From the NCBI RefSeq assembly GCF_019059575.1, contig NW_024881961.1, positions 368,501 through 432,500 on the forward strand: a stretch of DNA of 64,000 nucleotides, in the 5' to 3' direction. The notes under the pieces were generated by a model. That model saw only the letters and a list, made by a program, of their open reading frames with translations. It made no database searches and had not been told where the DNA came from. This document shows positions 1 to 64,000 of this stretch, one piece after another. The first letter of the stretch is position 1, and the number at the start of each line of letters is the position of its first letter. The translations under genes were made by a program, and so were the position numbers. The DNA is from Amphibalanus amphitrite (lineage: Eukaryota; Arthropoda; Thecostraca; Balanomorpha; Balanidae).

Positions 1-1403
1 GGGGGGACAGATAGTGCCCCCCCTCTAACTTCCGAACCGATGGTCGTAGAAAGACGGGGAAAACGGCAATCGAAAGCTCTCGACAGCGTAGATCTTAAGA
101 GCCCAGTTTTATTTGCTTAAGTAGGTCAGAGGTCAGGTCAAGGTCAGGTCAAGGGTGCAAAATGCAAGTTTCTACAGTATCGGCCTTGCACCGTAGTTGC
201 CGAAGAATGGACTGAGCAGGTGCGGATCCAGAAAATCTCCAAGGGAGGGGCCATTAGAAACCAGGAGGCCCCCATAATCCCACCTGTTGGAGGCCCCATC
301 TTCCCACTTGTTGGCCCCCCCCCCCCAAAAAAAAAACTGCGTTTATTGAGCTTATCTAGCTGTTCAGGCAACATCTCAACATGAATAGCCACTTTATTTT
401 CAGGAGGCCCCCTTTTCAGCTTTTTAACTTTTTATCTTATTTTTGAAAAAAAAATCGGCCAAGGGGGGGCCATGGCCCCCATGGCCCCCCCTTGTATCCG
501 CGCCTGGGACTGAGACTGATTGCCCAAAAACGTGTTCTTAGGCTAACAAGACAATATTCGTTGCATACAATATCATTCAAAGGTCAAGGTCAGGTCAGGT
601 CACCAAAAACTACCAAAAAATATAGAAAAGGGCATGTGCGACACATGTTTTATGGGTCATTCTATTCATAAATTCAATAGGCACACTCAATAACTGATAT
701 GGACCACCTCTGGATGGATTTCAGGTCGAGGTCAGGTCAAGGTCAGGTCAAGTGAGGTCAAATTTTGAAGTTGGTTGTTAAGGCCTAAAAAGGTGTATCT
801 GATGCAGTTTTTCACGGCGAATCGAATGGTGCTATTTTTGTTTCCGTACGAGGTCTAAAACTTTCAAAAAATCATTTTTCAAAAAATTTGTGTCGTGACG
901 TCATAAAATTTTGTATAACTCCCACACTTTTGAACCGATTCTTCTGAAATTGGTATGTAGGTACACATAAACCACTTCTCTGACCCATATTCCGTTTTTT
1001 CGATACACTCAAAATTTTGGATTTCATAAATATTTTCCCAAAAAAGTCTTTATTTGGGCCAAAATCCTAAATTTTTACAAAACCGAGATAGCCATTTGAT
1101 AGACAAAGTGACTCACGTATAACCTTTTTTGTTACGTCTTGATTCCTTTAAAAATGAAGATGTTAGCGGCGTTTGAAATTTTGCCGTTTTTGAGGCGAAA
1201 ATGGCGAACATGACGTCACTAAAACGTCATTTTCTATTTTAAAGAAATCCGACGGATTTCGCTCAAATTTTCAGGAAACGTCTTAAATTGATGTATGATA
1301 AGGTACTGAAAGTTTGACGTCGCTGGCGTAACGCGTTTAGAAGTTATTGGCGAAAAACTGGAGGATGGGTAGATTCTGCCCCCCCCCCCCAGCGGGGCGC
1401 GGG
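1..1403. repeat. AGGTCA-rich repeat DNA ending as a TTAA-flanked element
   Basis: No coding region is recognisable. The stretch contains clusters of AGGTCA/AAGGTCA words (about 125-160, 580-602, 722-760), long AT-rich text with statements of the type seen in dispersed invertebrate repeats, and two TGACGTCA-like words. Its right end, the bases CGGGGCGCGGG before TTAA at 1404-1407, is the inverted match of the end of the neighbouring element at 1408, so I read it as the right end of a related TTAA-flanked element whose left end is not identified, possibly before the window. Confidence 0.5.
217..506. mobile_element. hAT-type MITE with perfect 8-bp target duplication
   Basis: The 290-bp element begins CAGGTGCGGATCC and ends with GTATCCGCGCCTG, an imperfect terminal inverted repeat. 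The 8-bp word GGACTGAG stands directly outside both ends (209-216 and 507-514). An 8-bp duplication and CAGG-type termini fit the hAT superfamily. The inside is made of runs of C and A and a GGGGCCATGGCCCC motif, with no transposase, so it is non-autonomous. A related element with its own 8-bp duplication lies at 62841-63624. Confidence 0.8.
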
Positions 1404-1418
1404 TTAACCCGCGCCCCG
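1393..1418. repeat. perfect 26-bp palindrome at junction of two elements
   Basis: CGGGGCGCGGGTT is followed directly by its exact reverse complement. The centre is the TTAA at 1404-1407. The palindrome is formed because the right end of one element and the left end of the next share this TTAA. Confidence 0.85.
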
Positions 1419-2589
1419 TAGGGGGGGCCGAAACGGCCCCCCCCCTGTACTTTTCGGTCGATATCTCCTAAACGGCTGGAGATATCGCCACCAAACTTTC
1501 AGAACCCCTCCGGGCATCAATTTTACAAATTGTGTCCAAAAAGTTTTCCAGAGGCTGTGATAGGTTGGCCACAAATGACGTCAGAGTGACGTCATGTTCT
1601 GTCATTTTCGACCGAAAAAAGACCTTCGCGAGAAGACCTGTCAGGCCTACAGCTTTGAAGATACAGAAAAATGATCAAGACATAAAAGGTGTAGAATTGA
1701 CAGGGCTACAAAACTGCTATTTCGGATTTTTGAAATTTTTGAGTTTTGATCCCCAAAAATCAAAAAAGCAATTTTTTTTTTTGATATATTAGCCAAAAAA
1801 TCCAAAAAGTTTTTTGAGTTTCGAAAAAACCGGAATATATGTGATAGTACCTACCGTCTTCTATCTAGGTACATACCAAATTTCAGACCGATACCTCGTT
1901 TTTTGGCCAAGTTATAGCGAAAAAAACTGTTCAAAAATGATGACGTCAAATTTTCAAACTCAGTTTTTGGCAATTCTAGAACTCGTAGAGCAAAACAAAG
2001 ACCACCATTAGACTCCCCGTGACGAGCTGCATCGAATGGATACCCATTTTATGCAAAAATATCAACTTTGAAATTTGACCTAATTTGACCTGACCTTGAC
2101 CTGACCTTCACCAAAACGTGACCTAGGCTGGCCCCAAAGGCTGCCTAACCCACATAATCGCATTTGTCATGTAAAATGGACCATAAAACATGTATCACAC
2201 GACACATTCATATTGTGACCCCCGGTGACCTGACCTCGCTGTGACCTGACCTGGTATCAGTGACCTCAGATAGCAAAGTATGTGTTTGATGAACAATATA
2301 CCATCGACGGTTTTCAATAAATTACCAATTTACTCGATTTCACAGCACATTTCTTGAATTGCCTGTGAACGGTGAAAATCTGACCTTTGACCTGACCTGT
2401 GACGTCATCGGTTTGACCTAGGTCAATGAAATTTGGTCACAAGGTAGTTCCCGGGTAGGGCTATCAAACGCCGTTTGAATTTTGAAAATCGGCCGGTAAC
2501 TTTCCGAGATCTTAGGGGGGGGGGGGCCGAAACGCCCCCCCCCCCCCCTACGGGTGGTAGGGTCCGCCGGTAGCCCTACGGGGCGCGGG
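1408..2589. mobile_element. TTAA-flanked non-autonomous element (piggyBac-like)
   Basis: TTAA stands at 1404-1407 and at 2590-2593. Inside these the element starts CCCGCGCCCCGTAGGG and the right end is the reverse complement, followed after a short insertion by a second shared stretch (poly-G, CCGAAACG, poly-C). TTAA target sites and termini beginning with CCC are the signature of piggyBac-type transposons; the family assignment is inference because no transposase is present. The interior (1450-2515) has AT-rich text and TGACCT/TGACCTTGACC words like those in 1-800. No gene is seen in it. Confidence 0.65.
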
Positions 2590-2599
2590 TTAAAGGACC

Positions 2600-4330
2600 T
2601 CCTAAGGCCATGCATATTGCATAAGCATCACATTTGCTTCGGATATTAGTTTTGTCAGATTATGCCCGCCGGCGAAATCATTACGTGAATTTTCAATGCT
2701 TTAGGTCAGTCACCGTATGCCACATTAATCATCACACAGCTGCCTAACACCTAGCACAAAAAGCACATCATCGCGGCACCGCCACGAAGTTCTATCCAGT
2801 TTCGTTTGAAATTGATGTGCTCTCCTCGCTGCTTTCAAAGAACGTATGACCTGCCACAAAAGCCGCCCCAAACAAGGTGACCTTGGTGCTCGGATCGAGA
2901 CCCGGCGGGAACTGGACGCGGTACACCTTAGTCCTACTGCGAGCCTCGTTCCTAAAGCCTCTATAAACTTTCGTAACCGAACCTACCCTCTGACCGTCGC
3001 CGCCTATTACGGGCAAGACAACATCCGCGCCACAGTGACAGCACCAACCCCAATCGCAGTCCGGTCCCGTGATGAAGAGCTTTGCATCACCGTCTGCGCT
3101 TCGCACAACAACCTTTGTATCGAATCTGAAGCAGCCTGGTTCTTGGGTTACCGCCCCTATCGGTAATCCTCCGGCAGTGACATCATATTCTCTTAGACAT
3201 AAACATCTCGTCAGGGTGCCGTAACGGCTTGTTTCTGGAGTAGACAACGCGAGGACTTCTCTCTTCTCGAGGTCTTCGACGGCAAGTCGATACGCCGGGC
3301 CATCTCCACAGAGGTTGAACAACCCGCAGAAATTGCAAAAGGCCACGTCAATAGACGCGCTGAAGAGGATTTGCCCCGAGGCGGTTCGAATTAGGTACTC
3401 GTATTCAGCGAGGCGGTCGATAGTCAACTCTTCGGCGACGATGACCGGTTCAAGACCCCGCGGACACCCGGCGATTGTGGTCGGTGGTAGCAGCGGTGAG
3501 AGCCCAAAGCCTCGAGATTCTTTGAAGGCGGTCTGGTTAGAAGAGAGGTAGGCTGATCCCAGGGGAGGCGGCTGAGTAGTTGTCGGCTGATGCCTTACCA
3601 TTGACCAAGACATGGTGGACGTTGATGTAGGCGGGTGAAGACACGTTCAGGACGATGAATCAGGGTAATCTTGGAATCTGGTATCCACCAAGGTCTGCCT
3701 GGATGACTGTCTGGCCACTCAGGAGAATCACGGGGGTGGTCAGGGTAGACGCTGCTGACGCAGTAGGTTACTTGAACTCTGGAAACCACCGTAGTTTTCT
3801 ATAGGGCATTGTGTGTGCACACTGCGTGGGCTCTTCTTAGAAGCCTATGGAGTCCACAGTTTATAGGCACGATCACATTGTTTCAGTTATTTCCCAACCT
3901 AGTATAGCTTTCCATATTCTCTTGGCTGCCAATCACTACCGTAGGAAAGTAACAGAGTAGTAAAGTAGAGTAGTAAAGTAATCTTGAATCACCGCAATCT
4001 GCTCACAGTCCGCCAACGCCCAAGGCCGTTTACCCCAGACACCACACCCAAACTGACCAGCATGCAACACAATTGGGTCGCTGGGGACGGAGCATCGTCG
4101 GCGCCGATGCAGCGCTGGCGCCGTTGGGTCAGACCAAGGTCATGCAGTCGATTGCATCACGGTTTCGCTCCGAGCAATGGAGATAGCGGGACGTCGCATC
4201 GGCAACAGACTGAGATGGCAGCTGGCACGTGATAGCATAACATGCATTGAAGTCTATAGACAGTAAGTAGTAGCCGGTAGTAAGAGAATGGTCCGCAGTC
4301 AGCCTCGTAATGAAATCGAACACTTCATCG
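2600..4330. repeat. scramblase tandem duplication unit, copy A
   Basis: This segment matches 15660-17235 in the same orientation along most of its length: the 3' flank (AAGCATCACATTTG motif), the coding region, the upstream stretch with TAGGCGGGTGAAGA and GATGAATCAGG, and the far flank with CAGTCC-CCAACG and TTTACCCCAGACACCACA. The copies differ by substitutions and small indels, so the duplication is old relative to the LTR pair between them. Outside the gene no further coding region is recognised. Confidence 0.75.
2792..3613 (-). CDS. phospholipid scramblase, copy A
   Basis: A 273-residue open frame without introns. The family product is a membrane-anchored protein that moves phospholipids between leaflets, or acts as a lipid-raft/nuclear regulator, usually Ca2+ dependent. 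Seen here: a Pro-rich N-terminus (QPPPLGSAY), then the scramblase core opening with CPRGLEPV (about residue 50), a Cys-rich turn (CNFCGLFNLCG), VGI-type strand IGAVTQEPGCFRF, a GPDCDWGWCC segment, the DVVLPVIGGDGQRVGSV repeat, YRVQFPPGLD where the family has its Ca2+-binding loop, and a C-terminal hydrophobic helix ending FVAGHTFFES. The usual palmitoylated CCCPCC cluster is reduced. The ATG sits in a CCACC context. The related copy B is at 15852-16649. A GTAAGG at codons 6-7 could act as a splice donor, so an upstream or alternative start is possible. Confidence 0.82.
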   Translation of the reverse strand: MSWSMVRHQPTTTQPPPLGSAYLSSNQTAFKESRGFGLSPLLPPTTIAGCPRGLEPVIVAEELTIDRLAEYEYLIRTASGQILFSASIDVAFCNFCGLFNLCGDGPAYRLAVEDLEKREVLALSTPETSRYGTLTRCLCLREYDVTAGGLPIGAVTQEPGCFRFDTKVVVRSADGDAKLFITGPDCDWGWCCHCGADVVLPVIGGDGQRVGSVTKVYRGFRNEARSRTKVYRVQFPPGLDPSTKVTLFGAAFVAGHTFFESSEESTSISNETG

Positions 4331-5549
4331 GTATGCTGTCGCGTAATTTTATTAGCAAGGGGTGTCAGGCGAATAAAATGAAATGCAATATCACTGCTAA
4401 GTCTGTTGTGGAGACTGACGCGTTTATGTTATAAACTGAAATAAGCTTCTATAATAGGTATATATCGTAGGGTGATGCCTTTTCTTCTAAAATCTAATAT
4501 CAACATGTAAAAACTATATCCCACTGACGACCATAGCATGCTTGCTTCTTTTTTACGTTCGAACGGGAGCACTCCACACACGGACAGACATCGTACATAG
4601 AAAACTGATGTAACGGAAACCCGGCCGGAGACGGGAGATGAATTTTCCAGACCTCAGTCCTTACTGATTTTCGAACTCGGTCTTCGGCTTTGTTCGAAAA
4701 TTCAGTAAGGACCTCGGTCTAAAAAAAAAATGATTTGAGTACCTACACCGGCCTCGTTCAGTATTATACCGTAGAATCCGCTCGATAAATCCTCCGAAAA
4801 TAAGTCCAGCCACTTATTGTGGCCACTTGAGCTGTTCACGAATTTTCTACAAAAAGTTCGTTCATTAAGGTTTAAAAATCCAGCTACTCTGCTTGATAAA
4901 GCCACAAGGTGGAAGTTTCCGGCAGTTTGCAGTCACGTCTTCCCCATTGCAAGGGGAACGGAACGTACTGGTCCTGCTGTGAATTGTGATACACTTTTTT
5001 TAGTGAAAATAATTCTCCGGTTAAGAAAGCCACCGTTTAACAAATCCAAAGCGCCGTGTCACCAAGACGATTTATTGAGCTAATTCTACTCTACTGTGTA
5101 TTATCATTGCCAGAGTGTCCTTGTGTAATCCGTGTATTATCTCTAGGTACTGTTGAGTCGATTGCGGCTGGCCTTCTTGCCGAGTCACTAGCTGTTTGTC
5201 TTGAGTTGCTTGTCATGGTGAAAGTGCTGAATGACGGAAAGGAGTGCGGGAGGGGTGATGGTGAGTCAGCACATGGCGAACAAAAGTGAAGCCACCAAGG
5301 TATTCTGGCATAGTCGGAGATGCTCGTCTCATTCATCGGTCCATTTGCGGGAACTAATAAATGTGGCGCAATTTTATAATCCGGTGTTTGGTTGTCTGAG
5401 ATCAATCGGATTGAATATAAACCCTTTTTTATTGCTTGACCTCAGTTACCGACCATGCCTATGCTAAAATTTGGTACTGCTCGATATGTATTGTGGCAGG
5501 CGTCTTGTTCAGCGCTTGATAGATCCAACTTAGTGCAATTGTGAGCGTA
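4331..5549. other. gene-free stretch with one long hairpin
   Basis: I see no gene here. The only structure is an imperfect inverted repeat at 4650-4676 and 4692-4719 (CCTTACTGATTTTCGAAC against GTTCGAAAATTCAGTAAGG) with a 15-base loop. The stretch ends at the BEL/Pao target site. Confidence 0.5.
4650..4719. repeat. inverted repeat (hairpin)
   Basis: Arms of about 27 bases with one indel and a few mismatches enclose roughly 15 bases. The downstream run of A (4721-4730) follows the right arm. Purpose unknown; it could be a MITE relic. Confidence 0.6.
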
Positions 5550-5554
5550 CCTAA
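5550..5554. repeat. 5-bp target duplication of BEL/Pao element, left
   Basis: CCTAA stands directly before the TG start of the 5' LTR and again directly after the CA end of the 3' LTR at 15154-15158. Five base pairs is the size usual for BEL/Pao integrases. Confidence 0.9.
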
Positions 5555-5769
5555 TGTAGGCGGCGCCGCTGCGGCGCGCGGCGGAACGGGGGTGCGGGCT
5601 CCCAGTCGTGCGCCGCTCCGCTGAAGCCGGCTCGCTCTTCTCTCTACCCCGGTTGCCTCCCCGCTCTGCCTGCCTGGAGAGCCGGGACTACCTCCCCTCG
5701 GTTTGCGAGTAGCATCGCCCATGGTCCTAGAGGTGGACATTTTCGTATGGCCTTTACTCTGTTTGTACT

Positions 5770-6334
5770 GCGATGCGATGCGATGCGATGCGATGGTTTT
5801 CGGAGGTTTAGCCTTTGTATCGGCACCTCCTTGATTTCTTAATCTTTAACTTTTACTTTGATCGATGGGTTGCATTGTTATGGTTGGTTTGTGTGGCTAG
5901 GATTCTCACTAGGGGACAGGATTGGGTGTTGGGAGGATGAAGGTCAACTAGGATGGAGAACTTTGTTTTATTTCCAGCAGTCTTCTTTTCTTCCACAGCT
6001 TAAGCAATACTTCTTTCTTTTCTTCGATATCTTCCTCCTCAAACAGAAATATCCCTAAAATATCCTTTGCATAGGGTTTCTGAAGATGCATTGATTCTTT
6101 TCTTTCTTCTTCGTAGGCTGGGCAATTCAATATAAAGTGGGCGAGGTCTTCATTTTCTGCATTGCACATCATACATCTTGTGTCCTCTTTCTTGTATCTC
6201 TTGCGCTCATTTAGAGGAAGACAGTTAGCTCTTGCCTGGAAAAATATTGTTGATGCTTGCTGGTTGTCAATAAACGTTACTTCCTTCATCTCCTTTTTCC
6301 AGACAATATACAGGGACAGAGTAGTTTTAGTTGC
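5770..6334 (-). mobile_element. 5'-truncated non-LTR retrotransposon nested in the 5' LTR
   Basis: A 565-bp insertion absent from the 3' LTR. It is bounded by the 6-bp word TGTACT at 5764-5769 and 6335-6340, which occurs once in the intact LTR. Read on the minus strand its 3' end is a short (CGCAT)n tail (5770-5794), the mark of target-primed insertion. Confidence 0.88.
5948..6289 (-). pseudogene. C-terminal end of a non-LTR reverse transcriptase
   Basis: The frame of 113 residues reads as the region after the reverse transcriptase of Jockey/CR1-type elements: a RARANCLPLNERK motif, then a zinc-knuckle-like C-x2-C...H-x4-C cluster (CMMCNAENEDLAHFILNC), and a Lys/Glu-rich tail. Only this 3' portion was inserted, so it cannot move itself. 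Confidence 0.75.
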
Positions 6335-7273
6335 TGTACTTGATTTTGCTGTACTTTGCGTTTTTCCGTTGTATCATTTGTACTATATTGATTGTCGTAA
6401 ACGACCAATTTGAAATGTATCGCGTGATTATTTGATAGTTTGAATATTCGATGGCTCATTGTTCGTTGGCGTATTGTTAGAAGGCAATTTCTGCAATACT
6501 TCTCAGTACTCGTTTGTTGTGTGACATGCCACCCGGCTCTATGCCCGGCCATAATTCTGGATCATTCGCGCTGATGGCGGCAGAGGCGGTCGTGTCGTGT
6601 CTGTGTTTGCGCGAGCGATGGTAAGTGGCTGAGCAGTTGTATTTCACTATGATGCGTTTAAATGTGTAATCTGTTAGCTCGTATAGATATTCTGTTGTCA
6701 ATTTCATATGAGACGTTTCAGCGCCAATATGATGAAAACCGAGACTATTATACTTTGCACTAAGGTAAACGACAATGGACCTGACTGGTGTCTGGATTCG
6801 TAGATATGGCGTCGGAGATGTGAGGCTGGCTTGGAAGGATGCCTCTGGATGTATGGACGTTAGCCGCGAAGCGACCCAGAAGGCACATTTGTCGGTAGGT
6901 CACGAAATGTCACGAATGTTAGGAAAGGTCACGAAATGTCACGAATGTTAGGAAAGGTCACGAAATGTCACGATTAATTTGATGTCAGTACGCAGGGATG
7001 CTGTGTTATCTGTGGTAGGGCCCCTCACGGCCTGTTTTGGTGTATCATTTATTGGTACGTTTAAGCCCTCTTGTTTGCCCACCCCTTTCGTTTATTTTGT
7101 ACGTTTGGTAACGCTTATTTATACGTCCTTTGATTTGTGTATTGTGTTTCGTTCCCAGCAACGACTGTTACTCTCGAGATCGTGTGGGCTATCCACTCAG
7201 CTCACTCGGTCCAATAAACGGTCCGTTAAGACATACTGGATTTCGACACGCTGGGTCTGGAGATGCGGCTACA

Positions 7274-7889
7274 GTTGCGACAAGTGTCGACAACGGCGAC
7301 GAGCTGCCCACGGCAGAGTAGCGACTTCTGCAGCTACGCGTGAAGGCAGCTCGACCACCCACCGGGAGGACCTCGCAGCACGCTCACACCGGCTGGTGGC
7401 TCTGCTGGCCTCGTGAGGCGGCTGGTTTGCTGCTGCTGGCTGGTGCTGGTGAGGACTGAGTCGCCCCTGCTCATCAGTGAGTGCTCTACTTCTGCTGATA
7501 TTTGGGGTAAGCGGGCTGTATGGTACTTGCAGTGGCGCAGTGACATTCTGATAAACGGTTCACAAAAACAGTGACTCTGGAGGCAAACTGGTGATCAAAT
7601 GTGAACTATCTTGCAAAGTGTGTGCCTTCATGGTAAATGAGTCGAAGAGAACAGTATCTTGAGAAGCGACAGACACTTAGTGCATCAGTGTGTGATCATT
7701 TATTGTGCTGTGAGTTATGCTGAGTATGGTTTCCATTGTGTTTGTGTTCGCTGATCTACTAAGGGGTTAAGGACAACCTGTCGATTGATAGAGACTCCAG
7801 GTTAGCATTGTTGCTGGTTAGTTCCAGTTTCCAGAAGAGCTTTCTAATTTGATTTGTGGTAGTTGGTTGTGCCCAGGCTCGGTCACGAG
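7274..7889 (+). other. untranslated leader of BEL/Pao element
   Basis: Lies between the 5' LTR and the first ATG that opens the polyprotein frame. It should hold the primer-binding site and packaging signals. I could not match a tRNA 3' end to the bases next to the LTR. Confidence 0.6.
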
Positions 7890-10800
7890 ATGGATACGCT
7901 CGGCAAACTAAGGGTTCATCAGCTGAAGGCTGAGCTGTCGAGAAGAGGTGAAGATAGTAGAGGACCTAAGGCGGTGCTGGTGAATCGTCTGGAAGACATC
8001 CTGAAAGAGGAAGGCGTTGATTTGGCAACATTTGTCACAGAGTTTGGTAGATCCGAACACACTGATCGTGTAGGCGGTGTAGGATGTGATGGTCAGACTG
8101 GTGAAGGAGCTCCGCCGCTAGATGTTCCGGAAGAGCTAGACAGAGCGGGTGTCCGTAGTCGGGAAGTCGCTCCAGGCCAGGAGGCTGGTGGGTCGCTCTC
8201 TGTTGACCACTTTGATGCGTCTGGTACCAGGCCTGGCACTGGAAGCCCTGCTGAATCGGTGAAGTCATCCCGTTCTTCGTCAACAAGGGCATCAAGCAAG
8301 GCCACAGTTGCTTCAGAACGGGCCTTCGAGGCAGCAAGAAGAGCGGGACTGCATGCTAAGGCAGCGGCGTTGAGGAAAAAGCATGAGCTCGAAGACATGC
8401 AAGAGCAGTTGAGAAGAAGGAAAGAGGAACTGGAAATTCAAGCTGAACTGGATGAAAGCCTGGCAAGGGAAGGTGTATTGGCTCAGTTTGATAAGGAAGA
8501 AACCTTCAAGAGAATTGAGACATTAACGCCACAAGAACAAGAAAACAGAACACAAAAACAAGAAGAAAGAAGAACACAAGAACAAGAAGAAAGAAGAACA
8601 CAAGAACAAGGAGAAAGAAGAACACAAGAACAAGAAGGAAGAAGGACACAAGAAGAAGAAGAAGAAAGAGCACATGATCAAAGAAGAACGCGTGTTCAAG
8701 AAAGAGCACAAGAACCAAGAAGAACACGTGTACAAGAAGAAAGAGCACAAGAACCAAGAAGAACACGTGTACAAGAAGAAAGAGCACAAGATCCAAGAAC
8801 ACGTGTACAAGAAGAAAGAGCACAAGATCCAAGAACACGTGTACAAGAAGAAAGAGCACAAGATCCAAGAACACGTGTACAAGAAGAAAGAGCACAAGAA
8901 CCAAGAAGGACACGAGTACAAGAAGAAAGAGCATACGAACAAGGAAGAAAAGCACAAAATCAAGAAAGTGAACGAAGGAGAGCAAGCAGGGATGAGCCTG
9001 GAGCTCAGCAGCACGGGGACTCCACACAGGCTCTCCTAGCCCATCTGGAAAGAAGTCAGCTGCCCAAGGCTGAGATACCGATATTCACTGGAGACGTTAC
9101 GAAGTACAGATCTTTTATACGTGCATTCGACAGTCGGATCTCCTCCAAAACTGATGACGACGAAGAAAAGCTGTACTTTCTCGAGCAATATACAAGTGGT
9201 AAGCCACAGGACATAATCAGGGGCTGCCTGCACATGACGACTGGATCGGGCTACCTGGAAGCCAGGAGACTCCTTGATCGGAGGTACGGAGACGAGGACT
9301 CAATCACAAGTGCGTTTGTGGATATGCTTGTGGAGTGGCCACAAGTAAAACCAGGAGATCTGGAAGGAATGGATCGTTTGTCACTGACGCTGAGGTCTTG
9401 CAACAACGTAATGAGTGGAATATCACCCGGAGCAAGGGAGACAGACCACCCAAAGACCATGCGGAAAATCATCGAGAAGCTGCCCTACAACCTGCAGGAC
9501 CAGTGGCGCCGCCTAGCGGACCATATCCATGAACAGGAGCACAGACGAGCGCGCTTTGAGGATATCGTCGACTTTGTCGAGAGAGAAGTAAGGATCCAGA
9601 CGAACCCGATGTTTGGTCGTCAGCACAATGTCAGCAGGACAAGAGAACAGGAAGGTCAGCGGAGAAAGGTTCAAACTGTATCGGCAACAGTCATCGAGCC
9701 AGGAGCTCAGCAGCGGCGGGGATCGCTCAAGTGTTTGTTCTGTTCAAAGGCACATTACCTCGACCAATGTGAAGAGTTCAGAGGAAGGGCACCTCATGAG
9801 AAGAGTGCCTTCATCAGAGAGCAGGGACTTTGTTTTGGGTGCCTCTGCAAGGGTCACCTGGTGAGGGAATGTGCGAAGAGAAGGACCTGCTCAATCTGCA
9901 GACTCCGTCATCCAACAGCACTGCACAACGACAGACCACCGCCAGAGCACGGTGTTCGAATCGTCTCTGACGGCCATGCAGGTAGTGAAGTGCCGCAGAA
10001 CCCGAGTCAAGTCGTAACAAATGGCAGAGTGAAGCTGAGGAGCTCTTCCAAGACGTGTGCTGACTCGTCATCTACTATGATGTCTATCGTACCCGTGAAG
10101 ATGTGGACTGATGGTGGCCAGAAAGTAGAGACGTACGCGTTTCTTGACGGAGGCAGTTCAGCGACGTTCTGCTCGGAGTCTTTGCTGAAGCAGATCGGAG
10201 CTGTTGGCGAAAACGTTAAGCTCTCAATGACTACCGCGTCAGTTGACAATCAGCAAGTGGACAGTCGTGTGATAAAGGGAGTCAAGATATCGGATCTGGG
10301 TGGAAGTACGTGCATTGCGATGCCTCCGATGTACACTCTCAGCACAATTCCTGTGAAACTAGAAGACATGGCGTCAAGCGAGGATCTAAACCAGTGGGTT
10401 CACTTGCAGGGCATCGATTTGGCGCGGATCGATGCTGAAATTGGTCTCCTGATAGGTAGCAACTGTCCTCAGGCGCTCCAGCCGCTAGAGGTAAGACGAA
10501 GTGAAGATGGTGGGCCGTTCGCGCTTCGGACTGAGTTAGGATGGGTGGTGCAGGGCCCAAGACGCGTTTGTCAGAACGAGAACGACAGAGTAAGAGTGAA
10601 TCGTATCAGGGTTGTCAATGAGAGCTCCGATCTCCATCGCAGTTTCATGGCTTTGTACAACCAGGATTTCGAAGACCATGGTAGTGCTGTGGACGTCGGT
10701 CTGTCTAGAGAGGACCAGCAGTGGCTCAAGAAGGTGGAGACTGGAGTGCGCTTCATCAATGGGCACTACGAGTTACCAGTCCCCCTCAGAGACGAGCAGG

Positions 10801-13800
10801 TGTTTCCTAACAACAGACAGCAAGCAGAGCAGCGCGCCCAAGGTCTAAAGAAGCGGATGCTGCGTGATGAGAAGTATCTGAGGGACTACAGCGGGTTCGT
10901 CAGTGAGCTGATTGGGAAGGACTACGCGGAAAAGGTGTCCAGAGAGAGTTTGGACGCCTGCTGGGGTAGAACGTGGTATATTCCACACCACGGTGTCTAC
11001 CACCCAGCGAAACCGGACAAAATCAGAGTAGTTTATGACTGCTCAGCGAGCTACCGAGGTGTGTCTCTCAACGATCGACTGCTTCAGGGGCCCAACTTGA
11101 CCAGCTCACTTATCGGAGTGCTGCTGCGGTTCCGTCAGGAACCCTTCGCCATCATGGGAGATGTTGAAAAGATGTTCTACCAAGTTCGAGTTGCTGACAG
11201 AGACAGAAGTCTGCTACGATTCCTCTGGTGGCCCGACGGCGACTTATCTCGACAGTTGGAAGACTACCAAATGAACGTTCACCTGTTTGGTGCGACGTCG
11301 TCGCCATCCTGCGCGAACTTCGCGCTGCGAAGGACGGCTCAGGACTACGGAGGGCTTTATCGACCGGAGGTAGCAAGGTGCATACAGAGGAACTTCTACG
11401 TTGACGACTTTCTCAAGTCTGCGTCAACTGAGGACGAAGCAGCAGGGCTCGCGCTGGAAGTTCGTGAGTGCTGTGCCAGAGGAGGTTTCAGGTTAACGGG
11501 TTTTGTCAGCAACAGCTCAAGGGTGATGTCATGTCTCCCTGAAACAGATCGTGCTCCGGGTCACAAAATGGACCTCACTAAAGGTGTGCTGTCTCCGCAG
11601 AGAGCTCTAGGAGTACAGTGGGATGTCGATCATGACACACTCAGCTTCAGAGTGGAGGTACAGCGTGGTCCAGCCTCGAGGAGAGGAATCTTGTCCACTG
11701 TGAGTGCCATGTATGACCCCTTGGGATTTGGAGCTCCATTTTTGTTGCCAGCAAAAGTGTTGCTTCAGGACCTGTGCAGATTACAGCTGGGTTGGGATGA
11801 TCCAATTCCCTGCTCTCATCTCCAGCGGTGGAATCAGTGGTGTGAAGAGCTTGCAGACCTTCGAGATTTTTCCGTTCCGAGAAGCGTCGCCCCACTGCAT
11901 GGTGAGGTTCGGAGTCGCCAGCTGCACATGTTCGCAGATGCGAGTGAAGTCGGGTATGGAGCAGTTGGGTACGTTCGAGTAGAGGACGCTGCGGGAAGGA
12001 TTACGACATCCCTACTGATGAGCAAGTGCCGTGTAGCCCCATTGAAGACCTGCTCCATCCCTCGCCTGGAGTTGACGGCTGCCGCTCTGGCAGTACAATT
12101 GAGCACTCAAATACTCTCCGAGACAGATCTGCATTTCGATGAGGTGTGTTTTTGGACCGATAGCGTCTCAACGCTCCGCTACATACAGAACGTCACATCT
12201 CGCTTCCAGACGTTCGTGGCCAACAAGTTAGCCGTCATACATGATGGCTCAAGTCCTAACCAGTGGCGATACGTCCCTTCAGAGCTGAATCCGGCAGACA
12301 GCTTATCCCGTGGTCAGTCAGGACCAGCGTTTCTTGCATCTCGCTGGGTTCTTGGCCCAGCGTTCCTCGAGAGCGCCGCCTGTGAATGGCCGGATCAGGC
12401 ACAAGTCCAACAGCTTCAGGGCAGTACAGAGGAGCTTGAGATCAAGAAAAGCGTAGTCAGCGCCACCACAGCTACAGAAGGTAATGACTACACTGCACAG
12501 CTGCTGAACAGCACAAGTGACTGGTTCAAGCTGAAGAAACGTGTCGCATGGGTGCTTCGGTGGAAGCAGCTGCTGCAGAAGAGAGTAGCCGGCAGGAAGG
12601 AGTCCGGTACACGTGATGAAGATCTTCTTTCACCTAGGCTGTCCGTACAAGAACTTGAGATGGCAGAAGCTGCGATTCTGAGACATGTTCAAGAACAGGC
12701 GTTTCCTGAAGAAATGTCCGGTTCAGTAAGGAAGTCGAGCCGTTTGTTCCGTCTGAATCCTTGTGTGGTTGACGGAACTCTACGAGTCGGAGGACGGCTC
12801 GTAAACGCTCAGATTCCAGACGCTGCAAAACATCAGCTGATTCTTCCCAAGAATGGTCACGTCACTGACCTCATTATACGGGACATGCACGAGAGAAAGG
12901 GACATTCTGGAAGGGAACATGTCCTGGCTGAGTTGCGCAGAAGGTTCTGGATTGTGTCTGGAAGCTCCGCAGTACGCAGAGTTCTGTCAAGATGCGTTAG
13001 ATGTCGAAAGATTCAGGGTTCGGTGGTGACACAGCAGATGTCGAACCTACCGGAAGACAGAACGGCGCCAGATGGTGGAGTTTTCAGTCGAGTTGGGACC
13101 GATTATTTTGGTCCGTTCTATGTCAAGGTGGGACGAAAGCAGATGAAGAGATATTGTGTGCTTTTCACGTGTCTCGCAACTCGGGCTATTCACATCGAGG
13201 TGTGCGAAACCCTAGATACAAGCTCTTTCATTAATGCTCTTCGCAGATTCCAGGCTCGGAGAGGTCAAGTGAAGTTTATCAGGTCTGACAATGGGACGAA
13301 TTTCACAGGCGCTGAGAGAGAGCTGAGAGAAGAAGTCCGCAAGCTGCAAGAGAAAAGCGTTCATGACTGCTTACTGAAGGAGGGGATCACGTGGAAGTTC
13401 ACCCCTCCAGGTGCCTCATCGCAAGGAGGTATATGGGAGAGACAAGTTCGGAGCATCAGGAAAGTCCTGAATGCGCTCCTCAGGGAGCAGACGATGACTG
13501 ACGAGTCGCTCCGCACGCTTCTATGCGAAGTGGAGGCTGTGCTCAACAGTAGACCTCTAACGACGGTATCAAGTGACCCAGCTGATCTGCAGCCTCTCAC
13601 CCCCAACGACCTGCTACTACTGCGTGGTGGTCCGGTGCCAGACGGCATCTTCAGCGAGAGGGACAGCTGCTTTGGTCGAAGGTGGAAGCAGGTGCAATAT
13701 CTCGCCGACCTGTTTTGGAAGCGTTGGGTAAAGGAATACCTGCCACTTCTTCAGCAGCGCCAGAAGTGGGTCAGAACACGGAAGAACCTCTCTGTTGGTG

Positions 13801-13964
13801 ACGTTGTTTTGGTCGTTGACGTTAACAGCCCGCGATGTCGATGGCCTCTCGGACGCGTATTGGGGGTGTTTCCGGACAGCGAGGGTCTTGTGCGTTCCGC
13901 TATGGTGAAAACGGCAAGCAGCGTCTTGAAGAGGCCGATCTCGAAGTTAGTGTTTCTCATGTAG
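7890..13964 (+). CDS. BEL/Pao Gag-Pol polyprotein
   Basis: One uninterrupted frame of 2,024 residues. In order: an N-terminal SAP-like helix-extended-helix (about 4-42; LRVHQLKAELSRRG and LVNRLEDILKEEG), Ser/Glu-rich and coiled-coil stretches with in-frame tandem repeats (about 212-357), the DUF1759-type gag core (from about 391, FTGDVTKY), zinc knuckles (CLFC, CFGC, CSIC; about 614-677), an aspartic protease with LDGGSSATF near 750, reverse transcriptase with VVYDCSAS near 1045 and FYVDDFLK near 1170, RNase H with FADAS near 1346, an H2C2 integrase zinc finger near 1663-1710, the integrase core with TDYFGPF, SDNGTNF and GGIWE giving D, D and E (about 1735, 1795, 1845), and a DUF5641-like C-terminus. 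All key residues I looked for are present. The start is the first ATG; the frame is open a few codons further upstream without an ATG. Confidence 0.95.
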   Translation: MDTLGKLRVHQLKAELSRRGEDSRGPKAVLVNRLEDILKEEGVDLATFVTEFGRSEHTDRVGGVGCDGQTGEGAPPLDVPEELDRAGVRSREVAPGQEAGGSLSVDHFDASGTRPGTGSPAESVKSSRSSSTRASSKATVASERAFEAARRAGLHAKAAALRKKHELEDMQEQLRRRKEELEIQAELDESLAREGVLAQFDKEETFKRIETLTPQEQENRTQKQEERRTQEQEERRTQEQGERRTQEQEGRRTQEEEEERAHDQRRTRVQERAQEPRRTRVQEERAQEPRRTRVQEERAQDPRTRVQEERAQDPRTRVQEERAQDPRTRVQEERAQEPRRTRVQEERAYEQGRKAQNQESERRRASRDEPGAQQHGDSTQALLAHLERSQLPKAEIPIFTGDVTKYRSFIRAFDSRISSKTDDDEEKLYFLEQYTSGKPQDIIRGCLHMTTGSGYLEARRLLDRRYGDEDSITSAFVDMLVEWPQVKPGDLEGMDRLSLTLRSCNNVMSGISPGARETDHPKTMRKIIEKLPYNLQDQWRRLADHIHEQEHRRARFEDIVDFVEREVRIQTNPMFGRQHNVSRTREQEGQRRKVQTVSATVIEPGAQQRRGSLKCLFCSKAHYLDQCEEFRGRAPHEKSAFIREQGLCFGCLCKGHLVRECAKRRTCSICRLRHPTALHNDRPPPEHGVRIVSDGHAGSEVPQNPSQVVTNGRVKLRSSSKTCADSSSTMMSIVPVKMWTDGGQKVETYAFLDGGSSATFCSESLLKQIGAVGENVKLSMTTASVDNQQVDSRVIKGVKISDLGGSTCIAMPPMYTLSTIPVKLEDMASSEDLNQWVHLQGIDLARIDAEIGLLIGSNCPQALQPLEVRRSEDGGPFALRTELGWVVQGPRRVCQNENDRVRVNRIRVVNESSDLHRSFMALYNQDFEDHGSAVDVGLSREDQQWLKKVETGVRFINGHYELPVPLRDEQVFPNNRQQAEQRAQGLKKRMLRDEKYLRDYSGFVSELIGKDYAEKVSRESLDACWGRTWYIPHHGVYHPAKPDKIRVVYDCSASYRGVSLNDRLLQGPNLTSSLIGVLLRFRQEPFAIMGDVEKMFYQVRVADRDRSLLRFLWWPDGDLSRQLEDYQMNVHLFGATSSPSCANFALRRTAQDYGGLYRPEVARCIQRNFYVDDFLKSASTEDEAAGLALEVRECCARGGFRLTGFVSNSSRVMSCLPETDRAPGHKMDLTKGVLSPQRALGVQWDVDHDTLSFRVEVQRGPASRRGILSTVSAMYDPLGFGAPFLLPAKVLLQDLCRLQLGWDDPIPCSHLQRWNQWCEELADLRDFSVPRSVAPLHGEVRSRQLHMFADASEVGYGAVGYVRVEDAAGRITTSLLMSKCRVAPLKTCSIPRLELTAAALAVQLSTQILSETDLHFDEVCFWTDSVSTLRYIQNVTSRFQTFVANKLAVIHDGSSPNQWRYVPSELNPADSLSRGQSGPAFLASRWVLGPAFLESAACEWPDQAQVQQLQGSTEELEIKKSVVSATTATEGNDYTAQLLNSTSDWFKLKKRVAWVLRWKQLLQKRVAGRKESGTRDEDLLSPRLSVQELEMAEAAILRHVQEQAFPEEMSGSVRKSSRLFRLNPCVVDGTLRVGGRLVNAQIPDAAKHQLILPKNGHVTDLIIRDMHERKGHSGREHVLAELRRRFWIVSGSSAVRRVLSRCVRCRKIQGSVVTQQMSNLPEDRTAPDGGVFSRVGTDYFGPFYVKVGRKQMKRYCVLFTCLATRAIHIEVCETLDTSSFINALRRFQARRGQVKFIRSDNGTNFTGAERELREEVRKLQEKSVHDCLLKEGITWKFTPPGASSQGGIWERQVRSIRKVLNALLREQTMTDESLRTLLCEVEAVLNSRPLTTVSSDPADLQPLTPNDLLLLRGGPVPDGIFSERDSCFGRRWKQVQYLADLFWKRWVKEYLPLLQQRQKWVRTRKNLSVGDVVLVVDVNSPRCRWPLGRVLGVFPDSEGLVRSAMVKTASSVLKRPISKLVFLM
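8524..8965 (+). repeat. in-frame coding minisatellite in gag
   Basis: Units of 24 nt (about RTQEQEER) are followed by units of 36 or 39 nt (about RTRVQEERAQDP, six copies, some identical at base level). All unit lengths are multiples of three, so copy-number change keeps the frame. The encoded segment is highly charged and probably an extended helix or coiled coil. Confidence 0.9.
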
Positions 13965-14005
13965 AATAAGTAATGTGACGCACATGGTGCGCACATGGGG
14001 GCGGG

Positions 14006-15153
14006 TGTAGGCGGCGCCGCTGCGGCGCGCGGTGGAACGGGGGTGCGGGCTCCCAGTCGTGCGCCGCTCCGCTGAAGCCGGCTCGCTCTTCTCTCTACCC
14101 CGGTTGCCTCCCCGCTCTGCCTGCCTGGAGAGCCGGGACTACCTCCCCTCGGTTTGCGAGTAGCATCGCCCATGGTCCTAGAGGTGGACATTTTCGTATG
14201 GCCTTTACTCTGTTTGTACTTGATTTTGCTGTACTTTGCGTTTTTCCGTTGTATCATTTGTACTATATTGATTGTCGTAAACGACCAATTTGAAATGTAT
14301 CGCGTGATTATTTGATAGTTTGAATATTCGATGGCTCATTGTTCGTTGGCGTATTGTTAGAAGGCAATTTCTGCAATACTTCTCAGTACTCGTTTGTTGT
14401 GTGACGTGCCACCCGGCTCTATGCCCGGCCATAATTCTGGATCATTCGCGCTGATGGCGGCAGAGGCGGTCGTGTCGTGTCTGTGTTTGCGCGAGCGATG
14501 GTAAGTGGCTGAGCAGTTGTATTTCACTATGATGCGTTTAAATGTGTAATCTGTTAGCTCGTATAGATATTCTGTTGTCAATTTCATATGAGACGTTTCA
14601 GCGCCAATATGATGAAAACCGAGACTATTATACTTTGCACTAAGGTAAACGACAATGGACCTGACTGGTGTCTGGATTCGTAGATATGGCGTCGGAGATG
14701 TGAGGCTGGCTTGGAAGGATGCCTCTGGATGTATGGACGTTAGCCGCGAAGCGACCCAGAAGGCACATTTGTCGGTAGGTCACGAAACGTCACGAATGTT
14801 AGGAAAGGTCACGAAATGTCACGAATGTTAGGAAAGGTCACGAAATGTCACGATTAATTTGATGTCAGTACGCAGGGATGCTGTGTTATCTGTGGTAGGG
14901 CCCCTCACGGCCTGTTTTGGTGTATCATTTATTGGTACGTTTAAGCCCTCTTGTTTGCCCACCCCTTTCGTTTATTTTGTACGTTTGGTAACGCTTATTT
15001 ATACGTCCTTTGATTTGTGTATTGTGTTTCGTTCCCAGCAACGACTGTTACTCTCGAGGTCGTGTGGGCTATCCACTCAGCTCACTCGGTCCAATAAACG
15101 GTCCGTTAAGACATACTGGATTTCGACACGCTGGGTCTGGAGATGCGGCTACA
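14006..15153 (+). repeat. 3' LTR of BEL/Pao element
   Basis: Complete 1,148-bp LTR from TGTAGG to GGCTACA, without the insertion seen in the 5' LTR. It is therefore the reference for the empty site of that insertion. Confidence 0.95.
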
Positions 15154-15158
15154 CCTAA
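15154..15158. repeat. 5-bp target duplication of BEL/Pao element, right
   Basis: CCTAA directly after the 3' LTR, matching 5550-5554. Confidence 0.9.
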
Positions 15159-15659
15159 TAATATAATATGGACATGACCCTCATAAAGTCATCTGATGGG
15201 TTCCTACACCCTCGAAGAACTGGTGCTTTTCTCATTCATCAATTTCATGTTCAAAGGTAAATAGGGTTTTGATAATTATCGATTATAGCACATCAACTTA
15301 ACAAGCATCAACATCCACTAGATGTGCATGCAACAGCAGACCCAACATTCGTTGAACAATTCAAGCAACGTACTGCCGGCTAGAACAAAGATAATATTGT
15401 CATACTGCGATGACACATCTCTAGGTCACACATCCCTCTGCTTTTATTTACGCATCTAATTTTATAGTTTGAAAAAGAAGGGACGATCATAAGTACCTAA
15501 CGGTAGAACTCATAAAATGCTCGGGGCTCTCTGAACGAAAATCATGCGAGGAGACTTCAGTAAAGCCACGTGGACTGAACACACATTCGCGTGCATGAAG
15601 AGTGAAGACTGAAGAGTCCTAAGCTGAGCAGCAGTGTTCCGTTAAAGCTCTCGGTCTAA
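15159..15659. other. gene-free stretch
   Basis: AT-rich sequence between the 3' LTR and the scramblase duplication unit. I see no coding region, repeat or RNA gene in it. Confidence 0.4.
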
Positions 15660-17235
15660 CGACATGCCTAAGCATCACATTTGTTTTTGGTGTCGACTTT
15701 TCACACTATCTCCACCCGCGAAACCATTCCGTGAACATTTAATGTCTTAGGTCTTCACGGTATGTATGTATACCACATTTATCTTAACACAACTACCCAA
15801 CACTGATCACAAGGGACACATCACCACCACAAACTGTTATCCAGTTTCATCTTACACATTCTCTTCGTTGCTCTCAAAGAACGTGTGGCCCGCCACGAAA
15901 ACTGCCCCAAACAAGGTCGCTTTGGTGATCGGATCGAGACCCGACGGAAACTTCACCCTGTACACCTTACCCCTACTGCAAGTCTCCTTCATACATCCTC
16001 TCCAAACATTTGTCACCGAACCTAACCGCTGGCCATCGCCTCCAACCACGGGCAAGATAACATCCGAGCAGCAGCACCACCCGGAACTGCAGTCCGGTCC
16101 CGTGATGAAGAGCTTTGCATCACCGTCTGCGCTACGCACGCCGATCTTTGTCTGGAAACTAAAGCAGCCGGGTTCTTCAGTAACAGCACCTATATGTAAC
16201 CCTCCTCCAGCAGTTACATCATACTCTTCTAGACATTGTAAACAGCTCGTCAAGGCGCCATAACGGCTTGTTTCTGGCGGAGACAACGTGAGGACTTCTC
16301 TTTTCTCGAGGTCTTCGACGACAAGTCGATACGCCGGGCCATCTCCACAGAGGCGTATCCCGCAGCAATTGCAACAAGCCACGTCAATCGACGCGCTGAA
16401 GAGGATCTGCCCCGATGCGGTTCGAACTGTGTACTCGTCTTCAGAGAGGCGCTCGATGGTCAACTCTTCGGCGACGATGACCGGTTCAAGACCTCGCGGA
16501 CACCCGGCGATTGTGGTCGGTGGTGGCAGCGGTGAGGGTCCAAAGACTGAAGATTCTTGGAAGGCGCTCTGGTCCGAAGAAAGGTAGGCTGATCCCAAGG
16601 GAGGCGGCTGAGAAGTTGTCGGCTCAGGACTTACTATTGACCAAGGCATGGTGGACTCTGAGTAGGCGGGTGAAGATGCGTTCAGGTCGATGAATCAGGT
16701 ACCCACCAAGGCCTGCCTGGATGATTGTTCAGATAGGACAATGACAGGCGTAGTCCGTGCCAGTTCTACGTTTAGCGTAGACTTCGATCTTCACTTGACG
16801 GAGGTTACTCGAACGCTGGAAACCACCGTATTGTACACTGTGCAGCCTGTAAACTCTGTGCGCTCTTCTTCTTTAGAGTATAACGAGTCTTCATAATCAA
16901 TAGACACGATCGACACGCTTCAGTTATTTCCCAACCTCACATGGCTTTCCATATTTCCTCAGCTGCAAGTCACCGCAATCTACTCACAGTCCACCAACGT
17001 CCAAGACCGTTTACCCCAGACACCACAACCGAACTGACCAACAGGCAGTAGGCACTACACCTGTATCGGTGGCGACGTAGCATCGTCGGTGCCGATACGT
17101 CGCTAGCATCGTTCGCCTGGCAAAATCAATTGCGCCACGGCTTCGCTCCGAGCAACGGAGGTACCGGGATGACGTATTGCACGGACTGAAATGGCTAGTG
17201 GCACGTGATAAAAAGAAAGCTCTGAAGTCTTATCG
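15660..17235. repeat. scramblase tandem duplication unit, copy B
   Basis: Matches 2600-4330 in the same orientation, including both flanks of the gene, as described for copy A. It shows that the duplicated unit was genomic DNA and not a retrocopy, because homology runs well beyond the coding region on both sides. Confidence 0.75.
15852..16649 (-). CDS. phospholipid scramblase, copy B
   Basis: An intact 265-residue intronless frame, closely related to copy A at 2792-3613. It keeps the core landmarks: CPRGLEPVIVAEELTI near residue 50, a Cys cluster CCNCCGIRLCG, LCGDGPAYRLVVEDLEKRE, GAVTEEPGCFSFQTK, GPDCSSGWCC, DVILPVVGGDGQRLGSV, YRVKFPSGLD and the final hydrophobic AVFVAGHTFFES. It has one more Gly and a CLQCLEEY segment where copy A has CLCLREY, and it lacks the last residues of copy A. 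No stop or frameshift is seen in either copy, so both may be expressed. A GTAAGT at codons 6-8 is a possible splice donor, as in copy A. Confidence 0.82.
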   Translation of the reverse strand: MPWSIVSPEPTTSQPPPLGSAYLSSDQSAFQESSVFGPSPLPPPTTIAGCPRGLEPVIVAEELTIERLSEDEYTVRTASGQILFSASIDVACCNCCGIRLCGDGPAYRLVVEDLEKREVLTLSPPETSRYGALTSCLQCLEEYDVTAGGGLHIGAVTEEPGCFSFQTKIGVRSADGDAKLFITGPDCSSGWCCCSDVILPVVGGDGQRLGSVTNVWRGCMKETCSRGKVYRVKFPSGLDPITKATLFGAVFVAGHTFFESNEENV

Positions 17236-19519
17236 GTGTTGGAGGTTTCTAGGTTAGTGATATTGCAAATCCATTAGACAAGGCGTACGTTCGACGAAAA
17301 AAAAAGAAGAACAAGCTCCCTGTAATGTTACCTTGTTACCACACCAGTGAAACATTTAGCAGAAGATCGTAATATAAAGTGGACTTGCGCTTTTGCATAC
17401 CTAATACCTACATTATACAACTTCTTTAGAAAGTCAAACGACAGCGTCAGATAGGCATCGACGCTCGACAATATCGCTAAGCTTGACGTGAAAAACCAAG
17501 AAGGGAAGCATATGTTTTTTAAAGTATCGGCAATAACTAAAAGAGCTAATAATAATAATAATATATTTACCCAGTCGGCTTCTTTGGCTCGGCCGGAACA
17601 AGTTTGAATGAAACACCATCTGGAATGATATTAATGGGGCAAGGGTTTATAATCTCCGTTCCCTCACTACATTGACTAAGCCCCGTGGCACAATATTTGT
17701 GTACCGGTTGCTATGGTTGCATGTCAGCGACGTAATTCACGAACCAACCATAATCAACTAGCAGTTGTGATGGACAGAGTCCATTGGACGCATCGATCGA
17801 CCATCTGATGCATGGCAGCCCGTCCCAAGCACATCAACCAGGACATTGTTGGTCAGCATGGCCCTAGACGTTGATTGGACAATAGTTATTGTATGACGAA
17901 CTCTCTAAGGTAGGTACGAGACCGGTTATTGTTCGGTGTAGTCTATGGCTGGTGGCGGAAAGCACAGTGTATGGAAATAATGTCACATTTACTAGCACTG
18001 TGCTAAACGAGGAGCTGCTTTTATAAAGACACTCATTCCTGCTGGTTTCAATGCGATCTTTGAGCATAGCCAGCTAAAGTTTGATAAAGTACGTCGGCGA
18101 ACTTGGTGAATCGATTATTTATCAATGCTAAATCCATTCCGCCGTCCAAACTTGAAGGTCGAGCAATCGCACCGAAATTGCGGTCAGAGAAATAGAACAT
18201 CCAGTAATGATGAACGAGATGATTAAATGCAGGATATCAGAAGGCGAATCAATACAAAAGCAGCGTGAGCTCGTCAGTTCTATATTTGGTCAGCTATGAG
18301 CTTCGGAGAAACTAGTACCTAGACATCAGCCTAATTGCCAAAATGAGCGGTGCGTACACACAGACTACATGCAATTGAGCTTGTATTTTGAAACAACCAT
18401 GGGTATTTTATGCTTCAAATGCAAAGTTCAAACTCCAAACGATCGTAAATGAAATACGGGCATTGCTTCACTTTATTTGACGCAAAAAATAAAATATTGA
18501 TGAAGCCCTAATCAAATAATGTCCCTATATTGGTGAATGTCAATTCGAAAACGAGAGTACGCGTGATCTGGTTTATGATGAAAAACATGGAAAATATGCA
18601 AACTTTATAGCTTTTTGTTTTAACAGCCAAATACATAGTCGAAATCACATATTACAGAGAGCACGGGATAGTGATGATTTTAAAATTAGTTTTACCGGTA
18701 GGACAGAGCAGTGGTTCAACAACTTTGCCATCACAAGCCTTCCTAGAAATGAATCATGACACTCCCCTACCGAGAAACCCTCCTTCAACGGGCGTAAAGC
18801 CTAACAGACTCACAAAGCCTCCAGTAAGGCACATCTCAAATCACGTAACAATGTTTAACAAATATTGTTAAATAGCTTACGAAACTGAGTGCAGCGCAAT
18901 GGACCCGCACATTCACATACACAATCATAATCAAATCACAAAAAAGTTGTACACAGACACACATTAGCAATACGCTTTCGATATGTAAAGAGATAGGCTG
19001 CAAACCGTGCGTCAAAGGCACAAGAGTCGCATTACATGTCATACTATCAAAAATAGTGTCTGAGGTAAATCACAGCACAACTTCTTCACAAAAAAGGATC
19101 ATACTACACCATCCGTAATTTAAACACACACAAAAATGACGCTACAAAGTGGGAAATTATAAAAGGTGGCGTACTGACCAACTGCCTTGGTTGATATGTG
19201 CGCAAACAATTGATGACAAATATCTGTCCACAATAGTTGCAATGGAATTCCCCAGTACCCCGTCACTCAAATTTAATGGACATAGCTAAGTAGCTAGAGG
19301 CACTGCTTAGCACATAAATGCTTCCATGTTCCTGAGTAAAAAAAAAAAATCTTCCTATAATTCCATCTCGCTTCTGCTGCAAATACATTTTTGATGCAAC
19401 AAATCACTATAAGTAGCTTAATAGTATAGGAATGTTTCTTGGATCTTAACTGATGTAGTACAAATCTCCAAAGCAAGTTAAGCATTTCTTTAACTCTTTC
19501 TAAAAGTGGCGCGATAGTA
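17236..19519. other. gene-free stretch
   Basis: About 2.3 kb, AT-rich, without a frame that looks like protein and without a repeat I can define. A short candidate first exon near 18342 (ATGAGCG before GTGCGT) cannot be supported. Confidence 0.4.
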
Positions 19520-20492
19520 GGGTAGCCTGGGGCAAGACGCCCCAGATAATTTATGTAGCAAAATATAAATTTTGTCCCACATCACCTGGAAGGCCAAATT
19601 TGTGCTCAATGCGTTCTTTGGACATTTTACTTTAAATTGCACCCCTCAAATTCATTCACTTATGATCGGACTCCAAGCTAGGAAGTGATTTGTAAAGCAA
19701 CTGCAAATGGGGCATTTTGCCCCAGCCCCAGGGCAAAACGCCCCACGGCCTGGGGCAAGTAGCCCCATACTTTAGATTAAAGATTTAACATGGTAGTTGG
19801 CTAAATCTTATGTGAGAGGTCCGTTAGACCTCTGGAGGCACGGCACTGAAGTTAGCACATTCCATCCTGTCAGGTGTTCAGCTGTGACACTATTGTATGA
19901 GCAGGTTTTTCACCTACCTCATAAGACCAAATAATAAATTATTGCAATGCAAACGTTAACAAAATACTTCCTTTGCCATCCAGTTGCTGAGAAAAATACA
20001 CATAAAGGCATAGAAACTTACTGTTCGCCAGAGCCCGAACATTAGAAAGTGAGTAGCCCGAACAACACATGAGGTAAAACGCCCCAGGGGCTTTTTGCCC
20101 CGCGACCTACTGGGGCGTTTTACCCCATCACGTAGTTCGGTCAGAGAACAACGCCTTGCACTCCAGCAAGACATAATTTAACACGAATCAACCCGGCATG
20201 ATAAGCGTTAGACAATAATTGTTCAACACACATAAAAGTCGTTAACCTGATGTGGACCATAAAAGAACGCCATGATACATAATCTGACAACAAAACATAA
20301 AAATCACTCAAAAAACACATTTTTGGCTATATCTCCCGAAAGAGTTATCACAATTTCTTTCCAGTCTGCTCATATAATGATCATATAGTGCACGTTTTAT
20401 AGAAGAGATGATGTTTCCCCAGAACTCTGCCAGTTCCGCGAAACATCGGTGAGGCGTTTTACCTCGGCGGGGCGACTTGCCCCGGTCTACCC
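19520..20492. mobile_element. TA-flanked MITE with GGGGCAAGACGCCCC motifs
   Basis: The ends are GGGTAGCCTGGGGC (left) and GCCCCGGTCTACCC (right), inverted relative to each other, with TA outside both (19518-19519, 20493-20494). The interior repeats small palindromic words such as GGGGCATTTTGCCCC, GGGGCGTTTTACCCC and GGGGCTTTTTGCCCC. No transposase frame. A second element of the same design, with different body, is at 41388-42571. Confidence 0.7.
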
Positions 20493-20586
20493 TACGGATT
20501 TCGGAGAATGAACGATCGCATGAGATCACTTAATTGATTTAACGTATTTAATCTCGTTCAGGCTAGTTAAACCCTTTCAGTCACAA

Positions 20587-23500
20587 TCAAAAGTAATTAA
20601 AAAGCGCCGTATGCGCCTCATATAGCATTCCTTGCGTCAAAACTGAAGAATCTGGCATCATTTCGACAGCCGACATCTCTTGAGCCTGCAGCTCACTAAC
20701 AGTTCCCGGGTCTGCCACTGTGGCGCTAGTATCGCTATACTCCTGTCCAACGCTCTCCGCTTCCTTCCACTGCTCCGACGTCCAAATGGAACCACCGACC
20801 TCGATCTGAACTCCACCTTGATCGAAATCAGAAGCGCTTTGACCTGAAGCAGACCCTTCCGCGTTTCTTTCCACAATCGCCTCGAGCGACTGCTGTGTAT
20901 CTCCTGACGCACCGGAGCTCACGCCTTGCCCTTCCGTCGCCCGGTCCACCCCATCACACCGTGCAGCAGTCACAGGCGCCACCTCAGCAGCACTGTACTT
21001 CAGATTCTCCGCACCAACTCTCTCCACGTCCGCAGCATGCTTGTTGGAGTAGTGTCGCTTCAGCTTCTGCTTGTCCTTGTAGTCTGTGCCGCAGAACTGG
21101 CAGCGGAACGGCATCTCGCCCGTGTGGACGCGGAGGTGCCGAAGCCACACAGAACGCGTGATGAATTGGCGGCCGCACACCTGAGGCGCATGCGCAGAAA
21201 ATCGTCAGTGGAGTAAGAATGGAAGGAACTCGATGCAAAACCAGGAAAAGCACCTCATGGTGATCAAGAGCGGACTGGTGACGATCAGGAGTAGGGTGAC
21301 AATCCGGAGCAGATTGAAGAGATTGGAAGCGGATTGGTGACGACTTCGAACTTCGAAGCGGGGAGCGAGTGACTGGAATGATTCTCCTTAGTCTTGGAGA
21401 CTCACCAACGATTCAGGACTCACCCACTGAGTGCCGACTAGTTAGTCTCTTGATGAAGGATACCAGGAAACAAGACAGCAGGTCAAGCGGAGTGAAATAA
21501 TAACGCTCCAGGATGCTGACGTCGAAGACTCCTCCTTTTGGTGGAGGAGCGATTTAAAGGAGACGACGGAACAGGGACAATTTGAACCGATGCTAGGAAG
21601 GAAATGAATCAATGCATATTGCAAAGGGGCATATCGATCGAGAAAAAATACATCCATCATCCAGCATCTGTGATGATATTACAAACATTTTTACAGTCCC
21701 TTTCAAGTTTCAACAATTCAACGAAAGAAACTAACTAAATGAATGACAAAACAGTACATCCAGCTACATCACGGGAAACCTGTGGTTGCAATGACCGAAG
21801 AGCCCAAACCTCCCCACCATTTAATGATCCCTGCCCCTCTGCTGATCCGTACAACCCGCTGTGGACTCACCTGACACTGAAAGGGTCGCTCCCCGCTGTG
21901 GTGCCTCCTCGTGTGGAACCGCAGCGCCGTGCTCGTTTTGTACGTCACTCCACACAGCTCACACATGTAGCTCTTCCCGGCTCCGTGCGCCCTTTCGTGG
22001 CGCTTCAGGCTCTGCTCACAGGTAAACGTCTTCTCACAGACTGCACACTTGGAGCGCGGTTCGCGCGGAACGCTCGCGCCATCTGATGTGTCTCCCGCGC
22101 GTGGCTCGGGATGGTTGGCACGCTGATGACGCAGAAGTCCCGCCCGACTGAGGAATCCCGTGCCACACTTTGCGCACAGATGAGGCCTCGTATCGCCATG
22201 GGTGTGACGATGGTTTGCCAGTTCGTGGGGGAAGAAGAACGCTGCTGGACAAAGCGAGCAGCGATGGCGACGGTCACCCGCGTGACGGCGGAGGTGGGTG
22301 GAAAGGTCGCTCGATTTGGCGAAAGAGCGAGAGCACAAGGTACATGGGAACGGTCGTTCACCCGAATGCTGTCGCTGATGGTCCCGTAAATACCGTGCCG
22401 TTACAGATTTTCCGCAGATCGGGCACGGAAGCCTTCTCGCGGTGCTCGCGGGCTTTCCGGACTTATTGGCGGGTATGTCCTGTCTTCCCGATGATGCCAT
22501 TGATGGTTGAGTTGAGGTCATGGTTGATGTGTTTGAAGACGATGAGCCATTTCTTGCTACTTCAGTGACACCTTCATGTGCCTCATTCCCTTCGTGTAGG
22601 GAATGAGTAGATGACAATGTAGTTTGCACTGTCATGGAATGTTGAGTTGTCTGGTTACTGGCTGTTGAGGTCGCTGGATCTGATACAGGTAGTTGGGATG
22701 ATAATGGCAAAGAGCAGCTGCCATTGTGATTGTCGAGTGACACCTGGGTGATTCCATCATATTTCACTGGCCTGAAAAAAAATGAGATGTCTGTTAGAAT
22801 AGATGCACTTGAATACAACCAAGAAATCAGGAACAAAAAGTTAAAACAGGTTAAGCATTAAGTTAAAAGACATATACCAAACCTATTGTTGAATCTTTAA
22901 GAGTTATATGAATATAAGATTCAACATTCAAGGAGAGAACCCTTCCCAAAATATAATGGGTTCAGAAATAGACACAAAAAGAAGAGCTGCGAGAAAGACA
23001 AAGAACAGAAATCACCTGTTAACCTACCTGTACACACTCAAAATAGCCTCCTTGAGCTGACCCAGTCTCTGCTGCAGTGATCCAGCCTCTGACAGGATGT
23101 GATGGCACCTCTGACACAGGAAGCAAGAGGACATGTTGGCAGGCTCCAGATCCTGTCCCAGGAGTCCAGCCAAGACTGGCAGCAAGCAGGCCTGGAAAAT
23201 GAAGGGTTATTGATAGTGCCTACCCTGTGGTCAGTTCACAGTTGGAAGGCACAACAATTGATTGAAAGTATTTCTTGACATATTTTCAGGCATGAATTCA
23301 AACTCGATTGGACCGAATAAAAAAAAAAACAGTGATCTATATTGTTGAACAAAAATTAATGTTTGACTATGGTCATTGCCAGTTATGAATTAGTTTTAAA
23401 ATATAGGTGCTTACCTACTCATTTCCTTGTTCATTTATTACAACAGGTACGTAAGGCCATTACAAAACACTGAAAAAATCATGCTTTAAAATATTGAAAG

Positions 23501-23664
23501 AAGTACCCAGGAGAACACTGCAACCTAGGTTATTGTTTCATCAAAATGTGATACACAATAGCAGTGTAAGACCATTCCATCCATGACTGCAGACTTACAT
23601 TATTTTCCTCGTATTGTTGAGGCTCGGCAACACCGCAAACTAGACATTCTTCAGCTGCATTCAT
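20587..23664 (-). CDS. ZAD and C2H2 zinc-finger protein
   Basis: Four coding exons on the minus strand: 23599-23664, 23028-23191, 21871-22771 and 20587-21180, all with GT..AG borders and matching phases, giving 574 residues. Exon 1 starts with MNAAEECLVCG and, with exon 2 (MSSCFLCQRCHH), supplies the two Cys pairs of a ZAD domain, the dimerisation module of arthropod zinc-finger regulators. A Ser/Thr-rich linker follows. Exon 3 holds six C2H2 fingers, the fourth and fifth separated by a longer linker; the linker before exon 4 is split by the intron inside the next finger start (FQCQ then VCGRQF), and exon 4 adds two fingers, making eight, then an acidic, Gln/Ser-rich tail that could activate transcription. 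It is probably a nuclear DNA-binding regulator; targets unknown. An AG acceptor just upstream of the ATG suggests a further 5' UTR exon. Confidence 0.88.
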
Positions 23665-24477
23665 ATTGAAAGTATATACAGAAGGAAATTCATAGAACTG
23701 TCACCAATGCTGAAAATAAAGGCAGTCATTATTATCACACACACAGTAGCTGAAGCCACAGTTAGGCATGAAATGATGCAGGTAATAGGTACTTAATTAG
23801 TCAATGCTAGCAAAGAGGGAAGTTAAATTAAAAACGACATTCCATGTAGGTACCTTTACACTTAATTATGAATAAGTTTGACTTACCATGATAAGGTATA
23901 CAAAAAAAAAACTTTAATTCAGGGAATATCTATGCCGTTCTACCATTCATCATTGAATGTTTCGGACGTGTTTCCGTTTCATTAAAGAGCTCAGTGGGTT
24001 TCACACATTGCATACATTAGTGGCGCAAAGAGCAAACTTTATTTTCGTTCAGTGATATTTTCTTTATTGATTTGATGACGTCATAAGTTTTGAATGAGCG
24101 GTGAACCGATTATGGCAGCTTTTTGACCCTTTTTAGCCATAATTTATCCTGCAATGCTGCGGAAAATAAAATAAAAATAAACGCTTCACATAGACACCGA
24201 ACTGCTGATTAAAACATAAAAGCAGTTCGAACTTTGAAAATCAATCGCTCTTTTTCAATGACGTCATTATTTGTATTATATTCCGATATTGTGATAACCG
24301 GCAGCTTTGCGGCGTTTATTTTTTTACGTGTTTTTGTTGTGGGCGGTTTCTCTGTGATAGGAAGGTGGTGCAGCCTGCAGGTAGGTTTCATGCAGATTTT
24401 ATCTGGTCAGTAGGTCTGGACTAAGTAACATTTTTCCGGAAGTTACCAGCAAGAGCTGGCAAATAATATCATTTGAC
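23665..24477. other. upstream region of the zinc-finger gene
   Basis: AT-rich sequence between the first coding exon of the minus-strand zinc-finger gene and the CR1-like insertion. It should contain the 5' UTR exon and promoter of that gene. I do not see a defined promoter motif. Confidence 0.4.
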
Positions 24478-26735
24478 TTGGAGTGTTACACCCAGCGGTC
24501 AGAGCCATCAGGTAATACCCTGAATTTCCACAAGGCCAACTTTGACCGAATGAATCTGCTTATGAGTTCAGCAGACTGGGAAGATCACATGCCCAAGACA
24601 GTGCAAGCAAGGTACAATCACTGGAAGAAGATCATAGAGGAAGCAACTGACAAGTGTGTGCCACCTGCCCTGCCCAAAGCAGCAAAGAAGAACATCTACA
24701 TCAACCGTGAGGCCCTGAAGCTGAAAAAGAGGAAGAGAACACTCTGGTTCAAATATGTGCAATCGAAAGACCCCATTGACCATGCCCGCTTTGTCCGATG
24801 CCGCAACGACCTCCGTCGGCTGACCAGAAATCTCCGTAGCAACTTTGAGAAGAGGCTTGTTAGAGAAGTCAAGGGGAATCCAAAGCCCTTCTGGCGTTAT
24901 GTCCACTCCAGAATGAAAACCCGGACCGGAGTAGAGGACCTCAAGCAAGCAGATGGTTCACTGGCTTCAAACAATGAGGACAAAGCAAGAGTGCTAAATG
25001 CGTTTTTCAGCAGCGTCTTCACTGAAGAACGAGATGATGTCCCAAGAATGCAAAATGGCTATTCTGGGTCAGACCTTGACATTCCAGAAGTGACACCAGG
25101 ACTAGTAGAAGCCAAGCTGAGGATGCTGAAATCTTCTAAGTCTCCTGGCCCTGATGGGATCCACCCAAGAGTTCTTGTTGAGACTGCCCACAACATCGCC
25201 CGACCACTATCTCTTCTCTTCAACGAGTCTCTGCAGACAGCAGACCTACCCCTGGACTGGAAGGCAGGTGAGATCGTCCCGATATTCAAGAAGGGCAACA
25301 AACAATCTCCTGCAAACTACAGACCAGTGAGTTTGACGGCAATTCCGTGCAAGGTCCTCGAGTCGATTATCCGCGACCACATCATGGAACACATGGTTGC
25401 GACCCAGCAGCTTAACAATGCACAGCACGGTTTCCGCCCCAAACGCTCTTGCGCAACCCAACTGTTGGTAACAATCGATGACTGGACCAAGGCGATTGAA
25501 CGAGGAAAGTCAGTGGACGCAATCTACTTGGACTTCTCAAAGGCCTTCGACACGGTACCTCACCAGCGACTACTGTGCAAGCTGAGGGCCTACGGAATAG
25601 GGGAGAGGCTGCTGCGCTGGGTGGAGAGCTTTCTGGTGGGCAGAAGGCAGAGGGTCATCCTGAACGGTGCGAAGTCCAGCTGGGCACCTGTCAAGAGTGG
25701 AGTACCACAAGGATCCGTGCTTGGGCCACTGCTGTTTGTAATCTATGTGAATGACCTTCCTGATGCTGTGCAGTGCAACATACAGATGTTTGCAGACGAC
25801 ACCAAAATCTACCGTTCACTGAGTAGCTCGTCAGACGCTGAAAGGTTGCAGGCGGACTTGAACGCAGCCATCGACTGGTCAGACATGTGGCAGCTCCACT
25901 TCAACGCAGAAAAGTGTAGAGTTCTGCACGTTGGAAGGGCCAGCGAAGGTCAGAGGTACTCCATGGGTGATGCACAGTTGGATGAAACCACCGTTGAGAA
26001 GGATCTTGGTGTCCTGGTCGACAGTGAGTTGAAGTTTCGGGAGCACGCTGCAGCTGCGGTGTCGAAGGCCACACGTGTCCTGTCCGTGATTCGCAGATCT
26101 TTCGAATCCATCGACGCAGAAACGCTCCCAGCTCTTTACAAAACACTGGTCAGACCTCACCTGGAGTACTGCAACACTGTCTGGGGCCCATTCAGTCGAG
26201 CGGACCAACAACGAGTGGAGAGGGTTCAACGGAGAGCTACCAAGTTGATACCAGCGATCAAGAACCTGCCGTACACTGAGAGGCTCCGACGTCTAGGTCT
26301 GCCGTCACTCTACTACAGGAGGCGACGAGGAGATATGATCGCGATATACCAGCTGCTGCACGGTGGAGTCGACCTGGATCCGGAGCTGTTTGTCACGCCA
26401 GCTGCCGCTGGTCCCACCAGAGGCCACGCCTGGAAACTGAGGAAACCGAGGGCTGAAACAAGAACGAGAAGACTCGCTCTTGGAGTCAGGGTCGTAAACG
26501 ACTGGAACGCCCTACCAGCATCGGTTGTTTCATCTCGCTCCTTGAATGCCTTCAAAGCCAAGCTCGACGCCCACTGGTCCCACCTCCAATACACCATTCA
26601 CATCAATGATGTGGCGTAGTGTGATATGACAATGAGGAAGTGACACAGTCAAGGAGCTCGATAAAGTAAGAGTCCTAAAGGCCAAGTGGCCTTCTAAATC
26701 TCGTACATCGTAAGTGTAAGTAAGTGTAAGAGGCT
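24478..26735 (+). mobile_element. 5'-truncated CR1-group non-LTR retrotransposon
   Basis: A 713-residue open frame (24478-26619) covers the reverse transcriptase and C-terminal region, without the endonuclease. Seen: SSKSPGPDGIHP, the ANYRPVSL motif, AIYLDFSKAFDTVPH with the first catalytic Asp, GVPQGSVLGPLLF, MFADDTKIY with the catalytic DD pair, then HLEYCNTVWGP, and the VVNDWNALPASVV ending common in CR1 relatives. The frame has no stops, so the insertion is recent or lightly decayed. The 3' end is a short repeat tail made of TAAGTG units (about 26708-26732). No ATG is expected because the 5' part was lost; target duplication not identified. Confidence 0.88.
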
Positions 26736-26944
26736 GGTTAAAACTAACAAATTTAATTTCTTTCAAGCCACCTCCAGTCCCTGATCAATGGAGACTGAGA
26801 CTAGCTAGGTAGGTATTGTATTTGGAGTCTATGCATTTCCTTTCATTCCAATATCTATCACTCTGCTCATTTTTCTGTTCAACAGGCTCTCAGAGCAATA
26901 TTCAGCAAATTATCAAGTCACCTAGACTTGAGAAATCTGGTGCC

Positions 26945-29900
26945 ATGATTGCTGGAGTCTCGCCCCTCGGCCAGACATTTCTGGGCACCCTCTTCACGTG
27001 GGGTGTCACAGCTCTGGGTGCTGGACTAGTCTTTGTACTGTCTGGATCACATGTAAGTACCTGGCTGTATGACCTTATTGCCCTGCTCACAGGGATGTTT
27101 TTAACAGCTTATGCCTCTGAAACAAGCTTCTTATAGCAATTATGACCTCATCCAGGCTAGTTATAGCCCTCAAGGATTTGTGCTGAATAGAAGCAGTGAT
27201 TGTTGAAATAGTTACTTCTGTTGGCCTGTCCCATTTCCAACAATTTTTGTTTTTTTGTGTTTATTATGGGCACTGCATTCTCAAAATATCCCTCCTGAAT
27301 TTAGTTGTCAGCACCAGCTTGTCTCTGACATACCTTCTTTCATTTGCAGCATGATGTCTTGGACGCCAGCCTGGGGTTTGCAGCTGGCGTGATGACGGCA
27401 GCTTCGTTCTGGTCCCTCCTGGAGCCGGCCCTGCAGATGGCAGAGACATCTGGCGGATACGGCGCGAACGGAGAGTTCGCGTTTCTGCCGGTGGCGGTGG
27501 GCTTCCTGGCGGGCGCCATGTTTGTTTCGGGAGCCGATGTTATGATGAAGAGATTTGGAGTGGATTCGTCTTCGCTGATGCTAGGTAAGGGAGGGCCCTG
27601 CAGGTCACTGGTCCCCTCTTGGGGTAAGGGGAAGATGATTGTATCATGGTCTCGTCTTACCCAAGATTTGTGTCTTACCTACAACTGGGATCAAGATGGG
27701 AAACATGAGATACGGATGTCTGTCATGAACGGGCTGCATATACCTAACTTTTTTGCCGTAACTTATTAGCAGTGTTCAAGTCCTATGTCATGTTTGTTTG
27801 GCTTATTACGGAGCGAGCGAAGCGAGCGGAGTCTTACGTAGAATAACGGAAATTTCTGAGTATGAGCGGCCGGCCGGCCGGCCGGCCGTGCGGACGCTTT
27901 TGCGAGGCTTATATCTCAGCAACCACTTGACCGATTTACACGCGGTAATTTTTGTAGGGTAGCTTCATTCCTTCTACCAAGTATTGGACTATTCCCGATG
28001 CATTTGGGTGACCCCTTATGCACGTGCCACGTGCAAAACGAAGAGGTGTCAGTTTTGTAATTGTTGCAATATCTCGGTAACTACTTGGCCGATTGCGCTG
28101 AAAGTTGGCATGTAGGTAGGCACCCACTAGGCACTGCATATCCATGTGCCAGAGTTGGGGTGCTGCTGCACGTGCGCACGTGCGGGGGTCGTTTCCAGAT
28201 CTCGAGAACGGCTGGACCGATGGCGCTCAAATTTGGTACACGATTAGGGACCAGTTACTAGGGTGCCGTGAACAAGTCAGTTGGGACCCATTTTGCACGT
28301 GCGCACGTGCAGGGTGCCGCTTCCAGATCTGGAGAACGGCTGGGCCGATTGTGCTCAAATTTGGCACATCGCTAGAGACCGGTTAGTAGGGTGCCGTGCA
28401 CAAGTCAGCTGGAGGTACCCCTTCGAAATTTCGCACGTGCAAGGCCCACCCTCTCGCTCGCTCCGTTAGTCGCCCCAAAAGGCGTTATACTGGTCTTAGG
28501 AGAAATCTGCCATGCAGCAAACCCTCGCGATTTAATCACGGACCTAACAACAACTCGGTGTTTTCTGCTCTTTCAGCGTCTCTGGATGACGGCGAAAGAG
28601 AGCATCGCAGCCGACGACGAATGGACAGCGAACGGGGCGAGGATCTGGTCGAAAACAGCGGCATGCTGTCAGGTATGGTGGGGGAAAATAACAGTGCATG
28701 CTGTGCCCTTGCAATCTAAGCCCAGCCATGAGGCGTTTACCGATAAACTGAGTGGACAAGTGCATCATCGCCAAGTGCGGACAGCGATGCACTCAGCTGC
28801 AGCCCCCTGATAAATCGTGCCTGATCTTATGCTTTCTTGAGCATTTGATGACGTCATGATTGCCTGTGCACTTCCTGTCATATCTGCTCAGCTCCTGTTC
28901 TGTTCAGTTCCATGCCCATTGCAATGCCTAGTCTCCCATCTATTCCGGCGTGATCAGCGATCGCAACTTACCCCTGGCGGCAGTTCTTCTAACTACCATC
29001 TCCCCTCCCGCCGACAGATGGCCTGCGTCAGCGCCGTACTCTGGGTAAAGGGAACGGCGATGGCGCGTCTGCCGGGCTGGATAGCCGGGAGGAGGAAGAC
29101 CTGTCTGCCCGCTGGAGGCGCATCCTGCTACTGATCATCGCCATCACAGTGCATAATATTCCCGGTGAGTGAACTCAACTGTGCACAGTTGTGTGTGACG
29201 GTCGCAGTGAATTCAGAGATGTGCGTGAGGAGTAGCTGAAACACCATGAAAGAACTGGAAGATTGTTTTTATGTTCTATTTTCTTTCTAACTGTGCTGCT
29301 TACTACAAAAAAAAAACGTGATGCAGACAAAAATCTGAGGGACACAATGATAAATGATGACATAGATTGGGCTTCATTCGTTTTCTACTGCGGGGATACC
29401 GCACTCGGCTCTAGGCTTGGTTTTGTTTTGGACCTTTTTTAGATCCTCGCTGGATTCCTATTACCTATATCAAAATTTTGGGCGTCTCTTGACACAATCA
29501 CCCTCTTATTACCCCCCCCCCCCCCCTCCCCCAGTGCTGTATCAGTCTGATGTTCTATTTCCCTCCGTCATTCAGGTGGACCTGGAACTGAATCCTGGGT
29601 CCCATCCTGACCTCTGTGAGTTATTAAAATATTGTGTTCGTGTTGTTATTCGCTGAAATACATAAAATCCCGATCTCTTCCAGTGCCGTCCACTGTCAGT
29701 GCCGTAGCGTTCTGGTCTGATGTTCTAATCCCCTCGCGGTTGCAGAGGGACTGGCGGTGGGTGTCGGGTTCGCCGCTGCCGGGAAAACGGCGGGCGCCAC
29801 CTTCGAGAAGGCCAGGTGAGTTGTCCTAGACACATTTCAGGGAAATTATTCGAATGCCCTTGTTGTTGTAAAGCAAAAGTTCTTTCTTCTTTGCTTTTCT

Positions 29901-32095
29901 GAAGTGTGGAAGGTTCGTTACATTGTGCATGGTTTTTAGCTACAACTTTTAAAGAAGAAACTGCAGAGATGGACCATCCGCATGAATGGCAGTATTTTCA
30001 TTCATGTATGTCCTGCATTTTAAGTGATTCTAACCACCCAGTTCATTGCAAGTCGCTGGCAGATTTCTAAGTTTTTATTTAAGAGTCTAGATTCACGAGT
30101 GATTGTCTTCTTAAGTCAGAGTGTGATCACCTTTTCTGCTTCATCAAAGCCCCAAACATTCTTGATTTCATTGCGTGACAGCTGTTTTCCTATGACCAAT
30201 GACCAACGAGCCTTCAATGAGGCTCTCCTTGAGCTACTGCCACCTCGCGGCAGACTCTGTAGGCTGTGATATAGATGTCGCCACCTCCGCTGCTCCACCG
30301 ACCCGCCCACCGATCTGCTATGCGATCGCCTGGTGCTGGTGTCATTGAACCTGAATAAATGCGATCGCATTTATACCGACGACGGCGGTGGACGGCGGCA
30401 GCGGCCGACCAAGGCCGTTACCGCGCGCCCCGGACAGTGGCGGCGCCAGGCGGCGGGAGGGAGGGGCGGTGACAAAGGGCGGAGGCAGGGTGATGGGAGG
30501 GGGGGGGGGGTGGTAATGAGGTCCGTTAAAAACGAAAACTCATGAGCAATGGATGTTGAATACCTTGAATTTTTTAATTGACAGTTGATGGCTTGGCGAG
30601 CTGTTAGAAATGTACCCGAAGCACCGGTACCTTAGCGAAATGTGATGACAAGGGCGACAACCACATGCTACGCGGTCTAATTATTGTTATGCGATCACCT
30701 AATTTCTCATGAATTCGATGGCTTAGATCAGGTCATAGACTTTTTAAAACACAACAGTATTTTTTATGAATGAAATTAATCCGACAAGACAGAAAAACTT
30801 ACCACCAAACCATTTTCCGGCTCGTTCGCATGATGCCAGCTGCACCCACTTTTCAATGACACTCGTCGAACATAATTTTCCTCTCCCGACCGACTCTCCC
30901 TCTTGCCCCACCATTCCCCTAGATATTTCCATTTACTGACTTTCCCTTCTCTTTCCCCTTCAGGAATCTAGCAGTCGGTATCGGCATTCAGAATTTCCCT
31001 GAGGGACTGGCGGTCAGTCTACCCCTGCGAGGGGCGGGCATGTCCAGCCGGCAGGCCTTCTGGTGAGTGTGACTGCGGGCTGCTTCAGAATAGAGACGAG
31101 ACTTAGATCAGCTGGTTTTGGAGGAAGTAAGAAAGCAGGGGAAGGGATATTTGTGGACTGGGATTGTCTTTTCAATCTGGTGAGAGAATTGTTAGTTTGC
31201 TGGGGCTTAGGGCGCATCGAAACAGAACCACTATGCGATCATGGTGATATAGAAAGAAGGTGGTGTTTGTCCAGTACGTGAGCTTAGTTTGTTGAAACGG
31301 TTTGTGATAGCTCACTGACCCCTCACCTTTTTCTTCTCCTCTTCTGATTACCTGCCATGTTTTTCTCTCATTCTTCTCACCCCCCCCCCCCCCCCCCCCT
31401 CAGGTACGGGCAGCTGAGCGGTATGGTGGAGCCCGCCGCCGGAATGCTAGGGGCCGTCGCCGTCTCACTCGCAGAGCCGCTCCTACCGTATGCTCTCAGT
31501 TTCGCCGCTGGAGCCATGATATACGTGGTGTTTGACGATATTGTGCCCGAGGCGCAGACGTGGTGAGTAGAACTGACGTCATTAGGTAAAATGACGCCAT
31601 AGGGTGCACATACAGACGAGGCGTGACATTTGTGCGGAGAATACGATGTTGAATGCAACGAAAATAATAAGACGCAAGTGATGTTAGCAAGCAAAAGTTT
31701 TTCCTATTACATGAAAAGCTCTGGTCGTTCATTTACGGTTAGAGCTGATGTTAGACTGAATGCTGGATCACCACATTATTTAGGCATCTAACGTTCATTA
31801 TTTTTTGTTTAGGATGTGCTGACTTTCTACTTCGTTTACCAGCTTACTACGATCAAAAGATCATAAGGCTCCGACATTCGATTCACAATGCTAAACCTTT
31901 CGAAGTTCATTATGTTAGAACGTGCACCCATCCCGTGCATGAGTCGCTGTGTTCAACCACTCGACATGTTCAACTCCTCGTCACGCTCTGAAGTTCACTA
32001 TGCTCTTCCTCCACAGCGGGAACGGTCGCCTGGCCTCCTGGGCTGCCATCGTCGGTTTCCTCATCATGATGTGTCTGGATGTCGGCCTCGGCTAG
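26945..32095 (+). CDS. SLC39A11: zinc transporter ZIP11-like (SLC39 family)
   Basis: Eight coding exons: 26945-27052, 27350-27584, 28577-28672, 29018-29164, 29746-29815, 30964-31062, 31404-31562, 32017-32095. All borders are AG..GT and phases fit, giving 330 residues, close to the usual ZIP11 length. ZIP proteins carry zinc into the cytosol through a binuclear centre in the membrane. Here the key helices read TVHNIPEGLAVG (His192, Glu196; split by intron 4) and [16 protein letters not shown] (Asn229, Glu232), followed by [10 protein letters not shown] and [10 protein letters not shown], and the C-terminus MCLDVGLG. The N-terminus [17 protein letters not shown] is the first membrane helix. A variable charged loop (about 115-178) lies between helices 3 and 4, as in the family. 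An acceptor at 26886 shows that at least one upstream, probably non-coding, exon exists. Intron 2 holds a repeat element. Confidence 0.93.
27799..28470. repeat. repeat element with 126-bp tandem units in ZIP11 intron 2
   Basis: The left end has TTACGGAGCGAGCGAAGCG and the right end CTCGCTCGCTCCGTTA, an inverted pair. A (CGGC)n run lies at 27867-27888. Inside are about four units of the form ATCTCGAGAACGGCTGGACCG...CAAATTTGG, with period 126 bp for the last pair (28197 and 28323) and CACGTGCGCACGTGC words between. Repeats with GCGAGCGAAGCGAGC ends are dispersed in many invertebrate genomes; no transposase is present. Confidence 0.65.
29816..30963 (+). other. ZIP11 intron 5
   Basis: The longest gene-free part of the ZIP11 locus after intron 2. 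A GC-rich, purine-rich tract (about 30380-30510, ending in poly-G) is the only notable feature. I see no nested gene. Confidence 0.5.
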
Positions 32096-32152
32096 CGGTG
32101 ACCACAGCTGCTGCGTCATCTGCCGGAACATGACGTCCTGGGATGGACTTAA

Positions 32153-32583
32153 AGGAAATAGTTCACTTTTAACATGGGGTTTGGAACTGGAATAGCAGTT
32201 TTGTTGCTTGCGCTGAGACTAGCACAAATCAGAAGTTTTCACGGCCCAACGATCACCCTAGACGAAGATATTCCATTTTTCGTTCCGAAAAGAGTGCCTT
32301 GCAGAGGAATGCGTGCCTTGCGGAGAAATGCAGTCACGTCATCGTCAGCCAATCAGAATGCTGCTTACAGCCGATGGGTTTGTCCTACGCAATATGATTG
32401 GTCAACGCGTAATAAGCTTCCGCGTCAAACATTATTTTATATAGAATATAGTTCTTCTTATACTAAAATATAGAAAATAATCCTTTTTACAAAAACGTTT
32501 TGTTTTATTTTCTGATCATTTTGAGCATAAAAAAACATAAATCCATAGCAAAATACTAATTTCAGGAAAGTGAACTATTTCCT
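32153..32583. mobile_element. TTAA-flanked MITE just after ZIP11 stop codon
   Basis: 431 bp between TTAA at 32149-32152 and 32584-32587. The terminal inverted repeats are AGGAAATAGTTCACTTT and its reverse complement, essentially perfect. It begins 57 bp after the ZIP11 stop, so it probably lies in the 3' UTR and may supply the poly(A) signal (AATAAT/AATAAA-like words). No transposase. Confidence 0.8.
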
Positions 32584-32587
32584 TTAA

Positions 32588-33301
32588 GGTTACCTCGCCT
32601 TACGGCCTCTACATAAAGGGCGACTTGGGTGTGAAGATGTTAAAAAGAGACCTTGGGCTCCCAAGGGATGATGTCCAGTTGTGGGGATGAAGTGGGAATA
32701 GTTTGGGAAAGTTTGAAAGAACGTGAAGTTGGTTTTGGTTTGTGACTTTTAGTTGTGTGACGAATGCCGAATGGTGCCTAGTGCCTACCTTATTGTTGCA
32801 TTTGTTGGAGCTGGTTTTGGAAAGGCCGCAAGCGATCATTCGTTGGCTTCATATTACATGATAAACCTCTTGCGATGCACGGCAGTCCAGGGGACCAAAA
32901 AGCTCGAAGTTGAATGTGACATTTGTTGCGAATTTCAGTCATTTGAGTATAATCATTTGATGACTCAAATCACCTGCACACTTATTTCTTCCCTTCGATC
33001 TAATGGAGAGCATTTTTTCTCAAAATGGATATGAAATAATGTCATTGATTTGATGGAACCATCCATTCATTCTTCTTGCAACGATTTTAAATGAGTTTAC
33101 TTTCATGAATGTAAACATGCTGCATAAAAGATCTCATCGGAACAAAACATTGCCTACCAAAACAATACTACTCCGCTCCAGCTCTGAATCATTTACCGGA
33201 AGCTACTTTACTATGATAAATAATTGTTGTATCTCTGTTATAATGTTGAAAAAATCGGATTGTCATAATCCAGGCACGTCACATTTTCTGGGGCGTCCTA
33301 G
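32588..33301. other. gene-free stretch
   Basis: AT-rich sequence between the ZIP11 3' region and the next retrotransposon. No gene or defined repeat seen. Confidence 0.4.
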
Positions 33302-36300
33302 TCATCATCATCACATCACATTTATTTGCATCACACACACAATGTGAGGTGACAAGGTGAGGTGACAGTTATAACAAGTAGCAGTACATATACATTGGGC
33401 CAGGTAGGTACATACATTAATGCCTGCAGAACAATGCTAGGCCACGCAAGGACATTCACAAGAGCCAATCATTGGACATTCTAAAACCATCGATAGTACC
33501 TATACTTTAGTTCAAGTTGTGTGCCTGGTGCTTTCATTTGTGACTGTTATGAGCCTAAGAATTTTACGCGAATGAGAGCAAGTGCTGTTGAGCAGGAATT
33601 TGATTGTGTCCACAATTCCATCATTCATACAAGAGCCACGAATAAGCTCACCATCAATATTGCCACATGCTATGTTCATTGTAACTTCAAAATTATTATT
33701 TCCGAGGCTATGTGTAAAGCTCAAGAATGATCCGTCTAACTCTGAAGGCGTAGTAGCTAGAACAGCAAGGCTGCGAATCATTATCTGCTTAAGCCTATGA
33801 TCCGAGCGAAACAGATGAGCAAAGCCGCGAAGCGTAAGCGATCGGAGAAGCTCTTGAACCTTAGGAATGCCAAGCGCTGACATTAGGGCAGAATGATGAG
33901 CATACACAGGGAGCCCAATGACTGCCTTTATACTAGAAGATTGAAATAATTCCAGGTTACTTATGTCAGCAGCTCTCAGTGGAGCAACGATGCTCCCAGA
34001 TGTCAAAGAAGGGGCTACAATCGTGCGCCATAGAAAAGCTTTGTCTAAAGCAGACATAGCCTTGCTAAACATTCCTGCAGGTGTAAGCCCGTAAAAAGCT
34101 CCACGGGCACGTCTTACTCGAGACCGCGCATGCGCGGAGCCACGTAAATCAGTGCTGATGGTCACACCTAGATGCTGTGTTTCAGAGCGGATAGATAACT
34201 GCTGACCGGCTAACTGCCATGTAGGCAGCTCAGCTAAATGTTCAGCACCAAAGACAAGGCAATGACTTTTAGTTTTAGACTGATCAGGGTGAGTGAATTC
34301 AAGTCTCCAAGTGCCCGCGAACTCCCCCACAATGCTTAAAAGATGGCCAAGACTCATGGAGTTCGTAGAAACAAGCATTATGTCGTCAGCGTAACAGATC
34401 GAGGGGACATGATATCCCATTAGTTCAGCCCCAAGTCCACTATGATCAAGAGTCTGTATTAAGGGACGAAAAAATATGTTAGCCAGTACTGGGGAAAGGA
34501 TGGCCCCTTGCCTCGTTCCACGTTCTAGTGGGAAACTGTCGGAACGAATGCCCATAAAGTCAATTTTGGCAGTAAGCTTGCGATACCACGAGAGAAGCAG
34601 ACACCACGAGCGATTCTCAAGCAGATTAAGAAGACGATAGAAAAGACCGTCATGCCAAATGCGGTCAAAACACTTTCTGGCGTCTAAATTAGCGACGAAT
34701 ACAGGAGATCCCCTTCTTAGGTGCCACTGGACAGTCTCAGAAAACAAAAGAGAGGCTTCGGCTGTTCCACGCTGTGGAACAAATCCAAACTGTAGATCGT
34801 GTGGAACGAACGATGTTTCAATTTCCTCTAAAACCATTATCTCTAACAATTTAGAGAAAGTTGAAATAAGTGAAATTGGTCTATAATTGTCCATATCACT
34901 TGGGTCAAGTCCAGTTCTTTTAAGCAAAGGCTTGATGATGCTGGTTGCAAATGATGAAGGGACATCCAATCTAGCAAAGCAAGCTGTAAGGAGGTGAGCT
35001 AACATGGCAAGCAGTTCAGGCGTGGAGCCATACAGCAGGTGCTCTGTGGTGATTCCGTCTGCTCCTGGAGCAGAATTACGCCTAAGGCGCAATATAAATC
35101 GGGAAACATCCGATGCGGTAACAATACGAGGTTCGTCACCATTGCACCCAGCCTCTAAACGAGCAGATACAGCATCGCGGATCCAGTGCTGGTTTGGTGA
35201 CAATTCAGCTACATTGTCCTGATGAATACGAGAAAAATGGGATCTGAAGCTGTCTGCGTCTACGGAGCATTCAGCAACCGTCACACCTCTCCGAGCTCTA
35301 CTAACATGTCGCCAAAAGGAGCCTAAACTTTCCCCACGGCGAAGCTTGTGTAACAGCCGTGCCTCATGATCAATTTTCGATCGAGACGCATGCTTCCGCT
35401 CGCGCCGGTAGGCCCGTCTTGCTTCGCGATAGCAGTTGTGCACATGCGTGTATAGCCGCTTACCAGATTCATGCCAGAGGTAAAGCCAAAACCGGGCTCT
35501 ATCACGCGCTGAGGAAACGCGGGGGTTCCACCATTTTTTAGCAGGACGTCTCGGCTTTGCACACCCAGATTCACGAGCTGCAGCATGAATGCAAGAGCTG
35601 ATAAATGTATCTAATCTATCCAGTTCTATAGAGCTGCCTAATTGTGGCGAAGCTACCAAGTAAGTCGCAAGTAACGTTTTATAATGGTCAATAGCTTCTT
35701 CAGAATTCCAAATAGGGACATAAGAGAGGACAGAGGGATCAAATCTGCGAACTGGAAGGCAAGATACAGCAGCAAGTCGCAAATGTAGACTTAATGTGGC
35801 AATGACTGGAAGGTGAGGGCTGAGGTTATCAATTGATGAGCTAAGAATCATACAATTCGTTAGAGATGGAAGCAAACACTGTGGCACAACAATGTGATCA
35901 ATGTGTGAGGAGCCACCTGCCCTATCATAAGTGACAGACTGTTTCTGAGGAAACTGGAATTCGGACACAACCAAATGGTGATCATCAAGTAGCTCCTGCA
36001 TAAGAGCGCTGAGTGGTGAGAAACCACGCAAATTCTGCCAGCCGTTAGGCCTGTGAACACTGGCCAATCTTGGTAAGGCGCAGTTAAAATCCCCTACAAG
36101 AAGCACAGGGGATGCAGAGCGATATGCGGTAATAATTGCATCTAGTTTGCCTAGCAATTCAGCGTAACGTAATTTGCTGTCACTGGTCGAGTCCCAGAAT
36201 GGCATATAACACCCAATTACCGTCAAACAAGGACCCGAATTATCATATACAGTGACACCACATAGCCTTACATCTTCACACAGTACTTGGCGGTAGCGCA

Positions 36301-36560
36301 GCCCAGGGCGACCGCGACAAATAAATGCTACCCCTCCGTGTCGTCTACCAGCATAGGGACCAGGCGGGTGTTCCATGGCTGATTCTTGTACACAAAAGTA
36401 ATTGCCTTGGCGATGTTCAAGAAGCAGCCTAGGCAACATACATTGTTCTGAACTGGCTAGCCAAGTTTCGCATAGAAACAATAAATCGCGTGTACTGACT
36501 AGTGTACTGACAGCCCAATTTCATGTTTGTGTGGTGCGTGCCAGTTTCGCCATTCCTAGT
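33302..36560 (-). mobile_element. non-LTR retrotransposon with endonuclease and reverse transcriptase
   Basis: Covers the 989-residue frame described separately, a 3' UTR, and a 3' tail of ATG/GATGT-type short repeats (minus strand, about 33302-33325). The 5' limit is uncertain; the endonuclease domain appears to begin just upstream of the open frame, behind an in-frame TGA near 36521. Only one copy is in this window. Confidence 0.8.
33512..36481 (-). CDS. ORF2 protein of non-LTR retrotransposon (endonuclease-RT)
   Basis: 989 residues without stops. The N-terminal third is an apurinic-like endonuclease: FLCETWLAS at the very start, RRHGGVAFI, VIGCYMPF, LLVGDFNCALP and SSHIDHIVVP, which supply the usual Glu, Asp, Asn and His. 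Then reverse transcriptase: NSAPGADGITTEH, DNYRPISLIS, VANLDARKCFDRIWH, RQGAILSPVLANIFF and ICYADDIMLV with the catalytic DD pair. A C-terminal part follows (GLPVYAHHSALMSALGIP) as in CR1/L2-type elements. The protein nicks target DNA and copies the element RNA at the nick. The reading frame continues upstream of the first ATG to an in-frame TGA at about 36521, beyond which endonuclease-like residues may continue, so this copy may lack a proper start. Confidence 0.88.
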   Translation of the reverse strand: MFLCETWLASSEQCMLPRLLLEHRQGNYFCVQESAMEHPPGPYAGRRHGGVAFICRGRPGLRYRQVLCEDVRLCGVTVYDNSGPCLTVIGCYMPFWDSTSDSKLRYAELLGKLDAIITAYRSASPVLLVGDFNCALPRLASVHRPNGWQNLRGFSPLSALMQELLDDHHLVVSEFQFPQKQSVTYDRAGGSSHIDHIVVPQCLLPSLTNCMILSSSIDNLSPHLPVIATLSLHLRLAAVSCLPVRRFDPSVLSYVPIWNSEEAIDHYKTLLATYLVASPQLGSSIELDRLDTFISSCIHAAARESGCAKPRRPAKKWWNPRVSSARDRARFWLYLWHESGKRLYTHVHNCYREARRAYRRERKHASRSKIDHEARLLHKLRRGESLGSFWRHVSRARRGVTVAECSVDADSFRSHFSRIHQDNVAELSPNQHWIRDAVSARLEAGCNGDEPRIVTASDVSRFILRLRRNSAPGADGITTEHLLYGSTPELLAMLAHLLTACFARLDVPSSFATSIIKPLLKRTGLDPSDMDNYRPISLISTFSKLLEIMVLEEIETSFVPHDLQFGFVPQRGTAEASLLFSETVQWHLRRGSPVFVANLDARKCFDRIWHDGLFYRLLNLLENRSWCLLLSWYRKLTAKIDFMGIRSDSFPLERGTRQGAILSPVLANIFFRPLIQTLDHSGLGAELMGYHVPSICYADDIMLVSTNSMSLGHLLSIVGEFAGTWRLEFTHPDQSKTKSHCLVFGAEHLAELPTWQLAGQQLSIRSETQHLGVTISTDLRGSAHARSRVRRARGAFYGLTPAGMFSKAMSALDKAFLWRTIVAPSLTSGSIVAPLRAADISNLELFQSSSIKAVIGLPVYAHHSALMSALGIPKVQELLRSLTLRGFAHLFRSDHRLKQIMIRSLAVLATTPSELDGSFLSFTHSLGNNNFEVTMNIACGNIDGELIRGSCMNDGIVDTIKFLLNSTCSHSRKILRLITVTNESTRHTT

Positions 36561-38012
36561 GCGAATTGCATGCATTCCTTTTGAAATAATTCACCCAAAA
36601 TGTGTGCTTTGAAATTCTTCCAAGCTTCATCCGTTGTTCATCCCTTGAATCTGCTTATTTAATAATGGTATATCGCTTCAAATGCGTTGGAAAAAATGCA
36701 CGTGGAAATTCTGTAAAGTACATATTATCCGGTATATCATGACAATTTTCAAAATTTTGCAAAATATTTGTCTTGTCCTGGATTTGCATATGCTCTTCGA
36801 AGTATATGCCATCGTTAAATAGGCAGAGCATACTATATATGTATAGTGTGGTTTGCCGCAATTTGTGTCTGGGTGGGATTTTATTTCCGAATTACATTGT
36901 GTTTCGTCTGCGTGTTTGCTAGAATAGGATGCTGTTTATTTTGCTGTGATATAAAATGATAAGTTGGCTCTTGTGGAAAAGTTCTAGACGCTTCTGAGTG
37001 TGAACTGAGAGTGAAAGCACCGTGCCTTTTCGTGTTTACAAAATATTGATATCGCTACATTCCAAGTGTCCTTACTGTTGGCAACATCCATAAGGCCTTT
37101 GTTCACATGGATGTGAAACGTTATTGCACATTTTTCTTATTCTTTGTATGACAAATTGTTTTTTTATTTGAGTTACCCGAAGGTAGATGTCTCAACTCAA
37201 CTTCATCACTAAGTTTCATTTCATTCGAGGTGCAATATTTGAAGTACTGCAATATTTTATTGACATGCATAGCTTGTTTGTAAGCAATGCTTAAAATGTA
37301 ATGGTTTTTCGATGAGATGTTGATTTCATCTCACTTTCGGCCTGCTTTTCGCTTTATGCTAATCATTGTTACCATTATCGTTAAATTCGTGTGAGAGTCT
37401 TACGAGGTGAAAGTTATTCCAAGATTACAAGGTGCTCATTGGCCATGCGTATGAGATGTGTTCTTACTGGTGGACGTACCAATCAACTGTGCCAGACATG
37501 ACCAAATACACGACAACCGAATCAATGGTTTGTAGACGCTGATAACTACTGCCTCAGTGCTGCTCGGAAGGGGTTTTTAAAACTCGGGCTTAGAGAAACG
37601 TTTGATGCAAACGGGTGGTCAATTGAAGTGCCCAGTATGTCGTGTTTCTATCCTGTTATTCTTTTCTTTTCTTTTTTTGTTATAGGATTAGGCTCATCCA
37701 CATTTCGGCTGTGCATTCTCCGTATAGCTTGGTCATAGTTGTTATAATGTGGTCTGAACTCTGTGAACACTGTGTTTGGTCGTCGGAAACCTCTCGACGT
37801 GTTTGGGTGAAAGCATAACGTGCCTGGAGAGGATAGAAGGGTTCAAAACCAGCGGGGATGTGCGAAAAAAGACGGAATGTCAAAAACATACCAATCAAAC
37901 TAAGGACATGACTACTGAAGCAGAATTTTTACGAGCTGAATGAACTGATTCTGTCTGAAATTAATTTATGACCTCCCTCCGTGGTTATGGTTTAGTAAGT
38001 CAGCATAACAAT
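36561..38012. other. gene-free stretch with one dispersed short repeat
   Basis: AT-rich. The segment 37799-37920 resembles 40134-40250 in the fucosidase intron (shared pieces: CAAAACCA-CGGGG, CAATCAAACTA-GGA, ATGACTACTGAA), so a short interspersed repeat is present in both. No gene seen. Confidence 0.4.
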
Positions 38013-38266
38013 TAGAGATGTCAATCGGATACCAACTATTTGGTATACCGATACCAAACCGATACCAACTCGGTATTTGGTATTTCAATCCTAATGTGTT
38101 TGGTATTTTGTTGGTATCATGAACCCTCGCTAATGTTTAAGAGGCTAAGAAATCGGTAAAAAGTTGGTATTTTCCTCATGTTGGTTTGGTTTCGGTATTT
38201 CTCCACGGTTTTGGTTGGTATTTGGTTTGGTATCGGTATTCCGATTTTCCGTAATTGACACCACTG
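38013..38266. mobile_element. hAT-like MITE built of GGTAT/TTGGT words
   Basis: Ends TAGAGATGTCAAT and ATTGACACCACTG are imperfectly inverted. Flanking 8-mers ATAACAAT and GTGACTAT agree at five of eight positions, a weak target duplication. The body repeats TTGGTATCGGTAT-like words on both strands. The right end lies only about 5 bp from the splice donor of the PH-domain exon. Confidence 0.5.
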
Positions 38267-38276
38267 GTGACTATAC

Positions 38277-38438
38277 CTTGACCATGGCCGTAGTGTAGAC
38301 ATCCAGCGCATCCATCCACCAGCGAGACTCATCCCGGCAGGTTCCCTTGATGAAGGTGACGCGGTCGGGGGCCGTCAGGGCCACGCTGTAGCTGTTCCCG
38401 GTGACGTCCTCGGCGTCGGCGACCGTTATAATAACAAT
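38277..38438 (-). CDS. PH-domain exon of an unidentified gene
   Basis: A minus-strand open stretch of about 54 codons ends in AAG before GTATAG, a plausible donor. The encoded text reads like the second half of a pleckstrin-homology domain: TVADAEDVTGNSYSVAL, then TAPDRVTFIKGTCRDESRWW and MDALDVYTTAMVK, with the conserved helix Trp. PH domains bind phosphoinositides or partner proteins at membranes. The spacing and text are close to the first PH domain of MPRIP/outspread-type actin regulators, but that is a weak guess. No clear acceptor precedes the exon (AG at about 38440 lacks a pyrimidine tract) and no other exon of the gene is seen here. Confidence 0.5.
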
Positions 38439-39022
38439 GCTCTACCCTGGCTCTACCCTACTCTCCGTTAGCAAAGTGTCTGTGGAAAGTGGGACTCTTA
38501 ACTCCTAACGTCAATAAGCAGTGCACACAGCAGTGTCTTATCGGACGATTGCTGGGGTGCTCTGTCCTTGACTGATAATGTATCACGAGCCTTGTTGGGT
38601 CGATAAGGCGATACTTTGTTTGTGTTGAAGGGCTCGATAGTGTAAGTGCTCCTCAGTGGTAATGGGCCTCCGTTGTTCCTAATCTAACCTCCTAAACTAA
38701 CCTAGCCTAACAATCTTAGCAATCCATCTCAGCAAGCGATTTGTTATATTCTGTTTCGCCAACTGAGTTCAAATGATGACACCACTTATTTTTTACTCTT
38801 CTTCATCGTTCAACACCTTTTATTTTCAGGAACTTTGGCGATTTTACATAAGCTTCTTTTTTTGGCAGCACTTCTTGTTTACATCTTGCACGATATCTTA
38901 TCTGTTGATCTCTCACGTCTCTTTCATATAAACATTTGATCGTGGAGATTACGTTGTAAGTTCTAGAGCATCACATCTTCATTCGCTCGCTACCCATCGT
39001 TGACCTACAGCCTGTTTTCTAC
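38439..39022. other. gene-free stretch
   Basis: Sequence between the PH-domain exon and the fucosidase stop codon. No gene, repeat or RNA seen. It should include the fucosidase 3' UTR. Confidence 0.4.
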
Positions 39023-40974
39023 TCAGGGTTCGAACTTAAACACCCAGGCCCACTGGCTCTTCACCTTCTGCAGGGGAGGGAGCATTACCCTCCCGTTCTC
39101 CACCTCCAGCACCCCATCATACCCTAACAGACGACACTCAGTCACATTGGGTGCCGATCCCATCGTGATAAACCCATCCGTGGGCCACTTGAGAGAAATG
39201 CCGTAGACATATCCTCCTCGCTGCGTGTACCATACGTCGCTATTGGTTGGATCATGCTGCACCGTCCACGGCTTGGAGGAATAGATGGCTTCTCCGTTTA
39301 GACCCAGCCATTCTCCTAGCTGCGTGAGGCGTTCTTCGAAGATGGGCATGATGATTCCGTCTTTGGTCGGTCCGACGTTGATCAGCACGTTACCTCCACA
39401 GCTTACGGTGGAGATCACTTGGTAGAGGGTATTTTCAATAGACTTGTAGCTGGCCAGAGGAGAGTCTCGCCGATATCCCCAAGCGCCGTCGAGTGTGAAG
39501 CAATTCTCAAACTTGTGATCCTGTAGGGTACCAGGGTTGTAACCGTCGTGGCAGGTATAGTAACCGCCATGTTTGCAATTTGTTCCCGACCCCCAGCGGT
39601 CATTCGTCACAACACTTTCCTTCACCGGAGAATCATTGTAGAGCCACGCAAGAAACTCTTGGGAACGCCAGTATTCGGGCATGCCAGTCCAGTCTCCGTC
39701 AGACCAGATAACCTCCGGATGGTACCTTTCCACCAGTTCCTTCAACTCCGGCATCGTCTTCATTGTCACGAAGTCGCTTCGGTTGTAGTAGCGGTCGTTC
39801 TTGTACAACGGGTTGTACCATTCGTAGAGGGAGTGGTAGACGCCGAAGCGGAGGTCGGTGCGATTGCGCACGGCAGAGGCTAGGTCGCCGACGAGGTCAC
39901 GCTTGGGTCCAACGTCCATCGAGTTCCAGTTCCAGGAGACAGCAGAGGGCCACAGGGTGTAGCCCTCGTGGTGCTTGGATGTCAGAACGACGTACCTGAA
40001 GAAACGAGAAACGACTGTCACGACGAGCTGCGATTAGCCGAGCACCGAAGGAAGCAGGGGACAAAGAAGAAATAAAAAAACGTTTGTGTCGTGATATGTG
40101 AACGCCCAAATAATGTGTCTTGATTTCAGCGCGACTTACTGGGAGAGTTGAAGGTCTGAAAACCAACGGGGGAGTGCATAGAACGCCAGCTTGAAGATGT
40201 TTGACGTGCCAATCAAACTACGGAAATGACTACTGAAACAAAGTATTCAAGAGCGGAGAGTGGATTGTTTCTTGCCATGAAGATACACGGACTAAATGGT
40301 ATTTTCTCAGCTAGCATGGCAACGCCGATCAATTGTTAATTGCGAGACTGAGAACTAGAAGCTTAAATGACGGCAGTTGTAGGCGAGTGTTTGCATTCTA
40401 ATGACAAATTCATTATCTGATAGCGTCACAAAGCGTTAAAGCTAGAATATTTCATCGGTTTAACTATTGTTTAGTTATGATGTCACAATAATAATATATA
40501 GCATTTTTCTTACTACCTCGAAAAAAAATGTAATGCAGCATGGAGACTGGAGAGAGTCGTCGATACCAAGCACCAAACCCCGGTATCTCACCTGGCACCA
40601 GATTTCTGCAGCAGATCAGCCCAGTGGTCGGGGTCAAACAGCTCCGTCGTGAACTGCGCAGCAAAATCCTGATACGTGAATCCCGGACGATAATTCTTCT
40701 TCATAAACTCGGCGAACTTGGCGTGCTGCGGGTCGAACGGGTCCTTCCAGCGGGTCCAAAACCACTCATCACCAAAACTTGGCACTGAGTAGACACCCCA
40801 GTGGAGAAAAATCCCCACTTTTGCTTCATCATACCACGAAGGAAGCGGTCGCGCATCGAGGGACTTCCAAGTGGGAGAGTACTGCGCAGAGGTCACTTGC
40901 GAGGTCATAGCGAAGACCAGAAGCAAGGTCAAGGTCGCGAGAGGGGTTAGGGTGGGTTCACGTTGACGCGTCAT
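39023..40974 (-). CDS. FUCA1: alpha-L-fucosidase (GH29), secreted/lysosomal
   Basis: Two exons, 40592-40974 and 39023-39995, with GT..AG borders and phases that fit, give 451 residues, close to animal FUCA proteins. The enzyme removes terminal alpha-L-fucose from glycans. Residues 1-29 form a signal peptide ([12 protein letters not shown], cut near VTSA). Then [20 protein letters not shown] and [18 protein letters not shown], the typical GH29 opening with the substrate-binding His-Trp, [11 protein letters not shown] at 135-145, [12 protein letters not shown], and EVIWSDGDW with the nucleophile Asp227. The C-terminus forms the usual beta-sandwich part. The chosen ATG gives the signal peptide; an in-frame ATG 57 codons upstream would put it inside a long basic leader and is less likely. 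No stop or frameshift seen. Confidence 0.93.
40134..40250. repeat. short interspersed repeat in fucosidase intron
   Basis: Resembles 37799-37920 in the same orientation, as noted there. Ends not defined; could be a SINE or MITE fragment. Confidence 0.35.
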
Positions 40975-41387
40975 GGTCGCGCCAGTGCAGCACGCGGTAC
41001 GCTGTGGGGACACCGTTCGCGCATGTGGTGTGACCACAGCGCAATGGTGTAGTGTTTGGTTTATCAAGCCCCGAAGTGGGTGGAGGGAGGGAGAGAGGGG
41101 GTGTAGAGGCGGAGCGAGGATAAGAACTATGGGGGGCAACGACACACATGTTGAGGTAGGGGGTGATTTTGTGGTTGATATGAGGCGAAAATATGGTCGC
41201 CGCGGTGGGTTTATGGGTGAATAATTGTCTTCAACTTTGTGTTGAAACGGGTAAGGTAAACTATCAGCGAGGGATACCTACGAATGCTTTTTTGGTCGGT
41301 AGGTATAAGATACCGGTACGAGAGGTGTCAAAAGAGAACAGCGGAAAATGGCGGAGACCGTCGTTCGCTCAGAGATCGTTTTCAGTA

Positions 41388-42571
41388 GGGGAGAGTGGGG
41401 AAAGATGCCCAGGGGTTTGTAATGTCATAAATTATTCGAAAATGACAATCGGAAAGCAAAAACTTGGAGTTTCAATGGTAGCCGACATCATTTTTATCCA
41501 CAAAATACCACACTTTTGTGCTTGAAATGTTATAACTTTTTTGTTATTGATCATTTTCCTGAAGTAGTGAAAGGGGGCATCTTACCCCAGAGGGTGGGAA
41601 AGACGCCCCCTGGGGTTGGGTAAGATGCCCCTCCGCACTATAAGTGACAAAAATGGGCACGTGAATTGCCTGAACGAATCAGTTGCACTCGAGCCTGCGG
41701 TAGACACTTAAACGCCATCATAAGGGCCCTAAAAAGTCGTCGTGAGGGGCTTCAGAGGTCATCGTGAGGGCCATCATAGTCCAGCGCGGCCAAACAAGCC
41801 TCCGTGGTGACGTTCGGAGACCGTTGTGGGGCCCTTATTAGGTCTTAATGAGACTTGAGGCCTGAGGGCCCTCAAGACCATCGTGGGGACCTCAGATGCC
41901 AGCGCGGCCCGTGGGGTCAGCGTGGGAGCTCTCAAAGAGTGTCGTAAGGGGCATCGGAACCAATAATGGGACCCACAGATACCGTCGTGACTGTGAGGGC
42001 TCTCAGAGTCAGATGCCGCCCAAAAAATCGGCGTATGGGCCAAGAGACCGATATGGCGAGCACCTGACCGTATTGGACTCTCATGATGGTCCCAAATCGG
42101 CTTTTGTCTCTCTTCACAAGTATGTACTAAATGATCCGATGAGTTCCTTGAAGGATTTAGGGGGGCGTCTTTCCCCATCAGGTCAGGGGGTATCTTTCCC
42201 CAAGGTACCGAATTGACATTTAATCAGAAACTTGTTAATACTAAAACTACACCCTGAAACAACTAGTTGGGACAAAGTACACTCATATAAATGTATCACG
42301 ACAATAGCAAGGGACTTAATTTTGTTTACAATTTCTTTGATATTCACAATGTTTTGACACTAAAATATTTTTTGAAAGCAGCACATATAAAACAAGCAAT
42401 CACTAGCCTAGCCCACCGTTGACCAACTGAGCTTGGCAAATTTTTGTGCAGTTAACAAGGAAGTTTTCCGCTTTACGCTAAAAACATTAATTTCCAGGTA
42501 ATATTTTTTGTTTTGCCGTTAGAGGGGGTGGGGCGTCTTTCCCACCCTGGGCATCTTACCCCACTCTCCCC
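41388..42571. mobile_element. TA-flanked MITE with GGGGAGAGTGGGG ends
   Basis: 1,184 bp between TA at 41386-41387 and 42572-42573. Terminal inverted repeats GGGGAGAGTGGGGAAAGATG and the inverse of GGGGAGAGTGGGGTAAGATG. The interior repeats the motif as CATCTTACCCC, GGGTAAGATGCCCC and GGGGGCGTCTTTCCCC. Same end logic as 19520-20492 (TA, then GGG-AG--TGGGG-AAGA-GCCC). It lies about 400 bp upstream of the fucosidase gene. Confidence 0.75.
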
Positions 42572-42834
42572 TAACGTTGAGTCCGAAGTCACGAAGAGGT
42601 TTGAGAAAGTGCGGTGACTGTTTCCATCAGGTAAAAAGAGTAGCTGTTTGAGAAGCCTGGGATATTCTTTCCGGTCCATTTATTGACACTACGCGGTGGT
42701 ATATACCTTTAACCCTCGCGCTTACAGAGAAGTGGACGAATGGACCCCTTCCCGCGGTCTTTGGCAAACAAATCAGTCAAAAAGCGGCCGATCGCGACGA
42801 AACTTTCAGTACCTACTACCTACCCTCGCGTTAA

Positions 42835-43323
42835 AGGGACCCTCCCACCTTAACATTAGTTTTGAGTTGAGATAGCCAAATTGGTGGCCATGACCTGCAA
42901 ATACCGGTTTGGACACTCACAACATCGAAAAATGCTTTAATTCGAAGATATGAAATTTCAAACTTGCAGTTTTCGGATTCTAAGGGGCTAATGCATTGGA
43001 ATGCCCCCTTAGAATTTGTGACGTCAGCGGAGATCTAACGATTTTTAAATCTTAGACTAAAACCATCGTTAACACGTGGTGGTATACGCTGCTTTGCGCG
43101 CAACGTCTGCCGCACTTTAGGGCTGCCAAATTATTGCTTCCAAATAAAGTCGCTAGTAACAGGGGAGATCCCAAAAAGTAAACAAAAGTAAAAGCCTAAT
43201 ATCTTGAAAACCAGTGAATATTTTTCGGTGAAATTTGGTAGATATTCGTTTTCGCTCTTTCTGAACCAAGGGACATCACTTTCATGCCAATTCATTAACT
43301 TTTTTGAAGGTGGGAGGGTCCCT
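42835..43323 (+). mobile_element. TTAA-flanked MITE, copy 1 of AGGGACCCTCCCACCTT family
   Basis: 489 bp between TTAA at 42831-42834 and 43324-43327. Terminal inverted repeats AGGGACCCTCCCACCTT perfect over 17 bp. Copy 2 lies inverted at 61656-62134 and matches through the body (GTTGAGATAGCC, GATTTTTAAA-like and AAGTAAACAAAAGTAAAAG motifs). Non-autonomous. Confidence 0.8.
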
Positions 43324-43369
43324 TTAATCAATTTTACATCTACCCTAAAAATGTCATGACCCTGTCCCA

Positions 43370-44416
43370 AATGACCTTTGACCTGTTACCTGTTTCTCGA
43401 GACCATATGTGGCCGGCATCGCGATTCGACGTATGCCGGCTCACATTATCCGCGCATTTCCAGTCTTTTTGTGGTTGTAAATGATCAAACATATGAAATG
43501 ATGCTGGCCCCATGCATTATGGTGGGTGCCAAGGTCACGTGAAGGTCAGGTCAAGGTAACTGACCTTTGATGACCTTAATTCACTTTATCGAGTGCTGCT
43601 TGTTGCCAGGGTTTTTGGAGCTGATTTCGAATTTACACCCATTTGAACATTCACGAAGTAGTTTTGAAGCCTTCGCTATGTTACGAAGCTGTCAGTGGCG
43701 GTTGACACTTACGGATAGTAGGTATAGGTGGATGGGGGAGCTACTCTTCCTCGGGTTCTAAGCACACCTTATGATGTATAATTTACCGCAAGTATGAAAA
43801 TTTCAAACCTATGGTTTATCGAGCTAGGTCACTAATTCACATCAAGTGACGGAACTTAAAGAAGGGGGCCAGCGCACTGGAAACAGCCTAAAGCTATTCC
43901 TACCACATGGAATCGTACATTCGTACACTCTTAGCAGGACTAGGTGCTAAAATTGTGTATTTTGACCTTGCACTGCTTTATAAATGTCACATGAGACCAA
44001 GGTCGCTTGATGTTATAGGACGATTTAGGTGTTTTTCGTCTGTAAGTCAAATTAGACTAGCGGGTCGGAAAAGCGGTAGGTGAAATCAGAAAGACCTGAA
44101 GAATCGAAAGATATGCAGCATGACCTCCTCGACCAGTTTCGTGACCCGAACGGCTTTGACCTGACCTTGACCTGAGATCAACATCCACGCTGATCTTTCA
44201 TAGATCAAAAGTAGATCATCGGACACAATGGTGCTACAATCATAACGCTGCGATTATTTTTGGCGAAGCTATTTACCAAAGACCAAACCCTTGCCTTGGA
44301 GCCTACCGAGCCTTTGGCCTGAGGCCTCAGAGTTGGGTACCATTATGTGATTTGTGTAACGGCCCAAACGCTCAGCTTTTTCCATGAGGCTGTAACTCAG
44401 GGGCGCGAAACAAGAG

Positions 44417-44418
<2 letters not shown>
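43370..44418. repeat. TGACCT/AGGTCA-rich repeat DNA
   Basis: Many TGACCT, TGACCTTGACC and AAGGTCA words among AT-rich text, like 1-800 and 2060-2430. No gene is recognisable. Confidence 0.5.

Positions 44419-44419
<1 letters not shown>

Positions 44420-44508
<89 letters not shown>
44420..44508. repeat. (GA)n microsatellite
   Basis: About 44 perfect GA units. Confidence 0.97.
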
Positions 44509-44509
<1 letters not shown>

Positions 44510-44575
44510 CGTGCGCGGGAGCTGGGTAGAGTACGGGAGCAGGGCAGAGTACCGGGAGCAGCCGCCTGGCTCCCA

Positions 44576-44584
44576 GCCGACAGA
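44576..44584. repeat. 9-bp target duplication of giant element, left
   Basis: GCCGACAGA directly outside the left terminal inverted repeat; the same word directly outside the right one at 56843-56851. Confidence 0.8.
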
Positions 44585-45263
44585 ACGTTTATATACTTAG
44601 CTTCAAATTCAAATTCAGATTCGAAATTCATATTCGATGGAAAAAATGATAAAAACGGACCCCTTAGAATCTCACCAAATTTACACCAGCCACTCAGCAT
44701 GACCTGGTCATCACAGAATAAAATTATCTAAGCTCGGCAAGCCCTGGGGGCTGAGATATTAGGGGTCAAAGTTCAAGGTCATTAAGGGCGGACCCCTCAG
44801 AATTACCTCAAAATTTGCACACAGATGCAAATTGACATGCTGAGCACGATGGGCATAAAATCTAAGCCCGGCAAGCCCTGACCTAGAAGTTAGGTCAGGT
44901 CAAAGGTTGCAGCCACGTGGAGGTCACGTGACCCATTTTAAAGCGGACCCCTCAGATTTTGATGAATTTTTGTGAACTGATACATCTAGACACCCTCATT
45001 AATATCCTAAATTATCTAAGTTCGGCAAGCTCTGGAGGCTGAGATATGAGGGGTCAAAGGTCAAGGTCATTTGAGAGCGGACCCCTTCAATTTTTGTTAA
45101 AACGTAAATCACCCCTCAACTTTGTCTTCTGAATTTAATGGTAAAAATTTCTAAGCTCGGCAAGCCTTAGAAAAGCCAGAATGAGTATTTAGAAAACGAG
45201 CATTTGTATTCCAATATGGCTGACAGGTAGGTATTGTGGCGCATCAATGACATAATTGACGCG
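44585..45263 (+). repeat. left terminal inverted repeat of giant element
   Basis: Contains three to four subrepeats of about 150-180 bp, each with a (T)CTAAGCTCGGCAAGCC core, a GGGGTCAAAGGTCAAGGTCA segment and a GCGGACCCCT segment. The outer 100 bp match the right arm without a difference; further in I count roughly one mismatch per 30-40 bp. Confidence 0.85.
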
Positions 45264-46627
45264 TAAAATGTAAACAAACTGCATGCTTCCAAATGAAGCA
45301 ATTCCTTTACAAATCGATCGATTTTACTATTTCCTTCATAGATAGTGGCCGTTTAATGTCTATTGATGGATTACGAGTCTTCGACCTCATACCTATCTTC
45401 ATAACGGGCCAGTGACCCCTGATATAAGCCCTTGGTGGATGAATGACCTCTAATCTTTTCTAGTACCTACAGGTCACACACATTCGACCTATCCCCGAAG
45501 ATCGCTAACCATAGGTGTCACTTCAACTTGAGCTCTCACATCTCCTAACTCAGATCTGACCTGAACTGAGATGAATGACGCGTCACGGGCCTCTGACCTC
45601 CGTCATGTGGGTCATTGACCTTTGACGTACCCAGAAAGGAATCACTTACCTGACATGTTAAAAGGACCAGTGACCTCTGATTTGTCTGAACTCTCGCCCG
45701 TGTGCGGTGTGCGGGTGAAGGTGCCGGAGGTACGTTGGAACCCCGCCCGCCGCCGTTCGGGCCCCTGATGGGAGTTAGAGCTTCGCGGAAAAACGAGTGT
45801 ATTGCGAGCGTTAAGAGTTATCTTAGGATAACCAGTTTTAGTCCTGGGTCAGTGACCTCAGTTGACCTCGTATGACCTGCACACCAATATGACCTGCTTT
45901 CACATACGTCACAGACATTATTCCATAAAGATGACTCAGTCGTTTTCATCTCATTGTCACTTTGTAGGTCGCACCATTTATTGATGAACCAAGTTAGATA
46001 ACCCGACGACTTCACGTGAGGATGCATAGTAACATGTCACAATCGGCATTAAGCAGCCTCGCCTCGGCAAACACTAACGAATAGAAAACACTCCCCAGTC
46101 CCCACGCCTCCGCCAGTGATAATAAAGCCTACAAAACGTTAACTGGTCAACTCCGAGCAGTCGCGCAGCACTAGTCAATCAATGAGTACATTGCGACGCC
46201 GTCAACATGGGCGGGTCCCGTGGTGGACAGTGTCAAGTCGTGCTTAGCTACGATACGTAACATAAGATACGGCCGCGCCCGTACAGATCACCCGCGCCGT
46301 ACGGCCCCAAACACGACCAAACACTGGCGGCGGTACACGGGCTCGCTCGGACCGCTCCAGTCGCTGCTGGGTGACTCACTTCAAGCTGAGCTCAGCACAT
46401 CACTCAGAGATCCTACCTGAGCGTCCGGCGGCGACGGCGAGGTGCCGTCTCACCGGGCTGGCCAGCAGACTGAGGCAGCTGGCGCACGGCAGCGTACCGT
46501 GCTCATATTGCGCCGGCACCACGCCGATGGCACCTCGCAACACGAGCTGAACAGCTCCGTCCGGTACTCGAGCACCTTGCGGCTGTCGCGGTAGCGTTTG
46601 AACACATTAAGTGGGTTCATGTCCTCT
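45264..46627. other. left inner part of giant element
   Basis: The first half carries many TGACCT words. A GC-rich part at 46200-46620 has open frames on the minus strand (for instance one with VFKRYRDSRKVLEYRTELF, and a shifted frame with GAIGVVPAQYEHGTLPCASC) that look like coding text but match nothing I know; they may be another captured gene fragment. Confidence 0.4.
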
Positions 46628-46654
46628 GTTGTTGTTGTTGTTGTTGTTGTTGTT
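46628..46654. repeat. (GTT)9 microsatellite, tail of a retrotransposon fragment
   Basis: Nine GTT units directly at the 3' end (minus strand, AAC) of the RNase H fragment, consistent with a simple-repeat tail of a non-LTR element. Confidence 0.85.
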
Positions 46655-47090
46655 TCCCTCCAGCCCTAGGGCGTATCCTGCCGGCTCTGGAGGGGGACGA
46701 AGGCGGCACCCAGGGCCGCTACTGCGTCGATGCTGCGCAGGTCCTCGTGGGTCGGGTGTATAGTTCCGAGCACTCGGAACCGGCAGTTGCACCAGGGCGG
46801 GACACCGCATCAGCGCGTGGGCCGAGGTGTCTGCTTCCTCACGACAGAGCCCACACCGGCAGTTGGCGATACCAGCCGTCGGGCCAGGCCGCTCTGGTCC
46901 TCGCACGCGCCAGCCTTGCCGCTGCTCTCTGGATCGTTTTGGTGTCCAGTGGTGTGTGTCTGAGTTCTGGTCCAGGGCGGAGGTCTCCTCCGCCAGGGTG
47001 TCTGCCCTCTCATTTCCAGGAAGGCCGCAATGCGAGGGGACCCACTGGAGGTGAATGGGTCGTCCCGCGGACGACGGCGGCTGGTTGTAC
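46655..47090 (-). pseudogene. RNase H and C-terminal fragment of a non-LTR retrotransposon
   Basis: The minus-strand text reads PIHLQWVPSHCGLPGNERAD and then TLAEETSALDQ, the last motif of the RNase H domain found in I/R1/Outcast-type elements, followed by a Cys-His knuckle (CRCGLCREEADTSAHALMRC) and the (AAC)9 tail. Upstream RT is absent. Several frames overlap because the region is GC-rich. Confidence 0.75.
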
Positions 47091-47381
47091 GAGTGGTGCG
47101 CGGTGACGTGGTGGCCCCCGACGCCGGCCGCCGCCGCACAGCGTGCGACAGGATGTTGTTGCCTGTTGGTGCCATACCTACTCCTGTGGCAAGCAACAGA
47201 ATCAGAGCGTCAGCAGGGGCGCATGTGATCAACAACGCTGGATATTCGCATATTATTTCAACAGACAAAGAGAAAAACAGCACAGGAGAAGAATGAATAG
47301 CAACCATAGCAGCCCTTTCCCTGACGTCCACACGCATGTAGTTGGATTCACCCTATCTGAAGGGTCAGGCCGCCAGCTCAC

Positions 47382-49030
47382 CTCGGTGGGCGGCTGGTGA
47401 CTCGGTTTGGGCGGCGCGCCGGGCGCCGTCGGCAGCGGCGGTGGCGGTGGCTGCTGCTGCTGGGGCTGCGGCGGCGGCGTCGGTACCACTGTGTCCGAGT
47501 AGGTCTGGAAGCCGCCAGTGGGCGTGTGCACCGCGCTGTGGTCACCTAGCCCGGCGCCATCATCGAGACGTGTAGGTACTGCCGGCGAGAGCATGCCAAT
47601 CAGCGTCATGATGGTTGTATGAGCAGTGGCGAAACGAAGCTTAAGTAATGAACAATACGGGGTCAGTTAATCAGGCCATATGAAACTCAGCAGAACTAGA
47701 ATTTGCATTTCCCTACAAGATACAAAAATAAAACAGCTTTAAAACATAATTTTCATCAAAAGTCACTACAAACAGGTACACAAAACTACCATTAAATCGA
47801 ACATCTCAACAAAACTCAGTTTAGATGACTATATTGCGCTAAAAAATGACTATATTAGATTGACTATATGTACAGAGAGAAACGGGAGTCAGACACTCGA
47901 CAGGGGACAGCGGCGGCTGCAGGACAGGGAACGGCAGCGCTCGCCGCTTGGTCAAATTAAACGTGCTCAAAATTGCGTAAGGTGACGTTAGTTTTTGCAG
48001 ACGATACAAATAGCAAATAAGTAAAGTTGAGAATATGTAAGAGCAAGAACAGCATAAGTATGACATAAGACAGCCAGCTTTAACTTACTTTTGCGCCTTG
48101 AACTCCTTCATTATATCGAGGAAGTCGTTGTGGACCTGTGGGTTGTTCTGGAACTTGGACTTGACCTGGTTCTGGTAGGAGAGCACGTCTTCCACCTTGA
48201 GTCGGTGGTAGCTAGGCTGAACAGCGCCGGCATCGGCGTCGGCGGCGGCGGCTTCCCGTCGCTGTCGGCACCCATCACCATGGCGGCTGCCGTCATATTC
48301 GGCTGGTGGGCGATCGGCCCGGTCGTCTGCCTGACAGGAGGTACGGTACATACGGGTCGGAAGCGGTTAGAGGAGAAGACAGCGTCAGGTAGCGTCGGGA
48401 TTCATGTTTCGGTTTTATCCGAATAAGCCATCGGTTCCGCAATTTGGCCAAAAAAGCTGCAGACAGAATGCATGAATATCCAGACATTCACCGGATCAAC
48501 CAGTTACATATCTGAGTCTGCTTCAACACTCAAGCAAAGCCGCATATCCCACAGCATTACGAAATAAGCATGAGTGTGGGATTGGGGCCCAGACCAACTA
48601 GGGACCACGTCCGATCCTTCAGTCTTGGGCGGGACTCTTTTCAGCGCGCTGACACTGTGAAGTAGCCGAGTCGGCCGCCGGGACTCACCTGGGGCGCAGA
48701 GGAGTGCGGCACCGGCCCAGCGGCGGTAGAGGCCGGTTCTTCGCTGGCGCCGGCAGAGTACTACAACGAGCCACCGCCGCCTTCACTCTTCACCTAGAGG
48801 TTCTCGCCGTAGGCAGCGTGCACCGGATAGGCGCCGAGGCCCGCCGCCAGCGACCCATGCTGGTTCTACATGATGCCGTCTAAGGCACCGTCAGCCGCGC
48901 CAGGCTCGGCTGGGCGGCCAGACTGGGCGACGAGAAGGGGCGGCTCGGCGGGAGAGCGGCGCACCGGCGGCACCACGCAAACCACGGCTGACGAACCGTC
49001 ACTACTCTCCGGCGACTCCTGGCGCTTCAT
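47382..49030 (-). pseudogene. Sin3-like corepressor fragment, decayed, with introns
   Basis: Three minus-strand exon-like pieces. Piece 1 (48689-49030) starts MKRQESPES, ends with a CAG before GTGAGT, and is phase 0, but has TAG codons at 48866-48868, 48794-48796 and 48761-48763. Piece 2 (48089-48330) follows an AG acceptor in phase 0 and reads [18 protein letters not shown] and [19 protein letters not shown], the first half of the PAH1 domain that in Sin3 proteins binds transcription factors; it ends at GTAAGT. A core Leu of PAH1 is Gln here. Piece 3 (about 47382-47560) is Pro/Gln-rich (FQTYSDTVVPTPPPQPQQQQ) and ends GAG before GTGAGC. The second half of PAH1 is missing between pieces 2 and 3. 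Intron retention argues for a genomic copy, not a retrocopy. Confidence 0.65.
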
Positions 49031-49155
49031 CACATTCTCGACACGGCACAGAAACTGCGGGCACACGGACACATACCGACCACACGTCAGCCGTCCGGCG
49101 CCGCCGCTCTACCGACCACGGACACCTGACAGGAGCTGACTGACAAGGAGCTCAG

Positions 49156-50655
49156 AGGGCAGGGCAGGGCAGGGCAGGGCAGGGCAGGGCAGGGCAGGGC
49201 AGGGCAGGGCAGGGCAGGGCAGGGCAGGGCAGGGCAGGGCAGGGCAGGGCAGGGCAGGGCAGGGCAGGGCAGGGCAGGGCAGGGCAGGGCAGGGCAGGGC
49301 AGGGCAGGGCAGGGCAGGGCAGGGCAGGGCAGGGCAGGGCAGGGCAGGGCAGGGCAGGGCAGGGCAGGGCAGGGCAGGGCAGGGCAGGGCAGGGCAGGGC
49401 AGGGCAGGGCAGGGCAGGGCAGGGCAGGGCAGGGCAGGGCAGGGCAGGGCAGGGCAGGGCAGGGCAGGGCAGGGCAGGGCAGGGCAGGGCAGGGCAGGGC
49501 AGGGCAGGGCAGGGCAGGGCAGGGCAGGGCAGGGCAGGGCAGGGCAGGGCAGGGCAGGGCAGGGCAGGGCAGGGCAGGGCAGGGCAGGGCAGGGCAGGGC
49601 AGGGCAGGGCAGGGCAGGGCAGGGCAGGGCAGGGCAGGGCAGGGCAGGGCAGGGCAGGGCAGGGCAGGGCAGGGCAGGGCAGGGCAGGGCAGGGCAGGGC
49701 AGGGCAGGGCAGGGCAGGGCAGGGCAGGGCAGGGCAGGGCAGGGCAGGGCAGGGCAGGGCAGGGCAGGGCAGGGCAGGGCAGGGCAGGGCAGGGCAGGGC
49801 AGGGCAGGGCAGGGCAGGGCAGGGCAGGGCAGGGCAGGGCAGGGCAGGGCAGGGCAGGGCAGGGCAGGGCAGGGCAGGGCAGGGCAGGGCAGGGCAGGGC
49901 AGGGCAGGGCAGGGCAGGGCAGGGCAGGGCAGGGCAGGGCAGGGCAGGGCAGGGCAGGGCAGGGCAGGGCAGGGCAGGGCAGGGCAGGGCAGGGCAGGGC
50001 AGGGCAGGGCAGGGCAGGGCAGGGCAGGGCAGGGCAGGGCAGGGCAGGGCAGGGCAGGGCAGGGCAGGGCAGGGCAGGGCAGGGCAGGGCAGGGCAGGGC
50101 AGGGCAGGGCAGGGCAGGGCAGGGCAGGGCAGGGCAGGGCAGGGCAGGGCAGGGCAGGGCAGGGCAGGGCAGGGCAGGGCAGGGCAGGGCAGGGCAGGGC
50201 AGGGCAGGGCAGGGCAGGGCAGGGCAGGGCAGGGCAGGGCAGGGCAGGGCAGGGCAGGGCAGGGCAGGGCAGGGCAGGGCAGGGCAGGGCAGGGCAGGGC
50301 AGGGCAGGGCAGGGCAGGGCAGGGCAGGGCAGGGCAGGGCAGGGCAGGGCAGGGCAGGGCAGGGCAGGGCAGGGCAGGGCAGGGCAGGGCAGGGCAGGGC
50401 AGGGCAGGGCAGGGCAGGGCAGGGCAGGGCAGGGCAGGGCAGGGCAGGGCAGGGCAGGGCAGGGCAGGGCAGGGCAGGGCAGGGCAGGGCAGGGCAGGGC
50501 AGGGCAGGGCAGGGCAGGGCAGGGCAGGGCAGGGCAGGGCAGGGCAGGGCAGGGCAGGGCAGGGCAGGGCAGGGCAGGGCAGGGCAGGGCAGGGCAGGGC
50601 AGGGCAGGGCAGGGCAGGGCAGGGCAGGGCAGGGCAGGGCAGGGCAGGGCAGGGC
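49156..50655. repeat. (AGGGC)300 perfect pentanucleotide satellite
   Basis: 1,500 bp of the unit AGGGC, counted as 300 copies, with no substitution that I can find. The plus strand has GGG runs spaced by CA and can form G-quadruplexes; the minus strand would be CCC-rich. Open frames across it (Pro-Ala-Leu-Pro-Cys) are by-products of the period, not genes. Confidence 0.97.
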
Positions 50656-50656
50656 A

Positions 50657-53600
50657 TGCAGTGAGAGACAGTGAGAAGCGGTGAGAGGCAGTGAGAGGCA
50701 GGGCATGAGGCGGTGAGAGGCAGTGAGCAAAGGAAGGCAGTCAGAGGCAGTGACAGGCGGTGAGAGGCAGTCAGTGAGCAGAGGCAGGCAGTCAGAGGCA
50801 GGACAGGAGGCAGTGAGAGGCGGTGAGAGGCAGTGAGAGGCGATGGGAGGCAGTCAGTGAGCAGAGGTAGGCAGTCAGAGGCAGGGAAGGAGGCAGTGAG
50901 AAGAGGTGAGAGGCAGTGAGAGGCAGAGAGAGGCGACGAGAGGCGGTGAGAGGCAGTGAGAGGAGGTGAGAGGCAGTCCGTGAGCAGAGGAAGGCAGTGA
51001 GAGGCAGTGAGAGCCGAGAGGCGGTGAGAGGCAGTAGAGGCGATGAGAGGCAGTCAGTGAGCAGAGGTAGGCAGTCAGAGGCAGGGCAGGAGGCAGTGAG
51101 AGGCAGTGAGAGGTGGTGAGAGGCAGTGACATGCAGTGAGAGGCGGTGAGAGGCGGTGGGAGGCGATGAGAGGTTGTGACATGCAGTAAGAGGCGGTGAG
51201 AGGCAGTAGAGGCGGTGAGAGGCAGTCAGTGAGCAGAGGCAGGCAGTCTGAGGCAGGGCAGGAGGCAGTGAGAGGCGGTGAGAGGCAGTGAGAGGCGGCG
51301 AGAGGTGGTGAGAGGTAGTGACATGCAGTGAGAGGCAGTGAGAGGCGGTGAAAAGCAGTGAGAGGCAGGGAGAAGAAGTGAGAGGCAGTGAGAGGCGGTG
51401 AGAGGCAGTGAGAGGCAGTAGAAGCGGTGAGAGGCAGTCAGTGAGCAGAGCCAGGCAGTCAGAGGCAGGGCAGGAGGCAGTGAGAGGCGGTGAGAGGCAG
51501 TGAGAGGTGGTGAGAGGTAGTAGAGGCGGCGAGAGGCAGTCAGTGAGCAGAGGCAGGCAGTCAGAGGCAGGGCAGGAGGCAGTGAGAGGCGGTCAGAGGC
51601 AGTGAGAGGCGGCGAGAGGTGGTGAGAGGTAGTGACATGCAGTGAGAGGCGGTGAGAAGCAGTGAGAGGCAGTGAGAAGAAGTTAGAGGCAGTGAGAGGA
51701 AGTTAGAGGCAGTGAGAGGCAGTGAGAGGCAGTGAGAGGCAGTAGAAGCGGTGAGACGCAGTCAGTGAGCAGAGCCAGGCAGTCAGAGGTAGGGCAGGAG
51801 GCAGTGAGAGGCGGTGAGAGGCAGTGAGAGGCGGTGAGAGGCAGTGAGAGACAATGAGAGGCGGTGAGAGGCGGTGAGAGGAAGTAAGAGGCAGTGAGAG
51901 GCAGTAGAGGCGATGAGAGTCAGTCAGTGAGCAGAGGTAGGCAGTCAGAGGCAGGGCAGGAGGCAGTGAGAGGCAGTGAGAGGTGGTGAGAGGCAACGAC
52001 ATGCAGTGAGAGGCGGTGAGAGGCAGTGGGAGGCGATGAGAGGTTGTGACATGCAGTAAGAGGCGGTGAGAGGCAGTAGAGGCGGTGAGAGGCAGTCAGT
52101 GAGCAGAGGCAGGCAGTCAGAGGCAGGACAGGAGGCAGTGAGAGGTGGTGAGAGGCAGTGAGAGGCGGCGAGAGGTGATGAGAGGCAGTGACATGCAGTG
52201 AGAGGCAGTGAGAGGCGGTGAGAGGCAGTGAGAGGCAGTAGAGGCGGTGAGAGGCAGTCAGTGAGCAGATTCAGGCAATCAGAAGCAGGGCAGGAGGCAG
52301 TGAGAGGCGGTGAGAGGCAGTGAGAGGTGGCGAGAGGTGGTGAGAGGTATTGACATGCAGTGAGAGACAGTGAGAGGTGATGAGAGGCAGTGACATGCAG
52401 TGAGAGGCGGTGAGAGGCGGCGAGAGGTGGTGAGAGGTAGTGACATGCGGTGAGAGGCAGTAGAGGCGATGAGAGGCAGTCACTGAGCAGAGGTAGGCAG
52501 TCAGAGGCAGGGCAGGAGACAGTGAGAGGCAGTGAGAGGTGGTGAGAGGCAGTGAGAGGCGGCGAGAGGTGGTGAGAGGCAGTGACATGCAGTGAGAGGC
52601 GGTGAGAGGCAGTGAGAGACAATGAGAGGCGGTGAGAGGCGGTGAGAGGAAGTAAGAGGCAGTGAGAGGCAGTGAGAGGCGGTGAGAGGCAGTGAGACAA
52701 TGAGAGGCGGTGAGAGGCGGTTGGAAGCGGTGGGAGGCGGTGAGAGGCTGTGACATGCAGTGAGAGGCGGCGAGAGGCAGTGAGAGGCGTTGAGAGGAAG
52801 TCAGTGAGCAGAGGCAGGCAGTCAGAGGCAGGGAAGGAGGCAGTGAGAAGAGGTGAGAGGCAGTGAGAGGCGGCGAGAGGCAGAGAGAGGCGGCGAGAGG
52901 CAGTGACATGCAGTGAGAGGCAGTGAGAGGCGGTGAGAGGCAGTGAGAGGCAGTAGAGGCGGTGAGAGGCAGTCAGAAGCAGGGCAGGAGGCAGTGAGAG
53001 GAAGTCAGTGAGCAGAGGCAGGCAGTCAGAGGCAGGGAAGGAGGCAGTGAGAAGAGGTGAGAGGCAGTGAGAGGCGGCGAGAGGCAGAGAGAGGTGGTGA
53101 GAGGCAGTGACATGCAGTGAGAGGCGGTGAGAGGCAGTGAGAGACAATGAGAGGCGGTGAGAGGCGGTGAGAGGCGGTGGAAGGCGCTGAGAGGCTGTGA
53201 CATGCAGTGAGAGGCGGCGAGAGGCAGTGAGAGGAAGTCATTGAGCAGAGGCAGGCAGTCAGAGGCAGGCAAGGAGGCAGTGAGAAGAGGTGAGAGGCAG
53301 TGAGAGGCAGAGAGAGGCGGCGAGAGGCGGTGAGAGCCAGTGACATGCAGTGAGAGGCAGTGAGAGGAATTTAGAGGCAATGAGAGGCGGTGAGAGGTAG
53401 TGAGAGGCGGTGAGAGGCAGTCAGTGAGCAGAGGCAGGCAGTCAGAGGCAGGGCAGGAGGCAGTGAGAGGCGGTGAGAGGCGGCGAGAGGTGGTGGGAGG
53501 TAGTGACATGCAGTGAGAGGCAGTGAGAGGCAGTGAGAAGCAGTGAGAGGCAGTGAGAGGTGGTGAGTGGCGATGAGAGGCGGTGAGGGGCGGTGAGAGG

Positions 53601-55258
53601 CGGTGAGAGGGGTCAGTGAGCAGAGGCAGGTAGTCAGAGGCAGGGAAGGAGGCAGTGAGAAGAGGTGAGAGGCATTGAGAGGCGGCGAGAGGCGGCGAGA
53701 GGCGGTGAGAGGCAGTGACATGCAGTGAGAGGCAGTGAGAGGAAATTAGAGGCAATGTGAGGCAGTGAGAGGCAGTGAGAGGCGGTGAGAGGCAGTGAGA
53801 GGCAGTGAGAGGCGGTGAGAGGCGGCGAGAGGCAGTGAAAGGCGGTGAGAGGAAGTCAGTGCAGAGGCAGGCAGTCAGAGGCAGTGAGAAGAGGTGAGAG
53901 GCAGTGAGACGCGGCGAGAGGCAGAGAGAGAGGCGGTGAGAGGCGGTGAGAGCCAGTGACATGCAGTAAGAGGCAGTGAGAGGAAGTTAGAGGCAATGAG
54001 AGGCGGTGAGAGGTAGTGAGAGGCGGTGAGAGGCAGTCAGTGAGCAGAGGCAGGCAGTCAGAGGCAGGGCAGGAGGCAGTGAGAGGCGGTGAGAGGCGGC
54101 GAGAGGTGGTGGGAGGTAGTGACATGCAGTGAGAGGCAGTGAGAGGCGGTGAGAAGCAGTGAGAGGCAGTGAGAGGTGGTGAGTGGCGATGAGAGGCGGT
54201 GAGGGGCGGTGAGAGGCGGTGAGAGGGGTCAGTGAGCAGAGGCAGGTAGTCAGAGGCAGGGAAGGAGGCAGTGAGAGGAAGTTAGAAGGCAATGAGAGGC
54301 AGTGAGAGGCAGTAAAGGCGGTGAGAGGCAGTCAGTGAGCAGAGGCAGGCAGTCAGAGGCAGGGCAGGAGGCATTGAGAGGCAGTGAGAGGCAGTGAGAG
54401 GCGGCGAGAGGTGGTGAGAGGTAGTGACATGCAGTGAGAGGCGGTGAGAAGCAGTGAGAGGCGGTGTGAGGCAGTAGAGGCGGTGAGAGGCAGTCAGTGA
54501 GCAGAGGCAGGCAGTCAGAGGCAGGGCAGGAGGCAGTGAGAGGCAGTGAGAGGCGGTGAGAGGCAGTGAGAGGTTGTGAGAGGCAGTCCGTGAGCAGAGG
54601 AAGGCAGTGAGAGGCGGCGAGAGGCGGTGAGAGGCAGTGAGAGGCAGTAGAGGCGATGAGAGGCAGTCAGTGAGCAGAGGTAGGCAGTCAGAGGCAGGGC
54701 AGGAGGCAGTGAGAGGCAGTGAGAGGTGGTGAGAGGCAGTGAGAGGCGGCGAGAGGTGGTGAGAGGCAGTGACATGCAGTGAGAGGCAATGAGAGGAAGT
54801 TAGAGGCAATGAGAGGCGGTGAGAGGTAGTGAGAGGCGGTGAGAGGCAGTCAGTGAGCAGAGGCAGGCAGTCAGAGGCAGGGCAGGAGGCAGTGAGAGGC
54901 GGTGAGAGGCGGCGAGAGGTGGTGGGAGGTAGTGACATGCAGTGAGAGGCGGTGAAAAGCAGTGAGAGGCAGTGAGAGGTGGTGAGTGGCGATGAGAGGC
55001 GGTGAGGGGCGGTGAGAGGAAGTCAGTGAGCAGAGGCAGGTAGTCAGAGGCAGGGAAGGAGGCAGTGAGAAGAGGTGAGAGGCGGCGAGAGGCAGTGAGA
55101 GGCGGTGAGAGGCAGTGAGAGGCGGTGAGAGGCAGTAGAGGCAGTCAGTGAGCAGAGGCAGGCAGTCAGAGGCAGGGCAGGAGGAAGTGAGAGGCGGTGA
55201 GAGCCGGTGGGAGGCAGTGAGAGGCAGTGAGAGGCAGTCAGTGAGCAGAGGAAGGCAG
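50657..55258. repeat. GTGAGAGGCR minisatellite with higher-order block
   Basis: About 4.6 kb built from the 10-bp unit GTGAGAGGCA/GTGAGAGGCG with many variants. About 28 times the array is broken by a conserved block of roughly 45 bp that starts GTCAGTGAGCAGAGGCAGGC and continues with AGTCAGAGGCAGGGCAGGAGGC; block spacing runs from about 80 to 230 bp. The words GACATGCAG and TAGAGGCGGTGAG mark further subfamilies. Frames of up to 400 codons on the minus strand come from the 10-bp period and are not genes. Confidence 0.95.
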
Positions 55259-55406
55259 GGGTTACATAACACCTGGAGTTACAGCATCCATATGAAAAAC
55301 TCATACAAAAATTATGTGTGAATCAAGATTATTTGACAAAAGCTGCTCATCTTTATCAACTACCTACTTTGCGGGCTGGTACAGTTTGTTGGTATGTCAC
55401 ATCACC

Positions 55407-55560
55407 CTAGGCCCTCTTAAAGCTAGTTAGGTCAGGTGCGGTCGCAACATTTTCTGCGAGGCCATTCCAGATGACGATGAGAATACATTGGGTGGAGAAA
55501 GATTGTAGACGAACATCTGGTGTAGCATGTGGCACGCATACCTTGTGACAATAGCCTTGA
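55407..55560 (-). pseudogene. C-terminal relic of a non-LTR reverse transcriptase
   Basis: Minus-strand text VPHAT.DVRLQSF and IVIWNGLAENVATAPDLTSF then KRA before a stop matches the ending common in non-LTR reverse transcriptases (WN.L...V..A..L..FK). The region upstream up to 55760 may be more of the same element but is not readable in one frame. Confidence 0.55.
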
Positions 55561-56162
55561 GTACAGTTCCAAAATTGGATAGTCTGCACATAGGAGCCTT
55601 CCTGCAACTGAATACAGAGGGGTGTTCGCGGGCATCGTAAACTGCTGAGTTCACTGTGTGTGGTATGTACAGCAAGCTTAGGGGTAGGGGAAGGGTAACC
55701 GGTTCTGATGTCACAGCTGCATGTCATGCGGTGGACGGCCTGTGGCCAGTCCCGACCAACCACAGCGGTTGCTGTGTGCGGTGACGGAAGAATGGCTTAG
55801 GGACGCAGTGGGCGGAGCTTAGAGCTTGTGTATGGTCCGACTGCACACAGGGCCCGTGAACAGCCCTCAGATAGGTCATAGGTTTCAAAAGTACCTATAA
55901 TAATCAGCTAGCATAAAAACTCATTCTAAGAATTGTGGCTGATAACCCTGATTCTGAAGCCACGCCCATTCCATGGATCACACACATCATATCACCTTCA
56001 CCTTAACTTACACACCACGGCATGTTATATCAATATGTTATATGTATATACCTACACTCAAGGCCCTATATACCCTTACCCAAGATTTACCCTTACCTAC
56101 ACCATGGAACCCATGGGGCCTACACTACAAAATAAAATGAATATGGCGCGGTGCCTATTTAC

Positions 56163-56842
56163 ACGCGTCAATTATGTCATTGATGCGCCACAATACCTAC
56201 CTGTCAGCCATATTGGAAAACAAATGCTCGTTTTTCTAAATACTCATTCTGGCAATTCTAAGCCTTGCCGAGCTTAGAAAATTTTACCATTAAATTCAGA
56301 AGACAAAGTTGAGGGGTGATTTAAATTTTAACAAAAATTGAAGGGGTCCGCTCTCAAATGACCTTGACCTTTGACCCCTCATATCTCAGCCCCCAGAGCT
56401 TGCCGAACTTAGATAATTTAGGATATTAATAAGGGTGTCTAGATGCATCAGCTCACAAAATTTCATTGAAATCTGAGGGGTCCGCTGTAAAAGGGTCACG
56501 TGACCTCCACGTGGCTGCAAACTTTGACCTGACCTAACTTCCAGGTCAGGGCTTGCCGGGCTTAGATTTTATGCCCATCGTGCTCAGCAGGTCAACTTGC
56601 ATCTGTGTGCAAATTTTGAGGTAATTCTGAGGGGTCCGCCCTCAATGACCTTGAACTTTGACCCCTGATATCTCAGCCCCCAGGGCTTGCCGAGCTTAGA
56701 TAATTTTATTCTGTGATGACCAGGTCATGCTGAGTGGCCGGTGTAAATTTGGTGAGATTCTAAGGGGTCCGTTTTTATCATTTTTTCCATCGAATATGAA
56801 TTTCGAATCTGAATTTGAATTTGAAGCTAAGTATATAAACGT
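56163..56842 (-). repeat. right terminal inverted repeat of giant element
   Basis: Inverted match of 44585-45263 over its full length, same subrepeat order. Confidence 0.85.
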
Positions 56843-56851
56843 GCCGACAGA
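56843..56851. repeat. 9-bp target duplication of giant element, right
   Basis: GCCGACAGA directly after the right terminal inverted repeat; pair of 44576-44584. Confidence 0.8.
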
Positions 56852-57480
56852 TGCCTTTTAAATGCCGACCGATTTGACGGGTTCTTATATTCGCGAGCGC
56901 CTCTGTTACCACGAGGAAGCTAATAAATGAAACGACGCAACGCATGCCAATTTTTTAAGCAATATCATGCATACTTATAGCCTGGATGACGAAATTTGGT
57001 GCCGATGTGATGAATTTACCTCGATGGTGTCGATTTGGCGGGATTTAAACGTCCCAGTCTGCCCATTCGACGGCACGGTGCGTGGAATAGCGGCGACTTC
57101 GTCCGTACCACAAGACCCATTGGTCCAGTGGTCGTCTTTGACCAACGCGCGACATGACACGTGACCTCTGCTACCCCGTGCGGGCCTCTCCGTGGTGGCA
57201 CAAGGGTCAAGTGGACACCTGAGATCCATCAACAGGTAAGCCCCTCCCCCTCCCATCCCCTCCCCGTGGCGGGCCGCACACGCGTCCTGTTTCTAGGCGG
57301 GCACGGCTCCGGCGGCATTCCACGCAGGCAATGGCTTGGGGCGCAATTGCGTGCCTGCACTATCGTGTCCAAAGTCGAGCCGAGGGTGCAGTCGCCGGAT
57401 TGGAATCAGCCACAGGTGGGCGACCAGCGGGCTACGGGAGGAGTTCGTAGGGGATACAACCCTCAGTAAATGTCGGGAAT
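56852..57480. other. gene-free stretch
   Basis: Sequence between the giant element and the Penelope-like composite. A plus-strand frame of 65 codons at 56967-57164 is open but unrecognised. Nothing else seen. Confidence 0.4.
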
Positions 57481-57493
57481 AATAGTTGGGAGG
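57481..57493. repeat. 13-bp target duplication of Penelope-like composite, left
   Basis: AATAGTTGGGAGG, repeated in the same orientation at 60924-60936. Confidence 0.85.
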
Positions 57494-57863
57494 TATGTAT
57501 ATGAAATAATATTTTCGGAGTTTCTTGAGTGATATATATTGAAAAATTGATAGCAAATATTTCGATACTCGTAGTGGTACCTTTTTCAATGCGAGTGATG
57601 CACAGTGCGAGCTTTGTTAAGCACAACAAAATAACACAATTCCCATGCAATCGGTGGAGCTGGGTCCTCCAGTGCAGATAAAATAACCTATACGATACCG
57701 CCTTCCTAAGACCTTATACAATATCACTGTCTATCACGGAATTTTAATTAAATATTTAGACAATCAGCGCTAATTTAATAAAAAGAGCGTCACTTCAGTT
57801 ACAGGTAAGTCACACTTACACAAGGTGACCCCCCCCTCGCGTGTTCGTTCAGCGTGCCAACCA

Positions 57864-58775
57864 CTATTTTTTTAGCACAATGTCCCATATTGGGCTCAGC
57901 TGGACGCCACCGCTGTCGAGATTCATTGACGGGCGCAGCTGTCGGATCTCGATGGCCTCCCTGATTTTACGTTTTTTCCAGTGGCGTTCGATGGCTAGGG
58001 TTCTCGCCTCGAACGGGTTCAAGTCACCGCCACAGGTACAAAAGTGTCTGGCCGTCGCTGACGTATCGCAGCGTCCGTGCTTGATATCGGCGGTGTGCTC
58101 CTTCAATCTGTCCTGTTTTGGTCGCCCTGACTCTCCGATATAGCTGGAGCCGCACGAGCACTTTATCTCATATACGGCCCCTTTCTTCTTGCTCTGCTCC
58201 ACGGGATCTTTGACGTTAACCAGGTGACCCCTCAATCGCTTGGATTTGTGAGCTACCTTGATTCTGTGTGGCCTGAGAACCTTGGCTATCCTTTCGCTGA
58301 GACCTGGGACGTAGGGCACTGCCGCATAGGCTTCTTGGTCTCTGGCGGCGGCTTCCCCCTGTACGGTCTGGCTGGCGTCACGGCGTCTCATAGCCCTCTT
58401 GATAAACGGCTCCGGATAGCCATTGGCTACGAACACATCCCGTATCTTGCTCTTCTCCTCCTTCACACTTGACATGTCGCTGCAGACCCGTCTTGCTCTG
58501 GCTTCCATGCATCTTATAAGACCAGCTTTCATGGCCGCGGGGTGGCTCGAGTTGTACTTCAGGTACACGTTTGATGCGGTCGCCTTCCGGTAGACTGAGG
58601 TGCCCAGCCGACCTTCTGACCTCTGGACAAGAACGTCCAAAAACGGCAGTTTCTGGTCCACCTCCCGCTCCAGTGTAAACTGGATACTTGGGCAGAAATC
58701 GTTCAACCGCTGGTGGAACTCTTGCAGAGCTTCATCGCCGTGGGGCCACAGGATGAAAGTGTCGTCAACTGCCAG
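57864..58775 (-). pseudogene. Penelope-like element, RT end plus GIY-YIG endonuclease (left copy)
   Basis: Frame from VDDTFILWPHG (the second part of the RT YxDD motif, cut at the junction) to the stop at 57864. It runs through QKLPFLDVLVQR, YRKATASNVYLKY, and RVCSDMSSVKEEKSKIRDVF, into the GIY-YIG nuclease: VYEIKCSCGSSYIGESGRPK, then a His and a Glu (RLKEHTADIKHG, EARTLAIERHWKKRK) and a C-terminus ending IVLKK. Penelope-like elements use this nuclease for insertion. The frame has no stop, but the fragment lacks most of the RT and so cannot act. Confidence 0.88.
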
Positions 58776-60513
58776 AAACTGCCGTTTTTGGACGTTCTTG
58801 TCCAGAGGTCAGAAGGTCGGCTGGGCACCTCAGTCTACCGGAAGGCGACCGCATCAAACGTGTACCTGAAGTACAACTCGAGCCACCCCGCGGCCATGAA
58901 AGCTGGTCTAATAAGATGCATGGAAGCCAGAGCAAGACGGGTCTGCAGCGACATGTCAAGTGTGAAGGAGGAGAAGAGCAAGATACGGGATGTGTTCGTA
59001 GCCAATGGCTATCCGGAGCCGTTTATCAAGAGGGCTATGAGACGCCGTGACGCCAGCCAGACCGTACAGGGGGAAGCCGCCGCCAGAGACCAAGAAGCCT
59101 ATGCGGCAGTGCCCTACGTCCCAGGTCTCAGCGAAAGGATAGCCAAGGTTCTCAGGCCACACAGAATCAAGGTAGCTCACAAATCCAAGCGATTGAGGGG
59201 TCACCTGGTTAACGTCAAAGATCCCGTGGAGCAGAGCAAGAAGAAAGGGGCCGTATATGAGATAAAGTGCTCGTGCGGCTCCAGCTATATCGGAGAGTCA
59301 GGGCGACCAAAACAGGACAGATTGAAGGAGCACACCGCCGATATCAAGCACGGACGCTGCGATACGTCAGCGACGGCCAGACACTTTTGTATTATTGCTT
59401 CCAAATTAAGCTTGATCCTCACTTCGCTCCAGTACTGTAGTGAATACCCTACCGAAGCCCGAGTTTTACCGAGATACCCGGCTCGGCGAGCCGTGCACGG
59501 TAGGCCAGAGGTTTAACATCCGGGGCCTTGTGACATCCGGGAGTTTCAAACGCGCGGGTAGGGGTGCGGACGTGACCTGTGGTCGGTCAGCGATCGGCGA
59601 TTTTGGCCTCGGGCGCCTCTGGCGTCAGAGGCATTGCCGGGGCTCGGGCGGCGCAGCGCCCGGCGAGAGACGGGCCGCGCGGCCGCAACCGTGGTGCAGC
59701 TGGACGCGCGATCGGAACGGAATTCAGCCAGGACACGCATCGTAGGTCAAAGGTCAAGGGCACATGTGGCCGGCGGGCGAGACCAGCGGTCGAAACAGAA
59801 GTCGCTGTGAGGCGAGGGCAGTGATCCGACCCCGGCCCGGGCCTGGACGGTGTGTGAATGTTTTTTTTTTTAGTTCTGCTGCGGAGTGCTTTAACTGCGC
59901 TAGTTTTAATATTGCGTTAAATAATCATAACCACAGTTTCATTTAAAACAAAGATGCCAATATAATCGTAACATATATTATAAATATTTATCAGATAATT
60001 ATTTACCCGCGCCAGGCAGGTGCTCGGCGCCAACCACGTCGCACCCCCCGCTCCCCACCCGGTCATCGGCCTGACCACTGCACTGTGGCGCTCTCATCGT
60101 CCCTGATTGGATAGAATGTGACCCAGCTATGCGTCACGCTCACGTGCCCGCCATTATCACAGGTCACACCCGTGTCCCCGCCCCAGGCGTGGACTGACAG
60201 TCACAAGGTCGACGCACTGCTTCAGTCTGACACGCACCTCACCGGGACAGCTACCCTGGCGACACGGGAGGGGCTCGGGAGGGTATTCAATGCAGTACTA
60301 GAGCCAGACGCGAATCAAGCTTAATTTGGAAGCAATAGTACCTGTGGCGGTGACTTGAACCCGTTCGAGGCGAGAACCCTAGCCATCGAACGCCACTGGA
60401 AAAAACGTAAAATCAGGGAGGCCATCGAGATCCGACAGCTGCGCCCGTCAATGAATCTCGACAGCGGTGGCGTCCAGCTGAGCCCAATATGGGACATTGT
60501 GCTAAAAAAATAG
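58772..60513 (+). pseudogene. Penelope-like element, second copy, broken by an insertion
   Basis: Plus-strand frame from CQKLPFLDVLVQR to the GIY-YIG core, interrupted after TARHFC at about 59391 by the 947-bp TIR element, and resumed at 60341 (CGGDLNPFEARTLAIE) to a TAG at 60511-60513. Apart from the insertion the text equals the left copy almost residue for residue. Truncated further than the left copy: it begins about 40 codons later in RT. Confidence 0.85.
59392..60338. mobile_element. 947-bp TIR element nested in right Penelope-like arm
   Basis: Ends TTATTGCTTCCAAATTAAGC and the inverse of CTATTGCTTCCAAATTAAGC; the similarity continues imperfectly for about 60 bp (CAGTACTG..TGAATACCCT). 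TA stands outside both ends (59390-59391, 60339-60340), and the left arm shows the uninterrupted target. A GC-rich inside with an AT-rich centre, no transposase: a TA-targeting non-autonomous DNA transposon. Confidence 0.85.
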
Positions 60514-60923
60514 TGGTTGGCACGCTGAACGAACACGCGAGGGGGGGGGTCACCTTGTGTAAGTGTGACTTACCTGTAACTGAAGTGACGCTCTTTTTAT
60601 TAAATTAGCGCTGATTGTCTAAATATTTAATTAAAATTCCGTGATAGACAGTGATATTGTATAAGTTCTTAGGAAGGCGGTATCGTATAGGTTATTTTAT
60701 CTGCACTGGAGGACCCAGCTCCACCGATTGCATGGGAATTGTGTTATTTTGTTGTGCTTAACAAAGCTCGCACTGTGCATCACTCGCATTGAAAAAGGTA
60801 CCACTACGAGTATCGAAATATTTGCTATCAATTTTTCAATATATATCACTCAAGAAACTCCGAAAATATTATTTCATATTCATTATAACTTGAGGAAAAG
60901 GTAACATGACTCTTAAGTCATAC

Positions 60924-60936
60924 AATAGTTGGGAGG
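60924..60936. repeat. 13-bp target duplication of Penelope-like composite, right
   Basis: AATAGTTGGGAGG, pair of 57481-57493. Confidence 0.85.
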
Positions 60937-61655
60937 GTTTATGCTGGTAGTTATGTGAGGAACGTCATGCAAGCGGCGAATATGGTAAATTAGCCAGGTG
61001 TTCTGACGCAGTAGAAAAGATGTATCCTGTTCCTGTCTTCATAATTTGCATTTCGTGCTTGTTTTTGATGAATTTTAACGGGAATGCATGTAGCAATTAC
61101 AGAAACACGTTGCTTTCTTGTGATCATGGATGTTTCGTGTTAGTGCGCGATGCAAGTGAAAAGAGTGGAGGCATATTTTGTGGCAGCTTGCCTGCATTGT
61201 CGACAAAAGTACCGTTGTGGCTTATGATTAAATGTTTGGCAATGCTGCCTGAAAATTGTGCAATGCTGCCTGAAAATTGTGCATCGTCATTGTAATGGGT
61301 GGGTATCTTGTTATGTTATCGGGGTAGCTGCTTCAATTATTTCTTGCTTAGTGTTTTTCCGCATTACGGTACTGGAGAATCATCATTTTGAAAACAGTTT
61401 GTCCTGTTTAACGTGTTTCGTTGGAATTAAATGGGCTATTTCAATCGCCCCCTGAGACTTATGTTCAGGCTGTAAATACTTGGCTTGAATTGTCATTTTT
61501 GTGTGTGAGCTGCTCAATGTTTCGCGACTGACACACGGACCGTTGAATGAATGAGCGATTGGATAAATTTGATGTTCCATATCGTTTTTGATAGTCCGAC
61601 AATAATTTGTGATCTCAAGAGTAAAGCTTGATTTAAGTTTCATTGTGAGACTTAA
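60937..61655. other. gene-free stretch
   Basis: A plus-strand frame at 61020-61295 begins with a hydrophobic leader but is otherwise unlike known proteins, and contains a 21-bp tandem duplication (AATGCTGCCTGAAAATTGTG, 61239-61280). I do not call it a gene. Confidence 0.4.
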
Positions 61656-62134
61656 AGGGACCCTCCCACCTTCAAAAAAGTTAATGAATTAGCATGAAAG
61701 TGATGTCGCTCGATTCAGAAAGAGCAAAAACGAATGTGTACCAAATTTCACCGAAAAATATTCACCGGTTTTCAAGATATTAGACTTTTACTTTTGTTTA
61801 CTTTTTTTGGATCTCCGCTGTTCCTAGCTACTTCATTTTGGAAGTGCGGCGTTCGCGGCAGATGTTGCGCGCAAAGCAGCATATACCACCGCGTGCTACA
61901 AAACGTTTTAGTCAAACATTTAAAAATCGTTAGATATCTGCGCTGACGTCACACATTCAGAGGGGTATTCCTATGCATTAGCCCCTCTGAATCAAAATGC
62001 TGCAATTTTGAAATTCAATATTTCCGATTTAAGGCATTTCTCGATGATGTGAGTGCCGAAACCGGTAATTGTGAGCCAGGGACCCCATTTTGGCTATCTC
62101 AACTCAAATCTAATGTTAAGGTGGGAGGGTTCCT
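61656..62134 (-). mobile_element. TTAA-flanked MITE, copy 2 of AGGGACCCTCCCACCTT family
   Basis: Inverted relative to copy 1 at 42835-43323 and slightly shorter. TTAA at 61652-61655; at the right end the site reads TTGA (62135-62138), so one base has changed. One terminal base change (GGGTTCCT). Confidence 0.75.
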
Positions 62135-62840
62135 TGAATACCGGACTTCCCGCTTGGATTTTTGTTTCACTGTGTCGTAGAAAACGCCGGAAGTGAAAAT
62201 ATCTACGCGACATCCTCAGAGTTCATTGTCGATGAATTCAGTCAAGGTGTTTGCCGTGGATTGAATATTATAATGTGTATATGCTACAATTTGCAGACAA
62301 TTTTGAGCGGCGCATGCTGCGGAGAGGTTTTTAAACCATTTACTCTAGAAGTTTGTCATGCGTCTGTCATTCCCTGTCAGACCATTTAAAGTTATCTGGA
62401 TTAAAAGTCCTTAGTGTCCTTCTCAACCGGAGAAGGGTTTTGCTGATTTCAGACGATACGCGCTCTTCCAGCCACCTTTGTTCTTTGGTTTTTTGTGTTA
62501 CTATTTTTCATGTCTTTGTGGCACTTATTACTTGTCCTATATGGTAAATCACTTCAAAATAGTTCTGGAAAGCAAATTCCCTCTTTAAACTGCTGTTATG
62601 TCTGTGCTGCAACCAAGAGCTATTTAATGAACGGTGACTTACGCAATATTTTTCCATATTATTTCTGATAAAGGTCCGTTTCCCATGAACATAATTGTGC
62701 TATTCAAAACAGACTTATGAATCATAGGCGGCGGAACGGGGGGGGGGGGGCACCGGGGCACCGTGCCCCCCCCCCTTGAATTCTGCAAGGGGGCACCAAT
62801 AGCAAGGTGCCCCCCCCCCTTAAATTTGATGTATTAGTAC
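62135..62840. other. gene-free stretch with poly-G/poly-C end
   Basis: AT-rich, then at 62727-62820 a GC-rich part (poly-G, CACCGGGGCACCGTGCC, poly-C) that resembles the ends of other dispersed elements. No gene seen. Confidence 0.4.
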
Positions 62841-63624
62841 CAGGAGCGGATTCGGGAAAACTCCAAGGGAAGGGTCATGAATCGAAGTGGTGCCCCTACC
62901 TATACCCAAAATGAAAACCTCAACGGATTTCGGCCACTTGATTTTGGTGGTGCCCTATTTTCAGTTTTCTATTTTCTTTATTTTTGGTTAGTCGTGTGAT
63001 GACTGGTGCCCCTGCTAGGCCGCTGGTGCCCCTGGAAAGATTGTGGTACCTACCTACCCTACCCTGCCCCCTGACAAGCCCACGGTGGGCCCTGCACATG
63101 ACTTAGGTGCCCATGGGCCCTGACAGGCCCGTGGTGCCTCTGACAGGCCTGTGGTGTCCTTGCTAGGCCTGTGGTGTCCCTGGGCCTTGGCAGGTCTGTG
63201 GTGCCCCTGGCGAGCCTGTGGTGCCCCTGTTAGAACGCAGGTGCCCTTGACAGGTTTGTGGTGCCCCTGACAATCCTAAAGTGCCAACGACAGGCTTGTG
63301 GTGCCCTTGACAGGCCCATGGTGCCCTTGCGAGGCTGGTGGTTCCCCTGCGAAGCCGATAGTACCCCTGGCAGGCCTCTGTTGCCCCTGGCAGGTCTGTG
63401 GTGCCTCTGGAAGACCTGTAGTGCTTTTGCTAGGCCGATGGTGCTCCTGACAGGCCTGTGGTGCCACTGACAGGCTCGTGGTGCCCCTGCTAGGCCTGTG
63501 GTACCCCTGACGGGCCTGTGGTGCCCCTGTCGGCTGTCAGGCCTGTGGTGCTCCTGGCAGGCATGTGGTGACCCCAGGCCCAATGTCATGACCCATGTGA
63601 CCTCCCCCCTGGGATTCGCCACTG
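62841..63624. mobile_element. hAT-type MITE holding a minisatellite
   Basis: The left end is CAGGAGCGGATTCGGG, the right end GGGATTCGCCACTG, inverted relative to each other, and the 8-bp word ATTAGTAC stands outside both (62833-62840, 63625-63632). The left part, AAACTCCAAGGGAAGGGTCA, also matches the start of 217-506, so both belong to one hAT-type group. Confidence 0.8.
63000..63595. repeat. minisatellite GGCCTGTGGTGCCCCTGACA
   Basis: Imperfect units of about 20-24 bp, roughly 27 copies, filling the right part of the hAT-type MITE. Open frames on both strands across it are period artefacts. Confidence 0.88.
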
Positions 63625-63632
63625 ATTAGTAC

Positions 63633-64000
63633 TGCAATGGCTTCTTGGTAATTTGATACATGTAGGATTAACCCTCGCCAGGCGAGGGCCTTTTCCATAA
63701 TTAGAAACGACAAATTTACAGGGTAGGTGGGTCCATGGGAGATCTCGCCCCTGGGAAAGTTTGGTGACTCTAAGTCAATATTTAGGGAGTTTTGGGGGTA
63801 TGAATGCAAAAAATTTTGCTTAAACATGTTAAAAGTTTTTCGCTTATAACTTTTTACCTAGCAAAGATAGAGCAAAAATAAAAGCACCAGTGAACTCAGG
63901 ACGTCAGAGCGCATCGAATGGTATACTTTGTTACCAATTTTAGTGAACTTTGGAATTCAGTTGCCGCTAAGCTAGTCCAATTTTCCCCTGACCTTGTACC
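63633..64000. other. gene-free stretch at window end
   Basis: AT-rich sequence with TTTTTCGCTTATAACTTTTTACC text like that of the repeats in 900-2000, ending in CCTGACCTTG. A related AGGTCA-type repeat may start here and leave the window. Confidence 0.35.

Follow-up and report, generated by a model that had tools for sequence, protein, structure and literature searches.

How a 12,258-bp block bounded by long inverted repeats came to lie in the genome of the barnacle Amphibalanus amphitrite, a crustacean, and how a host gene fragment and kilobases of satellite came to lie inside it, are the questions raised by the locus described here. The window is the whole 64,000-nucleotide stretch that was analysed, from contig NW_024881961.1, and the features of the block are collected in Table 1. 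A sequence-only reading had described a 12.3-kb block with inverted ends and a perfect 9-bp target duplication, and this is borne out by blastn alignment of the arms (E=0.0, far above chance) and by the pair of GCCGACAGA copies. The arms are inverted copies with 24 differences in 681 alignment columns (22 substitutions and 2 indels), and their outermost 103 bp are identical; that reading had placed the right arm exactly (56163-56842) and ended the left arm at 45263, one base short of 45264. As a perfect 9-bp direct repeat, GCCGACAGA adjoins the outer ends of both arms and, as had been claimed, stands at neither inner end, being absent from the approximately 30 bases checked at each. Among 2,000,000 pairs of places drawn at random from the window, a fraction of 1.7e-4 agree at 9 of 9 bases, and the tandem arrays in the window raise this figure. 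The sub-repeats of the left arm carry GGACCCC (arm positions 73, 206, 361, and 495) and CGGCAAG (151, 285, 439, and 574), and the foldback feature of four tandem units per arm, with starts 133-155 bp apart, is present in the window element (E1) and in a sister element on contig C581. The internal length between the arms is 10.9 kb, and nothing in positions 44300-57100 matched Rfam at gathering thresholds.

Table 1. Features of the window element, in window positions, and one-ended pieces of the family on other contigs.
Feature	Position or contig	Strand	Observation
Left target duplication, GCCGACAGA	44576..44584	.	exact direct copy at 56843-56851; single copy at the C826 empty site
Left 680-bp arm (terminal inverted repeat) with four sub-repeats	44585..45264	+	11 full elements in the genome
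Left cargo	45265..46618	.	common to 11/11; E5 lacks about 106 bp (46320-46425)
Remnant of a LINE 3' end, RNase H / zf-RVT-like, with (GTT)n tail side	46619..47066	-	Pfam; start coordinate read by eye
SIN3 exon 5 remnant	47066..47176	-	truncated in window copy; E11 and E12 have more of it
Captured SIN3 pseudogene fragment, with introns	47067..49125	-	collinear with native SIN3, C246:216072-218885
SIN3 exon 4 remnant, PAH1-PAH2 linker	47382..47579	-	comparison with native SIN3
SIN3 exon 2, first half of PAH1	48089..48219	-	followed by GTAAGT donor at 48088
SIN3 exon 1 remnant	48689..49030	-	two stops in 9/9 E1-type copies; third stop in window copy
AGGGC array, about 300 perfect copies	49156..50656	.	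tandem repeat in window sequence
About 10-bp satellite, GCAGTGAGAG type	50658..55238	.	present in 11/11; similar repeat in sister C581
Right cargo	55259..56162	.	common to 11/11
Right terminal inverted repeat, 680 bp	56163..56842	-	arm-to-arm comparison
Right target duplication, GCCGACAGA	56843..56851	.	exact repeat of left copy
One-ended piece, 32 bp	C79		between two 9-bp repeats
One-ended piece, 37 bp plus 6	C313 and C892		between two 9-bp repeats
One-ended piece, 81 bp	C1590		between two 9-bp repeats
One-ended piece, 279 bp	C117		between two 9-bp repeats; complex locus

An empty site reading CCCA-GCCGACAGA-TGCC had been set beforehand as a test of insertion, and it is present on contig C826, at position 94668; this contig carries the same locus without the block, with one GCCGACAGA and no arm. 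Because C826 has the locus in this state, the whole 12,258 bp was inserted in one event; this is the one empty site recovered, and C826 may represent a recent duplicate of the locus instead of the other haplotype. The window element thereby combines inverted termini with a target duplication from one insertion, as class II TIR transposons do. That two independent short foldback or MITE insertions flank ordinary host DNA (a SIN3 pseudogene and satellite), an idea to which solo and partial arm copies in the genome lend something, is barely credible, since C826 lacks the whole block and has a single target duplication (a refutation unless C826 is an assembly error), the same cargo recurs in 11 of 11 elements, and the outer duplications match in nine of the 11.

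The genome search with the 680-bp arm that the sequence-only reading had proposed, in which 40 of 90 candidates were scored, recovered at least 11 full paired-arm elements of 10.5-19.4 kb, the window copy included. The 9-bp duplication characteristic of foldback elements is each copy's own and is perfect in nine of the 11, matches at 8 of 9 bases in E12, and is lacking in E10; put otherwise, eight of the ten sisters of the window element have a perfect duplication and one has 8 of 9 bases. Distinct duplications at several loci are the mark of a multicopy Pack-TIR. The reading of the window block as a single transposition is supported by the empty site and by these ten sisters, whose cargo is the same and whose 300-bp flanks are unrelated, and neither of the contrary findings (arms present solo with inner duplications, or inserted separately) was made for the window locus, the 11 elements all having full paired inverted arms. 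Segmental duplication or ectopic recombination could instead have spread the block, and E10, with no duplication and with homogenised arms that are 99.6% alike, is what either might leave; recombination therefore probably occurs within the family. As the means of spread, however, such a process is highly improbable, because duplication would bring flanking DNA along, whereas 300-bp flanks compared among the 11 copies gave 0 matches, and because element boundaries are base-exact, with distinct 9-bp duplications.

Leaving gaps out of account, unique cargo is 98.3-100% identical across the nine copies of E1 type (three segments were compared, E3 being missing from one), which marks a recent burst. 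The arms of one element differ by 2.7-3.8% in ten of the 11 (0.4% in E10), which exceeds the 0-1.7% divergence of unique cargo among the E1-type copies, so the arm difference predates the burst, and arm divergence was rejected as a means of dating insertions. The left arms of E1-E8 group together to the exclusion of the right arms (support 0.996). The sister on C581 is 10,403 bp long with a perfect 9-bp duplication, GCTAATTTC; its arms have the same four-unit spacing as those of E1, satellite of the same kind lies inside, and E1's unique cargo, SIN3 included, has no match in it. Provided that C581 reflects an older state, satellite was in the element before SIN3.

All 11 elements share a SIN3 fragment and satellite as cargo. 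In the window copy the exons and introns of the SIN3 fragment are collinear with the native gene on contig C246, and in E11 and E12 collinearity reaches C246:219182. The fragment is dead, because it has stops shared among copies and a frame break in exon 2, and because exon 3 was not found in any of the 11 elements; on these grounds a coding SIN3 paralogue was rejected. The host-gene-like exons with introns that had been claimed for the cargo, in a Pack arrangement, are thus those of SIN3, an intron-bearing host gene fragment within a TIR element whose parent gene lies elsewhere, as in Pack-TIRs and Pack-MULEs. The satellites and retrotransposon relics claimed alongside were also recovered, as the AGGGC array, the approximately 10-bp satellite, and the LINE RNase H remnant, the last scoring below the Pfam cut-offs (RNase_H E=8.1e-5, 23.3 bits against 25.8; zf-RVT E=0.056). 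Satellite occupies 3-6 kb in every one of the 11 elements, and AGGGC runs of at least 10 units total 0-1935 bp. Extra sequence stands at the 47066 junction in E11 (4.5 kb) and E12 (1.6 kb). Among cargo ORFs, six on the left had no Pfam match, three on the right gave a sole Pfam match far below cut-off (E=0.14), and two on the left, compared with PDB, gave one match at E=0.23 and none.

No transposase family was found by Pfam in the window cargo ORFs submitted (sets of 5 and 9 with one shared, made up of longer ORFs from outside the AGGGC array and the satellite), and so no transposase gene of the element's own was seen among them. Structurally, this is a giant non-autonomous foldback, or Pack-type, element. 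The sequence-only reading had called it Mutator-like. Its 9-bp duplication and its long arms with internal repeats agree with that description, although no transposase bearing the same ends came to light; a target duplication of 8-11 bp with a long TIR is common to Mutator-like and FB elements and is not diagnostic alone, and Mutator membership is unproven. A MULE transposase with the same ends was sought as that reading had suggested. The genome search listed 111 MULE matches, 150 of 204 candidates having been scored, and all of these are more than 20 kb from each of the 33 exact termini of the family; the sole contig common to both sets is C808, where they are 21 kb apart. In a comparison of eight of the 111 matches (L045-L052, with 1.5 kb on each side) against the arm, the best hit was 20 bp at L048/L049, which was taken as chance (E=0.006).

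Transposons of the P, hAT, and Merlin types also make 8-9-bp target duplications. The same transposon could belong to one of these superfamilies rather than to the MULEs, as the distance of the listed MULE matches from the family ends would allow, and foldback-type arms are found also in Galileo, of the P-element superfamily (PMC3573991). Such an assignment is unlikely, because a 9-bp duplication with long, internally repeated TIRs matches Tm1 and FB4, the latter placed nearer MULE (PMC8277862), and because MULE genes that have long open frames abound in the genome, the search of which covered MULE only.

Some traces of the family consist of part of one end only, distinct from the paired arms of the window. 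Four loci have 32-279 bp of a single element end lying between two copies of a 9-bp repeat. Of 12 exact ends that lie apart from full elements, five show this pattern (four loci if C313 and C892 are alleles), and it is missing at the other seven, on C46, C134, C314, C682, C1741, and C1830, and at the second C117 end. The 9-bp word additionally stands twice in tandem in the flank of C313 and C892. C682 and C314 (98 bp) were rejected as scars, there being no second duplication beside the fragment; the C314 word recurs 3.3 kb away. On this partial evidence, five of 12 ends, the one-ended pieces are read as excision with interrupted gap repair. Ectopic filler was seen in none of them, and they are accordingly no proof that cargo was captured through gap repair.

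Taken together, the block is very probably one copy of a family of giant non-autonomous foldback-like DNA transposons, the transposase presumably being supplied in trans and the cargo gained via gap repair. A trans-acting transposase, most likely of Mutator type (MULE), would recognise the conserved ends, excise the element, and paste it at a new site. Host gap repair at the excised site would sometimes be interrupted, leaving one-ended scars, and the same repair, copying other templates, may have brought in SIN3 and probably the satellite too. Alternatively, SIN3 and satellite were gained by template switching in replication and then transposed (FoSTeST), as proposed for multicopy Pack-TIRs such as Ssk-FB4 (PMC8277862). 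This is a serious though somewhat doubtful contender, as the one-ended pieces of the same family point instead to excision and interrupted copying, short of proof without ectopic filler. Combined with gap repair, the fuller picture, in which a giant foldback-type vehicle delivers pre-formed satellite arrays, together with a dead SIN3 fragment, to new sites in a recent, perhaps ongoing, burst while one-ended scars preserve the interrupted step of capture, is put forward tentatively, our judgement of it being nearly balanced. If it is true, a single family records both how such cargo is captured and how it is dispersed.

Cut-and-paste transposons that capture genes have been studied thoroughly in plants, and few cases are on record from animals, for which the one survey found was confined to lengths under 5 kb (PMC8277862). 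That Pack-TIR survey took internal sequences of 100-5,000 bp (10 kb was tried in humans only) and reported no Pack-MULE in reference genomes (PMC8277862). The 10.9-kb interior of the window element exceeds this 5,000-bp limit, which is a survey cut-off and not a biological one, and elements of this kind would escape surveys that set a short size limit. No description of the barnacle element was found among the open-licence PMC titles and abstract openings listed. The family consists of 10-19-kb units carrying a host gene fragment and kilobases of satellite; nine or more of its insertions have perfect duplications of their own, and one of these is absent from a second contig. It offers a concrete route for seeding satellite arrays in fresh places, and through its one-ended scars the idea that capture proceeds by gap repair can be put to the test in an animal.

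Helentrons are not TIR elements. Those of the Pacific oyster resemble the barnacle family in that mobile elements spread satellite-like tandem arrays genome-wide, and differ in that the available text mentions no intron-bearing gene fragment (PMC7492417). The Tetris foldback element of Drosophila virilis likewise has TIRs with internal tandem repeats and an association with satellite, but the Tetris satellite derives from the TIR repeats, whereas that of the barnacle is unlike the arms and lies in the cargo beside the gene fragment (PMC4079207). Tm1, a Mutator/Foldback family of root-knot nematodes, shares composite, internally repeated TIRs, non-autonomous members, arms that differ by several percent within one element, and mostly 9-bp duplications (8-10 bp in 45 of 53 Tm1 elements); unlike the barnacle family, in which no transposase was found, some of its members encode a putative one, and its repeat motif is approximately 14 bp, against approximately 133-155 bp in the barnacle arms (PMC3169594). 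Ssk-FB4 of Drosophila, a multicopy Pack-TIR, has FB-type TIRs of approximately 700 bp and 9-10-bp duplications, has carried an intron-bearing host gene to several loci, and, in the available account, has no known transposase, just as none with these ends was found here (PMC8277862). In contrast to Ssk-FB4, the barnacle family comprises 11 elements of 10.5-19.4 kb, with a dead SIN3 fragment and kilobases of satellite, in a crustacean host.

The 12,258-bp block was inserted in one event, because a second contig, C826, carries its empty site. The right flank (56852-57493) matches C826:94032-94668 at 96% identity, and across 401 bases that contig reads left flank, a single GCCGACAGA, and right flank, with no arm within the 401 bases, as in the empty site CCCA-GCCGACAGA-TGCC predicted by the sequence-only reading. 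The left flank is 91% identical to C826 over 325 columns, with a GA run among the differences, and the right flank, in the 401-base site sequence, 98% over 98 columns. C826, the one empty site obtained, represents the other haplotype or else a duplicated locus of recent origin; whichever it is, the whole 12,258 bp are missing from it with base precision.

The same reading had described inverted arms with a 9-bp duplication outside both and inside neither, and the alignment bears this out: the arms differ at 24 of 681 columns, with perfect identity over the outermost 103 bp and innermost 56 bp, and GCCGACAGA adjoins each outer end as a direct repeat and is not present at the inner ends, where the bases were inspected. 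Each arm contains four sub-repeats in tandem (see table), within which lies GGGTCAAAGGTCAAGGTCA (for example at 45051-45069), similar to a DR1 nuclear-receptor site; the window has further runs rich in AGGTCA near 123-154 and 721-761. Internally repeated TIRs are given as a mark of foldback elements in PMC3169594 and PMC4079207.

Arms of the block, motifs of their sub-repeats, and one-ended scars elsewhere in the genome
Feature	Position or extent	Character	Basis or remark
Left arm	44585-45264	inverted relative to right arm	arm-versus-arm alignment
Right arm	56163-56842	inverted relative to left arm	arm-versus-arm alignment
GGACCCC	arm positions 73, 206, 361, 495	in arm sub-repeats	
CGGCAAG	arm positions 151, 285, 439, 574	in arm sub-repeats	
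Scar C79	32 bp of end	repeat TGAAACGGT	
Scar C313 and C892	37 bp plus 6	repeat GCATTGCGG	near-identical contigs
Scar C1590	81 bp of end	repeat GAAACAAAA	
Scar C117	279 bp of end	repeat CGAAAAAGA	complex locus, third repeat copy

The arm was searched for other copies in the 807.55-Mb assembly (window G000:C464:368501-432500), as had been proposed, and matched at least 43 times, a lower bound because 40 of 90 candidates were scored; among these are at least 11 full inverted pairs, in elements of 10.5-19.4 kb. Comparison of the ends of the 11 elements found a perfect TSD in nine (E1-E8 and E11), a TSD matching at 8 of 9 positions in E12, and none in E10, and there was no likeness between any of their 300-bp flanks. 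Left cargo, satellite and right cargo are common to all 11. Left arms of E1-E8 group together in the arm tree (support 0.996) and the majority base differs between left and right arms at 18 columns, which argues that arms of the family travelled as linked pairs. The nine E1-type copies are mutually 98.3-100% identical (three unique segments, gaps excluded; E3 missing from one), pointing to a recent burst; E11 and E12, 96.8-98.0% identical to them over the same segments (E12 missing from one), are older. Pieces of the same cargo adjoin unpaired arms on C134 (90%; E9, outside the set of 11), C46 (91%) and C117 (77%). Several copies of the family carry later nested insertions. Partial arm relatives (73-87%) on C2195, C16, C290 and C1749, those on C2195 forming two outward-facing pairs ~38-40 kb apart, are probably other subfamilies.

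A genome search for the exact 17-bp terminus gave 33 occurrences, against 0 for the control, the same pattern read backwards; 21 of the 33 belong to the 11 elements. In five of the other 12, a piece of one end has a copy of a 9-bp repeat on each side (see table), a pattern not seen in the remaining seven; GCATTGCGG is moreover present as a tandem pair in the flank of the C313/C892 scar. These five scars, where no full-element allele was seen, may record excision of the element from its site, after which one-sided copying of an element end and then end joining would have closed the site. At C117:255000-264999 (L030), a complex repair locus, a full-length arm (93%) and the 279-bp arm end lie by three CGAAAAAGA copies, and host flank is copied, also inverted, nearby. 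On the near-identical contigs C1741 (105752) and C1830 (97019), a 30-bp element end is followed directly by a second partial ACGTTTATATAC, and the TSD copy is missing.

Within the cargo, 49125-47067 (minus strand) is collinear with native SIN3 (C246:216072-218885); five pieces align, with identities of 89, 81, 72, 69 and 78%, and no exon was recognised in the 72% piece; its PAH1 half-domain matches SIN3 chains at a best E of 2.2e-13. Because the fragment extends to native 219182 in E11 and E12, the E1-type appears to have lost its far end through a deletion at 47066/47067, which cut into a LINE copy as well. Exon 3 was not found in any of the 11 elements and two exon-1 stops are common to all nine E1-type copies, so the fragment was already dead before the burst. 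One TTAA in the fragment (47641-47644 in the window) was hit twice, in E5 (C915) and E6 (C62), by different insertions of 548 bp and 8.5 kb. The two native SIN3 loci (C246 near 216501-219587, C347 near 280289-283375), 93.9% identical over about 3.1 kb, represent either two alleles assembled on separate contigs or paralogues of recent origin. The AGGGC array measures 1500 bp in the block and 0-1935 bp across the 11 elements, and the ~10-bp satellite about 3-6 kb in every one. A sister element on C581 (10,403 bp, termini ATGTTCGTCAAG, arms ~1.43 kb, TSD GCTAATTTC) shares with E1 the four-unit arm spacing and a satellite of the same kind, and has no match to the E1 left and right cargo, SIN3 included; from this one sister element, the satellite seems to have entered before SIN3.

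Around the block, an alpha-L-fucosidase gene lies at 39-41 kb and matches an A. amphitrite protein with 100% identity over 97% of the query. A BEL/Pao retrotransposon (6899-14853; one long open frame, 7863-13964, with a Pfam Pao peptidase) is bounded by the same short tandem repeat at 6899-6973 and 14779-14853. Upstream of the block, two more short inverted-repeat elements were seen by eye (41387-42573 and 42833-43326), one with GGGGAGAGTGGGG ends beside TA, the other with AGGGACCCTCCCACC ends beside TTAA. At 57864-59516, GIY-YIG-like protein-like sequence (PLDKNVQKRQFL...), which we take to be Penelope-type, is present on both strands and thus forms an inverted pair directly right of the block; Pfam gave no family for its minus-strand frame.

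The Mutator-like assignment first made for the block fits its TSD and TIR, but no transposase with these ends was found among the matches listed. At least 111 MULE-domain matches occur in the genome (150 of 204 candidates scored), many of those listed with long open frames, and none of the 111 lies near any of the 33 exact termini. Among the matches listed, one contig, C808, has both a MULE match and an exact terminus, 21 kb apart, and the arm compared with eight MULE loci, within 1.5 kb, gave chance-level matches only (best E 0.006). From the TSD, the TIR and the parallels with Tm1 and FB4, MULE is most likely the superfamily.

PMC8277862, which describes Ssk-FB4 of flies, reports a survey of 100 animal genomes with internal lengths of 100-5,000 bp, 370 Pack-TIRs with a median duplicated size of 224 bp, and no Pack-MULE in the surveyed reference genomes. 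The barnacle family is of the same kind as these Pack-TIRs, yet it is larger, satellite-bearing, more numerous and in a crustacean host; it has its foldback anatomy in common with Tm1 and Tetris, as described in PMC3169594 and PMC4079207, respectively.
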